A DNA stretch of 58,313 nt from Oscillospiraceae bacterium (GTDB lineage Bacteria > Bacillota > Clostridia > Oscillospirales > Oscillospiraceae), in contig JAFSCK010000008.1 of NCBI GenBank assembly GCA_017436785.1, positions 1 through 58,313 of the forward strand, given 5' to 3'. This document shows, in pieces, positions 1 to 58,313 of the stretch. Below the pieces are notes generated by a model, which saw nothing but the letters and a program-made list of their open reading frames with translations, did no database searches and was not told where the DNA came from. The translations under genes and the position numbers were made by a program. The number at the start of each line of letters is the position of its first letter. The first letter of the stretch is position 1.

Positions 1-852
1 ACATAGCTGATCCATCATTTCTTTGGCAATGACCAGACCTTCCTCATAACGATAGTCACGCATCAAGACCTGTCCGCTGGACAGGCTTTTTCCTTTGGAG
101 CGGTAAGCCTTGATATCCGCTATGGTAGTAGGCTCTCGGCCCCAGGCGTGGTCGATCAGCAGCTCTGCGTCGATGCCAAACCAGTCGTATAGATAGTCCT
201 CTTTCATCATGGCAATATCCCGCATGGTAGTGATGCCGTGATTTCTGAGCCGGGTAGCTTTTCCATCGGCTATCTGCCAGAAGTCCGTAATGGGCTTGTG
301 ATCCCAGAGCTTTTCCCGATAGGTTTCTTCATCCAGCTCGGCAATAAAGTCCGCTGCGTGTTTTGCGTGGATATCCAGGGCAATCTTAGCAAGATACAGA
401 TTGGTGCCAATACCGCAGGTGGACACCGTGCCGACGGTATTGCGAACATCATCGATGATGGTTTTGGCAAGTTCACGGGCGGTCATGTTGTAGAGCTTCA
501 GATATGGTGTCACATCCAGAAAAGACTCGTCGATGCTGTATGTGTGAATGTCCTCCGGAGCAATGTACTTCAGAAAGACACCGTGTATTGCAGCGGCACA
601 GTCGATATAAAGCTGCATCCGAGGAACGGCGGTGATGTACTTCAGATGTTTCGGAATCTCCTTTACCCGGCAGCGGTTGGATACGCCTTTGGCTTTCAAG
701 GAGGAGGAAACCGCAAGGCAGATGGTATTCTCACTGCGTTCCGGATCGGCTACCACCAGATCGGTGGTCATGGGGTCCAGTCCACGGTCAACACATTCCA
801 CAGTGGCATAGAAACTTTTCTGATCTATGCACAGATATTTCCTGGTTTCCAT
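1..852 (-). CDS. Y-family DNA polymerase (DinB/UmuC-like), 3' end outside window
   Basis: This is an error-prone translesion DNA polymerase carried by the ICE. The N-terminus reads METRKYLCIDQKSFYATVEC, the family's first catalytic motif with the metal-binding Asp and the steric-gate region. The second acidic motif (YSIDESFLDV) and the GIGTNLYLAKIA fingers/thumb motif follow. About 284 residues are visible; the little-finger domain lies beyond the left edge. The ATG at 852 is preceded by AGGAGGGTGAAC. A near-consensus promoter overlapped by a LexA-type palindrome lies just upstream, so SOS induction is likely. Such polymerases are common near one end of Tn1549-like elements and may help replication or repair of transferred single strands. 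Confidence 0.9.
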   Translation of the reverse strand, partial: METRKYLCIDQKSFYATVECVDRGLDPMTTDLVVADPERSENTICLAVSSSLKAKGVSNRCRVKEIPKHLKYITAVPRMQLYIDCAAAIHGVFLKYIAPEDIHTYSIDESFLDVTPYLKLYNMTARELAKTIIDDVRNTVGTVSTCGIGTNLYLAKIALDIHAKHAADFIAELDEETYREKLWDHKPITDFWQIADGKATRLRNHGITTMRDIAMMKEDYLYDWFGIDAELLIDHAWGREPTTIADIKAYRSKGKSLSSGQVLMRDYRYEEGLVIAKEMMDQLC

Positions 853-884
853 GTTCACCCTCCTGTAAAATGTTGTTTGACAAT

Positions 885-902
885 ATAGAACTTTTGTTCT
901 AT
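885..902. promoter_or_regulatory. LexA (DinR) operator / SOS box
   Basis: The palindrome ATAGAACTTTTGTTCTAT contains GAAC-N4-GTTC, the core of the Bacillus-type SOS box. It abuts the -10 element of the polymerase promoter, where a bound repressor would block initiation. Confidence 0.8.
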
Positions 903-929
903 TATAAAAAGCGAACAAGAGAAAGTCAA
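901..929 (-). promoter_or_regulatory. Sigma-A promoter of the Y-family polymerase gene
   Basis: Read on the minus strand there is TTGACT (924-929), a 17-nt spacer and a perfect TATAAT (901-906). The -10 hexamer is directly followed and partly covered by the LexA-like palindrome at 885-902. Confidence 0.8.
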
Positions 930-1095
930 GCAACAATTCCTGGCAGCAGCCAATCGTACCCAATAAAACGGACTGTTTGAGTTAGCATTGGGCGAACGAC
1001 GGTGTGGAACAGAAGATCAGGAAAAGTCAAGTCTTTTATTTATACTTTTTTCATGGTACAATTCTGCCCAGTGCGTGAAAAGGAGACGAGAGAAA

Positions 1096-1419
1096 ATGAA
1101 TACTTCCAGTAATGCAACTGTAATGAGCAACCGGGAATTTTACCGGCAGCGGGAATACGCAGCATTGCACCGGATTCCCGGTGTGTATGAACTGGCCCAT
1201 TCCAATGCGGATAACCGTTCTGCCTTGGAGAAGAAATATCCGGATGCAGTCTTTGCCCTGTTCATTGTTTCCAACCTCTTTTTCCATGACAGAGAGCTGA
1301 CCAATATCCACATGAGTGCTTACACCGATATTTTGAACGGAGAGCGAATCGCGGATATTCGCTTCCGCTATGAGAAGGCCATGAAGCAATATACGGAACG
1401 CCATTTGTGGGATGATTAA
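1096..1419 (+). CDS. Small conserved ICE protein, function unknown
   Basis: 107 residues, starting at the ATG at 1096 with AGGAG eleven bases upstream; an upstream in-frame extension to 988 has no ribosome site. It is soluble, charged and predicted helical, with no membrane segment or signal peptide and no motif I recognise. It is transcribed divergently from the polymerase gene and against the rest of the backbone, and ends at a hairpin shared with the convergent gene at 1475-1690. Such opposite-strand small genes in ICEs are sometimes regulators, but nothing here shows a DNA-binding fold. Confidence 0.65.
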   Translation: MNTSSNATVMSNREFYRQREYAALHRIPGVYELAHSNADNRSALEKKYPDAVFALFIVSNLFFHDRELTNIHMSAYTDILNGERIADIRFRYEKAMKQYTERHLWDD

Positions 1420-1433
1420 CCTTTGAATACTTG

Positions 1434-1464
1434 AAGCCGGTTCTGTGCGTAGCAGAACCGGCTT
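1434..1464. terminator. Bidirectional intrinsic terminator
   Basis: A 12-bp perfect stem (AAGCCGGTTCTG / CAGAACCGGCTT) with a 7-base loop lies between two convergent genes ending at 1419 and 1475. Confidence 0.75.
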
Positions 1465-1474
1465 ATTTCATGCC

Positions 1475-1690
1475 TTATTCAAAATCCGGAACCAAATCCA
1501 GGGATTCGTATTCCATGTCGGTCATGGCGTTCAGCTTGGCGATGGCACTGTCTGTGGCATCCATCAGCTCCTGCTGATCGGTGTCCAGATAAGTACGCAT
1601 ATCATTGAGTGCCTGGATCAGCCCCAGTCGGGTTCCGGTGTTGTAGATAGCCATGAGCTGCTGTTCGTAGTGGGTCATGGGTTGAATCAT
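1475..1690 (-). CDS. Small ICE protein, function unknown
   Basis: 71 residues, acidic, probably helical (MIQPMTHYEQQLMAIYN at the start). The ATG at 1690 lies eight bases after AAGGAG; a TTG two codons upstream overlaps the previous stop codon but has no ribosome-site spacing. It is 2 nt downstream of the ArdC-like gene and must be cotranscribed with it. No catalytic motif or membrane segment is seen and I do not recognise the family. Confidence 0.65.
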   Translation of the reverse strand: MIQPMTHYEQQLMAIYNTGTRLGLIQALNDMRTYLDTDQQELMDATDSAIAKLNAMTDMEYESLDLVPDFE

Positions 1691-1692
1691 AT

Positions 1693-3987
1693 TCAAATCT
1701 CCTTTTCCTTCGTCTTTTTGGGTTTGGATTTCTTCTGGGAGGGCGGCTGGCTGTTTTTCAGCTTTTCCATGACGGAAGGTTTCTTCTCAATGGAATCCTC
1801 CTTGCCGGGGGCTTTGCCGTTGTTGATGATGCCATCGATCATGCCGTAATCGTCCTCCATGGACATTTCTGCATTTTTCAGATGGTTCACCGCAGGCGGT
1901 TCCCGTTTCGCCACCAGCGCCCGGTCATAAGATACCGCAAACCGCCGCTGTATTGCAACGATGTCAGGCTGCTCCCGGACTTCATTCCAGTCCTGGGTGG
2001 TGACACCGAACATACCGACGTGCATGGCCAGATCTTCGCTGTCAAAAGCCATTTCTTCCGTGTTGTCAGCCTTCAGCATATACACAGGCACATCCCGCTC
2101 CATCAGTTCCAAGGCGAAGTCCGTGGAAATGGGCAGCATATCCGGTACGGTATAGCCGAAGGAAACCAAGTCCTTCTGGGTGACATAAGGATCGGGCTGG
2201 GGCACAGCGATCTCCTGTTCCGGTGCAGCATCCTGTTGAGCGAAGTGGTCTGCAAGGCGGTCATGCAGTTCTTCCTGGCTGGGTTTGTACTGGGCTTCCC
2301 GGAGGGATTCTGCCAGCTCCAACGGTGCATAGGAAACTTTGTATCCGCCCAGACCGTAATTATCACAGATGGTCAGACAGATGGAATAGATGTGCTGCTC
2401 CGGGGTGTCGATTTGCCCACCATCCAGCAGCCTGGATGTGTCCTTGTCATAAAGGGTGTAGTCAAAGCCTTCCTCTGTCCGCTGGATATGCAGATAGGTC
2501 TTATCTTCGATGATGTACATTTTCTCAGAATCATCCAGTGCCTTGGCCTGCTGCTCTGTCATAGTGCCAGCTTTCAGCTTCTCCTGGATCTCCAGACACT
2601 TATTGTAGGTTCCAAGATAAACGATCTCAGCGGGGATCATCCGGGTGTCAGTGGAAGGAAGAAACTTCTGAACATAGGTAGATTCGCCATTGCCCATATT
2701 CTTGAAATTGGAGATCAGTCTGTAATCCGGTTTCTTGGAAGGTTCCGGGACAGCTTCTTTCTGGGGGATACCATCCCGGTTCATTTTTGCCAGACGGTCA
2801 GACAGGTCATCAAACCGGGCATCCTGTCCGCTGATGACTACCACATCCAGCATGGCATCGGAGAGCGGTCGCAGATCGTGGTTTCGCAGATGCTCCTCGA
2901 CCCAGTTGGTGATGCTGCCCACATCCGTAAAGGGAACCTCCGGGAGTTTTCTGCCTTTGGAGCCAGCTACAAGGTACTCTGCCAGTTCCTTGGCAAAAAA
3001 CGTAACCTCGTCAACTTCCGGAATGACTTCCGGTGCAGCGTTCTCTGATGACTGCTCCGTAGGTTCTATGGAGATACCCCGTTCCTTGCAGATCTCCTGG
3101 AAGTGCTGTTCAATGGTGGTTATCAGTTCGGATGCGGTCTTGTTGATGATGGTCAGACTGGTTTTCAGTTCTTCCAGTTCCTTGCCCTGGGACCAGGAAG
3201 CGATGTAGCCGAAGCTGTTATCTCCGGTTTCGATACCGAAGTATTGGCAGACCGCATAGGAGATGCTTTCCGCTTCCACTTCTTCGGTATTCTGTTCCCG
3301 TTCTGTCTGCTTAACTGCTTTGCCGGGATTGTGCAGCTTGGCGTGGGCGATTTCATGGACGCAGGCAGAGATGGTCTGAACCTCGCTCATGCCCTCCTGT
3401 ATGGCGATCCGCTGGGTTTCCAGATTCAGATAGCCGTCCATATCCTCGGGAATAGGCTTGATCTCCATAGGCACCGAGGAGGTTCGCTTCAGTGCTTCCA
3501 GAAACACTTCATACTGGGCAACATCCCCGGTCAGATTCATGGAGAGCTGAGGGAGCGGTTTCCCGTCTGTCTGGGAAACATCGTAGACCTTGACCATCTT
3601 GAAATAGGGGATCTTAATGGTCTTTTCTTCCATGACAGGTTTGCCATCTTTGCCCAGGATGGGAAGCTGGGTATCCGGGTCCAGTTTTTCCATTTGGACG
3701 GTTTTGTTGAAGGACGCCGGAGCAATGATCTCGATACCGTGGCTTCTTTCGGAATCCAGGACTTTTCTCTGAAACTGGGTTTCCCACTTTTTCCTGCCTG
3801 CAACTAGGGTGGCATCGGGCATCTGTGAGTGGATCAGCATGACATTGTTGAGGGAATACCTGTGGAACTTGCTCATGGTGGAGAGATAGTTCCGGTAACG
3901 GTCACTTTGAAATAGTTCCTGGATTCCGATTTCGATGCCAGCGGTGATTTCTTTGAGGCGTTCTTTGTTGGACTGTTTTTCAGCCAC
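1693..3987 (-). CDS. ArdC-like ssDNA-binding / HEIAH zincin multidomain ICE protein
   Basis: 764 residues from a GTG at 3987, which has AAAGGAG eight bases upstream. An open frame continues upstream to 4269 but without a ribosome site, so the first 94 codons are excluded. The N-terminal 130 residues resemble the ArdC single-stranded-DNA-binding domain (FHRYSLNNVMLI). HEIAHAKLH at about residues 211-219, with a downstream Glu-rich helix, is a zinc-metallopeptidase signature. The C-terminal part has a YodL-like region (about 640-700: dispensable-looking, VPVYMLKAD). ArdC-type proteins protect incoming single-stranded DNA from host defence during conjugation; that role is inferred by family. It is followed closely by the small gene at 1475-1690 and preceded by an attenuator-like structure. 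Confidence 0.75.
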   Translation of the reverse strand: MAEKQSNKERLKEITAGIEIGIQELFQSDRYRNYLSTMSKFHRYSLNNVMLIHSQMPDATLVAGRKKWETQFQRKVLDSERSHGIEIIAPASFNKTVQMEKLDPDTQLPILGKDGKPVMEEKTIKIPYFKMVKVYDVSQTDGKPLPQLSMNLTGDVAQYEVFLEALKRTSSVPMEIKPIPEDMDGYLNLETQRIAIQEGMSEVQTISACVHEIAHAKLHNPGKAVKQTEREQNTEEVEAESISYAVCQYFGIETGDNSFGYIASWSQGKELEELKTSLTIINKTASELITTIEQHFQEICKERGISIEPTEQSSENAAPEVIPEVDEVTFFAKELAEYLVAGSKGRKLPEVPFTDVGSITNWVEEHLRNHDLRPLSDAMLDVVVISGQDARFDDLSDRLAKMNRDGIPQKEAVPEPSKKPDYRLISNFKNMGNGESTYVQKFLPSTDTRMIPAEIVYLGTYNKCLEIQEKLKAGTMTEQQAKALDDSEKMYIIEDKTYLHIQRTEEGFDYTLYDKDTSRLLDGGQIDTPEQHIYSICLTICDNYGLGGYKVSYAPLELAESLREAQYKPSQEELHDRLADHFAQQDAAPEQEIAVPQPDPYVTQKDLVSFGYTVPDMLPISTDFALELMERDVPVYMLKADNTEEMAFDSEDLAMHVGMFGVTTQDWNEVREQPDIVAIQRRFAVSYDRALVAKREPPAVNHLKNAEMSMEDDYGMIDGIINNGKAPGKEDSIEKKPSVMEKLKNSQPPSQKKSKPKKTKEKEI

Positions 3988-4014
3988 GAAAAGGCTCCTT
4001 TCGACGAAATTTAG

Positions 4015-4090
4015 ATAAAAAAGAACGCTCCCACGCAGGTGAAGAGGTACCCGCGCAGGAGCGTTTTGCTTGAGAACAGCAATTCGCTCC
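4015..4090 (-). promoter_or_regulatory. Transcription attenuator in the leader of the ArdC-like gene
   Basis: On the minus strand three complementary arms occur in order: GGAGCG (4090-4085), CGCTCC (4063-4058) and GGAGCG (4031-4026). Arms 2 and 3 extend to a 17-bp stem (4024-4065, with three G-U pairs) followed by CTTTTTT, a full intrinsic terminator. Arm 1 can instead pair with arm 2 as an antiterminator. The sensing signal is not evident; arm 1 is part of an AAAGGAG ribosome-site-like sequence. Confidence 0.55.
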
Positions 4091-4254
4091 TTTGACAGTG
4101 AAAATGGAACCAACACATAGTTCCATCTCGATATCAATGTGTGTTTCATTATTTTGACATATATTTTACATGAATTTGCTTGTAATCTATGATGTGTAGG
4201 TGTATTTTTAGAGTGAAGTTTGCAAGCTTTATTTATATGAAGGAGTTGATTATA

Positions 4255-4854
4255 ATGAGAAAATTTCAAAAAATTACTGCGCTCATTTTAGCGCTTCTCT
4301 GTTTGCAGGTTCCTGCAGCTTCTGCAACCACTGTTGATGTTCAAGAAGTCGATTCCATGGAATTGTATGTTGAGTACATGGAGTTCTACAACAACCAGCA
4401 GTATTATAAGGATTTGGCCAAAAACGAGGGATACACTATCATTATCAATGTTGGTGAAGAATATGCTGACTTGGAAAATGAAAGGATTGCTAGTGAAGCG
4501 ATTCAGATTGATGAACTTGTTTCTGGCAAACAGGCTCGTGATGGCTCTATTCCTACAAGAGAGTGGAATGTTTTGAACCAGGGAACAAAAGGTTTTAGTG
4601 GCACAGCAACAAATTCTACATGCTATACCGAATACAAATACTATGGCTGGACAGCATATGAAGTAAGTATTTACAATAGCAGCTCTCGCAATACGCTGTA
4701 CTATAGATTTTATAATACCGGGGATAACGCAACCTACTCTCTTTCTACAGGCACATCTGTCATCAAATATGTCCCGTTAAATCCTGAAACCAGATTCTAT
4801 CTGGGTTTTGATGCACCTGGTCAAGTAACAGGATATGTGGCGCGAGATATCTGA
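4255..4854 (+). CDS. Secreted protein of unknown function (ICE cargo)
   Basis: 199 residues; the ATG at 4255 is preceded by AAGGAG at good spacing. Residues 1-26 are a classical signal peptide (MRKFQKITALILALLCL then AASA-TT cleavage). The mature part is polar and rich in Tyr, Asn, Ser and Thr with a likely beta-rich C-terminal half (YEVSIYNSSSRNTLYYRFYN). No sortase signal, lipobox or catalytic motif is seen, so it should be released. It is encoded against the ICE backbone, is much more AT-rich than its neighbours, and is followed by a terminator and then by traX. Confidence 0.75.
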   Translation: MRKFQKITALILALLCLQVPAASATTVDVQEVDSMELYVEYMEFYNNQQYYKDLAKNEGYTIIINVGEEYADLENERIASEAIQIDELVSGKQARDGSIPTREWNVLNQGTKGFSGTATNSTCYTEYKYYGWTAYEVSIYNSSSRNTLYYRFYNTGDNATYSLSTGTSVIKYVPLNPETRFYLGFDAPGQVTGYVARDI

Positions 4855-4886
4855 GTAGATGATTATTTAAACGCGAATCACCAGTG

Positions 4887-4914
4887 ATAGGTGCCACCAT
4901 TGTGTGGCGCCTAT
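4887..4914 (+). terminator. Intrinsic terminator after the secreted-protein gene
   Basis: An 11-bp stem (ATAGGTGCCAC / GTGGCGCCTAT, one G-U pair) lies between 4854 and the ribosome site of the next gene. Confidence 0.6.
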
Positions 4915-4946
4915 TTATACTATTTTCAATAAAATGGAGGAAATGA

Positions 4947-5792
4947 ATGAAGAAATCTGGCTTAACTGCCAATCAGATAAAAGTTATTGCGCTTTGCGCT
5001 ATGACTCTCGATCACCTTGCTTCATATGGTTCGGCGATTCCTGTGCTCAGTATGTATTCTCATTTTCTACGAATTATAGGTCGAATTGCTGCGCCCCTAT
5101 TCTTATTTGCCTTAACAGAGAGTATTCATTATACACATAATAGAACTGTTTTTGTTTTTCGCCTATATTTCGGAGCAGTCGGTGTCGGGCTATTTACTGC
5201 CATAACAAACTACTTCTTTGGGTCAAGTATTGGACGTTTTTCGGGCAATAATATTCTGTTCACATATTTTTATACCGCTCTTTATGTTCTCCTCATTGAG
5301 CTACTTAAACAATCGGTAGAAAACAAAAATGTGAAGAATTCGATAATATGTGTTCTTGCCATAGCATCTACAATCATGCCCAATTACATTTCTAATTATC
5401 TTTTCCAAGAAGTTGTTTCAACAGATTGGGCATGGGATCTTGTGAATAGCTTTGTAGTTGGCCCCCTACAAGTTGAATATTCTATCCTGTTTATCATAAT
5501 GGGTGTGCTTATGTATTTTGCCCCGAACAAATACTATAAAGTAATAATTCTGGCAATATTCAGTTTAGGTTGTTATTATGGCGATAGATTTCAAACAATT
5601 CTTCTAATGTTTTCACCAGATCCATACTATGCAGATCCGCAGTGCTGGATGATATTAGCCGCACCTATCATACTAGCATACAACGGAGAAAAAGGGAAAG
5701 TACATAAATGGTTCTTCTATTTTTATTATCCAACTCATCGATACTTGATTGCGGTTGTTGAATTTATCTACTTAACAGTTCAATCAATGTAA
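4947..5792 (+). CDS. TraX family membrane protein
   Basis: 281 residues with about eight hydrophobic segments. The N-terminal ALCAMTLDHLASYG followed by FLRIIGRIAAPLFLFALTES matches the TraX family (acyltransferase-3-like membrane proteins); in the F plasmid TraX acetylates pilin. In Firmicutes ICEs the substrate is unknown, and modifying a conjugation or surface component is an inference. The ATG has GGAGG upstream. AT-rich, opposite in strand to the backbone, and paired with the secreted protein at 4255-4854. A strong terminator follows. Confidence 0.85.
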   Translation: MKKSGLTANQIKVIALCAMTLDHLASYGSAIPVLSMYSHFLRIIGRIAAPLFLFALTESIHYTHNRTVFVFRLYFGAVGVGLFTAITNYFFGSSIGRFSGNNILFTYFYTALYVLLIELLKQSVENKNVKNSIICVLAIASTIMPNYISNYLFQEVVSTDWAWDLVNSFVVGPLQVEYSILFIIMGVLMYFAPNKYYKVIILAIFSLGCYYGDRFQTILLMFSPDPYYADPQCWMILAAPIILAYNGEKGKVHKWFFYFYYPTHRYLIAVVEFIYLTVQSM

Positions 5793-5811
5793 CTTCAATG
5801 AAGAGAAATAT

Positions 5812-5848
5812 AAGCCTTGGTAGATTAAACCGTCTACCAAGGCTTTTT
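5812..5848 (+). terminator. Strong intrinsic terminator after traX
   Basis: A perfect 13-bp stem (AAGCCTTGGTAGA / TCTACCAAGGCTT) with an 8-base loop runs into TTT. It closes the inverted AT-rich insert. Confidence 0.85.
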
Positions 5849-5970
5849 ATGACATATCTTGGATGTAACGCACTAGAACCTGTTTTTCGGGATTCTGGAC
5901 CAAAGATACCAGGGTGCAAAAACAAGGGCCAAAAAGTCATTGCGCCGCAACGCACTTTTAGGCTAAACCG

Positions 5971-6333
5971 TTACACCCGACCTCTGTGACGGCGTACCCG
6001 TTCACGGGTCTTTTTCCGCTGCTGGGAAAGGCCGCACTTGGGGCAGTAGATGGCCCGGTTCCCAGTGGGGATGAAGTATCGGCGGCAGAGAACACACTGT
6101 CGATACTGGCTGGAAACACCCAGCACCTTTTCCTGAAGATCCGGTGCAAGGGGCAGAACCGCATCCCGGAACCATGTACATTGCAGGGAGTAGCTGTTCC
6201 ACTGGGCGCAGCTTGGGTCAATTCCGTCATCCAGAGTACAGCAGTTTCCATTCTGGAAATTGCAGCAGTGCTTTCGGATCAGGCTTCGCATCTGTCTGAG
6301 CTGAAGATCATTGAACCGGGGCAGCTTACCCAT
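5971..6333 (-). CDS. Cysteine-rich VLP domain protein
   Basis: 120 residues with paired cysteines: a CC-x-F-x-NGNCC cluster near residues 23-32, C-x2-C at about 79-82 and C-x2-C at about 96-99, then a basic tail (RKKTRERVRRHRGR). This matches the Cys_rich_VLP family found next to topoisomerase III in Tn1549-like ICEs; zinc and nucleic-acid binding is inferred from the cysteines and basic tail. It starts inside the end of topB (8-nt overlap), implying translational coupling. Confidence 0.85.
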   Translation of the reverse strand: MGKLPRFNDLQLRQMRSLIRKHCCNFQNGNCCTLDDGIDPSCAQWNSYSLQCTWFRDAVLPLAPDLQEKVLGVSSQYRQCVLCRRYFIPTGNRAIYCPKCGLSQQRKKTRERVRRHRGRV

Positions 6334-8374
6334 TGCCGAACTCCAGCTTGAAATCTACCTTGTCGCCCTTATCCACCATGATAGCGGTGGCATCGTAGGT
6401 TTTGCCTGTCTTTTCGGAGTAGCAGCCCTTCATGGGAACCTGTCCGAATTGCAGCAGGGCGGCAGCGGTGGCTTTGTCCAGCTTTTTCTTCTTTACTTCA
6501 AAGAATCGGCTGTTTTTCCATAGGACGAAGCGACAGTTGGGATTCTGGCAGAAGAAGCCACGCTTGCGTTCTTCCACATTGGTGCCGCACCGGGGGCATT
6601 TGCCAACGACATCTTCTTTTTCCGGGAACAGAACTTCGGAACCGGGATAGGGCTTGTATTCTTCCACCATTTCCGTGAGCATTTCTGTGATTCCCTGCAT
6701 GAAATCAGTATCAGAAAGGGTTCCGGATTCCACCAGCTTCAAACGGTGTTCCCATTCCGCAGTCAGCAGCGGGGACTGAAGCTGCTCCGGTAGGACGGTT
6801 ATCAGGGCAATACCCAACTCCGTAGGGCGAAGATAGGATACCTTCTTGGACTTGGTTCGGATCACAAACTGGTCGGAGATCAGCTTTTCCAGAATACCGG
6901 ATCGGGTAGCCGGGGTGCCGATGCCCTTGCGCTCTGCATCTTCGGGCATATCCTGGATGCCTGCGTTTTCCATTGCAGCCAGCAATGTGTCCTCCGTGTA
7001 GTATTTGGGCGGCGTGCTTTTGCCGCCTTTCAAGGAAACACGGTTTACAGGAATGATCTGCCCTTCGGTAACGGCAGGCAAAACATTGGATTGGCTCTCC
7101 CGGAAGGAAAAGACCGTCCATCCACGTTTCAGTATTTCCTTACCTCTGGCCCGGAAAGTATGACCGGCACACTCTGCGGTCACAACAGTTTCCGCAAAGA
7201 GGTATTCCGGGCAGATGCCCCGCAGAAACCCCTGAGCTACCAGTGTCAGGATCGTTTGCTCTCCGGTAGGAAGTGCGGACACATCCACATTCTTTGCAGA
7301 AAGCGAAGGGATAACTGCATGGTGGTCGCTGACCTTTTGGCTGTTGCAAACTTGCTTGGGAAGAATCTTCTTGGGGAGTTCACAGCCAAGGATAGCGGCG
7401 GCAGCGGCAGCATAATCCGGGACGGCACTTTCCATATCATTGGTCAGATAACGGCTGTCCGTACGGGGATAGGTACACAGCTTCTTTTCGTAGAGGGATT
7501 GCAGATAATCCAGAGTCTGCTGGGCAGTAAAGCCGCAGAGCCTGTTGGCTTCCCGCTGCAAGGTGGTCAGATCATAGAGTGCCGGGGCTTTTTCCGTGTG
7601 TTCCTTGCGTTCTACGCTGAGAACGGTAATGGAGGAAACCGCACAAGCTCTGGTCAGCTCCTGGGCAGCTTCCATATCCGTCAGCTTCTCAGAGGACAGC
7701 GGGAAACCGCAGTCCAGCACCAGATGGTAGAAAGGTTCCGGGACAAAGGCGGAGATTTCCCGTTCCCGCTGAACCAGCAGAGAAAGGGTCGGGGACATGA
7801 CTCTGCCAATGTTCAGAGTGCGGTTATAGGTCAGAGAAAAGAACCGGGTGGCGTTGATACCCACCAGCCAGTCCGCTTTCATGCGGCACAGAGCGCTTTT
7901 GTGCAGACCATCGTATTCGCTGCCCGGTTGCAGATTCGCAAATCCTTCCCGGATGGCATCATCCTCCATGGAGGAGATCCACAGCCGCTTCATGGGCTTG
8001 CTGCATCCAGCCAGATAATACACGGTGCGGAAGATCAGCTCTCCTTCACGACCAGCGTCGCAGGCGTTGATAACTTCTGCCACATTGCCCTGGCGCATCA
8101 GGGTGTGGAGAACATCGAACTGCTCCTTCTTGTCCTCCTGGATACGGAATCGGAAGCTGCGGGGCAGAATAGGAAGATCTTTCATATTCCACTTGGCGTA
8201 ACCCGAATCATAGTAGGAGGCATCTGCCAGCTTTGCCAGATGCCCATAACACCAGGAAATGAGATAGCCGTTGCCTTCCAGATAACCCCTTCGCTGCTTA
8301 CAGCCGGGAGCAATGACTGCGGCAATGGCTTTTGCCACAGAAGGCTTTTCTGCCACGATCAGTTTATGTTCCAT
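6326..8374 (-). CDS. topB: DNA topoisomerase III
   Basis: 682 residues, type IA topoisomerase. The TOPRIM domain begins with IVAEKPSVAKAIA and includes DAGREGELI (about 106-114); the catalytic tyrosine is Tyr302 in TYPRTDSRYL. A C-terminal zinc ribbon (CPRCGTN...CQNPNCRF) is present. It relaxes negatively supercoiled DNA or decatenates single strands and is a core replication/transfer gene of this ICE family. Its start overlaps the stop of the DUF4366 gene (TAATG), and its end overlaps the Cys-rich VLP gene. Confidence 0.95.
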   Translation of the reverse strand: MEHKLIVAEKPSVAKAIAAVIAPGCKQRRGYLEGNGYLISWCYGHLAKLADASYYDSGYAKWNMKDLPILPRSFRFRIQEDKKEQFDVLHTLMRQGNVAEVINACDAGREGELIFRTVYYLAGCSKPMKRLWISSMEDDAIREGFANLQPGSEYDGLHKSALCRMKADWLVGINATRFFSLTYNRTLNIGRVMSPTLSLLVQREREISAFVPEPFYHLVLDCGFPLSSEKLTDMEAAQELTRACAVSSITVLSVERKEHTEKAPALYDLTTLQREANRLCGFTAQQTLDYLQSLYEKKLCTYPRTDSRYLTNDMESAVPDYAAAAAAILGCELPKKILPKQVCNSQKVSDHHAVIPSLSAKNVDVSALPTGEQTILTLVAQGFLRGICPEYLFAETVVTAECAGHTFRARGKEILKRGWTVFSFRESQSNVLPAVTEGQIIPVNRVSLKGGKSTPPKYYTEDTLLAAMENAGIQDMPEDAERKGIGTPATRSGILEKLISDQFVIRTKSKKVSYLRPTELGIALITVLPEQLQSPLLTAEWEHRLKLVESGTLSDTDFMQGITEMLTEMVEEYKPYPGSEVLFPEKEDVVGKCPRCGTNVEERKRGFFCQNPNCRFVLWKNSRFFEVKKKKLDKATAAALLQFGQVPMKGCYSEKTGKTYDATAIMVDKGDKVDFKLEFGNG

Positions 8375-9210
8375 TACACGCCCTCCTGGTCAGATGCAGG
8401 ATCGTACTGCTCGAACTCGGCGTACTCACCGTCGTCATCTTCGTCACCGAAGTCGTACTCATCCAGATCGGAGCTGCCCTTGGTCTGGGGCTTGTTCTTG
8501 CCCTTGACCTTGAGGAAGTAATAGGCACCGCCGCCAGCCAGAGCCGCAATGAGGATCACCACAAGAAGAATAGGCCCGGTGCCCACGCTGGGTTCCGGTT
8601 CCTCCACAGGTTCCGTGGGAGGCTCGGTTTCCGGTTCGGTAGGCTCCACGCCCATACACTCCACCATGTTCACGGCGCAGATTTCACACTGGGTATTGAT
8701 AAGACCAACGCTGCATTTATCAGCGCAGATACAGGCAGCGGGGGCAGAGTTATCTTCCAGCAGGGCCATGAGGTCGGCTTCGTCCACCTGATTTAAGAAA
8801 TAGGTGTAATACTGTTCGCCGTCCTCGTCCACGGGCTTATCGTAGTCGATGACGATGTAGAAGGTATTGCCGTTCCGGGTTTCCACGGTGATGTACTGTT
8901 TGTTGGTGGCAGCATCGTACAGAAGATCACGGGTGGCAACGATGCTGTCCTCGGTAAAGGGCATCCCGTCCACAGCAATGGTGGGGGCAGGGGGTTCCGT
9001 GCCTTCCGTAGCTTCCGTGCTGGAGGAAGGTCGGGAGGACTGGCTGGAAGTGGTCGTGTCCTTGGGCCGGGTTTCCTCCGGAGTCTGCACGATCACATCG
9101 TAATCCTTCTGATCCGGGTCATCTCCCATGGCATAGGCAGGGAGGGTAAGGGTAGACAGACACAGAACCAGAGCAAGCAGACAGGACAGGAACCGCATCT
9201 TAGGTTTCAT
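8374..9210 (-). CDS. DUF4366 membrane-anchored ICE protein
   Basis: 278 residues: signal peptide (residues 1-27, ending AYA), a Thr/Ser/Pro-rich linker, an extracellular domain with six cysteines (around 155-190) flanked by Pro/Glu spacers, one transmembrane helix (about 212-235) and an acidic cytoplasmic tail. The arrangement is typical of DUF4366 proteins encoded beside topB in CTn elements. It is probably a surface-exposed accessory of the mating channel, which is inferred from position. AAAGGAG precedes the ATG at 9210; the gene overlaps the DUF4315 gene. Confidence 0.85.
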   Translation of the reverse strand: MKPKMRFLSCLLALVLCLSTLTLPAYAMGDDPDQKDYDVIVQTPEETRPKDTTTSSQSSRPSSSTEATEGTEPPAPTIAVDGMPFTEDSIVATRDLLYDAATNKQYITVETRNGNTFYIVIDYDKPVDEDGEQYYTYFLNQVDEADLMALLEDNSAPAACICADKCSVGLINTQCEICAVNMVECMGVEPTEPETEPPTEPVEEPEPSVGTGPILLVVILIAALAGGGAYYFLKVKGKNKPQTKGSSDLDEYDFGDEDDDGEYAEFEQYDPASDQEGV

Positions 9211-9439
9211 GCCCGGACTCCTTTACAGCCGGGGCAGCGACTGCGGCTCCCTTCATTTTCTGGAACAGTTCCGCAAACTGCTCCATGGTCATGCCCTGTT
9301 CCCGAACCATGCCAACGATGTCCAGGTTTTCCAGTTCCCGGATCTGCTTTTCCAGTTCCTTGTTCTTTGCCTGTAACGTAGCGATCTTGCCATTGTTCTT
9401 TTCCAGCTCCGTGCGGAGCTTGTTGATTTTGGGATTCAT
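9200..9439 (-). CDS. DUF4315 small coiled-coil protein
   Basis: 79 residues. The first 40 form a heptad-patterned coiled coil (INKLRTELEKNNGKIATLQA), then a short helical C-terminus with MTMEQFAELFQKMKG. The ATG at 9439 is eight bases after AAAGGAG; a GTG three codons earlier is a worse start. DUF4315 proteins are constant members of Tn1549-like transfer operons between the NlpC/P60 protein and DUF4366; their role is unknown. Confidence 0.85.
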   Translation of the reverse strand: MNPKINKLRTELEKNNGKIATLQAKNKELEKQIRELENLDIVGMVREQGMTMEQFAELFQKMKGAAVAAPAVKESGHET

Positions 9440-9453
9440 GTTTTTCACTCCTT

Positions 9454-11220
9454 TTATGGCAGTCTGCCATAGGTGTAGAAATGGGACTGCCAGTAACTTG
9501 AATTTAGATTGGTATAGGAAATGGGATCTCCGCAGTGGATCATCCGGTTGTTGCCAGCATAGATGCCCACATGGGAAACGCCGGGCGTGTCATAGGTGCC
9601 CTTAAAGAACACCAGATCTCCCGGCTTTACATTGGACGAAGATACGGGGGTGCAGATGTTGCACAGCCCCTGGGCACTGAGTCTGCCTACATTCCATCCG
9701 GAATGGTTGATGACCCAGCTAACGAAACCGGAACAGTCAAAAGAGGTTGAGGGATTGCTGCCGCCCCAGACATAAGGATAGCCCAGATATTTTTCCGCTT
9801 CTGTAATCATGGCGGCAAACTGGGCATCTTCCAGAGCTTCCGGAGGAATCTCGTACACGGGATAGCTGCCATCGTAGCGGTCAATGTACTCAGAATCCGG
9901 GAACAGGTCTGTCCGGTTGCCCAGAGTGGACATATACACCGCGTACATTCCCAGTTCTTCCTCCGTCATCACATAGACCGGTACATGGCTCAGGTCAAAG
10001 TTTTCCAGAGTGACGGTGCAGGTGTAGTGGGTATAGGGCACATCAGCTTCGTATTCATATTCCTCCATGATGGGATCGCCCCAGTAGTCATAGAGATATT
10101 CCCCTGTGATGGGGTCCTGGGCATGACGTTCTCCGATGAGGGTTTCTGTCCGGTAGCGGGTTTCCGTTTCCACTTCTTCGGTGAGGATATACTGCTTTTC
10201 AAACAGCATATCCAAGGTTCCCATGACTTCGGGCAATGTCCACTCACTGGGATGGAGGGCAGACAGAATGGAGGTCAGCACATAGGGGTCATGGCCGATT
10301 TCATCCAGATCATAGATGTAATCGTCATAGCTGTGGGTGGATTCATAGTTGTCCAGCTTGCTCTGCAGTGCGGCTTCCATGGCGCAGTAGGCAGCTTCCG
10401 CATCCTGGATGGCATCGTCGGTGGAAGCATAGGTGCTGCTGGCAATACCGGAAATGACACCCTCCATGACCACGGTGCAGGAGGATAGGCCGCTTAGGAA
10501 AAAGCCCAGCAGTATGAGAAGTCCCAGGATCACCAGAAAAGCCTTGCTGTGCTTCTTTACAAAGGTGGCAGTCTTTTTGCTGGTTTCCGTGGCCGTCTTT
10601 GCGGTTTTCTCCGTGATGCTGGCTGCGGTCTGGGTGGTGCCAGCGGAAGTGCCTGCTTTGGCGGCGGTATACTGGCGCTTGATGGCCTGCCGCTGCTGAA
10701 ATTTGGAAAAGGGATTACTGGTGGGGTGATCCAGTTCCATCTTCTTTTGCAGGGCATCCAAGTTGGCTTTGTCCAGCTTCTGATCCGCCTTTGCCGCTTC
10801 TCGGTAGGGTTTCAGCTTATGGCTCCGGTAGCCAGCATGAAGAATTTGGGAGGTGCGTTCCGCTGACTGTTCCAGAGTGTGGGCAGCCTCCACACCAACA
10901 TTGTCATCCTCGGATTCACGGACTTCTTTATGAAGCTGCCCCCGGACAGTTTCAACCGGGGCGGTCTGGACAGCGTGGGTCAGCTTGGAGGGCGGCTTTT
11001 TCCTGCTTTCCTCAAATTGCAGCTTGACTTTCAGCTTTCCGGATTTGGGATCGGGGACAACATCTGCTTTCAGCTTCTTCCGGGAGGGGATCTTCCCCTG
11101 GGCAGAATCCGCCTTGTCGGCAGCTTTGTCGGCCTTCTGAACTTTCTTTTGCAGTTCCGGATTTCCGCGTTCCTCGTCTGTGAATTTGAGCCGGGGCGGA
11201 CGCTTATACAAACCATCCAC
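9454..11220 (-). CDS. CD1108-family NlpC/P60 cell-wall hydrolase of the conjugation apparatus
   Basis: 588 residues. A basic, low-complexity cytoplasmic N-terminus (about 225 residues) is followed by one transmembrane helix (about 226-248), an extracellular linker domain and a C-terminal NlpC/P60 domain. The catalytic Cys is Cys496 (FDCSGF) and the His is His550 (SHVGIY). The role is local peptidoglycan opening for the type IV secretion channel, the VirB1 function. The annotated GTG start at 11220 overlaps the preceding gene by 17 nt and has a weak ribosome site, so the exact start is uncertain. Confidence 0.9.
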   Translation of the reverse strand: MDGLYKRPPRLKFTDEERGNPELQKKVQKADKAADKADSAQGKIPSRKKLKADVVPDPKSGKLKVKLQFEESRKKPPSKLTHAVQTAPVETVRGQLHKEVRESEDDNVGVEAAHTLEQSAERTSQILHAGYRSHKLKPYREAAKADQKLDKANLDALQKKMELDHPTSNPFSKFQQRQAIKRQYTAAKAGTSAGTTQTAASITEKTAKTATETSKKTATFVKKHSKAFLVILGLLILLGFFLSGLSSCTVVMEGVISGIASSTYASTDDAIQDAEAAYCAMEAALQSKLDNYESTHSYDDYIYDLDEIGHDPYVLTSILSALHPSEWTLPEVMGTLDMLFEKQYILTEEVETETRYRTETLIGERHAQDPITGEYLYDYWGDPIMEEYEYEADVPYTHYTCTVTLENFDLSHVPVYVMTEEELGMYAVYMSTLGNRTDLFPDSEYIDRYDGSYPVYEIPPEALEDAQFAAMITEAEKYLGYPYVWGGSNPSTSFDCSGFVSWVINHSGWNVGRLSAQGLCNICTPVSSSNVKPGDLVFFKGTYDTPGVSHVGIYAGNNRMIHCGDPISYTNLNSSYWQSHFYTYGRLP

Positions 11221-11569
11221 CGCCCAGCAGATCGGAAAGCAGTTCCGCGCTTTCGGCGTAGATCAGGAACCGTTCTTCAGAGAGCTGGGGATAGAAGAAA
11301 AGCCCTGCCCAGATCGCCATGAGGACATCGGACAGGTACTCACCATCATCTTCGCTGTTCCGGGGGATAATCATAACGATATTCCCGGAATTGAACAGCT
11401 CCATCAGCCGGGTTACGCCAGCTTCGCCAATCTTGGTCAGATACTTATTCTGGGCAGAGACTTCGGAGCAAAAATCGATTGCGCTTACCAGCAGTTCCAG
11501 CAGAATGGAAAGTTCCGTCTGTATGGCCATCGTTTTTCCATAGCCCTGCTTGATTTGTTCAACGGTCAT
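11204..11569 (-). CDS. Small ICE protein between virB4 and CD1108, function unknown
   Basis: 121 residues, soluble, mostly helical, acidic. AAAGGAGG lies upstream within the end of virB4, the start is 2 nt after its stop, and the end overlaps the next gene by 17 nt, so it is embedded in the transfer operon. No motif is recognised. The position suggests an accessory or chaperone for the secretion ATPase or the lytic protein, which is only inference. Confidence 0.75.
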   Translation of the reverse strand: MTVEQIKQGYGKTMAIQTELSILLELLVSAIDFCSEVSAQNKYLTKIGEAGVTRLMELFNSGNIVMIIPRNSEDDGEYLSDVLMAIWAGLFFYPQLSEERFLIYAESAELLSDLLGGGWFV

Positions 11570-11571
11570 AA

Positions 11572-14439
11572 TTAAGATGCCTCCTTTGTGACTTCAGTGG
11601 GTTTGGTTGTCATGACTTTATAAAGCTCAGTTTCCTTGGGGAAGTGGTCAATGAACGGCAGGATCGTGTTGCCGTAGAACAGCAGCCCTTCACCTTCACC
11701 GGAGTGGGTGACGTAGGATAATTGGTGGGGAGAGATGCCAAGGTGCTTTGCCAGAATCTGACGATCACCTGCAGCCTGGTTGAGCATATATATGAAATCG
11801 GAGTTTTCAAAAATATTCTCAATTTCCCGGCTGCTCAGAAGGTCTTTGACGTTCTGGGTGATGCCAGTGGGGATGCCGCCCCATTTTCGGAATCTTTTCC
11901 AGATTTCCACGGAATAGGCGGCGGTCTGTTCCTCCTTCAGCAGAAGGTGGAACTCGTCGATGTAGTAACGGGTTGCTTTGGGTTCCGTGCGGTCAGCAGC
12001 GACCAGGGCAATACCATCCTCTACTTCCTGTGCTGCGATAGCCTTGTACTGGAAACGGTTTTCTGTAACACGGTTCCAGACCTGATCCTGCACGATCAGC
12101 ATACCGATTTTCTTCAACTGCTTACCCAGCTCCCGAATGTCAAAGCACACGATCCGGTTGTTGATGTCCACATTGGTCCGGTGGTTGAATACGGAAAGAG
12201 AACCGGAAACGTAGATTTCCAAGGCGGTGGCAATGTACTGTGCTTCCTTTTCTGCCTGTTTGCGGAGGGTATCGTACAGATCGCCAAGGATGGGCATATT
12301 CTCCGGTTTCGGGTCATTGAGATAATCCTGGTAGACCAGCCGCACACAACGGTCGATGATGGTTTTCTCCACAGGAGCAAGTCCATCCTTGCCGGCAACG
12401 ATCAGTTCGCACAAGCTCAGGATAAAGTCGGACTTTAAGGACAGTGGGTTATCATCGTCGCTGTAATTGAGGTTGATATCCATGGGATTGATATGATCCG
12501 GGGACGTGGGGGAGATACGGATGACCTGTCCACCCAGCCGCTCCACCAGGGGAGCGTACTCACTTTCCGGATCGCAGATCAGGATATCGTCATTGGTAAC
12601 AAGAAAAGCGTTGCTGATTTCTCTTTTCGCGGAGAAAGACTTGCCGCTGTTGTGGGCAACCATCCCGTTTGCCAGCACAAAGTTCATGTGCTGAGGAACC
12701 GCCATGTCATAGACAGGGACGGGTTCGATCAGCTTATGCCGGGTCACATGGACAACCATGTGATTGCCGCTGAGAAGCTGGCCGGGGCGAATGGTTTTCG
12801 CTTCCAGGAACTTGCCATGGCGATCCATGAGCTTATGTTCCGGGGTGCATTGGACCATGCTGCCATCCAGCAGTTCCAGTTCAAACAGTTCGTCCGCATA
12901 CTTTTCCAGTCGAATATCCTTGGCTGCTGCGGTAATGATTTTCTTCTTACGGAAATCGTATGCCTTGACCAATGCCCGTTCGATACCGGAATCCACAAGC
13001 TCCGCAAAGGACACCGGAGTGCCGTCTGCGTAGAGAATCTGGGTATCGCCTGTAAAGCAGCCGGGAGTGCCGAGGATCAGCCCGTTGGGGTTTTTCAGCA
13101 GCTTCCGGTCAACCATGATGAGGTTGTTGGAAAGGGCGTTGATGCCGTAGTACAGGGCTTCCTTTCCTGTCTGGAACAGTTCCTGGGTGGTAAAGGGGAT
13201 GAAGATGGCCACACAGGAAGAAGTCAGACCACGCTGGATGTCGATGTAGTTCTTGCCCAGAGGCAGGCTGCTCATTACGCCTTCTTCCTGCTGATAGTCC
13301 AGCCGCACCAGAGAACAGTTATGCTTCTGGGCAATGGACTTGATCTGGAAGATGTTGTTATTGAGCTGCCGGGGATTCTCCGAGGTATTCAGAACCAGGA
13401 AGGTCAGAAGGAACATTCGCTCATTTCTGCTCTGGAGGTCCTGCAGCAGCTTCTTTGCTTCCGCACCGTAGGTGGCAAGATCGGAGGGGATGATGTCCAT
13501 GTCATATCCGGAACGAACAGCTTTTTTCTGTTCTTCGATCTTGGCCCGGTCCAGATCGGTGATCTTCCGCTTGATGGTCTTGATGGCACTGACCTGATCC
13601 ACGGACTGAACATGGAGATTGACGATGACGCTGCTTTCCAGATTCAGAAACTCTGCCAGGATACGGTCATTGAGTTCCGGTGCCAGGATCTGCAGGAAGC
13701 TGACGGCACCGGAGAGCTTGCCCATGCGGAAGCCCTTGCCGTTTTTGTATTCAAAACTGCTGGGAGCGACGAAGTCCTTGGTGGACAGCCCGGAAGGGGC
13801 CAGCCAGTTCCAGTCGAACAGGAAAGGCTCCTGTTCGTCCATTCTCAGAATGTCATGGAGGACTTGCAGCCGCTCCTTGCCATTGAGAACGGCGGCTTTT
13901 ACGCCCAGCCGTTTGAAGTTGTTGAGAATATCGATTTCCAGCCGTTCCAACCGCATCTTTGCCATACGGTAGGTCTGAGCTTCGATACCAAAGGTCAGAT
14001 ACTTGGTTTTGACCAGTCCGTTGTTGCCCCGCTCCAACTGCCGCTGAAGCATTTGGGCGTATTCTTCACGGATGCTGTCAAATTCATCTCCCTTGGGTGG
14101 GATGCTGATGCTCTGGGTGAATACCTCCTTGGAAACAGAGAGGTTGGCAAAGGTGAGCTGGAATTTGACAGACGCATCGAAGAAATTGAGGAAATCACAC
14201 CATGCTTCAAAGATGGCGGTCTTATCTTCGTTCTGGGAAAGCTGGTAGTTGATGTCCTGGAACTGGATGGTCTTGGTGAAATAGGTGGCGGTGACAACGC
14301 AGATGCCGTCGGGCATCATGCGCTTATAGGGAATACTGTCCTGCGCCGATTTTTCTTTCTTATCCGTCCGGTTTGCTCTTGCGATGGCTGCTTCGATCTG
14401 CTTCCGTTCGGCGCGGGTCAGCCGCTTCTTGGCGGACAA
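11572..14439 (-). CDS. VirB4-like conjugation ATPase interrupted in frame by an intein
   Basis: 955 residues, of which residues 461-597 are an intein, leaving an 818-residue VirB4/TraE-type ATPase, the usual family size. The ATPase energises type IV secretion at the membrane. The Walker A loop is split as GTPG | intein | SGKSF; Walker B is YYIDEFHLLL, and the ITQNVKDLL motif follows. Until the intein is excised the P-loop cannot form, so ATPase activity should depend on protein splicing. The start is a TTG at 14439 with AAGGAGG nine bases upstream, inside the prgI gene (80-nt overlap). Confidence 0.95.
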   Translation of the reverse strand: MSAKKRLTRAERKQIEAAIARANRTDKKEKSAQDSIPYKRMMPDGICVVTATYFTKTIQFQDINYQLSQNEDKTAIFEAWCDFLNFFDASVKFQLTFANLSVSKEVFTQSISIPPKGDEFDSIREEYAQMLQRQLERGNNGLVKTKYLTFGIEAQTYRMAKMRLERLEIDILNNFKRLGVKAAVLNGKERLQVLHDILRMDEQEPFLFDWNWLAPSGLSTKDFVAPSSFEYKNGKGFRMGKLSGAVSFLQILAPELNDRILAEFLNLESSVIVNLHVQSVDQVSAIKTIKRKITDLDRAKIEEQKKAVRSGYDMDIIPSDLATYGAEAKKLLQDLQSRNERMFLLTFLVLNTSENPRQLNNNIFQIKSIAQKHNCSLVRLDYQQEEGVMSSLPLGKNYIDIQRGLTSSCVAIFIPFTTQELFQTGKEALYYGINALSNNLIMVDRKLLKNPNGLILGTPGCFTGDTQILYADGTPVSFAELVDSGIERALVKAYDFRKKKIITAAAKDIRLEKYADELFELELLDGSMVQCTPEHKLMDRHGKFLEAKTIRPGQLLSGNHMVVHVTRHKLIEPVPVYDMAVPQHMNFVLANGMVAHNSGKSFSAKREISNAFLVTNDDILICDPESEYAPLVERLGGQVIRISPTSPDHINPMDINLNYSDDDNPLSLKSDFILSLCELIVAGKDGLAPVEKTIIDRCVRLVYQDYLNDPKPENMPILGDLYDTLRKQAEKEAQYIATALEIYVSGSLSVFNHRTNVDINNRIVCFDIRELGKQLKKIGMLIVQDQVWNRVTENRFQYKAIAAQEVEDGIALVAADRTEPKATRYYIDEFHLLLKEEQTAAYSVEIWKRFRKWGGIPTGITQNVKDLLSSREIENIFENSDFIYMLNQAAGDRQILAKHLGISPHQLSYVTHSGEGEGLLFYGNTILPFIDHFPKETELYKVMTTKPTEVTKEAS
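12649..13059 (-). other. Mini-intein (Hint domain) inside the Walker A motif of VirB4
   Basis: 137 codons in frame. Block A is CFTGDTQIL with nucleophile Cys1. Block B contains CTPEHK, with Thr72 and His75 as the TxxH pair. Block F is VYDMAVPQHMNFVLANG with Asp118 and His124. Block G ends MVAHN, with penultimate His136 and terminal Asn137. The +1 extein residue is Ser. All residues needed for standard class 1 splicing are present. There is no room for a homing endonuclease. Joining the flanks restores GTPGSGKS exactly. Confidence 0.93.
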
Positions 14440-14791
14440 TGCGGTGAACCTCCTTATCTAGTTGATGCTGCCGCTGTAACACGGCGTAGAAATTGTTGGT
14501 CCGGTAAGGACGGTGCTTCGGACGGATGAAGCATACCTGGATCATATTCCGCAAAATGACCTCCAAAGGCTGTCCATTCTTTTCATACATGGCAAGAAGG
14601 AACGCCGGGATCATCACCAGGATCATGACCATGGTGGCAGTGCTGGTACCCAGCGGTTCCTTGAGGAAGATGAAAGCCGGTAGCCCCATGAGGGCACCGG
14701 CTCCGAAGCATACAAGCTGCCGTTTGGTAAGGTTAAACAGCACCTTGGTTTTGATTTTTGTTAAGTCCTTGGGGACGGTTACATAGGCCAT
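14360..14791 (-). CDS. PrgI family (VirB3-like) conjugation membrane protein
   Basis: 143 residues: a short N-terminal segment (MAYVTVPKDLTKIKTKVLFN), two adjacent transmembrane helices (about 28-70) and a basic cytoplasmic tail. This is the PrgI/VirB3 pattern, and the gene lies directly before virB4 as in all related elements. It is an inner-membrane component of the type IV secretion channel. AAGGAGG precedes the ATG. Its 3' end overlaps the start of virB4 by 80 nt, an unusually long overlap. Confidence 0.9.
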   Translation of the reverse strand: MAYVTVPKDLTKIKTKVLFNLTKRQLVCFGAGALMGLPAFIFLKEPLGTSTATMVMILVMIPAFLLAMYEKNGQPLEVILRNMIQVCFIRPKHRPYRTNNFYAVLQRQHQLDKEVHRIVRQEAADPRRTEADRSSHRKSKPDG

Positions 14792-14821
14792 AAATAGCCC
14801 TCCTTATTGATTTCTGCCATC

Positions 14822-15691
14822 TTAATGGGCATTGAAGATTGACTTTGCAAGGCTGCTTGTCTTGAACAGGCAGAAGCAAAGCAGAACTGTGTAGCCCATA
14901 CAGGTCCAGATGGCGCTGCTGATGTCCGCAGCAACGGAAATGCTCTGAACCAGTACAGCGTAGATGGCAACGCATACAATGATGAGAAATGCCTGGAATC
15001 CCAGAGCGAACAGGGCACGAAGGTAGTTCTGGCCCATGCCGCCCCATTCCTTGCCCATCATGGTTGCCATCGGGATGGGTGCAAGGGAGGTCACAAGGTA
15101 GATCTCGATCATTCTGCCGTAGGTGATGATGAAGATGCAGATGGCGATTGCCCAGGTGCAGATGCCAGCGAACAGGGACTGAAACCACAGCCCCAGCAGC
15201 GGACCGATCTCCATAGCCATGAGGGTGGTTTCCAGATCGGTCATCACGGAGGAAATATCAATGCTGGTATCTCCGGAGATAATGCCCGATGCACTGCCTA
15301 CCACACTTTGGGCGGCATCGAATACACCCATGACGATGTTCCAGGTGTTGGTGACGATTAGCACCGCAGCGGCGGACTTGAAGGCCCACTTGAAGAACAT
15401 CCAGGTATCTACATCGTTCAGATTGTTTTTGTCGGTTATGAGCTGGATCAGCTCAAGGGTCATAACAAAGGCGAGGATTGCCCCCGCAATCGGGACGATC
15501 ACGGAGTTGGACAGGTTTTGGATCATGCCGAAAATGCTGGCGTTCCATGCCTGGGGTGTCATGGCAACCTGTCCTGCGATTTCACGGACCTTCTGGTTGG
15601 TGGCATCGAATAGTCCGGTCAGGTTGCTGATGACGCCGCTGACAAGCATTTCCTTCAGCCATTCCGTGATTTTGTCCCACAGAAAATCCAT
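14822..15691 (-). CDS. VirB6/TrbL-like channel protein, CD1112 family
   Basis: 289 residues with about six transmembrane helices, an amphipathic N-terminus (MDFLWDKITEWLKEML) and the FIITYGRMIEIYLVTSLAPIP region characteristic of the family. It forms the inner-membrane core of the ICE mating channel. AGGAGG precedes the ATG. In most relatives this gene directly follows the Maff2 gene; here an 8-kb pilus island separates the two. Confidence 0.9.
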   Translation of the reverse strand: MDFLWDKITEWLKEMLVSGVISNLTGLFDATNQKVREIAGQVAMTPQAWNASIFGMIQNLSNSVIVPIAGAILAFVMTLELIQLITDKNNLNDVDTWMFFKWAFKSAAAVLIVTNTWNIVMGVFDAAQSVVGSASGIISGDTSIDISSVMTDLETTLMAMEIGPLLGLWFQSLFAGICTWAIAICIFIITYGRMIEIYLVTSLAPIPMATMMGKEWGGMGQNYLRALFALGFQAFLIIVCVAIYAVLVQSISVAADISSAIWTCMGYTVLLCFCLFKTSSLAKSIFNAH

Positions 15692-15714
15692 AGGGTTTCC
15701 TCCTGTGGGTTAGA

Positions 15715-16485
15715 TTATTCGGAACCGGGATTCAGAGAACGCTCGCAGAACACAAGATACCGCTGCTTTCCACCGGAAGCGTAGGGGTGGCAGGTCAGCA
15801 GCGTAATCATGTCCTTACCTTCGTGGATCAGAATATCGTCCACACTGGTAGGGTCAATGATGCGGACACAGCTGACGGTGTAGGTCATGGTTTCCCAGAG
15901 ATTCGTGATGATGACTTCATCGCCCACTTCCAGATCGGTGATGTACCGGAAGTAAGAAGCTCCGCCCCAACCACGATGACCAGCAATGACGGCGTTGGTG
16001 TTTTTTCCGCCGATGGGGATGCTGGTCTGGGACAGCACCGCAGCACCGTCTGCCATGTTCTGATAGGATGCACCCAGGAAGATGGGCATTTCCAGTTCCA
16101 GCTTCGGAATGGAGATCACACCGAAGATCTCATCCTCAAGACCGTAATCTTTGAGGATGAAGCTGGGAACTTCATAAGCATAGCTGTTGGCAAGCCCAGT
16201 CTGACCCTGTTCATAGATGGATTCGTTGTAGGCGGTCATTTCCTCCCACAGCTCCAGATGCTGCCGGGGTTCGGTTTCCTCCGGTTCCGTAACGATGATG
16301 ACCGGTTCATCCTTTTCCGGAACATCACCGATGATCTCCACCCGGCTCAGAAATTCTTCTGACTGCCGCTCCATGATGCCGTCTACGATGGCACCCTGGA
16401 CATACGGATAAAGAGCCAGCGACAGACCGGCCACGAACAGCATCACCAGGAAGATGAACAGGAAGGTTTCAAATTTACCTCTCAT
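15715..16485 (-). CDS. Sortase (class C-like), pilus island
   Basis: 256 residues with one N-terminal membrane anchor (about 5-28) and a sortase barrel: His170 (AGHRGW), Cys232 (TLLTCHPY) and Arg242 (KQRYLVFCER). Unlike its neighbour it has no C-terminal membrane helix. A different specificity, such as anchoring to the wall or adding the tip protein, is possible; class C versus another class cannot be settled by eye. The ATG at 16485 follows GGAGGG; the gene overlaps the preceding sortase gene by 11 nt. Confidence 0.9.
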   Translation of the reverse strand: MRGKFETFLFIFLVMLFVAGLSLALYPYVQGAIVDGIMERQSEEFLSRVEIIGDVPEKDEPVIIVTEPEETEPRQHLELWEEMTAYNESIYEQGQTGLANSYAYEVPSFILKDYGLEDEIFGVISIPKLELEMPIFLGASYQNMADGAAVLSQTSIPIGGKNTNAVIAGHRGWGGASYFRYITDLEVGDEVIITNLWETMTYTVSCVRIIDPTSVDDILIHEGKDMITLLTCHPYASGGKQRYLVFCERSLNPGSE

Positions 16486-17380
16486 GGCGGTTCCCTCCAT
16501 AAGTGGCATACCGTCCGGCAGAACTGAATTTCCTGCGGATCTTGCAGATGGAAATGATTGTGACAGCCAAGCCCAGTGCGGTGAAGACACCGATGAACAG
16601 TCCTTGCAGATACTTCTGCTCCCAACTGGATTTGGGAGGTTCCTCCTGCAAGACTTCATCCACCAGCACTTCCGCTTCCTCATAGGGAATCCGGGTGCCC
16701 CGAACCAGCAGACGGTGGGTGTTTACACCGTAGGGGGTGCAGGTAACGAGGGTACAGTAATCTTCCCCGGAGGTAATACCCAGCAGGCTTGTATCATGGG
16801 GCAGCACCGTATTGATTTCCTCCACCTGATAGGCAAGGACTTCTCCCAGCACATTCAGATAGAACACATCGTTCACTTCCAACAGTTCAAGGTCGGTGAA
16901 CATTTTCTGGGTTGCAAGGCCGCTGTGCCCTGTTAAAATGCAGTGGGTACCCTCGCCCCCAACCGGGAGGGAACTGCCCAGCAGATGCCCCACACCACGG
17001 TCAAGGGAATCATTTCCGGTACCGTGGTAGATGGGAAGATTCACGCTGATCTTGGGGATCTCCACATAGCCCATGATGCCGTCAGCGCCGATGTTGAGCT
17101 GACTGTCATAGTCCTCAGACGCAGCCAGAAGCGCTTCCTGGCTGTATGCTTCCTCCGTTGTGGAACCGGGGGTGATCGCTTTGTTGTAGGACACAGCCAG
17201 CTCACGGGCGTTCAGCAGTTCTGTGTTGTCGGCCTGCTCAATAACTTCTTCGTAAGCGGTATGGATTTCTGATGCGTACTTTTGGTTTACATAATTACTG
17301 ATGACCGGATACAGCATCAGTCCCAGAGAAAGCAGGAACAGGATCGCTGCCAGCACCAAGGTTAGAATTTTGCGTTTCAT
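16475..17380 (-). CDS. Class C (pilin-polymerising) sortase
   Basis: 301 residues with N-terminal (about 5-28) and C-terminal (about 257-280) membrane helices, as in class C sortases. The catalytic set is His152 (TGHSG), Cys214 (TLVTCTPYGVNTHR) and Arg223. It links pilin subunits by joining the LPxTG threonine of one to the pilin-motif lysine of another, on the outer face of the membrane. It lies just downstream of the LPETG pilin gene and overlaps the second sortase. Confidence 0.95.
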   Translation of the reverse strand: MKRKILTLVLAAILFLLSLGLMLYPVISNYVNQKYASEIHTAYEEVIEQADNTELLNARELAVSYNKAITPGSTTEEAYSQEALLAASEDYDSQLNIGADGIMGYVEIPKISVNLPIYHGTGNDSLDRGVGHLLGSSLPVGGEGTHCILTGHSGLATQKMFTDLELLEVNDVFYLNVLGEVLAYQVEEINTVLPHDTSLLGITSGEDYCTLVTCTPYGVNTHRLLVRGTRIPYEEAEVLVDEVLQEEPPKSSWEQKYLQGLFIGVFTALGLAVTIISICKIRRKFSSAGRYATYGGNRHER

Positions 17381-17404
17381 TCACAACTCCCTATTCCGTG
17401 AAAT

Positions 17405-17427
17405 GCCCCGGTAGAATCCACCGGGGC
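17405..17427 (-). terminator. Intercistronic hairpin between major pilin and sortase genes
   Basis: A perfect 8-bp GC-rich stem (GCCCCGGT / ACCGGGGC) lies just after the pilin stop. The following sequence is ATTTCA rather than a long U tract, so partial termination or mRNA stabilisation is more likely than full termination. Confidence 0.6.
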
Positions 17428-17436
17428 GGTTTTCAA

Positions 17437-19557
17437 TTAGCGGCTGCCGTTCTTCTTTTTGGAAGTCAGGACAATGACGGTTGCGGCACCAGCCATAGCC
17501 ACGATGCCCAGCACAGTGAAGATCATGGTGCCATGGTCACCGGTTTCGGGCAGGTCGAAGCCGCGGGTGTTCACAACGGTCAGCGGAGCTTCTGCATTGA
17601 TGCTGCCGTTGTCCTCCAGCATATTGACTGCATTGCCGTCAACGGTTGCGGAAGCAGTCAGCAGATGGTGTTCCAGATGGACCTGGGGCATATTCTTCAA
17701 ATCGCCGGTATCGTTGATGATGGTGGCGTATCTGGGGTCGTTCTGGATCAGACCCAGAACATCGGAATCGTAGATGTCACACAGATGGGCAGTTTCAGTC
17801 TGGGAAACGACGATCTCAATATCGTCCTTCAGCAGAGTGTAGCCGTTGTCGGTGCGGATCTCAGTCATAACATAGGTGTCATCTTCCAGACCCTTGATGA
17901 TGACCTTGCCGGGGTTGCCGTTGGATTCCACGGGAACGAAGTAGGTGGCATCTTCGGGGAAGCTGACATGATCGGTGACGTAATAGACACCCTCTGCTTC
18001 ATTCAGCTCTGCCTTGACGAAGTAACGGTCGGTGGTGTTCTGCAGCAGGAACTGGACATTGGAGAAGTCACCCTTGCCGTCGGAGAACAGCTTGGTCAGA
18101 TCAATGCCGTAGGTGTAAACATGGGCATCATCCACCAGAGTATCGTAGTAGTTGTCGGAAGTACGCTTCCAGGTCAGAACAACCTTGTTATCGTTGCCAT
18201 TGTCACCGAAGACCACGGAGTTGTCGCTGTCCATCTTGGCGGTATAGGTAATGCGAACAGTGCAGTCGGAGAAACCAGTGTTGACCATGGAGGAACCGGA
18301 ATAGACAGCCTTGGAAGTGTTGATCTCGGACAGGCCGCGCTCGGTCATTTCAATGGTCATAACACCTTCGCCAGTGGCAGCGGTGTTGTAGGCAGCAGAG
18401 AAGAAGCCGTCAGCTTCCTTCCAGGTGGTGATGAGGTCGGTGCAGGCTGCATCCTTATAGAACTCCAGAACAACGTCGCCCTGGGTGTAGGTCAGACCCT
18501 TGGACAGAGTATCCACAAAGGTATAGCAGGACAGGTAGGTGGATTCGGAGGTGATGGAGGGCAGAGTGGAAATGATCTGGTAGTCGATAACATCGCCAGA
18601 GGAAGCGGTGCCGGTGTGGGCAAAGCCATCGGTGATGTCGGTGGTGGAGCCATTGTGCTTGCCGGTGTCATTTTCAGACTCGCGAAGCTCCTTAACGAGG
18701 CTGGGAATACCAGTGAGGTTCTTGGGGTACAGGGTAATGTCATAGAACCAGCTTTCACCGCCATCTTCGGCATTGGTGCCATCAACGGTGGTCATGGGAA
18801 CAGATACCAGGAAGGGATTGGTGGTGGAAACGACCATTTCGGGAACCCGAGTTTCCACCACCAGGTACAGACCCAGTTCCAGATCGGTTGCTTCCGTGTG
18901 ACCGTAGCTGTCAGTCAGGGGCATTGCGGTGCCGCCGTTTGCAGCAATGTAGTTCTCCATTGCGTTCTTCACAGTGGTGGAGTTGGCTTCCAGACCAGCA
19001 GCCAGAGCATCGATCAGCACATCGGACTGATAGAAATACTTGGTTTCATCAAGCTGGTCAGCATTGGTATAACGCTTGGCACCGTTTTCCAGACCCAGTG
19101 CCCGGAGGAAGTCAGCACCCTTAACCTTGTCGATGCCGTACAGCACTTCCACATGGTTGTCGGTACGGCCATCAGCTTCGGATTCAGAGAACTGGACAAT
19201 ATCCGCGATCCGCAGATAGGTAAACTCAACACCCTTGATGGCATAGCCGTAGCTGACTTCGCCGTTGCCCAGATCAGACTGGTTATCGTTGTCACCGGCA
19301 CGGACAGCGCCGCCCAGAATGTTGTTGACTCCTTCTTCATCGTAGCGGCCAGTGGAAACATAGGAGCTGTCCCACACGCCGTCCTTCTCGGCGTTGGTCA
19401 GATCGTACTTGTAGATAGTCAGACTGCCCAGCGCATCTTCGTCGATGCGGACAGGCACAGTGGGATCGTCATAGTCCCGTGCGGAAACGCTGACAGGGAA
19501 GGACAGGATCAGCATGAGGGAAAGACACAGGGCGATTGCCTTTTTCAGATTTTTCAT
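17437..19557 (-). CDS. Major sortase-dependent pilin (LPETG shaft subunit)
   Basis: 706 residues. It has a signal peptide (1-27), Cna_B/SpaA-like isopeptide domains, a pilin motif with Lys279 in the context FYDITLYPKN, and a C-terminal LPETG (about 669-673), hydrophobic helix and SKKKNGSR tail. The combination of YPK pilin motif and LPETG defines a shaft pilin polymerised by class C sortase. The ATG at 19557 has GAAAGGA eight bases upstream; the TTG six codons earlier is rejected. A strong terminator separates it from the adhesin gene upstream. Confidence 0.93.
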   Translation of the reverse strand: MKNLKKAIALCLSLMLILSFPVSVSARDYDDPTVPVRIDEDALGSLTIYKYDLTNAEKDGVWDSSYVSTGRYDEEGVNNILGGAVRAGDNDNQSDLGNGEVSYGYAIKGVEFTYLRIADIVQFSESEADGRTDNHVEVLYGIDKVKGADFLRALGLENGAKRYTNADQLDETKYFYQSDVLIDALAAGLEANSTTVKNAMENYIAANGGTAMPLTDSYGHTEATDLELGLYLVVETRVPEMVVSTTNPFLVSVPMTTVDGTNAEDGGESWFYDITLYPKNLTGIPSLVKELRESENDTGKHNGSTTDITDGFAHTGTASSGDVIDYQIISTLPSITSESTYLSCYTFVDTLSKGLTYTQGDVVLEFYKDAACTDLITTWKEADGFFSAAYNTAATGEGVMTIEMTERGLSEINTSKAVYSGSSMVNTGFSDCTVRITYTAKMDSDNSVVFGDNGNDNKVVLTWKRTSDNYYDTLVDDAHVYTYGIDLTKLFSDGKGDFSNVQFLLQNTTDRYFVKAELNEAEGVYYVTDHVSFPEDATYFVPVESNGNPGKVIIKGLEDDTYVMTEIRTDNGYTLLKDDIEIVVSQTETAHLCDIYDSDVLGLIQNDPRYATIINDTGDLKNMPQVHLEHHLLTASATVDGNAVNMLEDNGSINAEAPLTVVNTRGFDLPETGDHGTMIFTVLGIVAMAGAATVIVLTSKKKNGSR

Positions 19558-19622
19558 TTCAAAAGTTCCTTTCAAAAAAATAGTAAGATAGATTTAGTTG
19601 AATTTGTTGGGGAATGAAAAAA

Positions 19623-19641
19623 GCCAGGGACGGTCCCTGGC
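19623..19641 (-). terminator. Intrinsic terminator between adhesin and pilin genes
   Basis: A perfect 8-bp stem (GCCAGGGA / TCCCTGGC) with a 3-base loop is followed on the minus strand by TTTTTT. It would stop or attenuate readthrough from the adhesin and transfer genes into the pilin gene. Confidence 0.85.
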
Positions 19642-19662
19642 GTGATATAGAACATGGGTCAT

Positions 19663-22600
19663 TTACTGCTCCTTCTTACGAAGATACAGCATGGATGCGA
19701 TCAGTCCGAACAGACAAACAGACAGGCTGATGGAGGAAAGCAGCAGGGACTTGGAGCCGGTTTCGGGCAGAGAAAAGGTGCGGCTGTTGATGACCTTGAC
19801 TTCCAGAGAGAAATCTTCCTCGGGCAGCTCACCCTCAAAGGCAGGCTTTCTCAGCTTGGTATAGCCACGGGGAGCCTGGGTTTCTGTCAGCCGATACTGT
19901 AAGCCGGGATGCAGATTATCCCATTCCAGCTTGCCGTCTGCTCCGGTGGTCAGCAGACCATCCACCACATTGGGATTGGAACAGCCGCCTTCCTTGAAGG
20001 TTTCGGAGTATTCAATGGGCCACCACAGAGAGCCATCTTCACTCCATTCCAGCAGGAAGGTTGCACCTGCCAGGGAGTTGCCCTTGATGTCCACCTTGTC
20101 CAAAGTGATCTTACCGGGATGCAGGGCATTGGTGAAGGTCACTTCTGCTGTTTGCCCCTGGGCAATGGTGACAGTCTGGGGATTCTCAGAAGTGCAGATA
20201 TACAGGCTGTCCGCAGGGATCAGCTCCTCAATGGTATACTGACCCGGCAGCAGCTTGGTCAGGATCTCGCCGTTTTCAGCGGAGGTGAAGGGAGAACCTT
20301 CGATTTCCTCACCGTCTGCATCGGTGATCTTGAACTGCCAGCCAGCAACGCTGCCGTCACCTTCCACCGTTTTGATGATTTTCACCTTGCCGTACTGGAC
20401 GTTGGTGAAGTAAACTGACGTATCCTCGTGGGGCTTGATCTCAAATTTCTGGACAGTTTCATCTACCATCCAGTATTCGTCCTCGAAGCGTCCGTACTCG
20501 TCACCTGTTTCCTTGGCCCAGTAAATGCCGGGGTCCATGTAATAACCCACGCGACCATCCTCGTTGGTAATCATGGTGCGGATCTCCTGGGTGCAGGCTT
20601 CATCAGCGTAGATGGTGATGTGCCAGCCCTCTACGGATTCTCCGGTGTTGGTGCTCTTATAGAACCAGCCCAGACCCTGTTCCCGGTTCAGCCATTCATC
20701 TACAACGGTTTCACCGACTTTTACGGTCACATCATGGAAGCCCAGTTCAAAGTTCCAGTAGGTATCTTCCGTTTGCAACTCGATAACCGTGTATCGGCCC
20801 AGGGGGAGATTTTCTGTGCAGGCGTAGCCGTTTTCGTCGGTGGTGTATTCACCGACTACATCGTAATTGCTGTCATGCACTCGGAATGTCCAGCCGTCCA
20901 GGTGGTTGCCTGTGTTGGTGGTTTTCCGGAACTCGATGCGTCCGTAATGGGTGTTGGTGAAGGTTACGGTGGCAGTCTGATTGACGGCAATGGTCACTTT
21001 CTTGACCTCGGTATCGAACTCCCAGTAAGGATCATCCGTGGGAATTTCCTTTGCATACAGAGTGCCGGGGTCCAGATCGGTGACGGTGATGGTGCCATCG
21101 GCTCCGGTGAGGAAGGGAGAACCGTCAATGGGCTGGGTGCAGTCGGCATCGTAGTACAGACCGATTTGCCATCCCGCCAGATTCTCTCCGGTGTTGGTTT
21201 CCTTGACCAGCTTCACGCCGCCAGTGTTCAGAACGTTATGGAAGCTGACGGTTGCCGTCTGACCAGCCGTAAGGGTAACTTTCTGGGGATTTTCACTGGA
21301 ACAGGTGTACAGCGCATTGACGCTGCTGTCTGTGTGGCCCAGCTCTTTGACGTATACCGTGCCAGCGGAAAGGTCAGCAACAGAGATCTTACCATTGGCG
21401 TCCGTGGTATGAGGACCGGAGATCAGGTCAGTGCAAGCGGCATCGGAATAGATGCTGAACTGCCACCCGGACAGGTTCAGACCGTTCTCGGTGGTTTTGG
21501 TCAGTTCCAATCCACTGGGGTCCAGCTCGTTATAGAAGCTGACCGTGGAAGTCTGGCCTGCTGTAAGGGTGACTTTCTGAGGATTGGTGCTGGAACAGGA
21601 ATACATGGCATCAATGGCGCTGTCCGTATGACCCAGCTCCTTGACATACACAGTACCGGCGGAGAGATCCGAAACGGAGATCTTACCGTTGGTATCGGTG
21701 GTGTGCGGCCCGGAAATCATGGTAGTGCAGGCAGAATTGGAGTAGATGCCGAACTGCCATCCTGCCAGATTCTTACCATCTTCCGTGGTCTTGGTCAGTT
21801 CCAGTCCGCTGGGGTCAAGCTCGTTGTAGAAGCTGACAGAGGAAGTCTGACCAGCGGTGAGTGTGACCTTCTGGGGATTGGTACTGGTGCAGGAATACAT
21901 AGCATCAATGGTGCTGTCGCTGTGGCCCAGCTCCTTGACGTACACGGTGCCTGCGGCAAGGTTAGATACGGTGATGGCACCGGAAGAATTTGTGGTGTGA
22001 GGACCGGAAACCAGGCTGGTGCAGGCAGAATTGGAATAGATGCCAAACTGCCAGCCAGACAGATTATTACCATCCTCTGTGGTTTTCTGGATGCCCAGCG
22101 TAGCAGCAGAAGGTGCCTTTAACTTGAAATAGGCGTTCAGATTTCCGCTGGATGCACTGGCAAGAGAAATGGTTGTCTGATAAGAGGAACCAGACATATA
22201 CCAAAGATTATAGGTAGAATTACTTGCGGAGGGGATATAGCGGGTAGCCTTGAACACCGTGGAGGAAGAAATGGTTCCCGTCTGATAGATGTACAAGGTA
22301 TTGCCGCTTTTGTAAAACTCAGCGCCGTTGCCATCGGTGAAGGTGAAGTTGGACAGGACACCGTTGGAATCGTAGACACTGGTTTCATCCCCCGTCAGGG
22401 TGATGGTGGGAGCGGTGCTGCTGGAACTGCTGGTAAAACTGGGAATCTCCATTGCGCTCTGAACATAGGACACCAGAGTGTTGTAGTTGGGGGCGAAGTT
22501 GGAGATAGCCGCAGCACCGGCATTGTAGAAAATGTCGCCAGCGGTGCCGCTTTCGTTGGTGGAGTTCAGCGTAAAGGTTTCCGCATCCCGGAGGCCGCAG

Positions 22601-23391
22601 ACGATTTCATAGATCAAAAACTGCGTCGCCACACGGAGGGGTACATTGGGGTTGGAATCCCGCTTGACGTTGAAAACACTGATGGAATCATCCCACATCT
22701 GATCGCTGTACAGCAGAATCAGACCAATGGCTTCCCGACGTGCTGCAGGCATGGCGTACCACACGCTGCCGCCGGTGGTACTGCTGCTGCCGTCCAGGGT
22801 AATGTCCCGGTCAACAGAGTTACCGGAGGTACTTGCGGCATAATCCCGCCAAGGCTCAATACAGTACAGCGGATCGTCTGCATAGGGGGTGTTGTTATAC
22901 CGGGCAAAATGCCAGCCCAGATTTTTGATGTAGGCAGTCCGGGTAGTACCGGTGCCGTTAGGTTTGTATTTTACGGTAAGCTGACTGTTCAAGCGGCTGG
23001 TATAGTCGCCGTTGTCCGAGAAGTCAAACAGCAGAATACCAGACTGGGTGCTGGCAGCAGTCATAATGCCATAGTCATCCGTAGATGCTGCGGCCACACC
23101 GCTGGAAATTACGATGTCAGAGAAAACGTCATCGGGTTCCGTCTGCGGAACAGTTGCTTCTGTGGTGGGTGTTGTGGATTCTTCTGTGGGCGGGTTAGTT
23201 TCCCCGGAAGTTTCCGTTGGTGATGTTTCATCGGGGGGAGTTGTGGTTTCCGCAGTGGTCGCTTCCGTGGCTTCTGTTTCCAAGGTGCTTTCCGTTGCAC
23301 CAATTTCAGCGGCAGATACGTTCGGGATCATGCCGAAGCACAGAACCAACACCAACAGAAACGAAACAAGTCCCCGTAAGCGTTTAGTCAT
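19663..23391 (-). CDS. Large LPETG adhesin with thioester domain and eight Cna_B-like repeats (probable pilus tip)
   Basis: 1242 residues. Signal peptide (1-27) and a Thr/Pro/Glu stalk (30-90) come first. A thioester domain follows with Cys177 (LYCIEPW) and Gln257 (TQFLIYEI), the pair that forms the covalent-binding thioester in Gram-positive adhesins. About eight Cna_B/SpaA-like modules follow (roughly 431-1205), the first three nearly identical. The C-terminus has LPETG at 1208-1212, a hydrophobic helix and RKKEQ. It is likely the pilus tip that attaches covalently to host or partner surfaces; this is inferred from family. AAAGGAGAGG precedes the ATG. Confidence 0.93.
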   Translation of the reverse strand: MTKRLRGLVSFLLVLVLCFGMIPNVSAAEIGATESTLETEATEATTAETTTPPDETSPTETSGETNPPTEESTTPTTEATVPQTEPDDVFSDIVISSGVAAASTDDYGIMTAASTQSGILLFDFSDNGDYTSRLNSQLTVKYKPNGTGTTRTAYIKNLGWHFARYNNTPYADDPLYCIEPWRDYAASTSGNSVDRDITLDGSSSTTGGSVWYAMPAARREAIGLILLYSDQMWDDSISVFNVKRDSNPNVPLRVATQFLIYEIVCGLRDAETFTLNSTNESGTAGDIFYNAGAAAISNFAPNYNTLVSYVQSAMEIPSFTSSSSSTAPTITLTGDETSVYDSNGVLSNFTFTDGNGAEFYKSGNTLYIYQTGTISSSTVFKATRYIPSASNSTYNLWYMSGSSYQTTISLASASSGNLNAYFKLKAPSAATLGIQKTTEDGNNLSGWQFGIYSNSACTSLVSGPHTTNSSGAITVSNLAAGTVYVKELGHSDSTIDAMYSCTSTNPQKVTLTAGQTSSVSFYNELDPSGLELTKTTEDGKNLAGWQFGIYSNSACTTMISGPHTTDTNGKISVSDLSAGTVYVKELGHTDSAIDAMYSCSSTNPQKVTLTAGQTSTVSFYNELDPSGLELTKTTENGLNLSGWQFSIYSDAACTDLISGPHTTDANGKISVADLSAGTVYVKELGHTDSSVNALYTCSSENPQKVTLTAGQTATVSFHNVLNTGGVKLVKETNTGENLAGWQIGLYYDADCTQPIDGSPFLTGADGTITVTDLDPGTLYAKEIPTDDPYWEFDTEVKKVTIAVNQTATVTFTNTHYGRIEFRKTTNTGNHLDGWTFRVHDSNYDVVGEYTTDENGYACTENLPLGRYTVIELQTEDTYWNFELGFHDVTVKVGETVVDEWLNREQGLGWFYKSTNTGESVEGWHITIYADEACTQEIRTMITNEDGRVGYYMDPGIYWAKETGDEYGRFEDEYWMVDETVQKFEIKPHEDTSVYFTNVQYGKVKIIKTVEGDGSVAGWQFKITDADGEEIEGSPFTSAENGEILTKLLPGQYTIEELIPADSLYICTSENPQTVTIAQGQTAEVTFTNALHPGKITLDKVDIKGNSLAGATFLLEWSEDGSLWWPIEYSETFKEGGCSNPNVVDGLLTTGADGKLEWDNLHPGLQYRLTETQAPRGYTKLRKPAFEGELPEEDFSLEVKVINSRTFSLPETGSKSLLLSSISLSVCLFGLIASMLYLRKKEQ
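21232..22101 (-). repeat. Three near-identical Cna_B-type repeats in the adhesin gene
   Basis: Adhesin residues 431-720 consist of three consecutive modules of about 97 residues. They share TKTTEDG, LSGWQFGIYS, SGPHTTD, AGTVYVKELGH and NPQKVTLTAGQT almost unchanged. The similarity extends to the DNA, so copy number could change by recombination. Confidence 0.85.
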
Positions 23392-23420
23392 AGAAAAATC
23401 CTCTCCTTTAGATTGTGAAA

Positions 23421-23445
23421 GGCACCTGCCAATTTGACAGGTGCC
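23421..23445 (-). terminator. Hairpin after the Maff2 gene
   Basis: A perfect 8-bp stem (GGCACCTG / CAGGTGCC) with a 9-base loop, followed on the minus strand by TTTCAC, lies between the Maff2 stop and the adhesin ribosome site. It is a weak or partial terminator at the left margin of the conjugation genes that precede the pilus island. Confidence 0.6.
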
Positions 23446-23456
23446 CTGGGGTTAAA

Positions 23457-23672
23457 TTAGCCAAACAGACCGGACAGCAGGGGCACCAGAGTGATGCCGA
23501 TGAGGGCCACACCGCCGCCAGCCATGAGCTGCTTCATACCCTGGGACTTTGCACCAGGGTTATCGTTGCCGTAGCCTTCCAGAAGATTGATCGCACCCCA
23601 GATGCCAAGACCTGCGCCCAGGGCAACCACCAGAGTCTGAAGAACGCCAACAGCTGCGTTGAAAAATGCCAT
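23457..23672 (-). CDS. Maff2 family protein (VirB2/TrbC-like)
   Basis: 71 residues with two hydrophobic helices separated by a short polar loop (GYGNDNPGAKSQG), the layout of VirB2-type conjugative pilins and of the Maff2 mobile-element family. It is expected in the membrane as a small subunit of the mating channel. GGAGG precedes the ATG. It lies downstream of traG as in other CTn elements, but its usual next neighbour (CD1112) is 8 kb away because of the pilus island. Confidence 0.85.
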   Translation of the reverse strand: MAFFNAAVGVLQTLVVALGAGLGIWGAINLLEGYGNDNPGAKSQGMKQLMAGGGVALIGITLVPLLSGLFG

Positions 23673-23758
23673 ATAAAATGTACCTCCATAAAATTTGAAA
23701 TTTTTGAAGGGACATTTTACGATTTACTTCTCTGAACCTTTCTGAAGATTCTGCCTTC

Positions 23759-25543
23759 TCAGGCAGTTGTACCGGACACGGTTGTTTCATACACCTCGAA
23801 AGCATCGTCCGGCTTCAGCTTGAGGTGAGTGGATAGAAAACGATCTATGCTCAGTTCGTTTTTCTTGTTATAGTCGGATGTGTACTTGTAGTTGGGGTGC
23901 TTGGTGATGTCATACTTGTTCGACAGGAACGGTCTGACACCACGAAGCTGCAATATGCACTTGCCGCCGTCCATAACGGCCAGCTCGTCTTGGCTCATAA
24001 GGTCTTTGCCCAGCTTCTGATAGTTAAGGCTGTGGGAAACCTCCCGGCCCCGACTTTCTCCGGTGTTGAAGGTGTCAATGGTTTCTTTTCCAAGGGCAGT
24101 GGCCAATTCCTTCAGCGTGGTCGGTTCTTTGCCGCCCAGGAAGATGGAAGTGTCCATATTGCCGATGATGGTATCGGCATTGTCCTTGTAGATGGCTTTG
24201 AGCTGGGACTGGGCCTGCAAGACCAGACAGGCAGAGATTTCTCTGGAGCGGATCGTGGCGACCAGTTTTTCCAGCCGGGGGATTTGGCCGATATTGGCAC
24301 ATTCATCGATCAGACAGCGGACATGAACGGGGAGCCTGCCGCCGTACACATCGTCTGCCTTTTCGCACAAGAGATTGAAAAGCTGGGTGTAAATGAGCGA
24401 GATGAGGAAATTGAACGTATCGTCCGTATCGGACATGATAAGAAACAGGGCGGTTTTCTGGTCGCCCAGGGTGTCCAGTTCCAGCTCATCGTAAGCGGTC
24501 AGATCCCGCAGCTCCTGGATATCGAAGGGAGCCAGCCGTGCGCCGCAGGAAATCAGAATGGATTTCGCTGTTTTGCCAGCAGCCAGCTTGTACTTCTTGT
24601 ACTGGCGGACTGCGAAGTGCTGGGGATTCTCCTTTTCCAGTTCTGCGAACATGAGATCCACCGGATTCTGAAATTCTTCATCATCTTCCCGGACTTCCAT
24701 AGAGTTCAGCATCTCAATGAGGGTGGAGAAGCATTGCTCCTCCAGCGGAGCTTCGTAATGGATGTAGCCGATCAATGCCGTGTACAGCAGGGTTTCTGCT
24801 TTCACCCAGAAGTCGTCACCGGCTTTGCCTTCGCCCTTGGTGTTGGCGATCAGAGCTGTGACCAGCTTCAGAATATCCTTTTCGCTGTGGATGTAAGCGA
24901 AGGGATTGTAGTGCATGGATTTTTTGAAGTTGATGGTATTGAAGATTTTCAGCTTGTACTTGAACCGCAGGAGCATCTTTCCGCACTCGGTAACGATGCT
25001 GCCCTTGGGGTCAGTCACAACGAAGCTGACCGGGTATTTCTTGGAAGTGCATTGCATGAGGTTTGGTTTCAGCCAGAAGCGGGTCTTACCGGAGCCGCTT
25101 CCGCCGATAATCAGCACATTCTTGTTCCGTGCTGTTTTCGGGTCAGAAGGTCGATTGTTCATGGTCAGGCTTTCCGTCTGGGTCAGGATGATATTGTTTG
25201 CGAACACCGGGTCAACATAGGGTGCTATGTCAGCCTGGGTGCCCCAGCGGGCGGAGCCATATTCCATGTCCTTCCGGAACTTCTTTGCGTTCTTGCCCTT
25301 GATGTAGACCGCCAGACGGATAGCCAGAGCGATCAGAATACCAACACACAGGTCTATAGGGTGGAAGCTGGGCATGGACGATTCAAACGCCAGCACCAGC
25401 CCCTCCATGATGTGCAGGGCTTTCCCGGAGAAGTCAGATCCGGGAGCCAGCCGTGCAGCCTGTCCGACCTTGGTGGCAAACAGGGCAATGAACACATAAG
25501 GAATGTTGGGAAGGATCAGTTTCTTGTAATTGATGGGTTTCAG
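23759..25543 (-). CDS. VirD4/TraG type IV coupling protein (probable CTG start)
   Basis: About 594 residues. N-terminal membrane helices come first, then Walker A GGSGSGKT (about 147-154), Walker B LIDECANIG, and the SREISACLVLQAQSQL motif typical of coupling proteins that deliver the relaxase-DNA complex to the channel. The best start is a CTG at 25543: it sits eight bases after AAAGGAG and overlaps the pcfB stop as CTGA. The first standard codon, a GTG at 25495, has no ribosome site and would delete part of the first membrane segment. Confidence 0.93.
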   Translation of the reverse strand: MKPINYKKLILPNIPYVFIALFATKVGQAARLAPGSDFSGKALHIMEGLVLAFESSMPSFHPIDLCVGILIALAIRLAVYIKGKNAKKFRKDMEYGSARWGTQADIAPYVDPVFANNIILTQTESLTMNNRPSDPKTARNKNVLIIGGSGSGKTRFWLKPNLMQCTSKKYPVSFVVTDPKGSIVTECGKMLLRFKYKLKIFNTINFKKSMHYNPFAYIHSEKDILKLVTALIANTKGEGKAGDDFWVKAETLLYTALIGYIHYEAPLEEQCFSTLIEMLNSMEVREDDEEFQNPVDLMFAELEKENPQHFAVRQYKKYKLAAGKTAKSILISCGARLAPFDIQELRDLTAYDELELDTLGDQKTALFLIMSDTDDTFNFLISLIYTQLFNLLCEKADDVYGGRLPVHVRCLIDECANIGQIPRLEKLVATIRSREISACLVLQAQSQLKAIYKDNADTIIGNMDTSIFLGGKEPTTLKELATALGKETIDTFNTGESRGREVSHSLNYQKLGKDLMSQDELAVMDGGKCILQLRGVRPFLSNKYDITKHPNYKYTSDYNKKNELSIDRFLSTHLKLKPDDAFEVYETTVSGTTA

Positions 25544-26004
25544 CGTTCCCGCTCCTTTCTTCTGGAACGATCCACCACGGCATTTTTGATAAGTGCCTTG
25601 AAGTGTTCCAGTTTGGCCAGAACGGAGGGACGCTCGCTCTTGGTGATGACCTTGGCGGTGTACTCCTTGAAAGCTGCGTTCATGGCATCGGTGTCCGGTG
25701 CCTTGAAGAAAATCAGATAGCGGTTTTCGCCTTTGACCTTGAAGGGGGCATAGTCGATTCCGTATTTCCGGGCGATCCGGTTGAAGGAACCGAGGGTTTT
25801 GCTGGAAACCTCAATGCTCTGCATACCCTTGTTCTGGGCTGCAAGCTGTTTCACCGTCATTTTACCCTGGGGGAGTTTCTGGGTATGACGGGCGGTTTTC
25901 ATCTGCTCCAGGAGCTTTGCGAGGGCTTTTCTGAGTTCCTGTTCCGTCAGCTTACTGCAATTGACGATCAGAGTTACGACCTTCTGTTCCACTTCTTCCT
26001 GCAT
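25540..26004 (-). CDS. PcfB family (DUF3801) protein
   Basis: 154 residues, basic, soluble. The MTVKQLAAQNKGMQSIEVS and YGIDYAPFKVKGENRYLIFFKA regions match PcfB of pCF10 and its CTn homologues, always encoded just before the coupling protein. PcfB is reported to help dock the processing complex at the coupling protein. It ends in a 4-nt overlap with the coupling-protein gene, so reinitiation is likely. Confidence 0.88.
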   Translation of the reverse strand: MQEEVEQKVVTLIVNCSKLTEQELRKALAKLLEQMKTARHTQKLPQGKMTVKQLAAQNKGMQSIEVSSKTLGSFNRIARKYGIDYAPFKVKGENRYLIFFKAPDTDAMNAAFKEYTAKVITKSERPSVLAKLEHFKALIKNAVVDRSRRKERER

Positions 26005-26087
26005 GGTATTTCAGCTCCTTTCCGAAGATTTGCAGGAAAGTGGGCAGGTAAGGCTAAGGTGGAACCACCAGACGGCGAAGAAGTGCT

Positions 26088-26435
26088 TTATTTACCACGC
26101 TTTCGTCCTTTTCCTTTCACTGACATAATACCCTCCAGGGTTGTTGTGGGAATGCGATGGGATTCTGCGTATGCGATGTCGCTTTTCACATACTCGTCAT
26201 AGGTGTTGCCGCAAACGACCAGGATGCGGCAGCGGCCCAGAATATGCTGGCCCATATCCAGACCAAGCTGATGCTCACGGGGATTATCTTCATGGAGAAA
26301 GATGGACTGGTGAGCCTTGGGACAGATGGGGTAATACCCGGCTTCAAGCAGCGCTCTGGAATAGGTATCACACTTTTCGTCGAAATCCATGCCGCTACCC
26401 CATGCGGCAGTGATGTAAGCAAGAGGTAAAATCAT
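26088..26435 (-). CDS. DUF4406-like nucleotide-hydrolase-fold protein
   Basis: 115 residues. The opening MILPLAYITAAWG, then LLEAGYYPICPKAH and the C-terminal LVVCGNTYDEYVKSDIAYAE, resemble DUF4406/nucleoside 2-deoxyribosyltransferase-like proteins often found in phages and ICEs. A role in nucleotide salvage or defence against restriction is possible but not shown. The ATG at 26435 is eight bases after AAAGG; an ATG two codons earlier is the alternative. The tail is strongly basic (KGKGRKRGK). Confidence 0.7.
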   Translation of the reverse strand: MILPLAYITAAWGSGMDFDEKCDTYSRALLEAGYYPICPKAHQSIFLHEDNPREHQLGLDMGQHILGRCRILVVCGNTYDEYVKSDIAYAESHRIPTTTLEGIMSVKGKGRKRGK

Positions 26436-26484
26436 AATCATAGCCTTTCTTCCGGTTATGTCCGGACATAAAAATTGACAGCTT

Positions 26485-27450
26485 TTACAAGCTGCCGTAA
26501 TCATCTGCGTCTGCGTTGTATTGCATCGTGTAGTGGTGATCGATGGTGGAAACGCTGTTGAACAGCGCCGCCATGAGATATGCTTTGGTGTTATACACAC
26601 GGGTCCGGTTTTCCGCGATGCCCTCCATGACCTTCTCAATGTGCAGGGCGTTGATCTTCCGGAAACGCTCCTGGACAAAGTAGGTGGGGTATTCGGCATC
26701 ACGGCCTATCCGAATCGTGGGACTTCGGTTGAGTGCCACTTCCAGCATGATCTCTACCAATTCATCAAGCTGATCCCGTCGATACCGCTGGACCATGATC
26801 TCATACTCAATTTGCGCTCGGATCTCACCAGAGGTTATCCGTCTTTCTGTCCGTCCGCTGTTGCAAGTTTCTTCCGCAGAAGGAAAGAATGAATGAGTAT
26901 TTGATAGATCAGTATTTAATTTTTCTTTACTTGATGTATTAGTATTTAATTGTGCGGGATTTTCCAGTTCAGGGCAAGCCTGTTTTGGAGAAGCCAGTTT
27001 TGGGGAATCCAGAACAGGAGAAACCAAAACAGGGTTATCCAAGACTGGATTTTCCCGTTTAGGTGTTTCCGATGCTGGGGAAATGGGTTCCTCGCTCTCC
27101 GGTTCCGCCTGTACGGGCTTTTCCGGTTTAGGCGGTTCTTCTTCCGGGGCAGGAATGACGGGCTTTTCCAGGATGGTGTACTCCACCTCCGCAAGCCTTC
27201 CCAACTCATCTCTCAGCCGCCTGCGCTGGACATATCCTGCCTTTTCCAGCTCTTTCACTGTGGCGCAGATGCTGTCAACACCGTCCTTACAGATCCGGGC
27301 AAGACCTTTGGTGGTATAGTCCCAGGTTTCCGGTAAGGACAGCATAAGGCTCAAAAGACCTTTTGCTTTCAACGATAGGGACGTATCCCGCAGGTGGAAA
27401 TTTGCCATTACGGTATAATCCCTGGTTTTATCAATTCTGAACACTGCCAT
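26485..27450 (-). CDS. Replication initiator-like protein with N-terminal winged helix (DUF6017-type)
   Basis: 321 residues. Residues 1-90 (MAVFRIDKTRDYTVMANFHL, SLKAKGLLSLMLSLPETWDY, GVDSICATVKELEKAGYV) form the winged-helix domain of ICE/plasmid initiators related to RepA_N/DnaD. The middle is a Pro-rich linker with repeated five-residue units, and the C-terminal part (from about 215) matches DUF6017. It probably drives rolling or theta replication of the excised ICE; this is inferred from family. The ATG at 27450 follows AAAGGAATGGATGG. Confidence 0.8.
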   Translation of the reverse strand: MAVFRIDKTRDYTVMANFHLRDTSLSLKAKGLLSLMLSLPETWDYTTKGLARICKDGVDSICATVKELEKAGYVQRRRLRDELGRLAEVEYTILEKPVIPAPEEEPPKPEKPVQAEPESEEPISPASETPKRENPVLDNPVLVSPVLDSPKLASPKQACPELENPAQLNTNTSSKEKLNTDLSNTHSFFPSAEETCNSGRTERRITSGEIRAQIEYEIMVQRYRRDQLDELVEIMLEVALNRSPTIRIGRDAEYPTYFVQERFRKINALHIEKVMEGIAENRTRVYNTKAYLMAALFNSVSTIDHHYTMQYNADADDYGSL

Positions 27451-27481
27451 GTTCCATCCATTCCTTTCTGCAAGGGGACAG

Positions 27482-28252
27482 TCAGGCTGCTGTGCTGTCC
27501 TCCTGTGCAAACCGTTCTTCCAGTCGTAGAACGCTCCAATCTTTTTTGAATTGTCCCAATGGGCCGGGACCGAACTGCTTTCCGGCCCGGTCATCCAGTT
27601 CCATCAGCTTTGCCCACAATTCCGGGTGATGCTTGCGGAGTTTCCGCAGCTCTCCGATCCGCTGGAAGGGGCAGCACCAGCAGGATGCCCGGTTATAGAT
27701 TTCATAAAGGCCACCAAAGTCATAGCCACGGTCATAGCATATTTGGAGTGCCTGGGCTTCTGTGATGCCCCACTCTACAAGGGGGTATCGTTCACCCTTA
27801 CACCGACATGCTTCATCGTAAGCAATGCCTATGTAGTGGATGGCCCCAAGTTCGCCCTTCAGTCGCTTGACCTCTTTATCGATCAGCTTTGTTTTCAAAG
27901 CTCCGGTACACCACCGGACACGGATACCGGGCCAGCCATTGCCATACAGCGGTACGCCCAGCCTGAGCCGGTTTTCGATGCTGCTGGGCTTCACCTTGGG
28001 TTCGTCGAACATAAGATACTCAAAGCCTTTGGGATGCCGCAGGACGGTGATGTGGATGCCCCGCTGCTCATAGAGGTAAGCATCCAGCTTGGCGAGGTGG
28101 TCATACATTTCGGGAAACTCCATGCCGGTATCGGCGTACAGCACCATATCAATGGGCATATCCCGTTCGATCATCAGCAGGAGCATAGCGGTGGAATCTT
28201 TACCACCAGACAGGGAGACTGCATGAAAGTTATTCTGAGATGTTCCTGCCAT
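27482..28252 (-). CDS. PAPS reductase-like PP-loop protein (ICE)
   Basis: 256 residues with the PP-loop SGGKDST at 15-21 and conserved cysteines in RWCTGALK and CWCCPFQ near residue 190. This matches the phosphoadenosine-phosphosulfate reductase-like family common in Firmicutes ICEs and phages, distinct from the metabolic enzyme. Relatives include DndC of phosphorothioate DNA modification, but no dnd partner genes are visible. Its role here is unknown; DNA or nucleotide modification is an inference. Confidence 0.85.
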   Translation of the reverse strand: MAGTSQNNFHAVSLSGGKDSTAMLLLMIERDMPIDMVLYADTGMEFPEMYDHLAKLDAYLYEQRGIHITVLRHPKGFEYLMFDEPKVKPSSIENRLRLGVPLYGNGWPGIRVRWCTGALKTKLIDKEVKRLKGELGAIHYIGIAYDEACRCKGERYPLVEWGITEAQALQICYDRGYDFGGLYEIYNRASCWCCPFQRIGELRKLRKHHPELWAKLMELDDRAGKQFGPGPLGQFKKDWSVLRLEERFAQEDSTAA

Positions 28253-28287
28253 GCAGGAATGACCTCGTTTTCACCTCTTTCTTACGA

Positions 28288-28794
28288 TCAGGGTTCAAAG
28301 AACGGCTGTCCTTCTGCAATGCCGGGAGCGGCTTCAAACAGCCCGTCCACAAAGGCTTCAAAGTCGAAGGTATCTTCCTCGAAAGGCCACTCAGAGCCTT
28401 TGTGGACCCGGTAGGAAGTGCAGTAGCCTGCAGTCTTATTGACTACATGGAAACAGGAAGTAATGGCCAGGGTCAGATCCTCCCGCAGCCATACCTCCAT
28501 GAAATGGATGGTTTCCATGCTGTCGTCACCTGCAATAAGGTCTGCTTCCCGGTACAGATTGATGGCGTTGCAGGGAAAAAGCTTATCACCCCAGTAAGGC
28601 TGGTGCCGCTCCGTTTCTCCATAAGCACGAAAAACATGGATGGGCATTGCTTCCCGGCACAGAGTCTGGTAGAGGGAGTAGAAATTGATTTCCCGCAGGG
28701 TGGACACGATTTCGGACTTGGGGATACCGTAATAACTGGCGATCTCCGTCAGAAAGCGGGTGATGTTATCCTTGAGTTTCTTGATGGTGTTCAT
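28288..28794 (-). CDS. Conserved ICE protein, function unknown
   Basis: 168 residues, soluble, acidic C-terminus. The N-terminus (MNTIKKLKDNITRFLTEIAS) is helical, followed by an alpha/beta region with several aromatic residues. It lies between the PAPS-reductase-like gene and two other small genes on the same strand with short gaps, so it belongs to the ICE accessory operon. No motif is recognised. Confidence 0.75.
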   Translation of the reverse strand: MNTIKKLKDNITRFLTEIASYYGIPKSEIVSTLREINFYSLYQTLCREAMPIHVFRAYGETERHQPYWGDKLFPCNAINLYREADLIAGDDSMETIHFMEVWLREDLTLAITSCFHVVNKTAGYCTSYRVHKGSEWPFEEDTFDFEAFVDGLFEAAPGIAEGQPFFEP

Positions 28795-28809
28795 ATGGAT
28801 TCCTCCTGA

Positions 28810-29088
28810 TTATTTTCTGGCATTGCGCCGTTTGTGCTTTTTATCCGGGACGATATGCCCTTCGATGATGGATGCGTGGCGAAGAATTTTGATCTCCCGC
28901 TGCTTGTGGGCGGTTTGTGCCTGGGAATACTCATACTCGGTTAGGAACAGGCGCATACGCTGCCCCTTTTCTCCGTAGGGGGTATTCCGGGACAGAATAT
29001 CGAAGATAATCATGTGATGGGTGGCATCCTTGAACCGCTCCACAGCGAGAAGATCGTGACCATGGATGATTTCAGAGTTAATTCCCAT
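28810..29088 (-). CDS. Small basic ICE protein, function unknown
   Basis: 92 residues ending in a very basic tail (DKKHKRRNARK). The ATG at 29088 overlaps the previous stop as TGATG and is preceded by GGAGG, so translation is coupled; an ATG two codons upstream has no spacing for a ribosome site. No family is recognised; nucleic-acid binding is plausible from the tail only. Confidence 0.7.
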   Translation of the reverse strand: MGINSEIIHGHDLLAVERFKDATHHMIIFDILSRNTPYGEKGQRMRLFLTEYEYSQAQTAHKQREIKILRHASIIEGHIVPDKKHKRRNARK

Positions 29089-29702
29089 CAGCATCCTCCG
29101 TCGCCTTTTAATTTGAGAACAGCGGAGCCATATTTGGCAATGAGTATCCCGTGTAAAATGATCCGCAGATTCTGAGAATAGACGGCTCTGGAATAACCCA
29201 GATTCATAATGAGCTTTTCATCCTTATGCTCGTATAAACACTGGGCAGCGTAGAGTATGAAGGAATGCTCTCTGGTCATTTTTGCGGTATAGCATTGGGT
29301 GAAATCAATTCCAGTTGCCTGGAAACAGGGACGGGTGCGCTTACAGAGTTCTTCGCTTGTAGTACACAGAAATAAGACACTGAAGTATCTCCGCCCCTCA
29401 CTGGGCTTGATGCCTTCTGGTGGGTCAAGCCGGGTAATAAGGCGATGAAACCGTGTAAGATGATTCAGGTCTTTCCAGAGCGTGCCCAGATATGTGCCTG
29501 CAAGCTCCTGGATCTTCCACCCGAAGGTCGGTGGCTGCGGCTGAATACTCATGAGGGCATCCCGGTATGTCACGGTTCCGTTGGCGATTTTCGATACCAG
29601 CCAAATGCAGCTTTCGGCGGTACAGCCTGCCTTTGGACAGTATTTTCGGCATCGCCTGCACACGGAAGCATCCGGTGACATGAGATGGTTTTGCTTATTC
29701 AT
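29088..29702 (-). CDS. Conserved ICE protein with N-terminal cysteine cluster
   Basis: 204 residues. A cysteine cluster near residues 15-32 (CRRCRKYCPKAGC, then SC) is likely a zinc or iron-sulfur site; the C-terminal half is helical. It may belong to the DUF6075-type group of ICE proteins, but I am not certain. It is the first gene of the left-going accessory operon after a double terminator at 29730-29858. Confidence 0.65.
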   Translation of the reverse strand: MNKQNHLMSPDASVCRRCRKYCPKAGCTAESCIWLVSKIANGTVTYRDALMSIQPQPPTFGWKIQELAGTYLGTLWKDLNHLTRFHRLITRLDPPEGIKPSEGRRYFSVLFLCTTSEELCKRTRPCFQATGIDFTQCYTAKMTREHSFILYAAQCLYEHKDEKLIMNLGYSRAVYSQNLRIILHGILIAKYGSAVLKLKGDGGC

Positions 29703-29729
29703 GGAAAACTCCTTCCTTGGAAAATAAAA

Positions 29730-29755
29730 AACCGGGCAAGAAAACTTGTCCGGTT
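29730..29755 (-). terminator. Intrinsic terminator
   Basis: An 11-bp stem (AACCGGGCAAG / CTTGTCCGGTT, one G-U pair) is followed on the minus strand by TTTTTT. Confidence 0.8.
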
Positions 29756-29822
29756 GATGCTGAGAATATTGAATTGCTTTTGTTTTTATATTTTGCGTTC
29801 AAATGGTAAAGATATAATTTAC

Positions 29823-29858
29823 AAAAAAGCAGGCATTCTAAAAAATGCCTGCTTTTTT
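29823..29858. terminator. Bidirectional intrinsic terminator at the end of the AT-rich cargo
   Basis: An 8-bp stem (GCAGGCAT / ATGCCTGC) is flanked by AAAAAA and TTTTTT, so it works in either direction. It sits 13 nt after the cargo gene that ends at 29872. Confidence 0.85.
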
Positions 29859-29871
29859 ACCATATCAAATT

Positions 29872-30549
29872 TTAAAGTATATCGTCTACTGTTAGCATTT
29901 TTACAGGTTCATCAGTAAGCCAGTCAGGATTTGGATATGTTGGTTTTACATTGGGATTATCGAGAAAATACTTCATCCTTCCACGCTCTTCAATTCCACT
30001 GATAATATGTGCAAACGACAATAGATTGTATGCACCATCCTGACGAATCTGGTAAAGTTCACGCTCCCAGGCATTACGCTCCTTTTTTGAGATTGGAACT
30101 CCATTTTTAAAAATAACTTTATCTTCAAGGCATACATCTTCAAAAATTGCTCTGGAAACCAACTTCCCAGAAAATGCAAAATCTACTCTCGCATCAATAA
30201 AAGTACATAGCATCGAAAGTGCAACCGTAATTGCCAAATGTTCGTTGAATGTCCAAATCGGAAGTTTCCCATTCTCGTCAGTCTGGTAGAATATAGGGTC
30301 GGTTTTCTTTATAGGTTTTGCTTTTAAGACAGCAATCATCATTGCGGCAGCGACCTTATGTCGGTTTAACACGCCATTTTCGTCCATCATATAGTGCTCT
30401 TTGGCGTAATTAATTGCATCAAGATAATGCGTCTTAATAACATCAGCTTCACAATCGGGAAGATGAAGATTTCCGTGTGTATTTTGTAGTCTGTTGTAGG
30501 TGGGCTTAATTATAGTCTTCCAGATGTTATTGAATGTTTCGTTTGTCAT
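29872..30549 (-). CDS. Cargo protein of unknown function
   Basis: 225 residues from the ATG at 30549 (GGAGG upstream). It is soluble and helical. Conserved-looking histidine segments are RHKVAAAMMIAVLKAKP (about 78-95), FNEHLAITVALSML (about 115-128) and LSFAHIISGIEERGR (about 192-206). These could form a metal site of HD-like type, but the canonical HD motif is not obvious. It is AT-rich relative to the backbone and is the last gene of a three-gene unit with two membrane proteins, bounded by terminators. I do not recognise the family. Confidence 0.7.
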   Translation of the reverse strand: MTNETFNNIWKTIIKPTYNRLQNTHGNLHLPDCEADVIKTHYLDAINYAKEHYMMDENGVLNRHKVAAAMMIAVLKAKPIKKTDPIFYQTDENGKLPIWTFNEHLAITVALSMLCTFIDARVDFAFSGKLVSRAIFEDVCLEDKVIFKNGVPISKKERNAWERELYQIRQDGAYNLLSFAHIISGIEERGRMKYFLDNPNVKPTYPNPDWLTDEPVKMLTVDDIL

Positions 30550-30583
30550 ACTATTAAGTCCCTCCAGATAATGTAACGAAAGA

Positions 30584-30763
30584 TCAATCAATATTAGTTA
30601 GGCGTAAGTATTTTTTGCAGATATCATCTAGATGAACATCACCATTTTGATCACGATCTTGAGCGCATACTTCTTTTTTATGAATTACCACTAGGTATGC
30701 TGCAATTATCGAAAGTATAAGCATAAAGACCATTGCAATTACTGCTACAGTTAATTCAATCAT
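30584..30763 (-). CDS. Single-pass small membrane protein (cargo)
   Basis: 59 residues: one hydrophobic helix at the N-terminus (about 2-27, MIELTVAVIAMVFMLILS) and a charged cytoplasmic tail with D-x-D-x-N-G-D, which resembles a calcium-loop-like acidic turn. The ATG at 30763 lies nine bases after AAAGG. It is 34 nt upstream of the 225-residue cargo gene. No family is recognised. Confidence 0.6.
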   Translation of the reverse strand: MIELTVAVIAMVFMLILSIIAAYLVVIHKKEVCAQDRDQNGDVHLDDICKKYLRLTNID

Positions 30764-30803
30764 ATGTATCATCCTTTATTATATTAAATTAATTATTATT
30801 ATA

Positions 30804-31229
30804 TCAGGGGGTTTTACAGCTACTTCTCCGACCACGATTTCGGTTTGCCAGCTGCATTATTTTCACTCCAAGCGGGTATGCCTTAATGGGAAGACAGGCA
30901 ACAGGAAGAAGGATAACCAAAAAACGCATAAAGCGAGGAAGCGGATCAGTAAAGCTTCCTTCAAAAATGGCCAGATAAGAGAAAAGCACAGTTGCATATA
31001 CCAAACCTATGCAAAAGCATACCACTAGTACACGGAACATATAAGGGTTGCCAACACGAGTTGTTTGAAGATCTTCTGAGAAATCGATAAATAAGGGCAA
31101 GAAGTAAATCAGAGATGCAACTAGAATCAATGCAGTATTTTGCTTCATAACGGCGTATACATATGCAATATACCCTGACATGCAAAATACAAGGGAAAGA
31201 CTAGTACCGGTAAGAGATTTATCTTTCAT
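30804..31229 (-). CDS. Four-helix membrane protein (cargo)
   Basis: 141 residues with about four transmembrane helices (near 10-30, 34-52, 63-86 and 98-116) and a basic C-terminal tail (NRNRGRRSSCKTP). It is the first gene of the cargo unit and has its own consensus promoter. No signature motif is seen; a membrane effector or sensor is possible because the next genes are a single-pass protein and a soluble protein, but function is unknown. Confidence 0.65.
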   Translation of the reverse strand: MKDKSLTGTSLSLVFCMSGYIAYVYAVMKQNTALILVASLIYFLPLFIDFSEDLQTTRVGNPYMFRVLVVCFCIGLVYATVLFSYLAIFEGSFTDPLPRFMRFLVILLPVACLPIKAYPLGVKIMQLANRNRGRRSSCKTP

Positions 31230-31277
31230 AAATATAACATACTCCCTGTGTCAGAAAAGGTATTTTTGTACGCAAAT

Positions 31278-31306
31278 ATCATAACGCTTATTGAAACAAA
31301 ATGCAA
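31278..31306 (-). promoter_or_regulatory. Sigma-A promoter of the AT-rich cargo unit
   Basis: Minus strand: TTGCAT (31301-31306), a 17-nt spacer and TATGAT (31278-31283), about 50 nt upstream of the ATG at 31229. Confidence 0.7.
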
Positions 31307-31441
31307 GTATTTTTCCCAATTTATTACTTATCCTTTCTACTTTATTGCTCTCTTACGCTATGAAAACATGTTCAACCGACGTGGAAACGTTTTCGCAAAA
31401 CAGACCAGTGAAATTTGTTCAGTTTCTGACGGGGCATGAAA

Positions 31442-32335
31442 TTATCTGCTTTGATCCCGCTGCCGCTTCCGTAGCCATGCGTCCAGCAGTTTGAAAATGG
31501 TTTCTTCAATTCTGGCTGGAGAGTAGGATTTGGGGAAATACTTCTTCAATTTTTCTCCGGAGAGCATGATGTCATTACTGACGGGCTTTTTCTGTTCCAT
31601 CATAATGTTCAGCATGGTATCTTCATTCAGTTCTCCGCTTTGGCTGAGTTTTCGCATACGCTGGGCTTGGGAAAGTGAAGGCGTAGCTTGCTCACTGTCG
31701 ATGGTTTCCACAAGCAACTTCTGTTCTTTTTCTGGAAGTGCCGCTATCTGATAGGCAGGGGTAAGGGCGATTTTCTTATCGTCCACCATTTGCATTAGCT
31801 CCGGTACAAGCTGGGTCAGAGAAATAAGATTCCGTACCGTGTCACCGCTGACACCAGCCAGTTCTCCCACCGCATCATCGCTGCGGAAATTAGCCGAAAT
31901 TTTCGGCGCATTTTCTTTTTCCTCTTTTCGGGGTCTGCCTGCCTTGCGCTTGGCAGCTTCCATTCGCATTTTGAAAGCTCTGGCCCGTTCCGAGGGCAGG
32001 GTGTTTTCGCGTTGGAAATTGCTGTCCACCATGCGAATGATGGCATCGTCATCATCCAGGTCACGGATAATGGCAGGCATGGATTCAAGGTTCGCCAACT
32101 CGCTTGCGTGTTTGCGGCGGGCACCAGAGATGATTTCATACCCTCCCTCTGACCGTGGGCGTACTTCCGCAGGGATCAGCACACCGTATTGCTGAACACT
32201 GTCAATGAGATCCACCATGGCGGCATCTTCCCGAATCTGAAACGGGCTGCATGGCATGGGGTGAAGCTCCGATAGTGGGATGGCATGAATCATCCCAATA
32301 ACAGGGGGTTCCCTGGCGGTGGGTGTTGTATTCAT
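31442..32335 (-). CDS. ParB/RepB/Spo0J family partition protein
   Basis: 297 residues. The N-terminal ParB nuclease-like/CTPase domain contains IISGARRKHAS (about 69-79) and VDSNFQREN (about 103-111). A central helix-turn-helix (GELAGVSGDTVRNLISL, about 157-173) and a helical C-terminal domain follow. In this ICE family ParB stabilises the excised circle or regulates transfer. AGGAGG precedes the ATG. A ParA partner is expected upstream but the element ends there, so ParA is absent from this window. Confidence 0.92.
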   Translation of the reverse strand: MNTTPTAREPPVIGMIHAIPLSELHPMPCSPFQIREDAAMVDLIDSVQQYGVLIPAEVRPRSEGGYEIISGARRKHASELANLESMPAIIRDLDDDDAIIRMVDSNFQRENTLPSERARAFKMRMEAAKRKAGRPRKEEKENAPKISANFRSDDAVGELAGVSGDTVRNLISLTQLVPELMQMVDDKKIALTPAYQIAALPEKEQKLLVETIDSEQATPSLSQAQRMRKLSQSGELNEDTMLNIMMEQKKPVSNDIMLSGEKLKKYFPKSYSPARIEETIFKLLDAWLRKRQRDQSR

Positions 32336-32367
32336 TTTTATATCCTCCTAAGATTGAGTATGAAAAA

Positions 32368-32386
32368 AGCACCCTGTACGGGTGCT
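32368..32386 (-). terminator. Intrinsic terminator just upstream of parB
   Basis: A 7-bp stem (AGCACCC / GGGTGCT) with a 5-base loop is followed on the minus strand by TTTTT, 33 nt before the parB ribosome site. It would stop transcripts entering from beyond the element end. Confidence 0.7.
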
Positions 32387-32402
32387 ATCAGTAGCATAGG
32401 GG

Positions 32403-32426
32403 TTACTACCCCATTTACTACCCCAT
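32403..32426. repeat. 12-bp perfect tandem repeat near the ICE right end
   Basis: TTACTACCCCAT occurs twice in tandem, next to AT-rich sequence with further short direct repeats (AGATAAAG twice, about 32505-32525). This may be part of the integrase arm-site region of the element end. Confidence 0.6.
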
Positions 32427-32576
32427 TTGCTTGAAATATGATGAAACATGATGAAGCAAAAAAGTTAAAAAACCTATTGACTTTCAAGGAAAAAGTATTA
32501 AGATAAAGCTAGATAAAGTTAGATGAAACCTGTGTGTTTCTAATCCCCACAATGAAGCCCCAGGACTAAAAAATCG

Positions 32577-32605
32577 AGTCCCCGATTCTTAGTGAATCGG
32601 GGACT
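32577..32605. terminator. Intrinsic terminator between ICE end and chromosome
   Basis: A perfect 12-bp stem (AGTCCCCGATTC / GAATCGGGGACT) with a 5-base loop has TTTT on the plus side and CGATTTTTT on the minus side. It terminates the minus-strand gene that ends at 32616. Confidence 0.85.
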
Positions 32606-32615
32606 TTTGTCACGA

Positions 32616-33329
32616 TTATTCGTTAATTGGGGCTGCTTGGGCAGCATTTTCGGGATACAGCGCATCCATATGTTCCTGCTTGGGCTGGATGATGTAGCTG
32701 GCGCGGAAGCCCTGATGGGTCCAGCGCATGGTGCGGATGGCGACTAGGCCACGGCCATTGCCGTTGCCGTCAAGAATGGTGATAAACTCCTCGTCATAGC
32801 CCAGCACGATAAGGGAATGGCCGCATTTGGTGCGGATCAGGGCACCCACACCGGGGCGGACGCCCCATTGGGTGAAGTTTTCGTAGCTGAAGCTTTTATT
32901 GGCAGTGCCGCCAAGATCCAGCTTTTCGGAATTTTCTCCTGCGGTACCGCAGCCGGTGGCTTCTCCGAAGAGGGTGAAATAGACACCGTTTGCATAGATC
33001 CAGCAGGAGGTGCCTACATTTGTCTCGATCTGGCCGTTGCCCACATATTGAAAAACACCATTGTTGGGAACGCTGCTGGACCCCAGCCGGGTATCCACCA
33101 GCTTAGTGAAGCTGCTGTCCCGGTAGATACTGGCGTTACCGTCAAAAATCCCGTTCAGCGCCTCCGCAAGGGCTGCATCGGCAGTATAATCGCTGCCGTC
33201 CACCGCTTCCCGGTCTGTGATCCACACATAATCAGCAGCTTCTTCGGAAGCGCTGACCGTTTGTGGGAATATACTTACAGCCATGCACAATACCAGCACA
33301 AGGCTGAACAGTTTCTTACAAAAAATCAT
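32616..33329 (-). CDS. Secreted papain-fold-like Cys/His protein
   Basis: 237 residues with a signal peptide (1-28, ending VSA-SE). The mature part has a possible catalytic triad: Cys109 (VGTSCWIYANG), His171 (KCGHSLIVLGYD) and Asp187 (TILDGNG). This order and spacing resemble C39/papain-like peptidases or NlpC-like amidases; the fold assignment is tentative. The ATG at 33329 follows AGAAGG. It is the first chromosomal gene beside the ICE and is probably monocistronic, with a strong terminator after it. Confidence 0.7.
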   Translation of the reverse strand: MIFCKKLFSLVLVLCMAVSIFPQTVSASEEAADYVWITDREAVDGSDYTADAALAEALNGIFDGNASIYRDSSFTKLVDTRLGSSSVPNNGVFQYVGNGQIETNVGTSCWIYANGVYFTLFGEATGCGTAGENSEKLDLGGTANKSFSYENFTQWGVRPGVGALIRTKCGHSLIVLGYDEEFITILDGNGNGRGLVAIRTMRWTHQGFRASYIIQPKQEHMDALYPENAAQAAPINE

Positions 33330-33440
33330 CAAAAGCCTTCTTTCTGCATATCTTTCTTATTATACGAAAAAAGGCCCGGCAATGCAATTACAGATAGGTT
33401 ACAAAACGGTGCGTTTTGGGAACAAATCCCTATCGTGAAT

Positions 33441-33470
33441 TGTAGGGCGGGGATATATCCCCGCCGGGCA
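33441..33470. repeat. GTAGGG-family palindromic interspersed repeat
   Basis: TGTAG followed by a perfect 20-bp palindrome (GGCGGGGATATATCCCCGCC at 33446-33465) lies in the gap between divergent genes. Confidence 0.7.
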
Positions 33471-33551
33471 GCTGCGTATGGAACTTTACAGAAAATTTCC
33501 TTTTCTTTCCCGGTTCTTTATGCGATAATGAAAGAAAAGGGGGTGGCTTCC

Positions 33552-34154
33552 ATGCGTAAATTCTGTTTCTTTGTTATGGTCCTTTCCTTATCCCTGCTGA
33601 TATCGGCCTGTGGAGATACTGCGCCTGCCATGTACATCGAGCCTGCTCAGCTCACGCAGGCAGAGGAGGATATTGCCGCTTTGCTGGGCGCAGATACAAG
33701 CACCCCCATTTACGATTTTAATTTGGACAGCTCTGTTCAGTCTATGACCATCAATGCTTATGCGCTGGAGGACGGACAGTGGGATCTGTTCTACGGCGGC
33801 GGTGGGCGGGCTTTTACCGACACCAAGGGCCGTTTGGCGCTGGAATATGACACCATCGGGGACGGTATCCGGGAAGCGGTCCAGAGCGAGCATGTCAGCG
33901 GCTCCACCAGCTTTAAAAGCAGCGAGCCCCTTGGCCTGCCCACAGGCTTCCACCGGGCCACCACCAAGCTGGACCAACGGCAGGATATCGTCTACGGTCA
34001 GGAGATTCCGCTGGCCATCCAGATCCTTACCAGCAAAAACGAGGTCCGGTCCTTTGACCCCTCCTATTTCCACCACCCGGAAGAATACGAAAAGTATGGG
34101 TATGAGCATGTTTTCGCCATTACCGTCACCTTCCGTCAAGAGCCCCTTTCCTGA
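33552..34154 (+). CDS. Lipoprotein of unknown function
   Basis: 200 residues with a lipoprotein signal (LSLSLLISAC-G, lipidated Cys at residue 20). The mature domain is mixed alpha/beta with no known motif. The ATG at 33552 is preceded by AAAGGGGG; upstream in-frame sequence lacks a ribosome site. It stands alone, divergent from the secreted Cys/His protein gene. Confidence 0.8.
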   Translation: MRKFCFFVMVLSLSLLISACGDTAPAMYIEPAQLTQAEEDIAALLGADTSTPIYDFNLDSSVQSMTINAYALEDGQWDLFYGGGGRAFTDTKGRLALEYDTIGDGIREAVQSEHVSGSTSFKSSEPLGLPTGFHRATTKLDQRQDIVYGQEIPLAIQILTSKNEVRSFDPSYFHHPEEYEKYGYEHVFAITVTFRQEPLS

Positions 34155-34160
34155 TAATAC

Positions 34161-34300
34161 GTAGGGGGGGCCTCCGGGACGTCCCAAAAGGACCTGAGCT
34201 CTCCACAGCACAAAAACCGTAAAAGTCCTCCAATTGTTCCGAAAATCCGCCCATCGAGGCCGGATTTTCGGTCGAGACGTCGAGGACGCCGTCCCCTACA
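34161..34300. repeat. GTAGGG-family inverted repeat, long form
   Basis: The ends are GTAGGGGGGGCC (34161) and, inverted, GGACGCCGTCCCCTACA (to 34300). Its right end is the reverse complement of the left end of the copy at 43282. It fills the gap between the lipoprotein and nitroreductase genes. Confidence 0.65.
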
Positions 34301-34312
34301 GTGTTAACCCAA

Positions 34313-34343
34313 AAGGAGATGCCCTTCGGCATCTCCTTCTCTT
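34313..34343. terminator. Intrinsic terminator
   Basis: A perfect 11-bp stem (AAGGAGATGCC / GGCATCTCCTT) with a CTTC tetraloop is followed by CTCTTTTT on the plus strand, between convergent genes. Confidence 0.85.
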
Positions 34344-34344
34344 T

Positions 34345-34851
34345 TTACACCTTGTATATACGGCCTTCCACTCTTGCCTTAGGCTCGGGGATCTCCTCTG
34401 CGTAGCCGAGGATACAGTTGCCCACACCCCGGTAGGTCTCGGGGATGCCCCACTTTTTCAGCAGTGCCTTGCCCTCTTCCATATCGAAAAATTCCCGGGC
34501 GCGGTTGATCCAGCAGCTGCCGAGACCAATGGCATGAGCGGCATTCAGCAGATTGCCCATAACCAGAGAACCGTCATCGATCCAAGTGGGGAATGCAGGA
34601 TCCGCCAGCACTACGATGACGCAGGGTGCACCGTAGAAGGGATCGGTCTCCACGCCCATAATGGCGGCGTTGGCCTTGGACAGCAGGTCCCGGGTCTCCT
34701 TGTCCCGAACGGCGACCATGATGGGCTTCTGATTGTTCTTGGCGGTAGGAGCATAGAGGCCAGCCTCCAGCACCTTGTCCAGCTCGTCATCGGTGACCTG
34801 CTGGGCAGCGTACTTGCGGACAGAGCGGCGGGTCAAAAGCTTTTCGTACAT
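34345..34851 (-). CDS. Nitroreductase family flavoprotein
   Basis: 168 residues. The N-terminal RRSVRKYAAQQVTDDELDKVLEAG, then LYAPTAKNNQKP and a C-terminal GNCILGYAEE are typical of the FMN-dependent nitroreductase family, at its usual short length. It reduces nitro- or quinone-type compounds with NAD(P)H; the natural substrate is unknown. It is 14 nt downstream of the polysaccharide deacetylase gene and probably cotranscribed with it. Confidence 0.9.
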   Translation of the reverse strand: MYEKLLTRRSVRKYAAQQVTDDELDKVLEAGLYAPTAKNNQKPIMVAVRDKETRDLLSKANAAIMGVETDPFYGAPCVIVVLADPAFPTWIDDGSLVMGNLLNAAHAIGLGSCWINRAREFFDMEEGKALLKKWGIPETYRGVGNCILGYAEEIPEPKARVEGRIYKV

Positions 34852-34865
34852 AATACTTCCTCCTG

Positions 34866-35534
34866 TTATGACTGCACAAAGCAGCGGTTTACAAACTCCA
34901 TGGTGGTGACGATTTCAAAATCAAAGGACTGGATATATTGCAGCAGGTCCTCCATATATTCCCAGTGATTCAGCACCTCAAATTCATAGCTGTGTCCTGC
35001 CATGACGAAGAGGGAATCCGGCAAATCGTTTTTTGCAAACCGGGCGATCTTTTCCCGGATGTCCGCGTCATTGTATAGGCCATGGATGGGGATATGGTAG
35101 GGGTCCGCAGGCAGGGAATAATCGTCGGACATGGAAGAAAGCCGGATATACCGGACGAATTTTCGGATAATTTTGATCTCCCGTTCCCCGCAGGCAGTGA
35201 ACGGCACGCCAAAGCCAATTTCCTGTAGGCCAAACAGCGCTTTCAGGGCGGCGCAGTCCTCCCCAATTTCCCGGGAAAGCTGAGGTGGCGTCAGGGTATT
35301 GAGCCAGTGATGGTGCAGGGAATGGCTGGCAACCTCATGGCCCCGATACAGTTCGACGGTGTTCGCCAAAATCTGACGGGTGATGGGATAACGGTCTTCA
35401 TAGTACCAGACGAAATTTTCCAGTCCGGAATTGAGGTTAAAGGTACACTTGATCTGATACTTGTTCAAAAGCTCTATAAATCGGCGGTCCCAGACGGTAC
35501 CGTCATCAAAGCTCAGCAGAAAATATTTTGCCAT
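34866..35534 (-). CDS. Polysaccharide deacetylase family protein (NodB domain)
   Basis: 222 residues. LLSFDDGTVWD near the N-terminus carries the catalytic/metal Asp pair and HEVASHSLHHH (about 66-76) the metal histidines; the terminal MAGHSYEF supplies the last His. No signal peptide is present, so it acts inside the cell or is a non-classical family member. The substrate cannot be told. It lies between the pyrophosphatase-like and nitroreductase genes. Confidence 0.88.
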   Translation of the reverse strand: MAKYFLLSFDDGTVWDRRFIELLNKYQIKCTFNLNSGLENFVWYYEDRYPITRQILANTVELYRGHEVASHSLHHHWLNTLTPPQLSREIGEDCAALKALFGLQEIGFGVPFTACGEREIKIIRKFVRYIRLSSMSDDYSLPADPYHIPIHGLYNDADIREKIARFAKNDLPDSLFVMAGHSYEFEVLNHWEYMEDLLQYIQSFDFEIVTTMEFVNRCFVQS

Positions 35535-35543
35535 AGCTGCCTC

Positions 35544-35942
35544 CTAACCAAAAAGGGATTCAATGGTGCTGTCGAAATATTTCTCCACAAAATGGATCTT
35601 TTCTGCCATTTCCGCAGCGGTGAAGGCCACCCCCTCCGGGGCAGCAACGAACTTATCCTCATTATCATCGGCCCGGCGGACAACACCAATGATGGGCCCG
35701 GTGAAGACTTCCAGCGGCTCAGTCACCCCCAGAACGTACACATCCTGCTCCTCCCCATCACCGCCGGCGACCCCCGGAAGATATCCATAGTTCACGGTAT
35801 AGTCGAGGTGGACACCCTTGGTCACATGGTGAAAGCCAATGGGTCGGTCAATGACCACGTTGACGGTCTTGCCCAGATAGCTTGCGATCAGTGTTTCCCG
35901 CTGTTCCCTCGTGAGAAATTGTTCTTCGTTGCCATAGCCCAT
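35544..35942 (-). CDS. Inorganic pyrophosphatase-like protein (short form)
   Basis: 132 residues, shorter than standard soluble PPases (about 170-180). LDYTVNYGYLPGVAGGDGEEQDVYVLG corresponds to the family's NYGYIPxT...DGDPLDV active-site region and retains several acidic residues. Short PPase-like proteins of this kind occur in clostridia; phosphoanhydride hydrolysis is likely but the substrate is not certain. It is 9 nt upstream of the deacetylase gene. Confidence 0.8.
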   Translation of the reverse strand: MGYGNEEQFLTREQRETLIASYLGKTVNVVIDRPIGFHHVTKGVHLDYTVNYGYLPGVAGGDGEEQDVYVLGVTEPLEVFTGPIIGVVRRADDNEDKFVAAPEGVAFTAAEMAEKIHFVEKYFDSTIESLFG

Positions 35943-36023
35943 CCTATCACCTCATTTTCAATATCATAGCATAGAATAACGGAAATTACAAAGGGAAATT
36001 CTCCTTTGTGCAGAAGTGAATAA

Positions 36024-36162
36024 CGCATGTCATTGCGAGCCGGTGCTCACACAGGCGTGGCAATCCCCCTCAAATATCCACATAGAATCACAAACTGATA
36101 CCATCCGGAATTTTTGTGGGGATTGCCACACCAGCCTGCGGGCTGGTTCGCAATGACATGCG
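36024..36162. repeat. TGTCATTGCGA-family inverted-repeat element (MITE-like), copy 1
   Basis: 139 bp with perfect 15-bp terminal inverted repeats (CGCATGTCATTGCGA). Internal sequence shares GGGGATTGCCACACCAG and GGTTCGCAATGACA with the copies at 40023 and 44705. It has no coding capacity and lies directly 3' of the ctpA gene. Confidence 0.85.
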
Positions 36163-36178
36163 TCTTTTCTGGCTTATT

Positions 36179-37330
36179 TTATTTCAGCGCCTTGATGGCC
36201 GCCTGAATTTGAGGGTCTTCGCTGGGGTCCAGCGTGCCGTAGTAGATATCCAGTGCCGTCTGTTCTTCCACCGGGACCACAATATCCGGGGTGATGCCCA
36301 CCTCTGCCAGATTCTGTCCTGTGGGAGTGAAATACTCTCCGATGGACAAGGACACCGCAGAGCCATCCGACAGGCGGTAGGTAGACTGGTAATAGCCCTT
36401 ACCCACAGTCTGCTCGCCCACAACGATACCCGCCTCATAGTCCCGCAGGGCCGCGGCGAAAAATTCGGCGGCAGAATAGCTGCCGGCATTCACCAGCACC
36501 GCCATGGGAATGTCCAGATAGTCTGCATCAGACATGTTTACATTTTCCTTACCGTCATAACGGATGGTGTGGAACACCTCGCCCTCCGGCAGCAGGTAAT
36601 CCAGCAGTTCTACCAATTCATCGGCATAGCCGCCGGGATTGTGGCGCACATCAAAAATCAGCTTTTCCGCCCCCTGCTCCAGCAGGGCTTTGATGGCAGC
36701 AATGGATTCCTCGGCACAGCGGGAATCAAAATTTTCGATGGTCACAAGTCCTACGTTATCTTCCAGCAGCGTATAGGTGGCAACAGGAGTCTCCACGGTG
36801 CGCCGCTCCACGGAAAAATTCAGGCGTTCTTCACCCCGCTGCACCGTCAGAGCAATAAGGCTGCTCTCTTTGCCCCGGATCAGGTCCCGGACCTCCGTGG
36901 TCTTCATTTCCCGGACATCCCGTCCTTCCACTTCCACCAGCAGGTCCTTCACCAGAAGGCCCGCCTCCTCCGCAGGGCCGCCGGGAGTCACATCGATGAT
37001 CAGAAAACCCATCTGTTCCTCTGCCTGCTGAATGGTAATGCCCACACCCACATAGGCATTGGCCATCTGCTCCTGATACTGCTGGTACTCACTGGCAGGA
37101 ATATAGTAGCTCCAGCGGTCGCCGGTGGCTTTGACCATAGCATCGGCTGCGGCATCCTCCAAAAGGGTCCCCTCCGCCTCGCCAATGAACTTTTCCTCGA
37201 TCAGAGCTTCCAGCTCTGCCAGCTTTCCGGTGTTCCGGTCTGTTTCCGTCGTGGTCAGGGCCAGCGTCAGAATGGTGGAGAGCATTGCCACCAACACATA
37301 GGAGCCGAAATGCAGCAGTTTTTCTTTCAT
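36179..37330 (-). CDS. S41 family C-terminal processing peptidase (CtpA-like)
   Basis: 383 residues: N-terminal signal anchor (about 7-27), PDZ domain (about 95-170) and S41 protease core. Catalytic Ser284 lies in NAGSYSAAEFF and Lys311 in TVGKGYYQ. It acts outside the membrane and cleaves C-terminal tails. The ATG at 37330 follows GAGGTGCG. It lies downstream of two M23 peptidases and ftsEX on the same strand, so it may tune cell-wall hydrolase activity; that is inference from context. Confidence 0.92.
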   Translation of the reverse strand: MKEKLLHFGSYVLVAMLSTILTLALTTTETDRNTGKLAELEALIEEKFIGEAEGTLLEDAAADAMVKATGDRWSYYIPASEYQQYQEQMANAYVGVGITIQQAEEQMGFLIIDVTPGGPAEEAGLLVKDLLVEVEGRDVREMKTTEVRDLIRGKESSLIALTVQRGEERLNFSVERRTVETPVATYTLLEDNVGLVTIENFDSRCAEESIAAIKALLEQGAEKLIFDVRHNPGGYADELVELLDYLLPEGEVFHTIRYDGKENVNMSDADYLDIPMAVLVNAGSYSAAEFFAAALRDYEAGIVVGEQTVGKGYYQSTYRLSDGSAVSLSIGEYFTPTGQNLAEVGITPDIVVPVEEQTALDIYYGTLDPSEDPQIQAAIKALK

Positions 37331-37356
37331 AGATCGCACCTCACATGCAGAAATTT

Positions 37357-37380
37357 CCCACAGCCCCGAGAGGCTGTGGG
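37357..37380 (-). terminator. Hairpin between the M23 and S41 genes
   Basis: A perfect 9-bp stem (CCCACAGCC / GGCTGTGGG) is followed on the minus strand by AAATTTC. The poor U tract suggests partial termination. Confidence 0.55.
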
Positions 37381-37392
37381 ATTTTGAAACCA

Positions 37393-38733
37393 TTACAGGG
37401 GAACGTAATTGCAGGGATTCACATACACGCCGTTCAGGGAGATACCGAAGTGCAGGTGGTCGCCGGTGGTAATACCGGTGGCACCTGTTGCACCGATATA
37501 CTGTCCGCCGCTGACATTTTGTCCGACACTAACGGAATAGCTGCTCAAGTGCATATAAATGGAGCGGAAGCCGTCATGATGGTCAATGGTAACATAGTTG
37601 CCGGCGGCACTGCCCCAGCCGGCGAAGATCACCGTGCCTGCGCGGGTGGCCACCACAGGCCAGCCGGTTCCGGTATCCAGGTCAACGCCCTGATGGTAGG
37701 AAGATGCGCCTGCTGTTGGAGAGGGACGGGGGCCAAAGGGGGAGGTAATGGAGGTATAGCTGCAGGGCACGATCCATCCGCCTCCGCCGCCTCCACTGCT
37801 TCCGGTATTGGTATTTCCGGTGCTGCCGGTATTGCCGGAACTGCCGGTATTTCCGGTGCTGCCGCTGCCGGAGTTATTGGTAGACTGCTGGGGAGGAGCC
37901 GTGGTGGGGGGGACGTAGGTTGCCATATAGGCTTCCCATTCCCGCTGCTTGGCCTCGTCGTACTCCACTTCCTTCTGGGCGATCTGGTTCAGAAATTCTT
38001 CTTCCTGTGCCTCAAATTCTGCCTCCAGTGCTTCCAGATCGTCTGCCTTGGTCAGCAGCTCTTGGATCAAATCCTCTGCCTCAGCACGCTTGGCATCCAT
38101 CTCCGCCTGCGTCTCGTCCAGCTCCTGCTTGGTCAGCTCCATGTCGGCCTTTTCCGTTTCCAGCTCTGCCTGTGCCAGCTCCACAGCATCGGCAGCTTCG
38201 CTGAGCTCCTTCAGGCGGCGCTTATCGGAGGAGGCGATCTCCTCCACGATGTTCAGCCGGTCCAGAAGGTCAGAAAAGCTGTTGGCCTTGAAGACCACTT
38301 CCCAGTAGGACACTTCGCCCTCTTCCTCCATGGTACGGATTCGGATCTTATTTTCTTCACTGAGGGTCTCAAAGCGGCCCTCGGCGTTGTCCAGCTCATC
38401 CTGCTTGTCCGCGATCAGAATATTGAAGGCCTGCAGCTGATCCTCAATGTTGGTGATCTGGGTGTTCAGCAGCTGGATCTCCTGATCGATGATGTTTTTC
38501 TTGGCGATGATGTTGGCGATCTCGTTCTCGTTCTCTTCGTACTGCTCCTGAACCTCCGCGATCTTATCCTTCAGCTCTTCCTTTTCCTTCTTCAGCTGGT
38601 TGATCTGCTTGCGAATCTCACTGGAGGAGGCAGCATGGGCAGGGACCGGGATCAGGCTGAGGATTAGGCTCAGCAGCATAATGCCTGCCATAACACCCGC
38701 GAAAATAGAGACCAGACGTTTGCGATTTTTCAT
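37393..38733 (-). CDS. Coiled-coil M23 peptidase (EnvC/PcsB-like division hydrolase)
   Basis: 446 residues: signal peptide (1-34), a long coiled coil (about 36-270), a Gly/Ser/Thr/Asn linker (about 280-325) and a LytM/M23 domain with HQGVDLD and HLHFGIS zinc ligands. This architecture is that of hydrolases activated by FtsEX through the coiled coil, and ftsEX lies just upstream. It cleaves peptidoglycan cross-bridges during division. It is a diverged paralogue of the next gene (38766-39983). Confidence 0.92.
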   Translation of the reverse strand: MKNRKRLVSIFAGVMAGIMLLSLILSLIPVPAHAASSSEIRKQINQLKKEKEELKDKIAEVQEQYEENENEIANIIAKKNIIDQEIQLLNTQITNIEDQLQAFNILIADKQDELDNAEGRFETLSEENKIRIRTMEEEGEVSYWEVVFKANSFSDLLDRLNIVEEIASSDKRRLKELSEAADAVELAQAELETEKADMELTKQELDETQAEMDAKRAEAEDLIQELLTKADDLEALEAEFEAQEEEFLNQIAQKEVEYDEAKQREWEAYMATYVPPTTAPPQQSTNNSGSGSTGNTGSSGNTGSTGNTNTGSSGGGGGGWIVPCSYTSITSPFGPRPSPTAGASSYHQGVDLDTGTGWPVVATRAGTVIFAGWGSAAGNYVTIDHHDGFRSIYMHLSSYSVSVGQNVSGGQYIGATGATGITTGDHLHFGISLNGVYVNPCNYVPL

Positions 38734-38765
38734 AATTACTCCTTTTCAAAAAAGGGGGCATAGCA

Positions 38766-39983
38766 TCAATAGATGTACGCCAAGGGGTTTACGTAAGTAC
38801 CGGCATAGGAAATGCCGAAATGCAGATGAGGGCCGGTGGAAAGACCGGTATTACCCACATAACCAATGAGCTGTCCCTGAGACACGGTCTGTCCTGCGGA
38901 CACCACATAGTGGGTCATATGCATATAGACGGAGGAAAAGCCGTCCAAATGGTTGATGCTGACATAGTTTCCGGCGCCACCTGCCTGATAAGCCGTCCGG
39001 GTGACCTTACCGGCCCGGGTGGCATAGATGGGGGTACCCTGTGCGCAGGCCATGTCGATGCCGTTGTGCATCCGCACCACACCCAGAACCGGGTGCTTTC
39101 GCATACCGAAGGGGCTGGTGAGCTTGTAGCCGGAGACCGGTGTGATCCATGTGGCGTTGGAAGGAGGATTGTCTCCCTGCAGGGCCAGCTTTGCCAGATA
39201 TTCATCGTGCTTGGCTTCCTTCAGGGCCGCTTCCTTGGCGGCGATCTCCTGCATCAGTTCTTCCTGCAGGGCTTCGGATTCTTCCAGCAGGTATTCAAAT
39301 TCCTCTGCCTTTTTCTCCAGCTCCACAAGGAGCCCATCGGCTTCGGTGCGCTTTTCCTCCAGCGCTTCTTCATCGGCAGCCAGCTGGCTGCGGGTCTCCT
39401 CCAAGGAGACTTTCTCTGTTTCCAGATTCAGCTGGGTGGCAGTGACGATATCCGCGGCGATGCGCATCTGCTGCATCCGGCGGCGGTCAGCGGCGTTGAT
39501 CTCCTCCACCATATTGATCCGGTCCAAGAGATCTGTAAAGCTGCTGGCTTGGAAGATCACTTCCCAGTAGCTTACATTGCCTTCCTCTTCCATGACCCGG
39601 ACCCGCTCCCGGTGGGCTTCACTCAAAGATCGCAGCTTCTGCTGGGCTTCATCCAGCTCATCTTGGGTATCGGCGATCAGTTGGGAATACGCCGTGATCT
39701 GCGCATTGGTGGTTTCGATTTTGCTGTTCAGAAGGGTCATTTCCTGATCGATGGCATCCTTGTAGGCCACCATATCGGCCATTTCCCCGTAGCTTTCGTT
39801 ATATTGGCTCTGGATGGCATTGATCTGCTTCTGGATCTCGGCATTCTTTGCCTCCAGCTTATCGATCTCCTTCTGGATCTGGGCAGAGGAGGCCGCCCGG
39901 CTTTCCATAGGAAGCAGCCCGAACAGCATCACCAATGCCAGCACCAGACAAAAGACCTGTCTTGCTTGTCTGTGTGTACGCAT
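38766..39983 (-). CDS. Coiled-coil M23 peptidase, paralogue (EnvC/PcsB-like)
   Basis: 405 residues: signal peptide (1-30), coiled coil (about 32-265) and M23 domain with HNGIDMA and HLHFGISYAGTYVNP. It shares whole stretches with its neighbour, such as VSYWEV.F.A.SF.DLLDR.N.VEEI in the coiled coil, so the two arose by tandem duplication. It lacks the Gly/Ser-rich linker. It probably works with FtsEX. Confidence 0.92.
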   Translation of the reverse strand: MRTHRQARQVFCLVLALVMLFGLLPMESRAASSAQIQKEIDKLEAKNAEIQKQINAIQSQYNESYGEMADMVAYKDAIDQEMTLLNSKIETTNAQITAYSQLIADTQDELDEAQQKLRSLSEAHRERVRVMEEEGNVSYWEVIFQASSFTDLLDRINMVEEINAADRRRMQQMRIAADIVTATQLNLETEKVSLEETRSQLAADEEALEEKRTEADGLLVELEKKAEEFEYLLEESEALQEELMQEIAAKEAALKEAKHDEYLAKLALQGDNPPSNATWITPVSGYKLTSPFGMRKHPVLGVVRMHNGIDMACAQGTPIYATRAGKVTRTAYQAGGAGNYVSINHLDGFSSVYMHMTHYVVSAGQTVSQGQLIGYVGNTGLSTGPHLHFGISYAGTYVNPLAYIY

Positions 39984-40022
39984 AAAATGAGGTTCCTTGT
40001 TTTTGGGGTTCTATCTTAAAAC

Positions 40023-40125
40023 TGTCATTGCGAGGAGCAACGCGACGTGGCAATCTCCAGCAAGTTTCTGCTCAGACCTTTTATGGGGATTGCCACACCA
40101 GTGTGCGCACTGGTTCGCAACGACA
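40023..40125. repeat. TGTCATTGCGA-family inverted-repeat element, copy 2
   Basis: 103 bp; left end TGTCATTGCGAGGAGCAACG, right end TTCGCAACGACA (one mismatch in the inverted repeat). It lies between ftsX and the M23 gene, interrupting an otherwise tight cluster. Confidence 0.8.
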
Positions 40126-40147
40126 CGAAGCTTAATCAGCAATGCTC

Positions 40148-41035
40148 TTATACATCCATAAACTTCCGGATGGAGGTCCAGCTGCCGACAATGCCGACGA
40201 ACATACCGGCACCGCCGAAGACGATGGCCATGGGGATCAGCAGCTCATGGAAGGGGACCCAAGTAAACAGCTGCAGGGAATCCACGCCGGATACCTTCTG
40301 GACCAGCGCGTCATAGCCCACCCATTCCAAGCCGAAGGCCAGAACGGCACCCATCATACCAAGGGAGAAGCCCTCCACGATAAAGGGCAGGCGGATAAAG
40401 CCATTGGTGGCACCCACCATTTTCATAATGGCGATCTCATCCCGGCGGTCATACATTGCCAGCTTGACCGTATTGGAAATGATGAGCAGAGAAACTACCA
40501 GCAGCACGGCAATGACGGCAGCGGAAACCAGATGCAGCACGCTCTGGATGGTGGTAAAGCCCTCTGCCAGCTCATAGGCTGCGGCAGTCCCGCCGACACC
40601 GGGCAGCTGCTTCAGCTGCTCATCGGTCTGCTTCATCAGCAGATTGTCCTCCAGCACCACCACATAGCGATGGCGCAGGTCAGAAGCCTGCACGCCGCTG
40701 AAGGCGCTGTCATTATCATGGTCTTCGATAAAATTCTTCAATGCTTCCTCTCGGGAAACAAAGGTAGACTGATGTACATTGTCCAAAAGGTTGATCTTGG
40801 TACCGATGGACCGGGCCTCAGCATCGGACAGCTCACTGTCCACATAGACAAGGATCTCACTGGTCCGGTTCAGATCCTGAACCATCTCGTCCAGATTGTA
40901 GGCAAGGATGGAGAAGCTGCCCACGATGACCAAGCATGCCACCGTGACGCAGACGGCAGCGAAGGACATAAAGCCATGGGTAAAAATACCCTTAACGCCC
41001 TCTTTTAACAGATATCCCAGATTATTCAGTCTCAT
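40148..41035 (-). CDS. ftsX: Cell-division membrane protein FtsX
   Basis: 295 residues: an N-terminal cytoplasmic segment and membrane helix, a large extracellular loop (about 45-160) and three more helices with SNTVKLAMYDRRDEIAIMKMVGAT, the FtsX/permease signature. With FtsE it transmits ATP-driven signals to extracellular peptidoglycan hydrolases, here probably the two M23 proteins encoded next. The ATG at 41035 lies within the end of ftsE (14-nt overlap). Confidence 0.95.
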   Translation of the reverse strand: MRLNNLGYLLKEGVKGIFTHGFMSFAAVCVTVACLVIVGSFSILAYNLDEMVQDLNRTSEILVYVDSELSDAEARSIGTKINLLDNVHQSTFVSREEALKNFIEDHDNDSAFSGVQASDLRHRYVVVLEDNLLMKQTDEQLKQLPGVGGTAAAYELAEGFTTIQSVLHLVSAAVIAVLLVVSLLIISNTVKLAMYDRRDEIAIMKMVGATNGFIRLPFIVEGFSLGMMGAVLAFGLEWVGYDALVQKVSGVDSLQLFTWVPFHELLIPMAIVFGGAGMFVGIVGSWTSIRKFMDV

Positions 41036-41714
41036 AGATATCTTCCTCCTCTTCCAGTCCGTCACTAACCACGACACCCTCATCGATGGCGATGACACGC
41101 TTGCCGAAGAGCTCCACCAGATTCTGGTCGTGGGAGACCACCAGCACCGTGGTGCCCAGATTATTGATCTCCTGCAGCAAGGCCATGATCTCGAAGGAAC
41201 GCTCAGGATCAAGGTTGCCGGTGGGCTCGTCCGCGATGATGGTGCTGGGGTTGTTCACCAGTGCACGGGCGATGGCAAGACGCTGCTGCTCACCACCGGA
41301 CATCTCGTTTGGATGGCGGTCCATTTTGCTTTCCAGACCAACCAGCTCCAGAACATAGGGGACCCGCTCCCGGATCTCTTTCTCTCTTGCACCGACTACG
41401 CGCATGGCAAAGGCCACGTTTTCATAGACGGTCATTTTATTGATCAGGCGGAAGTCCTGAAACACGACACCGACCGTACGGCGCAGGTAGGGGATCTCGC
41501 GCTTACGGATCCGCTCCAGATTATAGCCGTTGACATGGACAGTGCCGGAGGTGGGCTTCAGCTCACCGGTGATCAGCCGGATGATGGTGGACTTACCGGA
41601 ACCGGAAGGTCCGATCAGGAAGACGAACTCGCCGTCTTCCACCTGCAAGGTGGCGCCGTTGAGGGCGTTATTGCCTTGCTCATAGGATTTTACGACATCA
41701 ACAAATTGAATCAT
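41022..41714 (-). CDS. ftsE: Cell-division ATP-binding protein FtsE
   Basis: 230 residues, ABC ATPase: Walker A GPSGSGKS (about 34-41), LSGGE-type signature (MSGGEQQRLAIARAL), Walker B IIADEPTGNLD. It is typical FtsE in length and in the loop FQDFRLINKMTVYENVAFAM. GGAG precedes the ATG at 41714. It is the first gene of a minus-strand unit with ftsX. Confidence 0.96.
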   Translation of the reverse strand: MIQFVDVVKSYEQGNNALNGATLQVEDGEFVFLIGPSGSGKSTIIRLITGELKPTSGTVHVNGYNLERIRKREIPYLRRTVGVVFQDFRLINKMTVYENVAFAMRVVGAREKEIRERVPYVLELVGLESKMDRHPNEMSGGEQQRLAIARALVNNPSTIIADEPTGNLDPERSFEIMALLQEINNLGTTVLVVSHDQNLVELFGKRVIAIDEGVVVSDGLEEEEDIYETE

Positions 41715-41944
41715 AAGGTAATCTCCTGTATTTGGGCAGCACCGGAAAACTCCGATTTTGCCCGCAGTGTAACCGAATTGTAACACATTCTTGCAGTAAA
41801 GTCAATGTTTTTCGGCAAATACTTTGGTTCTTCCAAAAATTTAACAAAAAATCCACATTTTCTTCGACAGAAAATTCATTTTTCAACGGATTGTGGTTTA
41901 CAATAAGTTATGAGTCTATATATTGTGCACAAATACCCACAAAA

Positions 41945-41968
41945 ACGGGACTGCACCGGCAGTCCCGT
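41945..41968. terminator. Intrinsic terminator after the CdaR-like gene
   Basis: A perfect 10-bp stem (ACGGGACTGC / GCAGTCCCGT) with an ACCG loop is followed by TTTTTGTG on the minus strand. Confidence 0.85.
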
Positions 41969-41985
41969 TAATTTCTTATGTGGTA

Positions 41986-43074
41986 TCAGCGGGTTTCCCG
42001 GGAGTTCAGGTACTGGCGCACCATCAGAGCCACCCGGAAGACGATGGCATGGTCAAACTGGCGCAGGTCCAGACCGGTGAGCTTGCGGATCTTTTCCAGA
42101 CGGTAGACCAGTGTATTTCTGTGGACGAACAGCTTCCGGGAAGTTTCGGACACATTCAGGCTGTTCTCGAAGAATTTATTGATGGTGAACAGAGTCTCCT
42201 GATCCAGAGAATCCAGAGAATTTTTCTTGAAGACCTCCCGCAGGAAGATCTCACACAGAGTGGTGGGCAGCTGGTAGATCAGACGGCCGATGCCCAGATT
42301 CTCATAGTGCATGACGCTCTTCTCAGTATCAAAGATCTTACCCACATCAATGGCAGTCTGGGCTTCCTTATAAGAGTCAGCCAGCTCCCGCAGATGCTCT
42401 GCCACGGTGCCGATGCCGATGATGGTCTTGATCCGCAGCTCATTGCGCAGGACCTCCTCCATGGAGGTGGCCATCTTTTCCAGATCCTCAGAGGTCACAT
42501 TGGCACTGACCTGCTTGATGACCGCGATGTCATTTTCATTGACGGACAGGACAAAATCCTGCAGCTTGTCGGGGTACATGCCGCCCAGTACATCCACGGT
42601 GGCAACATCACTGTGGCCAACCTGACGGATCAGGAATACGGCACGGGGGGCATCGGTAGCAAAGTGCAGCTCCTTGGCCCGGATATAGATATCGCCGGGC
42701 AGGATGTTGTCCATGATAATATTCTTAACGAAGGTGCCCCGGTCGTGCTTTTCCTCATAGAAGGTCTTGGCATCGTTCAGGGAGATGTAAGCCATCTGGC
42801 AGAAGCTCTTAGCCAGCTCATCGTCACCGGTGCAGAACACAGCATACTCAAAATAGTTGGAATTGCCCATGATCGCTTTGAAAGTCTTCTGAGCAAAGGT
42901 GACCATGTTCTCGGAGGCGTTGCCGACCTTCAGGGCGGCATCGGCCCAGCGCTCGCCCAGCATGGACATATCGGTACAGGAAACGACGCAACCCTCGGTG
43001 TCGATCACACCGAAAGTACGGTCAGAAATTTCTCTTAACTGAATAATGACACTCTGAAAAACACTGTTGGACAT
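41986..43074 (-). CDS. CdaR/PucR-family transcriptional regulator
   Basis: 362 residues. An N-terminal sensor-like region with conserved cysteines (EGCVVSCTD) and a central GGDEF-like domain are followed by a PucR-type helix-turn-helix at the C-terminus (ETSRKLFVHRNTLVYRLEKI, about 320-340). Family members respond to small molecules such as sugar acids or purines; nothing nearby reveals the ligand. The ATG at 43074 has AAGGAG ten bases upstream. It is monocistronic. Confidence 0.88.
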   Translation of the reverse strand: MSNSVFQSVIIQLREISDRTFGVIDTEGCVVSCTDMSMLGERWADAALKVGNASENMVTFAQKTFKAIMGNSNYFEYAVFCTGDDELAKSFCQMAYISLNDAKTFYEEKHDRGTFVKNIIMDNILPGDIYIRAKELHFATDAPRAVFLIRQVGHSDVATVDVLGGMYPDKLQDFVLSVNENDIAVIKQVSANVTSEDLEKMATSMEEVLRNELRIKTIIGIGTVAEHLRELADSYKEAQTAIDVGKIFDTEKSVMHYENLGIGRLIYQLPTTLCEIFLREVFKKNSLDSLDQETLFTINKFFENSLNVSETSRKLFVHRNTLVYRLEKIRKLTGLDLRQFDHAIVFRVALMVRQYLNSRETR

Positions 43075-43281
43075 CTTTCTGTCACTCCTTAGTATCTTGC
43101 ACAAATGCGCATTTCACAAAATTGCATGTTTATTATACACAGCTTTTGCGCACTTTGCAAGTACCTTTTGACATTTTACTGCAAAAAGTCTTCACTTTTT
43201 TAGGTAATATACCAACACACAGCGAAGATGCCCGCGCTGCGTCGGCAAATGCTTCCATCAAAATGACTGTATATTATATAA
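43075..43281. other. Upstream region of the CdaR-like gene, no gene seen
   Basis: Together with the repeat at 43282-43394 this makes a gap of 315 nt between the cdaR-like and rsuA genes. It is AT-rich and should hold the regulator's promoter, but no convincing -35/-10 pair or ORF is evident. Confidence 0.5.
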
Positions 43282-43394
43282 TGTAGGGGACGGCGTCCTC
43301 GACGTCCCGTATTGACTAATGTCCGTATTCACCTAAGCGCACAGGAAACCGCAGGTTCTTTCTGCACAGGGCGTCAGGGATGCCGCTCCCTACA
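43282..43394. repeat. GTAGGG-family inverted repeat overlapping the rsuA stop codon
   Basis: Left end TGTAGGGGACGGC, right end the inverted GCCGCTCCCTACA. The TAG stop of rsuA (43392-43390) lies inside the right terminal repeat. Confidence 0.75.
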
Positions 43395-44094
43395 TTCCTG
43401 CTTCCAGCGCAGCGATTTCGTCCTCTGTCAGCTCCCGGACCTGTCCTCGGGGCAGGTTTCCAAGGGTCAGGCAACCCTCTGCGCGGCGTTCCAGATATAG
43501 AACTGTCATATTCCGGGAGGCCATCATCCGGCGGACCTGATGGTACTTGCCTTCATAGACGGTAACAAGGCTCTCCCCTGCCCCCTGAGGCTCCAGCTTG
43601 GCGGGAAGGCAAACCGTTCCGTCCCGGAGGGTCAGTCCGGCAGCAAAGGCATCTACATCTTCCTCCCCTGCGGTGCCCTCGTGTCTGGCGTAGTAGACCT
43701 TGGGGACCTCCTTTTTCGGGGAGATCAGCCGGTGGAGCAGATCCCCGTCGTTGGTAAACAGCAGCAGCCCCTCGGTAGCCTTGTCCAGACGGCCCACGGG
43801 CTTCAGGTCCAGATGCTTCATCCCATCTGGCAGCAGTTCCATCACCGTACGCTCCACCGGATCCTCGGTAGCCGTGACGAAGCCGGCAGGCTTATTCAGC
43901 ATTACGACAGCACGCCGCTTTCCTCCTAGGATTTCCCCATCCAGCGCGACGATCTGTCTGGCGGGGTCGATCTTTTTTCCATTGTCCTTTTCCACCCTGC
44001 CGTCTACCGTGACCCGGCCTGCCTTCAGCAGGAGCTTCACCTGAGAGCGGGTTCCTGCGCCGCTGTCGCACAGGAATTTGTCCAGTCGTTCCAT
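43390..44094 (-). CDS. rsuA: 16S rRNA pseudouridine synthase (RsuA family)
   Basis: 234 residues: an N-terminal S4 RNA-binding domain (MERLDKFLCDSGAGTRSQVK) and an RsuA/RluB catalytic domain with Asp104 in GRLDKATEGLL, plus KVYYARHEG and EGKYHQVRRMMA. It converts a specific uridine in small-subunit rRNA to pseudouridine. It ends in a repeat element that supplies its stop codon. Confidence 0.93.
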   Translation of the reverse strand: MERLDKFLCDSGAGTRSQVKLLLKAGRVTVDGRVEKDNGKKIDPARQIVALDGEILGGKRRAVVMLNKPAGFVTATEDPVERTVMELLPDGMKHLDLKPVGRLDKATEGLLLFTNDGDLLHRLISPKKEVPKVYYARHEGTAGEEDVDAFAAGLTLRDGTVCLPAKLEPQGAGESLVTVYEGKYHQVRRMMASRNMTVLYLERRAEGCLTLGNLPRGQVRELTEDEIAALEAGM

Positions 44095-44165
44095 GGTTCC
44101 TCCGTTCTACCACCCCGGAAACAGGCATAGGCTGTAGCACCTAGTTTAACCGGGAGGTATCGATT

Positions 44166-44675
44166 ATGATGGTTATGACCGCAAAGGTCGATTTTAAGAA
44201 AGTCATGCTGGCACTGACTGCCGTAGCCGCACTGGTATTGGCGCTGATCCTGCTGTTCGGCGGAGAACAGCAGCCCGACACCGCCACCGCCGCCCCTGTC
44301 ATGTCCAGCAATGACAGCCGGGTGAAATTTTTGACAGATTTCGGTTGGGACGTGACCACCTCGCCGGTAGAATCCGGTCAGGTGAAGATCCCGGAAGAGG
44401 TCAGTGAGGTCTTCGACCGCTACAACAAGCTCCAGCAGGGACAGGGCTATGACTTAAGCAAGTTCGCCGGAAAAAACGTTATGCGCTACGTCTATAAGAT
44501 CAACAATTACCCCGGCACCACCGAGCCGGTCTACGCCACATTGCTGGTCTACAAAAACCAGATCATCGGCGGCGATGTGACGGATACCGCCGCTAAGGGC
44601 CATATCCGGGGCTTCAAGATGCCAGAGGGCATGACCACTCCCACGGAAAGCAGCACCACCCTGCCGACACAATAA
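44166..44675 (+). CDS. DUF4830 membrane-anchored protein
   Basis: 169 residues with an N-terminal membrane helix (about 13-32) and an extracellular DUF4830-like domain (VKFLTDFGWDVTTSPVES, then YVYKINNYPG and LLVYKNQIIGGDV). The C-terminus is Ser/Thr-rich. Function is unknown; family members are found across clostridia. GGGAGG precedes the ATG. It is divergent from rsuA and followed by a repeat element. Confidence 0.82.
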   Translation: MMVMTAKVDFKKVMLALTAVAALVLALILLFGGEQQPDTATAAPVMSSNDSRVKFLTDFGWDVTTSPVESGQVKIPEEVSEVFDRYNKLQQGQGYDLSKFAGKNVMRYVYKINNYPGTTEPVYATLLVYKNQIIGGDVTDTAAKGHIRGFKMPEGMTTPTESSTTLPTQ

Positions 44676-44704
44676 ATTCCATTTGTTATACTGTTGAAAA
44701 AACG

Positions 44705-44859
44705 ATGTCATTGCGAGGAGGGCGAAGCCCGACGTGGGACCGAAGGGAATACCTGTGGTGCAATCCCCTACAAGTTTCCGGCATATATCGTTTCGGATTT
44801 CTGCGCAGACTTTCGGTGGGGATTGCCACACCAGCGTGCGCGCTGGTTCGCAATGACAT
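44705..44859. repeat. TGTCATTGCGA-family inverted-repeat element, copy 3
   Basis: 155 bp with perfect 12-bp terminal inverted repeats (ATGTCATTGCGA / TCGCAATGACAT). The interior shares GGGGATTGCCACACCAG with the other copies. It lies between the DUF4830 gene and the riboswitch promoter. Confidence 0.85.
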
Positions 44860-44915
44860 CCGTTTTTCGATTCCCTGCATAAAACTATTTTATATCTTAC
44901 CACAAAACACATTCC

Positions 44916-44944
44916 TTGACAAGCCATGACATCCATGGTATTGT
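44916..44944 (+). promoter_or_regulatory. Promoter of the FMN riboswitch/ribU transcript
   Basis: TTGACA (44916-44921), a 17-nt spacer and TATTGT (44939-44944), about 15 nt before the riboswitch begins. Confidence 0.75.
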
Positions 44945-44962
44945 ATAGGGGAACTGAACAGT

Positions 44963-45072
44963 ATCTTCAGGGCGGGGCGAAATTCCCCACCGGCGGTGAC
45001 AGTCCGCGAGCGCGCAGGCGTTGATTCGGTGCAATTCCGAAACCGACAGTACAGTCTGGATGGGAGAAGATA
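44963..45072 (+). ncRNA. FMN riboswitch (RFN element)
   Basis: Conserved RFN blocks are all present in order: ATCTTCAGGGCGGGGCGAAA, CCCCACCGGCGGTGA, AGTCCGCGAGC, GGTGCAATTCCGAAACCGACAG, and AGTCTGGATGGGAGAAGAT, which closes the P1 stem with ATCTTC. It senses FMN and controls the downstream ribU. Confidence 0.96.
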
Positions 45073-45100
45073 TGCATGGTGCTTCCATATGCGTTTTTGC

Positions 45101-45135
45101 TGCGCCCTGAGTCGATACTCAGGGCGCATTCTGTT
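45101..45135 (+). terminator. Riboswitch-controlled intrinsic terminator
   Basis: A perfect 12-bp stem (TGCGCCCTGAGT / ACTCAGGGCGCA) with a CGAT loop is followed by TTCTGTTT, just before the ribU ribosome site. It is expected to form when FMN is bound. Confidence 0.85.
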
Positions 45136-45155
45136 TATGAGGTGAGAATTTTGTT

Positions 45156-45851
45156 ATGGAGAATCTGAGTTTTGTGATCGGCTGCATCGCCATCGTGGCA
45201 GGTTTGGGATTGGGTGCCAGTGTGATCGAGCATTTTCTGCCTGCCAAGCGGACCGTGACCCCCGCCCGGCGGATCACCATCGTCGGCATCTGCGCCGCCA
45301 TCGCCACGGTGCTGCACATTCTGGATTTCCCGCTGCTGTTCCTTGCCCCCGGATTTTATAAGCTGGACTTCTCCGAGCTGCCGGTGCTTCTGTGCGGCTT
45401 CTACTTAGGACCCAGCGCCACCGTAGCCTGCGAGGGTGTTAAGATCCTTTTAAAGCTGCTGCTGAAGGGCACCTCCACCGCCTACGTGGGGGATCTGGCC
45501 AACTTTGTGGTGGGCTGCTCCTTCGTGCTGCCCGCCACCATCTGGTATCATGCCCACAAATCTAAGCACAGCGCCATCATTGGTCTGGCCCTTGGTACGC
45601 TGTCCATGTCCATCTTCGGCAGCGCCTTCAATGCCATCTATCTGCTTCCCAAATTTGCCGAGCTGTATGGCATGCCGCTGGATACCATCATTGCCATGGG
45701 CGCGGAGATCCACAGCGGCATCCATAATGTCACGTCCTTTGTGATGCTGTGCGTAGCTCCGCTGAATCTTGTGAAGGGCGCTATGGTGTCTGTGCTGACC
45801 ATGCTGCTGTATAAGCGGGTGGCCCGTCCCCTCTTTGGCATTCATAAATAA
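45156..45851 (+). CDS. ribU: Riboflavin ECF transporter substrate-binding subunit RibU
   Basis: 231 residues with about six transmembrane helices. LDFSELPVLLCGFYLGPSATVACEGVK is the S-component core and the FMN riboswitch upstream fixes riboflavin as substrate. It works with shared EcfA/EcfA'/EcfT energising subunits, which are not in the window. GAGGTGAG precedes the ATG. A strong terminator follows. Confidence 0.93.
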   Translation: MENLSFVIGCIAIVAGLGLGASVIEHFLPAKRTVTPARRITIVGICAAIATVLHILDFPLLFLAPGFYKLDFSELPVLLCGFYLGPSATVACEGVKILLKLLLKGTSTAYVGDLANFVVGCSFVLPATIWYHAHKSKHSAIIGLALGTLSMSIFGSAFNAIYLLPKFAELYGMPLDTIIAMGAEIHSGIHNVTSFVMLCVAPLNLVKGAMVSVLTMLLYKRVARPLFGIHK

Positions 45852-45865
45852 AGGATTTCTACGCA

Positions 45866-45896
45866 AAAACACGCCGCAGCCGCGGCGTGTTTTTTC
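45866..45896 (+). terminator. Intrinsic terminator after ribU
   Basis: A perfect 8-bp GC stem (CACGCCGC / GCGGCGTG) is flanked by AAAAA and TTTTTT. Confidence 0.9.
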
Positions 45897-45927
45897 CTGT
45901 TAATAGGCATTTGTCGATACGTTAAAA

Positions 45928-46078
45928 CCTTCCCCCTCCGGGGGAAGGTGGCACGGCGAAGCCGTGACGGATGAGGGGAAATACGATTATCACGAACGCT
46001 GTGTGTGATTGCGGCCCTGACATCCCCTCATCAGTCAAAAATCGAAGATTTTTGCCAGCTTCCCCCCAAGGGGAAGCC
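45928..46078. repeat. CTTCCCC-family interspersed inverted repeat
   Basis: The left half reads CCTTCCCCCTCCGGGGGAAG, then GGTGGCACGGCGAAGCC and GATGAGGGG. The right half has CCCCTCATCAGTC and ends CTTCCCCCCAAGGGGAAG. It separates ribU from the convergent trkH gene. Confidence 0.75.
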
Positions 46079-46124
46079 TTTTGCGCGCCTACGGTACTGC
46101 ACAATAAATTACGATTTAACGCAC

Positions 46125-47579
46125 TCATCTTCCCTTCCAAGTATCCCGGGAGAACAGGACCAGAATGGGGAAGATCTCCAGACGGCCTGCCAGCATGGCC
46201 CAAGACAGGATCAGCTTGCTCAGGCCGCTGTATTGGCTAAAATTGCAGGTGGGCCCCACCGCTTCCAAACCGGGACCGATATTGTTGAAGCAGGCCAGCA
46301 CTGCGGAGAAATTGGTGCCCGTGGAAAAGCCGTCCAGCGAAATGATCGCAAAAACGCCAAAGACGATGAGCACATAAGCTGCCAGATACGCATTGGTATT
46401 ATCCAGCACCCGCTCGTCCACAACGGTGCCGTTGTTGCGCACCAGCTCCACCCGTCTGGGACTCAGCATCCTGCGGATATTCCGCCGCAGGCCCTTCAGC
46501 AGCAGCATAAATCTGCCTACCTTCAGTCCGCCGCCGGTAGAACCGGCGCTGGCACCGACTACCATCAGACACAGCAGAATGGTCTTGGAGAAGCTGGGCC
46601 ACAGGTCAAAGTCTGTGGTGGCATAGCCCGTGGTGGTGACGATACTGGCCACCTGAAAGGCCGAATGCCGCAGGGTCTCCTCCACAGTGCCATAAAGCTC
46701 CCGGGTATTCCATGCGATCAGCAGGATGCTGCCCAAAACAATGAGCAGATACGTCCGCAGCTCCTCATCCTTGAAGACACTTCGGAACTGCTTCAGCAGA
46801 AGCAGATAATAACAGCTGAAATTCACACCAAACAGCAGCATGAATACCGTTGTCACATTTTGCAGATAGGGACTATAGCTGGCATAGGAATCGTTTTTGA
46901 CACCGAAGCCGCCGGTGCCTGCCGTGCCAAAGGCATGGCATACCGCTTCAAACAGGTCCATGCCGCCAAATAGCAGGAACAGAATGTCCAGCACCGTCAG
47001 TACGATGTAAATGATATACAGAATAGCCGCTGTCTTGCGCATTTTGGGCACCAGCTTGCCTACATCGGGACCGGGGCTCTCTGCCCGCAGCAGGTGCATG
47101 GTAAAGCCCTTTCCCTGCTCTCCGCTGGGTGCAATGGCCAGCAGGAACACCAGCACGCCCATACCGCCGACCCAGTGGCTGAAGCTGCGCCAGTAAAGAA
47201 TACCCTTGCTCAGTTCCTCCACCGCAGGCACGATGGAAGCACCCGTGGTGGTAAAGCCGGAAACGATCTCAAAGAAGCCATCGATGAAGCCGGGGATCTC
47301 CCGGGAGATGTAAAAGGGAAGGCAGCCCACCAGACTCATGGCGATCCAGCTGATGGCCACACAGACAAAGCCTTCTTTTGCGTAAAAGGCACTGGGCGCA
47401 CCCTTGCACAGCAGGTGCATCACCACTGCTGCGCCCACCGCGACCCCAATGGCAGCCAGAAAGCCCTTTACCGCCATAGCATCTGCGCAGTACAGGCTGA
47501 TGCACAGGGCCGGCACCATAAACAGCGCCTCAATAAACAGGATCTGGGACAAAAACCGTCCCACCATTTTATAATTCAT
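46125..47579 (-). CDS. trkH: TrkH family potassium uptake channel subunit
   Basis: 484 residues with about ten hydrophobic segments and four pore-loop repeats, for example EIVSGFTTTGAS (about 105) and ATIVTTTGYATTDFD-like segments around 310. This is the K+-translocating subunit at the membrane. It starts 12 nt after trkA, forming the usual two-gene system. Confidence 0.93.
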   Translation of the reverse strand: MNYKMVGRFLSQILFIEALFMVPALCISLYCADAMAVKGFLAAIGVAVGAAVVMHLLCKGAPSAFYAKEGFVCVAISWIAMSLVGCLPFYISREIPGFIDGFFEIVSGFTTTGASIVPAVEELSKGILYWRSFSHWVGGMGVLVFLLAIAPSGEQGKGFTMHLLRAESPGPDVGKLVPKMRKTAAILYIIYIVLTVLDILFLLFGGMDLFEAVCHAFGTAGTGGFGVKNDSYASYSPYLQNVTTVFMLLFGVNFSCYYLLLLKQFRSVFKDEELRTYLLIVLGSILLIAWNTRELYGTVEETLRHSAFQVASIVTTTGYATTDFDLWPSFSKTILLCLMVVGASAGSTGGGLKVGRFMLLLKGLRRNIRRMLSPRRVELVRNNGTVVDERVLDNTNAYLAAYVLIVFGVFAIISLDGFSTGTNFSAVLACFNNIGPGLEAVGPTCNFSQYSGLSKLILSWAMLAGRLEIFPILVLFSRDTWKGR

Positions 47580-47591
47580 AAGGAGGCCTCC

Positions 47592-48953
47592 TTATGCAAA
47601 AATATCGTTCAGCTGGCGGATGACCTCATGGCGGTTGGTATCCACCACCACCACGGTATCCCCCTTATGGAACATGGAATCACCGTTGGGGATCTCCGTA
47701 TTCGCACCATGGGCAATGCCCACCAGCAGGATATTGGGCTTCAGCCGGATCTCCTTCAGAGGCTTTCCGCAATGCTTGGTATTCTCTTCCACAAGGAACT
47801 CCATAGCTTCCGCCTGTCCATCGGCAATGGTATGGACAGAGATTGCAGCACCGGTCTGGTTTTCCATAGCCCGCACATAACGGACGATGTTGCTGCAGAC
47901 CAGCTCTCTGGGACAGACCACGCTGCCCAGCGAAAGGCTGTCGATGACGCTGCGGTTGCCTGCATGGCCCAGCTTGGTGATGACCTGCGGCACGCCCCGG
48001 GAGGTCGCATAGAGGGAAACGATCATATTCAGCTCATCGAGGCCCGTCAAAGTCACCAGTGCGTCGGCCTCTGCAAGGCCCTCGCTCTCCAGCAGGTCCT
48101 GCTCGCTGATATCTCCATGAACAACGGTCGTGTCCGGAAGCAGTTCTGCCAGCTCTACGCAGCGGTCATAATTGCTGTCGATGATCTGGGTAGAAATGCC
48201 GGACTTTTTCAGCCGCTTGGCAAGATAATAGCTGATACGGCCGCCGCCGCAGATGGTGACATTCCGGACCCGGCGGGTCAGAATGCCCAAGTTTTTCAGC
48301 AGCGTGGTCAGATTCTGAGACAGGGCGGTAAAGAATACCCGGTCCCCTTCCCGCAGGACGAAATCGCCCTTAGGTGCGCTGGCATTGCCGTCCCGCAGAA
48401 CAGCACAGACCAGCACCTGACATTTGACGATGCTGCGCAGGTCCATCAAGCGCACATTGCACAGCTTGCTGCCGGCATCCACCCGCAGCTCCACGATCTC
48501 CGTGCGTCCCTTGGCGAAGGTATCCCGGCGCAGGAAGCCGGGGTATTTCAGCAGCCGCTCCATCTCCACCGCCGCCTGATTCTCCGGGTTGATGACCATG
48601 GACAAGCCGAACACATCCCGCATGCGGTAGATCTGCTCCGTATACTCAGGATTCCGGATCCGGGCAATGGTATGGAGCTTGGAATTTAAGGAGTGGGCGG
48701 TGGTGCAGCACAGCAGATTTACTTCGTCGGCGTTGGTGGCTGCGATCAGCAGGTCCGCTTCCTTCACGCCCGCCTGCTGCAGCACGCTCATGGATGCGCA
48801 GTTTCCGTGGACGGAGATCACGTCGTAACGCTCTACACTGGACTGCAGCACCAGTGAATTACAGTCAATGACAGTAATATCATGTCCCTCGGCAGAGAGC
48901 TGCCGGGTCAGCATGGAGCCCACCTTACCGTCACCGGCGATGATGATATTCAT
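47592..48953 (-). CDS. trkA: Trk potassium system regulatory protein TrkA
   Basis: 453 residues with two Rossmann RCK_N domains (IIIAGDGKVGSML near the N-terminus and VTICGGGRISYYLAK near 235), each followed by an RCK_C/TrkA_C domain. It binds NAD(H) or ATP and gates TrkH from the cytoplasm. The duplicated form is the TrkA rather than the short KtrA type. The ATG at 48953 is chosen because an in-frame upstream extension has no ribosome site. Confidence 0.93.
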   Translation of the reverse strand: MNIIIAGDGKVGSMLTRQLSAEGHDITVIDCNSLVLQSSVERYDVISVHGNCASMSVLQQAGVKEADLLIAATNADEVNLLCCTTAHSLNSKLHTIARIRNPEYTEQIYRMRDVFGLSMVINPENQAAVEMERLLKYPGFLRRDTFAKGRTEIVELRVDAGSKLCNVRLMDLRSIVKCQVLVCAVLRDGNASAPKGDFVLREGDRVFFTALSQNLTTLLKNLGILTRRVRNVTICGGGRISYYLAKRLKKSGISTQIIDSNYDRCVELAELLPDTTVVHGDISEQDLLESEGLAEADALVTLTGLDELNMIVSLYATSRGVPQVITKLGHAGNRSVIDSLSLGSVVCPRELVCSNIVRYVRAMENQTGAAISVHTIADGQAEAMEFLVEENTKHCGKPLKEIRLKPNILLVGIAHGANTEIPNGDSMFHKGDTVVVVDTNRHEVIRQLNDIFA

Positions 48954-49083
48954 AAAAAAGCCTCCTTCTGCAGGAATAAACACGTTATTTTTCTATCATA
49001 GCACTTTTGACAAGGAATAACAACTCTTTCTTAAGGAAAGAAACGGAAAAGATAAAATGCAAAACATTTTGTCAATCCCTGCA

Positions 49084-49112
49084 TTGCTTTTTCCCCTGCT
49101 TCGTGATACTAT
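49084..49112 (+). promoter_or_regulatory. Candidate promoter of nagA
   Basis: TTGCTT (49084-49089), a 17-nt spacer and TACTAT (49107-49112). The roughly 120-nt leader that follows contains nested inverted repeats (TTCCGGAA at both ends, CGCTTTTCC against GGAAAGCG). Confidence 0.5.
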
Positions 49113-49232
49113 ATTCTTGCCAAAAGAACCCCTGTTCCGGAAACGCTTTTCCAGCAGGATACCCAAAGCTTTTCCATCTTTTGGAAAGCGCTGAGCCTTC
49201 CGGAAATATTTATAGAAAAGGAGCAATTGATT

Positions 49233-50363
49233 ATGTTTTACAAAAATGCACGTATCTTCACCTCTGATTTCCAGTTCCATATGGGCGCATTTGAAGTAAA
49301 GGACGGTCTGTTCGGCGAGATCCTGCCCGAAAAGGTTCCCGCTGATGCCATTGATCTGCAGGGTGCCACCGTCATCCCCGGTCTGGTGGAAGTCCACAGC
49401 CACGGTAACTCCGGTGCCGACTTCTCCGACGGCGATTATGAAGGCCTGAAGCGCATGGCAAAGTTCTATGCCCAGTGCGGTGCCACCTCCTTTGCTCCCG
49501 CCTCCATGACCCTGCCCTATGAGGTCCTTTCTAAGGCTTTCGCCAATGCAAAGCAGCTGAAAGAAGAAGCCCCCGCCGGTTATTCCCGGATCATGGGCAT
49601 CCAGATGGAAGGCCCCTACTTCTCCTACAAGAAGCGGGGTGCTCAGAATGCGGACTATCTGAAGGAGCCTGACTTTGATGGTTTCAAGAAGCTGTACGAC
49701 GAGTGCGGCGGTATGGTCCGCATCGTGGACATCGCCCCCGAACTGCCCGGTGCTGCCGAGTTCGTCGCCAAGGCCAGTAAGCTTTGCACCGTATCCATCG
49801 CCCACACCGACTGCACCTATGATGACGCAAAGGCTGCCATCGATGCCGGTGTCACCCATCTGACCCATCTGTACAACGCCATGCCCGGCATCCACCACCG
49901 TAACCCCGGTGCCATCCCCGCCGGTGTGGAAAACGAAAATGTGCAGGCAGAGATCATCACCGACGGCTTCCACATCCATCCCGCTTCCGTCCGTCTGGCC
50001 TTCACCATGTTCAAAAACCGGATGATCCTTGTTTCCGACTCCGGCCGCTGCACCGGTCAGCCTGAAGGCTACCAGTTCGATCTGGGCGGCCAGATGGCAG
50101 AGCTCCGGGGCGGCGTAGCCAAGCTGGTGGGCACCGACACCATCGCCTGCTCCGCCTCCAACATGTGGGCCTGTCTGCAAAACGTCCTGAGCTGGGGCAT
50201 CCCCGAAGAAGAAGCTGTCCGCGCCGCTTCCTACAATCCCGCCAAGGCTCTGGGTGCTAACGATCAGATCGGCTCCATCGAAACCGGAAAGTATGCCGAC
50301 TTCGTCATCACCAATTCCGACTACTCCGAAAAGCGCGTCTTCATCGGAGGAGTTGAGATCTGA
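49233..50363 (+). CDS. nagA: N-acetylglucosamine-6-phosphate deacetylase
   Basis: 376 residues, amidohydrolase fold. Metal and active-site residues: His55/His57 (EVHSHG), Glu126 (QMEGPYF), His191 (AHTDC), His212 (LTHLYNAM), His247/His249 (GFHIHP) and the catalytic Asp269 (LVSDS). It removes acetyl from GlcNAc-6-P in amino-sugar and peptidoglycan recycling. The ATG at 49233 has AAAAGGAG upstream. No nagB lies beside it, so the pathway is scattered. A repeat element begins exactly at its stop codon. Confidence 0.93.
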   Translation: MFYKNARIFTSDFQFHMGAFEVKDGLFGEILPEKVPADAIDLQGATVIPGLVEVHSHGNSGADFSDGDYEGLKRMAKFYAQCGATSFAPASMTLPYEVLSKAFANAKQLKEEAPAGYSRIMGIQMEGPYFSYKKRGAQNADYLKEPDFDGFKKLYDECGGMVRIVDIAPELPGAAEFVAKASKLCTVSIAHTDCTYDDAKAAIDAGVTHLTHLYNAMPGIHHRNPGAIPAGVENENVQAEIITDGFHIHPASVRLAFTMFKNRMILVSDSGRCTGQPEGYQFDLGGQMAELRGGVAKLVGTDTIACSASNMWACLQNVLSWGIPEEEAVRAASYNPAKALGANDQIGSIETGKYADFVITNSDYSEKRVFIGGVEI

Positions 50364-50432
50364 GTGTGAAGTGTGAAGCGTGGAGTGTGGAGTTTCCGAT
50401 AGCTCCACACTCCACTCCCAACACTCCACACT
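50363..50432. repeat. Inverted repeat of GTGTGGAG units
   Basis: AGTGTGAAG and GTGGAGTGTGGAG pair with CTCCACACTCCACT and ACTCCACACT around a short loop, followed by ATTTTTTC. It starts at the nagA stop codon and may act as its terminator. Confidence 0.65.
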
Positions 50433-50450
50433 ATTTTTTCGAGGTTTTCT

Positions 50451-51833
50451 ATGTTCCAACGTTACATCGGCGACAGGGCCTTTTACCATCGTGTTCTGAC
50501 GGTAGCCGTTCCTATTATTGTACAGAACGGCATCACCAACTTTGTCAATCTTTTGGACAACATCATGGTAGGTCAGGTAGGCACCGTTCCCATGAGCGGT
50601 GTATCCATCGTCAACGGCCTTCTGTTCGTCTTCAATCTCTGCGTCTTCGGCGCCAGCTCCGGTGCGGGCATTTTTACCGCCCAGTTTTTCGGTTCCCGGG
50701 ATGATGAGGGTGTGCGCCACACCTTCCGGTTCAAGTTTCTCATCTGCATCGCCATCTCTCTGATCGGTGCCGCCATCTTCCTGCTGGGGGGCAGCTTCCT
50801 CATCGGCTTGTACCTTACCGGCGAAGGCGATGCCGCCACCGCGGCGGCAGTGCTGGAGCAGGGTCTTAAGTACCTGCGGGTCATGGTCTGGGGCTTTTTG
50901 CCCTTTGCTCTGACCAATGCCTATGCCAGCACCCTGAAGGAATGCGGCAACACCGTCGTTCCCATGACCGCCGGCATCACCGCCACGCTGGTGAATCTGG
51001 TGCTGAACTATGTGCTGATCTTCGGCCACTTCGGCGCACCTGCCATGGGTGTAGAGGGTGCGGCGCTGGCCACTGTCATCTCCCGCTTTGCAGAGCTTAT
51101 CATCGTGGCCGGTTGGACACACGCCCACCGGGAGAAAAATCCCTTCATCGTGGGTGCCTACCGTTCCTTCTATCTGCCGGGCAAGCTGCTGAGATCCATT
51201 GCCATCAAGGGCATGCCCCTGCTGCTGAATGAGGCCCTCTGGTCCAGCGGCATGGCCATCATGAACCAATGCTATTCCACCTGCGGTCTGGATGTGGTAC
51301 CTGCCATGAACATCAACAGCACCATTTTCCAGCTGACCAGCGTAGTCTTCCTGTCCATGGGCAATGCCGTAGGCATTATTATGGGCCAGATGCTGGGGGC
51401 CGGCAATACGGAAGCAGAGGTTCGGGATGCCAATCGGAAGCTGCTGGCTGTTTCCGTAGCCTCCGGTGTGGTCTTCGGCACCCTGCTTGCCAGCATCTCC
51501 GGACTGTTCCCCCTGCTGTACAACACCACAGCGGAGGTCCGCCAGCTTGCCAGTCAGCTGATCTGCGTCAATGCAATGCTGATGCCCTTTATCTCCTACA
51601 CCAACGCCACCTATTTTACCCTCCGCTCCGGCGGTCAGACCATGGTCACCTTCCTGTTCGACAGCTGCTTCGTCTGGACGGTATGCGTTCCGCTGGCCTT
51701 CTGCCTGAGCCGGTTCACGGATCTCCCCATCGTTCCCCTGTTCGCCATCTGTCAGGGCACCGACCTGATCAAATGTATGATCGGTTCCTTTATGATCAAA
51801 AAGGGAAAATGGATCCAAAATCTGACGGTATAG
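50451..51833 (+). CDS. MATE family efflux transporter (1)
   Basis: 460 residues with twelve transmembrane helices in two homologous halves. The N-terminal half has VPIIVQNGITNFVNLLDNIMVG, the MATE signature. It exports cationic compounds or drugs using an ion gradient; the substrate is unknown. GAGG precedes the ATG. It is distinct in sequence from the second MATE gene that follows. Confidence 0.92.
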   Translation: MFQRYIGDRAFYHRVLTVAVPIIVQNGITNFVNLLDNIMVGQVGTVPMSGVSIVNGLLFVFNLCVFGASSGAGIFTAQFFGSRDDEGVRHTFRFKFLICIAISLIGAAIFLLGGSFLIGLYLTGEGDAATAAAVLEQGLKYLRVMVWGFLPFALTNAYASTLKECGNTVVPMTAGITATLVNLVLNYVLIFGHFGAPAMGVEGAALATVISRFAELIIVAGWTHAHREKNPFIVGAYRSFYLPGKLLRSIAIKGMPLLLNEALWSSGMAIMNQCYSTCGLDVVPAMNINSTIFQLTSVVFLSMGNAVGIIMGQMLGAGNTEAEVRDANRKLLAVSVASGVVFGTLLASISGLFPLLYNTTAEVRQLASQLICVNAMLMPFISYTNATYFTLRSGGQTMVTFLFDSCFVWTVCVPLAFCLSRFTDLPIVPLFAICQGTDLIKCMIGSFMIKKGKWIQNLTV

Positions 51834-51840
51834 CAAACTG

Positions 51841-51871
51841 CTCCCGCCTCTACGGAGGCGGGAGTATCTTT
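51841..51871 (+). terminator. Intrinsic terminator
   Basis: A perfect 10-bp stem (CTCCCGCCTC / GAGGCGGGAG) with a TACG loop is followed by TATCTTTTTG. Confidence 0.9.
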
Positions 51872-51872
51872 T

Positions 51873-51901
51873 TGTAGGGGCAATTCCCGACTCGCCCCTA
51901 C
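51873..51901. repeat. GTAGGG-family short palindromic repeat
   Basis: TGTAGGGGC at the left pairs with GCCCCTAC at the right, next to the terminator of the first MATE gene. Confidence 0.65.
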
Positions 51902-51915
51902 GGGCTATATCTTCC

Positions 51916-51945
51916 TTGACAGGCTTCCCCGGGATGCAGTATACT
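51916..51945 (+). promoter_or_regulatory. Promoter of the second MATE gene
   Basis: TTGACA (51916-51921), an 18-nt spacer and TATACT (51940-51945), about 37 nt before the ATG. Confidence 0.75.
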
Positions 51946-51981
51946 ATATTATAAATACAGAACGAAAGGGGAACACTCTCT

Positions 51982-53340
51982 ATGCCGCAGGTCAATTCCA
52001 AGACCCACCTGTTTGAAGCCATGCCCATCCCCAAGGCGGTGATGGAACTGTCCATCCCCATGGTGGTCACATCCTTGGTAATGGTCATTTACAATCTGGC
52101 CGATACCTTCTTTGTCGGTATGCTGAACGATCCGGTGCAGAATGCAGCGGTGACGCTGGCTTATCCTGTGATGCTGGCTTTCAATGCCGTCAATAACCTG
52201 TTTGGTGTGGGCACCTCCAGCATGATGAGCCGAAGCTTAGGCCGCGGCGACCACGAAATGGTCCGTACCTCCTCTGCCTTCGGTTTTTACGGCGCGGTAT
52301 TCAGCGGCCTTGCCTTTGCATTGGCCTGCACAGTTTTCAAAACGCCCCTGATGCACCTGCTGGGTGCCGACAGCACCACTTGGCAGGCCACTGCCAACTA
52401 CATGCTCTGGACTGTCAGCTGCGGCGCCATGCCTGCCATTTTGAACGTGGTGCAGGCCCAGATGGTCCGTGCGGAGGGCGCTTCCCTTCACGCCAGCATC
52501 GGCACCATGTCCGGCTGTATTCTCAATATCCTGCTGGACCCCATTTTCATCCTTCCTTGGGGCCTCAACATGGGCGCTGCCGGTGCAGGACTTGCCACCT
52601 TCCTGTCTAACTGCGCTGCCTGCGGTTATTTCTTCCTGCTGGCCCGCATCAAGAAGGGAAAAACCTTTGTCTGTCTGGATATCCGCAGACTGAAGACCCT
52701 GAGCAAGGACGTGGTCTTCGGCATTCTGGGTGTGGGCATCCCTGCCTCCATCCAGAACCTGCTGAACGTCACCGGCTCCACCATCCTTAACAACTTCACC
52801 GCCGCCTACGGTGCTTCCGCCGTGGCCGCCATGGGCGTTTCCCATAAGATCAACATGCTGCCCATGCAGATCGCGCTGGGCTTCTCTCAGGGCATCATGC
52901 CTCTGGTGAGCTATAACTATGCCAGCGGCAACCGCAAGCGGATGAAGGACTCCATCCTCTTCTCCATGGGCATCATTCTGCCCGCCATGCTGGTCGTCAC
53001 CGTGGGCTACTGGTTCGGTGCCCCCAGTCTGATCCACCTGTTTATGGACAATCCGGAGATCATCGCCTACGGCTCCAGCTTCCTGCGGGGCATGTGCCTT
53101 GGCATGGTGTTTCTGTGCATCGATTTCATGGCGGTGGGCGTGTTCGCCTCTCTCGGCATGGGCAAGTATTCCCTCACCTTTGCCCTTTTACGCAAAGTGG
53201 TGCTGGAGATCCCCCTGCTGTTCCTGCTGAACGCCCTGTTCCCCCTGTATGGTCTTGCCTACGCCCAGTGCATTACGGAAGTGATCCTCGCCGGAGCCGC
53301 CCTTGTCATGCTGGTGCGGATCTTCCGGCAAACGGCCTGA
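51982..53340 (+). CDS. MATE family efflux transporter (2, MepA-like)
   Basis: 452 residues, twelve transmembrane helices. VTSLVMVIYNLADTFFVGML and the mid-protein MGVSHKINMLPMQIALGFSQGIMPLVSYNYASGN are typical of the MepA/DinF side of the MATE family. It is driven by its own promoter. GAAAGGGG precedes the ATG. Multidrug or metabolite export is likely; the substrate is unknown. Confidence 0.92.
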   Translation: MPQVNSKTHLFEAMPIPKAVMELSIPMVVTSLVMVIYNLADTFFVGMLNDPVQNAAVTLAYPVMLAFNAVNNLFGVGTSSMMSRSLGRGDHEMVRTSSAFGFYGAVFSGLAFALACTVFKTPLMHLLGADSTTWQATANYMLWTVSCGAMPAILNVVQAQMVRAEGASLHASIGTMSGCILNILLDPIFILPWGLNMGAAGAGLATFLSNCAACGYFFLLARIKKGKTFVCLDIRRLKTLSKDVVFGILGVGIPASIQNLLNVTGSTILNNFTAAYGASAVAAMGVSHKINMLPMQIALGFSQGIMPLVSYNYASGNRKRMKDSILFSMGIILPAMLVVTVGYWFGAPSLIHLFMDNPEIIAYGSSFLRGMCLGMVFLCIDFMAVGVFASLGMGKYSLTFALLRKVVLEIPLLFLLNALFPLYGLAYAQCITEVILAGAALVMLVRIFRQTA

Positions 53341-53351
53341 CACACCCAAAA

Positions 53352-53367
53352 TTGTGAAATTTCACAA
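53352..53367. promoter_or_regulatory. 16-bp perfect palindrome, possible operator
   Basis: TTGTGAAATTTCACAA lies about 40 nt upstream of the -35 of the CofE-like gene. It resembles a Rex site but the half-sites are two bases too close together. Regulator unknown. Confidence 0.4.
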
Positions 53368-53402
53368 ATCTTTTCCTTCACGGTATTTTTACAAAAAAAT
53401 TA

Positions 53403-53431
53403 TTGAAAAATGCGAAAAACTGCGGTATAAC
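53403..53431 (+). promoter_or_regulatory. Promoter of the CofE-like gene
   Basis: TTGAAA (53403-53408), a 17-nt spacer and TATAAC (53426-53431), followed by an untranslated leader of about 60 nt. Confidence 0.7.
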
Positions 53432-53497
53432 TATTATGTTGTTTTTTTGATTCTAATCCGACCGTGGCTTGCCCGGCCGGGGAAATGAGGTAATCAT

Positions 53498-54685
53498 ATG
53501 GAAAGAAAAGTCGGAACCATTTCCAGAGGCATCCGCTGCCCCATCATCCGTGAGGGTGACGATCTGGTAGAGATCGCTGTCAACAGCGTTCTGGAAGCAG
53601 CCCAGAGCGAAGGCTACGAGATCCGCAACCGTGACGTTGTGGCACTGACCGAGTCCATCGTGGCCCGTGCACAGGGCAACTACGCATCTGTGGATGCCAT
53701 CGCCGCCGATGTCCGCGCCAAGCTGGGCGGTGAGACCGTCGGTGTCATTTTTCCCATCCTGTCCCGCAACCGTTTCGCCATCTGCCTGCGCGGTATCGCC
53801 CGTGGCTGCAAGAAGGTGATCCTGATGCTGAGCTACCCCTCCGACGAGGTGGGCAACGAGCTGGTTTCTCTGGACAAGCTGGACGAGGCCAAGGTCAATC
53901 CTTTCTCCGATGTTCTGACGCTGGAGCGCTACCGCGCCCTGTTCGGCGAGAATCTGCACCCCTTCACGCTGGTTGACTATGTGCAGTACTACTCCGATCT
54001 GGTCCGGGAAGAGGGCGCAGAGGTAGAGGTCATCTTCGCCAACGACTGCCGCGTGATCCTGGATTACACCAAGAATGTTCTGACCTGCGACATCCACACC
54101 CGTGCCCGTTCCAAGCGTCTGCTGTGGGGTGCCGGTGCAGAGCGCGTCTGCGGTCTGGACGATATCCTCACCGCTCCCGTGGACGGCAGCGGCTGCAACG
54201 AGAAGTACGGCCTGCTGGGCTCCAACAAGTCCACCGAGGGCATGGTCAAGCTGTTCCCCAGAGACTGCACCGCACTGGTCAAGGACATTCAGGCCAAGTT
54301 CCTGGAGAAGACCGGCAAGCTGGTGGAGGTCATGGTCTATGGCGACGGCGCATTTAAGGACCCCGTTGGCAAGATCTGGGAGCTGGCTGACCCCGTGGTC
54401 TCCCCTGCCTACACCGCAGGTCTGGAGGGCACTCCCAACGAGCTGAAGCTGAAGTATTTGGCTGACAACGACTTTGCAAACCTGTCCGGCGCTGATCTGA
54501 AGGCCGCTATTGAAGGCGCCATCCGTGCCAAGGGCGACCTGTCCGGCTCCATGGCCTCTCAGGGCACCACCCCCCGCCGCCTGACCGACCTGATCGGTTC
54601 TCTGTGTGACCTGACCTCCGGCTCCGGCGACAAGGGCACCCCCATCATCCACATTCAGGGTTATTTCGATAACTATACCAGCTGA
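53498..54685 (+). CDS. Coenzyme F420-0:L-glutamate ligase-like protein (CofE/FbiB N-domain family)
   Basis: 395 residues. The N-terminus (MERKVGTISRGIRCPIIREGDDL...RDVVALTESIVARAQG) matches CofE-type ligases, which add glutamate to F420-0 using GTP. Clostridia of this kind are not known to make F420 and no other F420 gene is present, so a related gamma-glutamyl ligation on another acceptor is more likely; that is inference. The length exceeds archaeal CofE (about 250), with an extra C-terminal domain. Strong codon bias and its own promoter suggest good expression. Confidence 0.82.
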   Translation: MERKVGTISRGIRCPIIREGDDLVEIAVNSVLEAAQSEGYEIRNRDVVALTESIVARAQGNYASVDAIAADVRAKLGGETVGVIFPILSRNRFAICLRGIARGCKKVILMLSYPSDEVGNELVSLDKLDEAKVNPFSDVLTLERYRALFGENLHPFTLVDYVQYYSDLVREEGAEVEVIFANDCRVILDYTKNVLTCDIHTRARSKRLLWGAGAERVCGLDDILTAPVDGSGCNEKYGLLGSNKSTEGMVKLFPRDCTALVKDIQAKFLEKTGKLVEVMVYGDGAFKDPVGKIWELADPVVSPAYTAGLEGTPNELKLKYLADNDFANLSGADLKAAIEGAIRAKGDLSGSMASQGTTPRRLTDLIGSLCDLTSGSGDKGTPIIHIQGYFDNYTS

Positions 54686-54701
54686 TAACCGGATACAAAT
54701 A

Positions 54702-54731
54702 CAGCGGCGTGGAGATTCCACGCCGCTGTTT
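54702..54731 (+). terminator. Intrinsic terminator
   Basis: A perfect 12-bp stem (CAGCGGCGTGGA / TCCACGCCGCTG) with a GAT loop is followed by TTT. Confidence 0.9.
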
Positions 54732-54734
54732 CCA

Positions 54735-54764
54735 TGTAGGGGCGATTCGTAAATCGTCCCTGCA
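54735..54764. repeat. GTAGGG-family short palindromic repeat
   Basis: TGTAGGGGCGATT pairs with AATCGTCCCTGCA; it directly follows the CofE-like gene's terminator. Confidence 0.65.
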
Positions 54765-54846
54765 ATACAGCTTTTAATGTAACAACATCACTTACAGTTT
54801 TCTAATTTTGGTGTATCCTATAAAAAACGAAAAAGGAGGAATCTCT

Positions 54847-55509
54847 ATGCAATATCTCATTTCCTTTTTAGAGGGCATCATCACCTTTATTTCCCCCTGT
54901 TTGCTGCCCATGCTGCCGATCTACATTTCCTATTTTGCCGGCGGCGGGGAGCGGACCACAGGAAAGACCCTGCGTAATGCCTCCGGCTTTGTGCTGGGCT
55001 TTACGATCCTTTTCGTAGCCATGGGCGCGCTGGCCGGAACGCTGGGCAGTTTTTTGACCCGGTACCAGACGCTGGTAAATCTGCTGTGCGGCGGCATCGT
55101 GATCCTGTTCGGCCTGAACTATATGGGTGTGCTGAAGCTGAACCTGTTTCAGGGCATTGGCCGCAGCATGGCGCAGCAGGAACTGGGCTTTTTCTCCTCT
55201 GTGCTGTTTGGCATGGTCTTCTCCATCGGCTGGACCCCCTGCGTCGGCGCTTTTCTTGGCTCTGCCCTGATGCTGGCCTCCCAGCAGGGCCATGTACTGG
55301 AGGGTATGGGCATGCTGCTGTGCTACTCACTGGGCCTCGGTATCCCCTTCCTGTTCAGCGCAGTGCTCATTGACCGGCTGAAGGGTGCCTTCAACTGGAT
55401 CAAGGCCCATTATGACATCGTCAACAAGATCTGCGGCGGTGCGCTGGTGCTTATCGGCATCCTCATGGCCACCGGAACGCTGGGTAAACTTTTGGCTGCT
55501 TTGAGCTGA
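54847..55509 (+). CDS. ccdA: Thiol-disulfide electron carrier CcdA (cytochrome c biogenesis type)
   Basis: 220 residues with six transmembrane helices and the paired cysteines of the family: Cys18 (ISPCLLPMLP) and Cys132 (GWTPCVGAFLG). It moves reducing equivalents from cytoplasmic thioredoxin to extracellular redox proteins, most likely the TlpA-like protein encoded just downstream. AAAGGAGG precedes the ATG at 54847. Confidence 0.93.
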   Translation: MQYLISFLEGIITFISPCLLPMLPIYISYFAGGGERTTGKTLRNASGFVLGFTILFVAMGALAGTLGSFLTRYQTLVNLLCGGIVILFGLNYMGVLKLNLFQGIGRSMAQQELGFFSSVLFGMVFSIGWTPCVGAFLGSALMLASQQGHVLEGMGMLLCYSLGLGIPFLFSAVLIDRLKGAFNWIKAHYDIVNKICGGALVLIGILMATGTLGKLLAALS

Positions 55510-55517
55510 TCTGTACC

Positions 55518-55590
55518 GTAGGGCGGGCTGCCCTCAGCCCGCCGCAACTTTCATCCTGCTGCACGGCGGCTTGAGGGCAAGCCGCCCTAC
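55518..55590. repeat. GTAGGG-family inverted repeat
   Basis: GTAGGGCGGGCTGCCCTCAG at the left and the inverted CTTGAGGGCAAGCCGCCCTAC at the right, between ccdA and the thioredoxin-like gene. Confidence 0.7.
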
Positions 55591-55610
55591 TGAGAGAAGG
55601 GAGCAACGTT

Positions 55611-56219
55611 ATGGAAAAAACCTATAAATTCTTAAAGCTATTGATCTGGGTACTGGCCTTTGCAGTGGTCATCGCCGGTGCCTACCTGCTGTACAATAAT
55701 CTGAGCGGTCAGGTATCTCTGGGCGGCATTGCCACAGTCCCCGCCGCCACAGAAGCGTCCACTGTACCGCAGGACCCCGCTGCGGAAACGGAAGCGCAGG
55801 GCAGTCTTGCCCCGGATTTTACTGTCTATGACTTTGACGGCATCGCCCACAGGCTGTCAGATTTCCGTGGAAAGCCGGTGATCCTGAACTTCTGGGCCAG
55901 TTGGTGCGGTCCCTGTGTCAGCGAAATGCCGGAATTTCAGAAGTTCTATGAAGCCTATGGTGAGCAGATCCATTTCGTTCTGGTAAATCTCACCGACGGC
56001 CATCAGGAAACTGTGGCATCCGCCTCGGAGTTCCTGACAAAGCAGGGTTACACCATGCCGGTCTATTATGATACGGATATCGATGCCGCCATGCAGTACG
56101 GCGTCAGCGCCGTGCCGGTGAGCTATTTTATCGATGCCGAGGGCTATTTCGTGGCATGGGCACAGGGTGCCCTGTCCGAAGATATGCTCCAGCAAGGCGT
56201 GGATCTGCTGCTGGCGTAA
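55611..56219 (+). CDS. Membrane-anchored TlpA-like thioredoxin-family protein
   Basis: 202 residues: an N-terminal membrane anchor (about 8-29), a Pro/Thr/Glu linker, and a thioredoxin domain with WCGPC (Cys99, Cys102) and the cis-Pro in SAVPVSYF. It acts outside the membrane as a thiol reductant, probably kept reduced by CcdA encoded upstream. GAAGGGAG precedes the ATG. Confidence 0.93.
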   Translation: MEKTYKFLKLLIWVLAFAVVIAGAYLLYNNLSGQVSLGGIATVPAATEASTVPQDPAAETEAQGSLAPDFTVYDFDGIAHRLSDFRGKPVILNFWASWCGPCVSEMPEFQKFYEAYGEQIHFVLVNLTDGHQETVASASEFLTKQGYTMPVYYDTDIDAAMQYGVSAVPVSYFIDAEGYFVAWAQGALSEDMLQQGVDLLLA

Positions 56220-56267
56220 ATGATTGTTTCGAAATGGATTCGTGGTCTTTCCCCTACAAACATAAAA

Positions 56268-56294
56268 CAGCCCCCGGAATTGCTCCGGGGGCTG
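56268..56294. terminator. Intrinsic terminator between convergent genes
   Basis: A perfect 11-bp stem (CAGCCCCCGGA / TCCGGGGGCTG) with a 5-base loop lies between the TlpA-like gene and the HIT gene. The minus strand continues TTTTATG. Confidence 0.85.
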
Positions 56295-56307
56295 AAACCG
56301 TATTCTC

Positions 56308-56727
56308 TTACAGGGCAGCCTTGATCTTCTCGATCATGGCGGCGTACTCTTCCTCGGTCAGGTAGGTCTTGCCGGGGTTCATGGCGAAGGGGGTGCCCCA
56401 CTCGAACTCGCCCTGATACTTGGGGACCAGATGGAAGTGCAGGTGGCAACCGCCGTCGCCGTAGGCGCCGTAGTTGACCTTATCGGGGGAGAAGGCCTTG
56501 TGGATGGCGTTTGCTGCGGTGGCAACGTCCTCGAAGAACAGTGCCCGCTCCTCAGCAGAGATGTTCACCAGCTCGGAAACGTGATCCTTGTAAGCCACGA
56601 TGACACGGCCGGGATGGCTCTGCTCCTTGAACAGGATCAGCTGGGAAACCTTCAGGTCACAGATCTTGATGCCGAAGCCAGCCAGAATCTCGCCGCCCAT
56701 GCAGTAGCCGCAATTGCAATCTTTCAT
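56308..56727 (-). CDS. HIT family hydrolase
   Basis: 139 residues. The catalytic histidine triad is His95, His97 and His99 (HLHFHLVPK). Four N-terminal cysteines (CNCGYC and a later C) may bind zinc. It hydrolyses nucleoside phosphoramidates or dinucleotides. The ATG at 56727 has GAGGT upstream; a longer upstream open frame has no ribosome site and is mostly hydrophobic noise. Confidence 0.92.
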   Translation of the reverse strand: MKDCNCGYCMGGEILAGFGIKICDLKVSQLILFKEQSHPGRVIVAYKDHVSELVNISAEERALFFEDVATAANAIHKAFSPDKVNYGAYGDGGCHLHFHLVPKYQGEFEWGTPFAMNPGKTYLTEEEYAAMIEKIKAAL

Positions 56728-56882
56728 AGTAATTACCTCTTTCGTGTTATTTTGGTGTTTATAGCTTGAATAATAGTACCACATAACCCAAATTCGGTCA
56801 AGATAATCACAGCATTCTTGTGAAAAGTGCTGTGATGCAGGCAAAAAAACTGTAAAAAATGCTTTCCTCCCGGTCTGCGCTG

Positions 56883-56891
56883 TGGTATAAT
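56883..56891 (+). promoter_or_regulatory. Extended -10 promoter of plsY
   Basis: TGGTATAAT about 30 nt before the start; the -35 region (TTTCCT) is poor, as is common with extended -10 elements. Confidence 0.55.
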
Positions 56892-56920
56892 ATGACATAG
56901 AAAGAAAGGGAGGGATCGGG

Positions 56921-57535
56921 ATGAAATACATTCTGACAATCATTCTTGGGTATCTTCTGGGCTGCTCCAGCATGGCTTATTATATCGGCAAGGCAAAAAA
57001 GAAGGACATCCGCACCGCCGGCAGCGGTAATCTGGGTGCATCCAATGCCACGGTTCTCTTCGGCTGGGGTGCCGGTGTGGCTGTGGCACTTCACGATATC
57101 GGCAAGGCCGTCATCGCGGTATTTGCCGCAAAATGGCTGTTCCCGGAGCTGGAATACGCGGGCGCGGCAGCCGGTGTAGCCTGCGTGCTGGGCCACATCT
57201 TCCCCTTCTATCTGGGCTTCCGGGGCGGCAAGGGCTTAGCCTCCTACTTTGGCATGACGCTGGCCCTGAACTGGAAGCTAGCACTGATCGTGGGTGCTGT
57301 CATCGTGCTGGCAACCATCATTACAGATTTCATTTCCGTAGGTGCCCTCAGCAGCATCGTGGTAGCACCGGCATACACCTTCTTCACCACCCACAACCTG
57401 ATTCTGGTGGCGATCCTTTGCGTTGCCACGCTGGTGATGTTCTTCAAGCATTGGGAAAACATCGTCCGCATCGCCAAGGGCGAGGAAATCGGCCTGAGAA
57501 GGACCGCCAAAGGCGCGGACCGCATTGATAAATAA
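56921..57535 (+). CDS. plsY: Acyl-phosphate:glycerol-3-phosphate acyltransferase PlsY
   Basis: 204 residues with about five transmembrane helices. The conserved motifs are GSGNLGASNA (about 35-44), a GHIFPFYLGFRGGKGLAS-type glycerol-phosphate site (about 91-108) and the short KHWENI motif near the C-terminus. It makes lysophosphatidic acid, the first step of membrane phospholipid synthesis. AAAGGGAGG precedes the ATG. Confidence 0.95.
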   Translation: MKYILTIILGYLLGCSSMAYYIGKAKKKDIRTAGSGNLGASNATVLFGWGAGVAVALHDIGKAVIAVFAAKWLFPELEYAGAAAGVACVLGHIFPFYLGFRGGKGLASYFGMTLALNWKLALIVGAVIVLATIITDFISVGALSSIVVAPAYTFFTTHNLILVAILCVATLVMFFKHWENIVRIAKGEEIGLRRTAKGADRIDK

Positions 57536-57539
57536 AAGT

Positions 57540-57724
57540 GACTCCCCTTGAGGGTCTTGTCATTACGTTAACAGGATTGCCCGGTGCGGATATATCCGCA
57601 CCGGGCAGTTTCCACAATTGGGCGTTTGGTTGCTTACGCTCAGTTTTCGGTGGGGCCGGTTGAGATATATCTCAACCCTACATCGGATTCCTTTACTTAG
57701 TGACATTGCCCTTGAGGGGAGGCT
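57540..57724. repeat. Composite inverted-repeat region reaching into the glycosylase gene
   Basis: The ends form an imperfect inverted repeat of about 30 nt (CTCCCCTTGAGGG...TTGTCATTAC at the left, inverted CCCTTGAGGGGAG at the right). Inside are a perfect 30-bp palindrome (57578-57607) with centre GGATATATCC and a GTAGGG-type palindrome (57658-57682). The right end encodes the last residues of the glycosylase. Confidence 0.65.
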
Positions 57725-58215
57725 TTTTTCATTTTAAACCGCCACAGGCGGTCCTGATCCTCCTGACTGGCATAACCGATGCCCACCCGCTTGTCTAAGG
57801 CGATCTCACACCGGAAGCCATCATCCTCGATCCAGAGTTCCTCGGAATCCACGGCGCTTTTCCTGTTCAGTTCTCCGGTGATCCCCAAGCGCTTCGTCAG
57901 CTTCCCGGGACCCTCTGCATCCACACAGGCACGGATCAGAACGCCTTGCGGGTCATCCACATCGCCCGTGATGATGTTCAGCAGCCAGTGAACACCGTAG
58001 CAGAGGTAGACATAGATGGTCCCGGCATCGGCATACAGCACCTCTGTCCGCTTGGTGCGGCCCTTGTGGGCATGACAGGCGGTATCCGCAACACCGCAGT
58101 AGGCCTCCGTTTCCGAAATGCGAAGCCGCTGACCCTTGTGGACCAGCACTTTACCCACTAGCTCCGGTGCCACCTCCAGACAGGGACGGTGGTAAAATTC
58201 ATAGGATAGTCGCAT
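57697..58215 (-). CDS. 3-methyladenine DNA glycosylase (MPG/AAG family)
   Basis: 172 residues, short for the family (about 190-200). RISETEAYCGVADTACHAHKGRTKRTEVLYADAG holds the catalytic Glu and the DNA-intercalating Tyr region; YVYLCYGVHWLLNII and GVLIRACVD follow. It excises alkylated purines. The ATG at 58215 has AAGGAG upstream. The final KASPQGQCH and stop are encoded by a repeat element, so the native C-terminus was probably replaced. Confidence 0.9.
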   Translation of the reverse strand: MRLSYEFYHRPCLEVAPELVGKVLVHKGQRLRISETEAYCGVADTACHAHKGRTKRTEVLYADAGTIYVYLCYGVHWLLNIITGDVDDPQGVLIRACVDAEGPGKLTKRLGITGELNRKSAVDSEELWIEDDGFRCEIALDKRVGIGYASQEDQDRLWRFKMKKASPQGQCH

Positions 58216-58288
58216 AACATCAACTCCTTTTCTGTAGTATACCACAAAAAGATGCCATGCGGAAGCAAAATATAGATGGACATGCCAT

Positions 58289-58313
58289 TGTAGGGCGGGG
58301 TCATGACCCCGCC
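58289..58313. repeat. GTAGGG-family palindromic repeat at the window edge
   Basis: TGTAGGGCGGGGTCATGACCCCGCC contains the palindrome GGCGGGGTCATGACCCCGCC and runs off the right edge. Confidence 0.65.

Follow-up and report, generated by a model that had tools for sequence, protein, structure and literature searches.

The virB4 gene in the window (the whole stretch of DNA analysed, 58,313 nucleotides) is interrupted by an in-frame insertion in the middle of the Walker A loop of its product. What is this insertion, does it splice, and does it do anything for the element that carries it? The features concerned are as follows.

11572..14439, minus strand: VirB4-like conjugal transfer ATPase precursor, CD1110 family, 955 aa (NF045971, 4ag5 match)
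13060..13071, minus strand: N-terminal half of Walker A (GTPG), positions -4 to -1 of the splice junction (sequence)
12649..13059, minus strand: mini-intein, Cys1 to Asn137, 137 residues (sequence, PF14890, TIGR01445, TIGR01443, PDB inteins, residues kept in relatives)
12637..12648, minus strand: C-terminal half of Walker A (SGKS), with the +1 nucleophile Ser at 12646-12648, codon AGC (sequence)

The host protein scores 1084.6 bits with NF045971, the model for CD1110-family VirB4 (cut-off 325), and its residues 597-925 match the solved VirB4-like protein 4ag5 (E 7.8e-10). Positions 1-425 of the NF045971 model match 13060-14346 and positions 426-625 match 12046-12648, with the insert alone between 425 and 426. 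The initial annotation had placed a 137-residue insert between GTPG and SGKS and held that its removal gives an 818-residue VirB4. Its coordinates are exact, the reading frame is intact, and 955 - 137 is indeed 818. The codon for Cys1 is at 13057-13059, that for Asn137 at 12649-12651 and that for Ser+1 at 12646-12648, all on the minus strand and in frame with the ORF. The nearest Ser-bearing relatives with an empty site read GTPGSGKS at this place, and the insert is in this sense a P-loop intein. Because the P-loop is broken, we can soundly infer that unspliced VirB4 would be unable to bind ATP normally.

The gene belongs to a conjugative element with CD1107/CD1108/CD1110-type genes in a Clostridia genome; the surrounding genes are listed next. 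PF03432, the sole relaxase family searched, has no match on the window contig, and the window may therefore hold only part of the element.

14360..14791, minus strand: PrgI-family protein, upstream of virB4 (PF12666, 106.7 bits)
14822..15691, minus strand: TrbL/VirB6-like protein (PF19478, 165.4 bits)
9454..11220, minus strand: CD1108-family mobile element protein, C part of NlpC/P60 type (NF045974, 238.9 bits, cut-off 100)
8374..9210, minus strand: CD1107-like mobile element protein (PF14283, 171.8 bits)
6326..8374, minus strand: topoisomerase III-like protein (best models slightly below their cut-offs: PRK07726, 583.2 bits against 597; TIGR01056, 505.6 against 515.75)
23759..25495, minus strand: VirD4/TraG-type coupling protein (PF02534, 168.6 bits)

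On its sequence, the insert looks like a functional class-1 mini-intein. Profile searches give 48.7 bits for Pfam Intein_splicing (PF14890, cut-off 35.8), and the NCBIfam models intein_Nterm and intein_Cterm give 48.8 bits (cut-off 24.5) and 21.9 bits (cut-off 15.6), which bears out the initial annotation's call of an intein. The solved sequences nearest to the insert are inteins, the best by profile being Pho RadA (4e2u, E 4.1e-13). A four-block regular expression, which is loose and was composed after the sequence was known, has one match in the six frames of the window and none when the window is shuffled 200 times in two-base blocks. The splicing blocks are these.

13033..13059, minus strand: block A (CFTGDTQIL), with Cys1 (sequence and relatives)
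12835..12867, minus strand: block B (DGSMVQCTPEH), with Thr72 and His75 (sequence and relatives)
12679..12717, minus strand: block F (PVYDMAVPQHMNF), with F:4 = Asp118 and F:13 = Met125, not His (alignments and relatives)
12649..12675, minus strand: block G (LANGMVAHN), with His136-Asn137 (sequence, intein_Cterm model and relatives)

Natural mini-inteins are as short as 134 aa and have no endonuclease domain (passages of PMC4031507). The insert has 137 aa, and no homing endonuclease family is found among its Pfam matches up to E 1, in agreement with the initial annotation. Two other identities were considered. Class 3 inteins lack Cys1 or Ser1 and have Cys at F:4, and the insert has Cys1 and an Asp at F:4. 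A Pretoxin-HINT domain was rejected, as PT-HINT scores 16.3 bits (cut-off 27.7) and the host is VirB4, not a toxin-type protein.

The insert is found at the same VirB4 site in at least six further lineages, from Clostridia and from viral-collection contigs, with lengths of 136-137 residues; the assemblies include the records Catenibacillus scindens strain DSM 106146 and Pseudoflavonifractor sp. An44. The loci read were 8 of 28 in one viral-collection scan, and 2 of 10 and 6 of 10 in two other scans. Searches for further VirB4 inteins gave no relative in viral contigs with the queries L100 and L035, and none in plasmids with L035. The comparison rests on ten full-length intein rows and 28 empty rows read through the Walker A loop at the same site, 13 of the latter from an insert-tolerant search and 15 from a search with the uninterrupted motif. 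L034 (cut by a contig end, a copy of L035) and L072 (a copy of L071, identical over 7145 nt) are not among the ten; L034 was dropped from identities and trees, and L072 was removed before extraction, as were loci that repeated the same places. The truncated L014 was also dropped, and extraction did not extend to L022 and L058-L065, which are distant or partial VirB4 loci.

Cys1, Thr72, His75, Asp118 (F:4), His136, Asn137 and Ser+1 are kept in 10/10 full-length rows; losses of Cys1, His136 or Asn137, which the initial annotation would have taken against its reading, occur in none. All of these residues stand as it assigned them. Its choice of His124 as the block F histidine does not. The conserved His of Npu DnaE and Pho RadA aligns with Met125 or its column, His124 aligns one place before F:13, and the other nine rows have Tyr at position 124. 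F:13 itself is M, L, Y or G across the ten rows, and His in none, which could slow Asn cyclisation. In class-1 inteins the F:4 Asp and F:13 (usually His) are both less conserved positions, according to passages of PMC4031507.

On the basis of these observations, we propose, with a probability of about 0.78, that the intein excises itself to leave an ordinary VirB4, and that it is an old resident with no homing endonuclease, inherited with virB4 and persisting without a regulatory role. VirB4 would be produced as an inactive 955-aa precursor. Splicing would start with an N-S shift at Cys1, followed by transesterification to Ser+1, cyclisation of Asn137 assisted by His136, and an S/O-N shift; GTPG would thus be joined to SGKS, giving an ordinary 818-aa ATPase. 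The intein would mostly have been passed down with virB4, repeatedly lost, and moved between bacteria by the element itself. Such persistence would need no benefit, because nothing but precise removal is likely to be tolerated and the element takes the insert along when it moves.

Selection on the intein fits any intein in a needed protein, for which purifying selection is expected. Purifying selection acts on the intein (dN/dS of 0.03-0.09 for six pairs) less strictly than on its flanks: the intein changes faster than the exteins, whose dN/dS is 0.006-0.034 and 0 (estimated from 1-4 changes in each pair). Any two of the genera Pseudoflavonifractor, Catenibacillus, Parablautia and Gemmiger have in common 28-47 kb of the intein-bearing element, counting stretches of at least 1 kb, of which 33/40 are 90-97.5% identical (range 87-99.7%). 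An element with an intein-bearing VirB4 has therefore moved, which lends indirect support to splicing, and conjugative elements are vehicles that carry an intein with no homing endonuclease between bacterial families. The transfer might have had help from another T4SS in the same cell, since the window genome has four more CD1110 VirB4 copies over the cut-off, all without the intein. Two empty copies in the same genome match the window VirB4 at 74-76% identity in the N part and 84% in the C part; intein-bearing and empty alleles are found side by side in one genome.

Some of the data fit poorly with inheritance alongside the gene, and these are what speak for several entries of the intein into VirB4 lineages, by past homing or recombination and with splicing retained, as against one old intein repeatedly lost. 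We regard such recurrent invasion as unlikely, while taking its evidence seriously. In VirB4 trees built from 29 of the 38 rows, after nine more of the distant empty ones had been set aside, the intein-bearing rows are not one clade, and the starred branches force at least three changes of state. The tree counts by themselves are unable to tell intein gain from loss. The GC of the intein tracks that of its gene in 6/7 lineages, the exception being L071, where GC3 is 57% in the intein and 79-81% in the flanks. The L012 intein is 66% identical to that of L025 and 53% to that of the window, and the order is reversed in the N-extein (58% to L025, 73% to the window). Against several entries, an endonuclease-bearing form was not met at this site, and the intein tree, which lacks resolution, does not reject a single clade of the window, L012, L071 and L099 inteins (p 0.162). 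Synonymous divergence is similar in intein and flanks in most pairs, with most distances near saturation; no recent transfer of the intein alone is seen in these pairs, L071 being again the exception in GC3.

The codons beside the insertion site also bear on recurrent invasion. The +1 Ser has an AGY codon in 10/10 intein rows and in 12/25 Ser-bearing empty rows (Fisher p 0.005; 0.025 counting L025-L028 once, and 0.10 in the near clade with near-duplicates removed). As controls, Ser at +4 gives p 1.0 but Ser at +6 gives p 0.05 (0.25 after collapsing), so that +1 is not cleanly singled out. In the last 60 nt 5' of the intein, four intein alleles have 72.5% third-position identity among themselves, compared with 50.6% when they are paired with four empty alleles; one labeling in 70 is as extreme. 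The figure is again one in 70 for the whole N part (56.4 against 47.4), and as codon GC may confound the signal we treat it as a lead only. Gene conversion by a distant empty allele was also considered as a route of loss, and window-wise identity shows no clear mosaic around the L016/L017 junction.

Another idea, which we judge distinctly improbable, is that splicing is conditional: VirB4 would stay inactive until a cue such as redox state, ssDNA, temperature or metal, and conjugation would be gated post-translationally. Close precedents of the same anatomy are the P-loop mini-inteins, both devoid of an endonuclease, of Pyrococcus RadA (passages of PMC5790916) and of Mycobacterium smegmatis DnaB, in which oxidation leads to a disulfide of the catalytic Cys with another Cys (passages of PMC6195587). 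In further support, Pho RadA is the top profile match among solved chains, and the insert has been retained for long with no endonuclease. A specific version, which we find a shade more doubtful again, is a retained gate, in which assembled precursor that is blind to ATP would accumulate until a mating cue, a redox change or ssDNA at the channel, triggers splicing, the site in the P-loop lying upstream of the classic GK/T position. Against conditional splicing count the patchy presence of the intein among close relatives, with its at least three state changes, and its frequency in the class sample, where 3/41 CD1110 VirB4 places over the cut-off, window included, are split by the insert and the other 38 are unsplit (one of which stops short of the site). 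The initial annotation had suggested selection as a redox switch through Cys1, and this we do not uphold: Cys1 is an ordinary class-1 nucleophile, and persistence can be explained without benefit. The cysteine pattern also varies. C71, directly before TxxH, is the commonest second cysteine and is absent in L035; a cysteine of this type is also present in phage inteins and in the intein of a putative ribonucleotide reductase. A regulatory role of the VirB4 intein appears possible, but is unsupported by this analysis, and the description of the insertion point as the 'most essential site' is interpretation.

It is very improbable that the insert is a decayed intein that has ceased to splice, in a non-functional element. 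The missing F:13 His, the truncated copy in G039, and the window contig with no PF03432 match would fit this reading. They are outweighed by the class-1 residues checked, which are intact in 10/10 rows and under selection, by the close relatedness of the intein-bearing elements found in four genera, and by the uninterrupted VirB4 frame. A chimera of assembly, conceivable in a metagenome-derived genome of 174 contigs with 7.34% estimated contamination, is already refuted by independent copies of the same insert at the same site in the Catenibacillus and Pseudoflavonifractor assemblies named above and in viral-collection contigs.

It is a matter of open debate whether persisting inteins are parasites or switches. 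VirB4 inteins put this question on conjugation, which is a dispensable and countable trait, and some of the hosts are named strains. About 70% of inteins are in ATP-binding domains according to one review (passages of PMC10663303). A report of a VirB4 intein is not found in the passages matched among the matches listed in the open-licence PMC literature: in the matched text of one paper with 14 mentions of VirB4 the word 'intein' stands in a reference title, and that of an Azotobacter genome paper gives inteins in ribonucleotide reductases only.

The closest match by profile, the Pyrococcus horikoshii RadA intein, is likewise a P-loop mini-intein of an ATPase with no endonuclease (PMC5790916, in part), and ends in His-Asn as the VirB4 intein does. 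It differs in its archaeal RadA host and in having His rather than Met at F:13. M. smegmatis DnaBi1 (DnaB-b) also combines a P-loop ATPase host, no endonuclease and a +1 Ser (passages of PMC6195587). However, it is a class 3 intein, with Ala1, DxxH and a catalytic Cys118 standing in for the F-block Asp, whereas the VirB4 intein is class 1 (Cys1, TxxH, Asp at F:4), and its +1 residue is the Mg-coordinating P-loop Ser, that of VirB4 being the Ser three residues earlier (GTPG/SGKS). The mycobacteriophage inteins TerL1-a and TerL1-b similarly lie in Walker A, here of a DNA-packaging ATPase (passages of PMC5050341). The 'classic' site, which TerL1-a occupies, separates Lys from Thr; TerL1-b is one residue off, and the VirB4 intein is inserted three residues upstream of the classic position. 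Their hosts and vehicles differ as well. Finally, the Ll.LtrB group II intron in the pRS01 relaxase gene is likewise a self-splicing element in a conjugation gene, where it restrains conjugation (PMC6003770, in part). Ll.LtrB is an RNA intron of a relaxase gene that acts by mRNA targeting, whereas the VirB4 case is a protein intein in an ATPase, known from sequence.

The 955-residue open reading frame at 11572–14439 on the minus strand contains an in-frame block of 137 residues, which runs from a cysteine (13057–13059) to an asparagine (12649–12651) and is bordered on its two sides by GTPG and SGKS. The host is a VirB4-like conjugal transfer ATPase of the CD1110 family (NF045971, 1084.6 bits, cut-off 325), and its C part matches the solved VirB4-like ATPase 4ag5 (E 7.8e-10). 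NF045971 is found on the genome in two pieces, positions 1–425 at 13060–14346 and 426–625 at 12046–12648, so that the insert lies exactly between two adjacent model positions. The block scores 48.7 bits with Pfam Intein_splicing (curated cut-off 35.8), 48.8 with NCBIfam intein_Nterm (24.5) and 21.9 with NCBIfam intein_Cterm (15.6), and its Pfam matches up to E 1 include no endonuclease family. The initial annotation, of an in-frame mini-intein between GTPG and SGKS that lacks a homing endonuclease (HEN), is therefore borne out. A loose four-block pattern, devised post hoc when the sequence was already known, has a single match in the window's six frames and none in 200 shuffles by two-base blocks. 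The C part of the window's VirB4 also has about 20 additional residues ahead of a YYIDEFHL motif (about 12010–12080, minus strand); the VirB4 of locus L014 is also longer there, but by a different stretch.

Alignment of VirB4 homologues gave ten full-length inteins (the window and loci L012, L025–L028, L035, L071, L099 and L100), all at GTPG/SGKS and all of 136–137 residues, and 28 empty rows in which the loop is uninterrupted. In a class sample of 118 genomes, VirB4 scored over the cut-off at 41 places. The insert splits 3 of these, the window's included; one of the 38 unsplit places stops short of the site. Given that pairwise identity among the full-length inteins falls as low as 33%, a single site and a single size suggest that the mini state is old, rather than the result of recent HEN loss.

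The splicing residues Cys1, Thr72, His75, Asp118, His136, Asn137 and Ser+1, all noted initially in the window alone, are kept in all ten, and no full-length homologue retains the insert while losing Cys1, His136 or Asn137. Block F needs a correction. Alignment with Npu DnaE and Pho RadA places Asp118 at F:4, as proposed, but the histidine preceding NF in those inteins, which we read as F:13, pairs with Met125 and not with His124; residue 124 is Tyr in every full-length VirB4 intein except the window's. With M, L, Y or G as residue 125, all ten lack the usual F:13 histidine. Some phage inteins encountered alongside have Asp or Glu at this position. With this caveat, the intein would be excised by standard class-1 splicing. 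Since 137 residues split the P-loop of the precursor, ATP binding should fail until the loop is ligated.

The family, class, order and phylum samples overlap, and their counts are not additive. In the same-family sample of 400 genomes, four matched; beside the window they are G250 (53%), G066 (50%) and G039, whose copy is truncated. Matches were found in 4 of 391 genomes of the class (all VirB4), 5 of 295 of the order (two VirB4, in the window and G066, and three with RHS/Hint-like proteins) and 7 of 309 of the phylum (two VirB4, again the window and G066; loci from four of the other five, judged by eye, are ribonucleotide reductase twice, RtcB-like and Hint-like). The family of genome G687 gave 2 of 70 (one VirB4, one RHS-like protein) and that of G844 5 of 397 (three VirB4, two other Hint proteins). 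A genome-contig scan gave ten loci, of which five are VirB4, in an Intestinimonas MAG and Pseudoflavonifractor An44 (the same places as G250 and G066), Catenibacillus scindens, Parablautia and Gemmiger An50; the remaining five are 27–34% identical, and the one examined is another protein. RHS/Hint-domain proteins are common among the non-VirB4 matches (L036, L101, L108 and others). At L014 (451–1803, minus strand) VirB4 is cut off within the intein, leaving residues from about 48 onward and the C part; beside it is an opposite-strand frame that we take to be a sulfate adenylyltransferase. We read this truncated gene as a relic or a misassembly.

A viral-contig scan gave 28 loci. Among the eight examined, L071 and its copy L072 encode a CD1110-like VirB4 that is interrupted by the intein; these two contigs could be conjugative elements and not viral. 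Viral-contig scans with L100 and L035 as queries found no relative. Among 72,556 plasmid records the window's intein matched one, in gyrB, and the L035 intein none, while a query with the whole VirB4 matched 1858. Three of 50,697 phage records matched, two being one phage (ribonucleotide reductase) and the third a place without an annotated gene.

Trees of the N- and C-exteins (29 rows each, LG+G4 without mixture, with a program warning on long branches) reject the intein-bearing VirB4s as a single clade (AU p 4e-9 and 1e-6). They require six changes of intein state, at least three forced by starred branches, in a count that does not separate gain from loss. The C part rejects a clade of the window, L012, L071 and L099 (p 2e-5); neither the N part (p 0.22) nor the poorly resolved intein tree (p 0.162) does. 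Intein presence still shows some clustering (22 and 34 out of 500 shuffles were equally low), partly through near-copies. Synonymous distances, often near saturation, are similar for intein and flanks in most pairs, and intein GC (39–64%) tracks the host gene except in L071.

From these comparisons we read the intein as an old resident that has diverged mostly with its gene and been lost repeatedly, probably through recombination with alleles that lack it. Four more over-cut-off CD1110 VirB4 copies, all intein-free, are present in the window's genome, two of them 74–76% (N) and 84% (C) identical to the window's VirB4. L012 is discordant, its intein being 66% identical to that of L025 and 53% to the window's, against 58% and 73% for its N-extein. 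The L071 intein (4001–4408) is at least one possible later arrival, with a GC3 of 57% against 79–81% in the flanking VirB4 parts; six other lineages are unlike it. Two further patterns, based on small numbers and confounded by relatedness and GC, could both stem from past homing or co-conversion. All 10 intein rows use AGY for the +1 Ser codon (window 12646–12648). Of the 25 empty rows with Ser, 12 use AGY and 13 TCN (p 0.005; 0.10 in the strictest subset), with no effect at control Ser codon +4 and a weak one at +6 (p 0.05). Third-position identity among four intein alleles is high in the 60 nt directly 5' of the intein (window 13060–13119) and, to a lesser degree, raised over the entire N part.

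Loci L025–L028 come from four genera, Pseudoflavonifractor, Catenibacillus, Parablautia and Gemmiger (Oscillospiraceae and Lachnospiraceae by NCBI). Each pair has 28–47 kb in common in stretches of at least 1 kb, 33 of 40 at 90–97.5% identity (range 87–99.7%), and the common regions of Pseudoflavonifractor and Gemmiger stop at contig ends. L035 and its copy L034, in two other families, have 4042 nt in common at 99.5%. Such common stretches indicate that elements with a split VirB4 moved between families, which would be the best available sign of working splicing, though transfer aided in trans by another system is possible. In the six pairs among L025–L028, dN/dS is 0.03–0.09 for the intein (1–4 nonsynonymous changes per pair), 0.006–0.034 for the N-extein and 0 for the C-extein; the intein is under constraint, yet less than its host protein.

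Around VirB4 in the window lies a conjugation module with topoisomerase III-like, CD1107- and CD1108-like, PrgI, TrbL/VirB6, VirD4-type coupling protein and DUF3801 genes. Between TrbL and VirD4 it carries a pilus cargo.

Pilus cargo within the conjugation module of the window
15715–23391, minus strand: pilus cargo (sortases, LPXTG major pilin, SpaA protein)
within 15715–23391, minus strand: class C sortase (170.6 bits, cut-off 160)
within 15715–23391, minus strand: second sortase-domain ORF
within 15715–23391, minus strand: LPXTG major pilin (125 bits, cut-off 95)
within 15715–23391, minus strand: 1242-residue protein with seven SpaA stretches

From about 34 kb onward the genes are chromosome-like, and include a MatE-family transporter. 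PF03432, the sole relaxase family searched, matches contigs C69, C81 and C110 of the same genome and not the window's contig, C52. Besides VirB4, 46 distinct ORFs were scanned (10 with NCBIfam and 40 with Pfam, 4 of them with both), and none was recognisable as a resistance gene, in a search made without a resistance library.

It had also been suggested that the intein may have been kept as a post-translational switch on conjugation, for example a redox-controlled one. A regulatory reading has real precedents, the conditionally splicing HEN-less P-loop mini-inteins of RadA (PMC5790916) and DnaB (PMC6195587). Nothing in this intein family speaks for redox or any other particular cue, since Cys71 is absent in L035, junction-near cysteines vary and presence is patchy. 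The P-loop mini-intein as a kind is already known, and a review places 70% of inteins in ATP-binding domains (PMC10663303). The literature search, within open-licence PMC, turned up no intein reported from VirB4 or from any other ATPase of conjugation. As far as could be checked there, this intein is new in its host, in its vehicle and in its position within the loop: compared with TerL1-a and DnaB-b, the VirB4 site lies three residues ahead of the classic +1.
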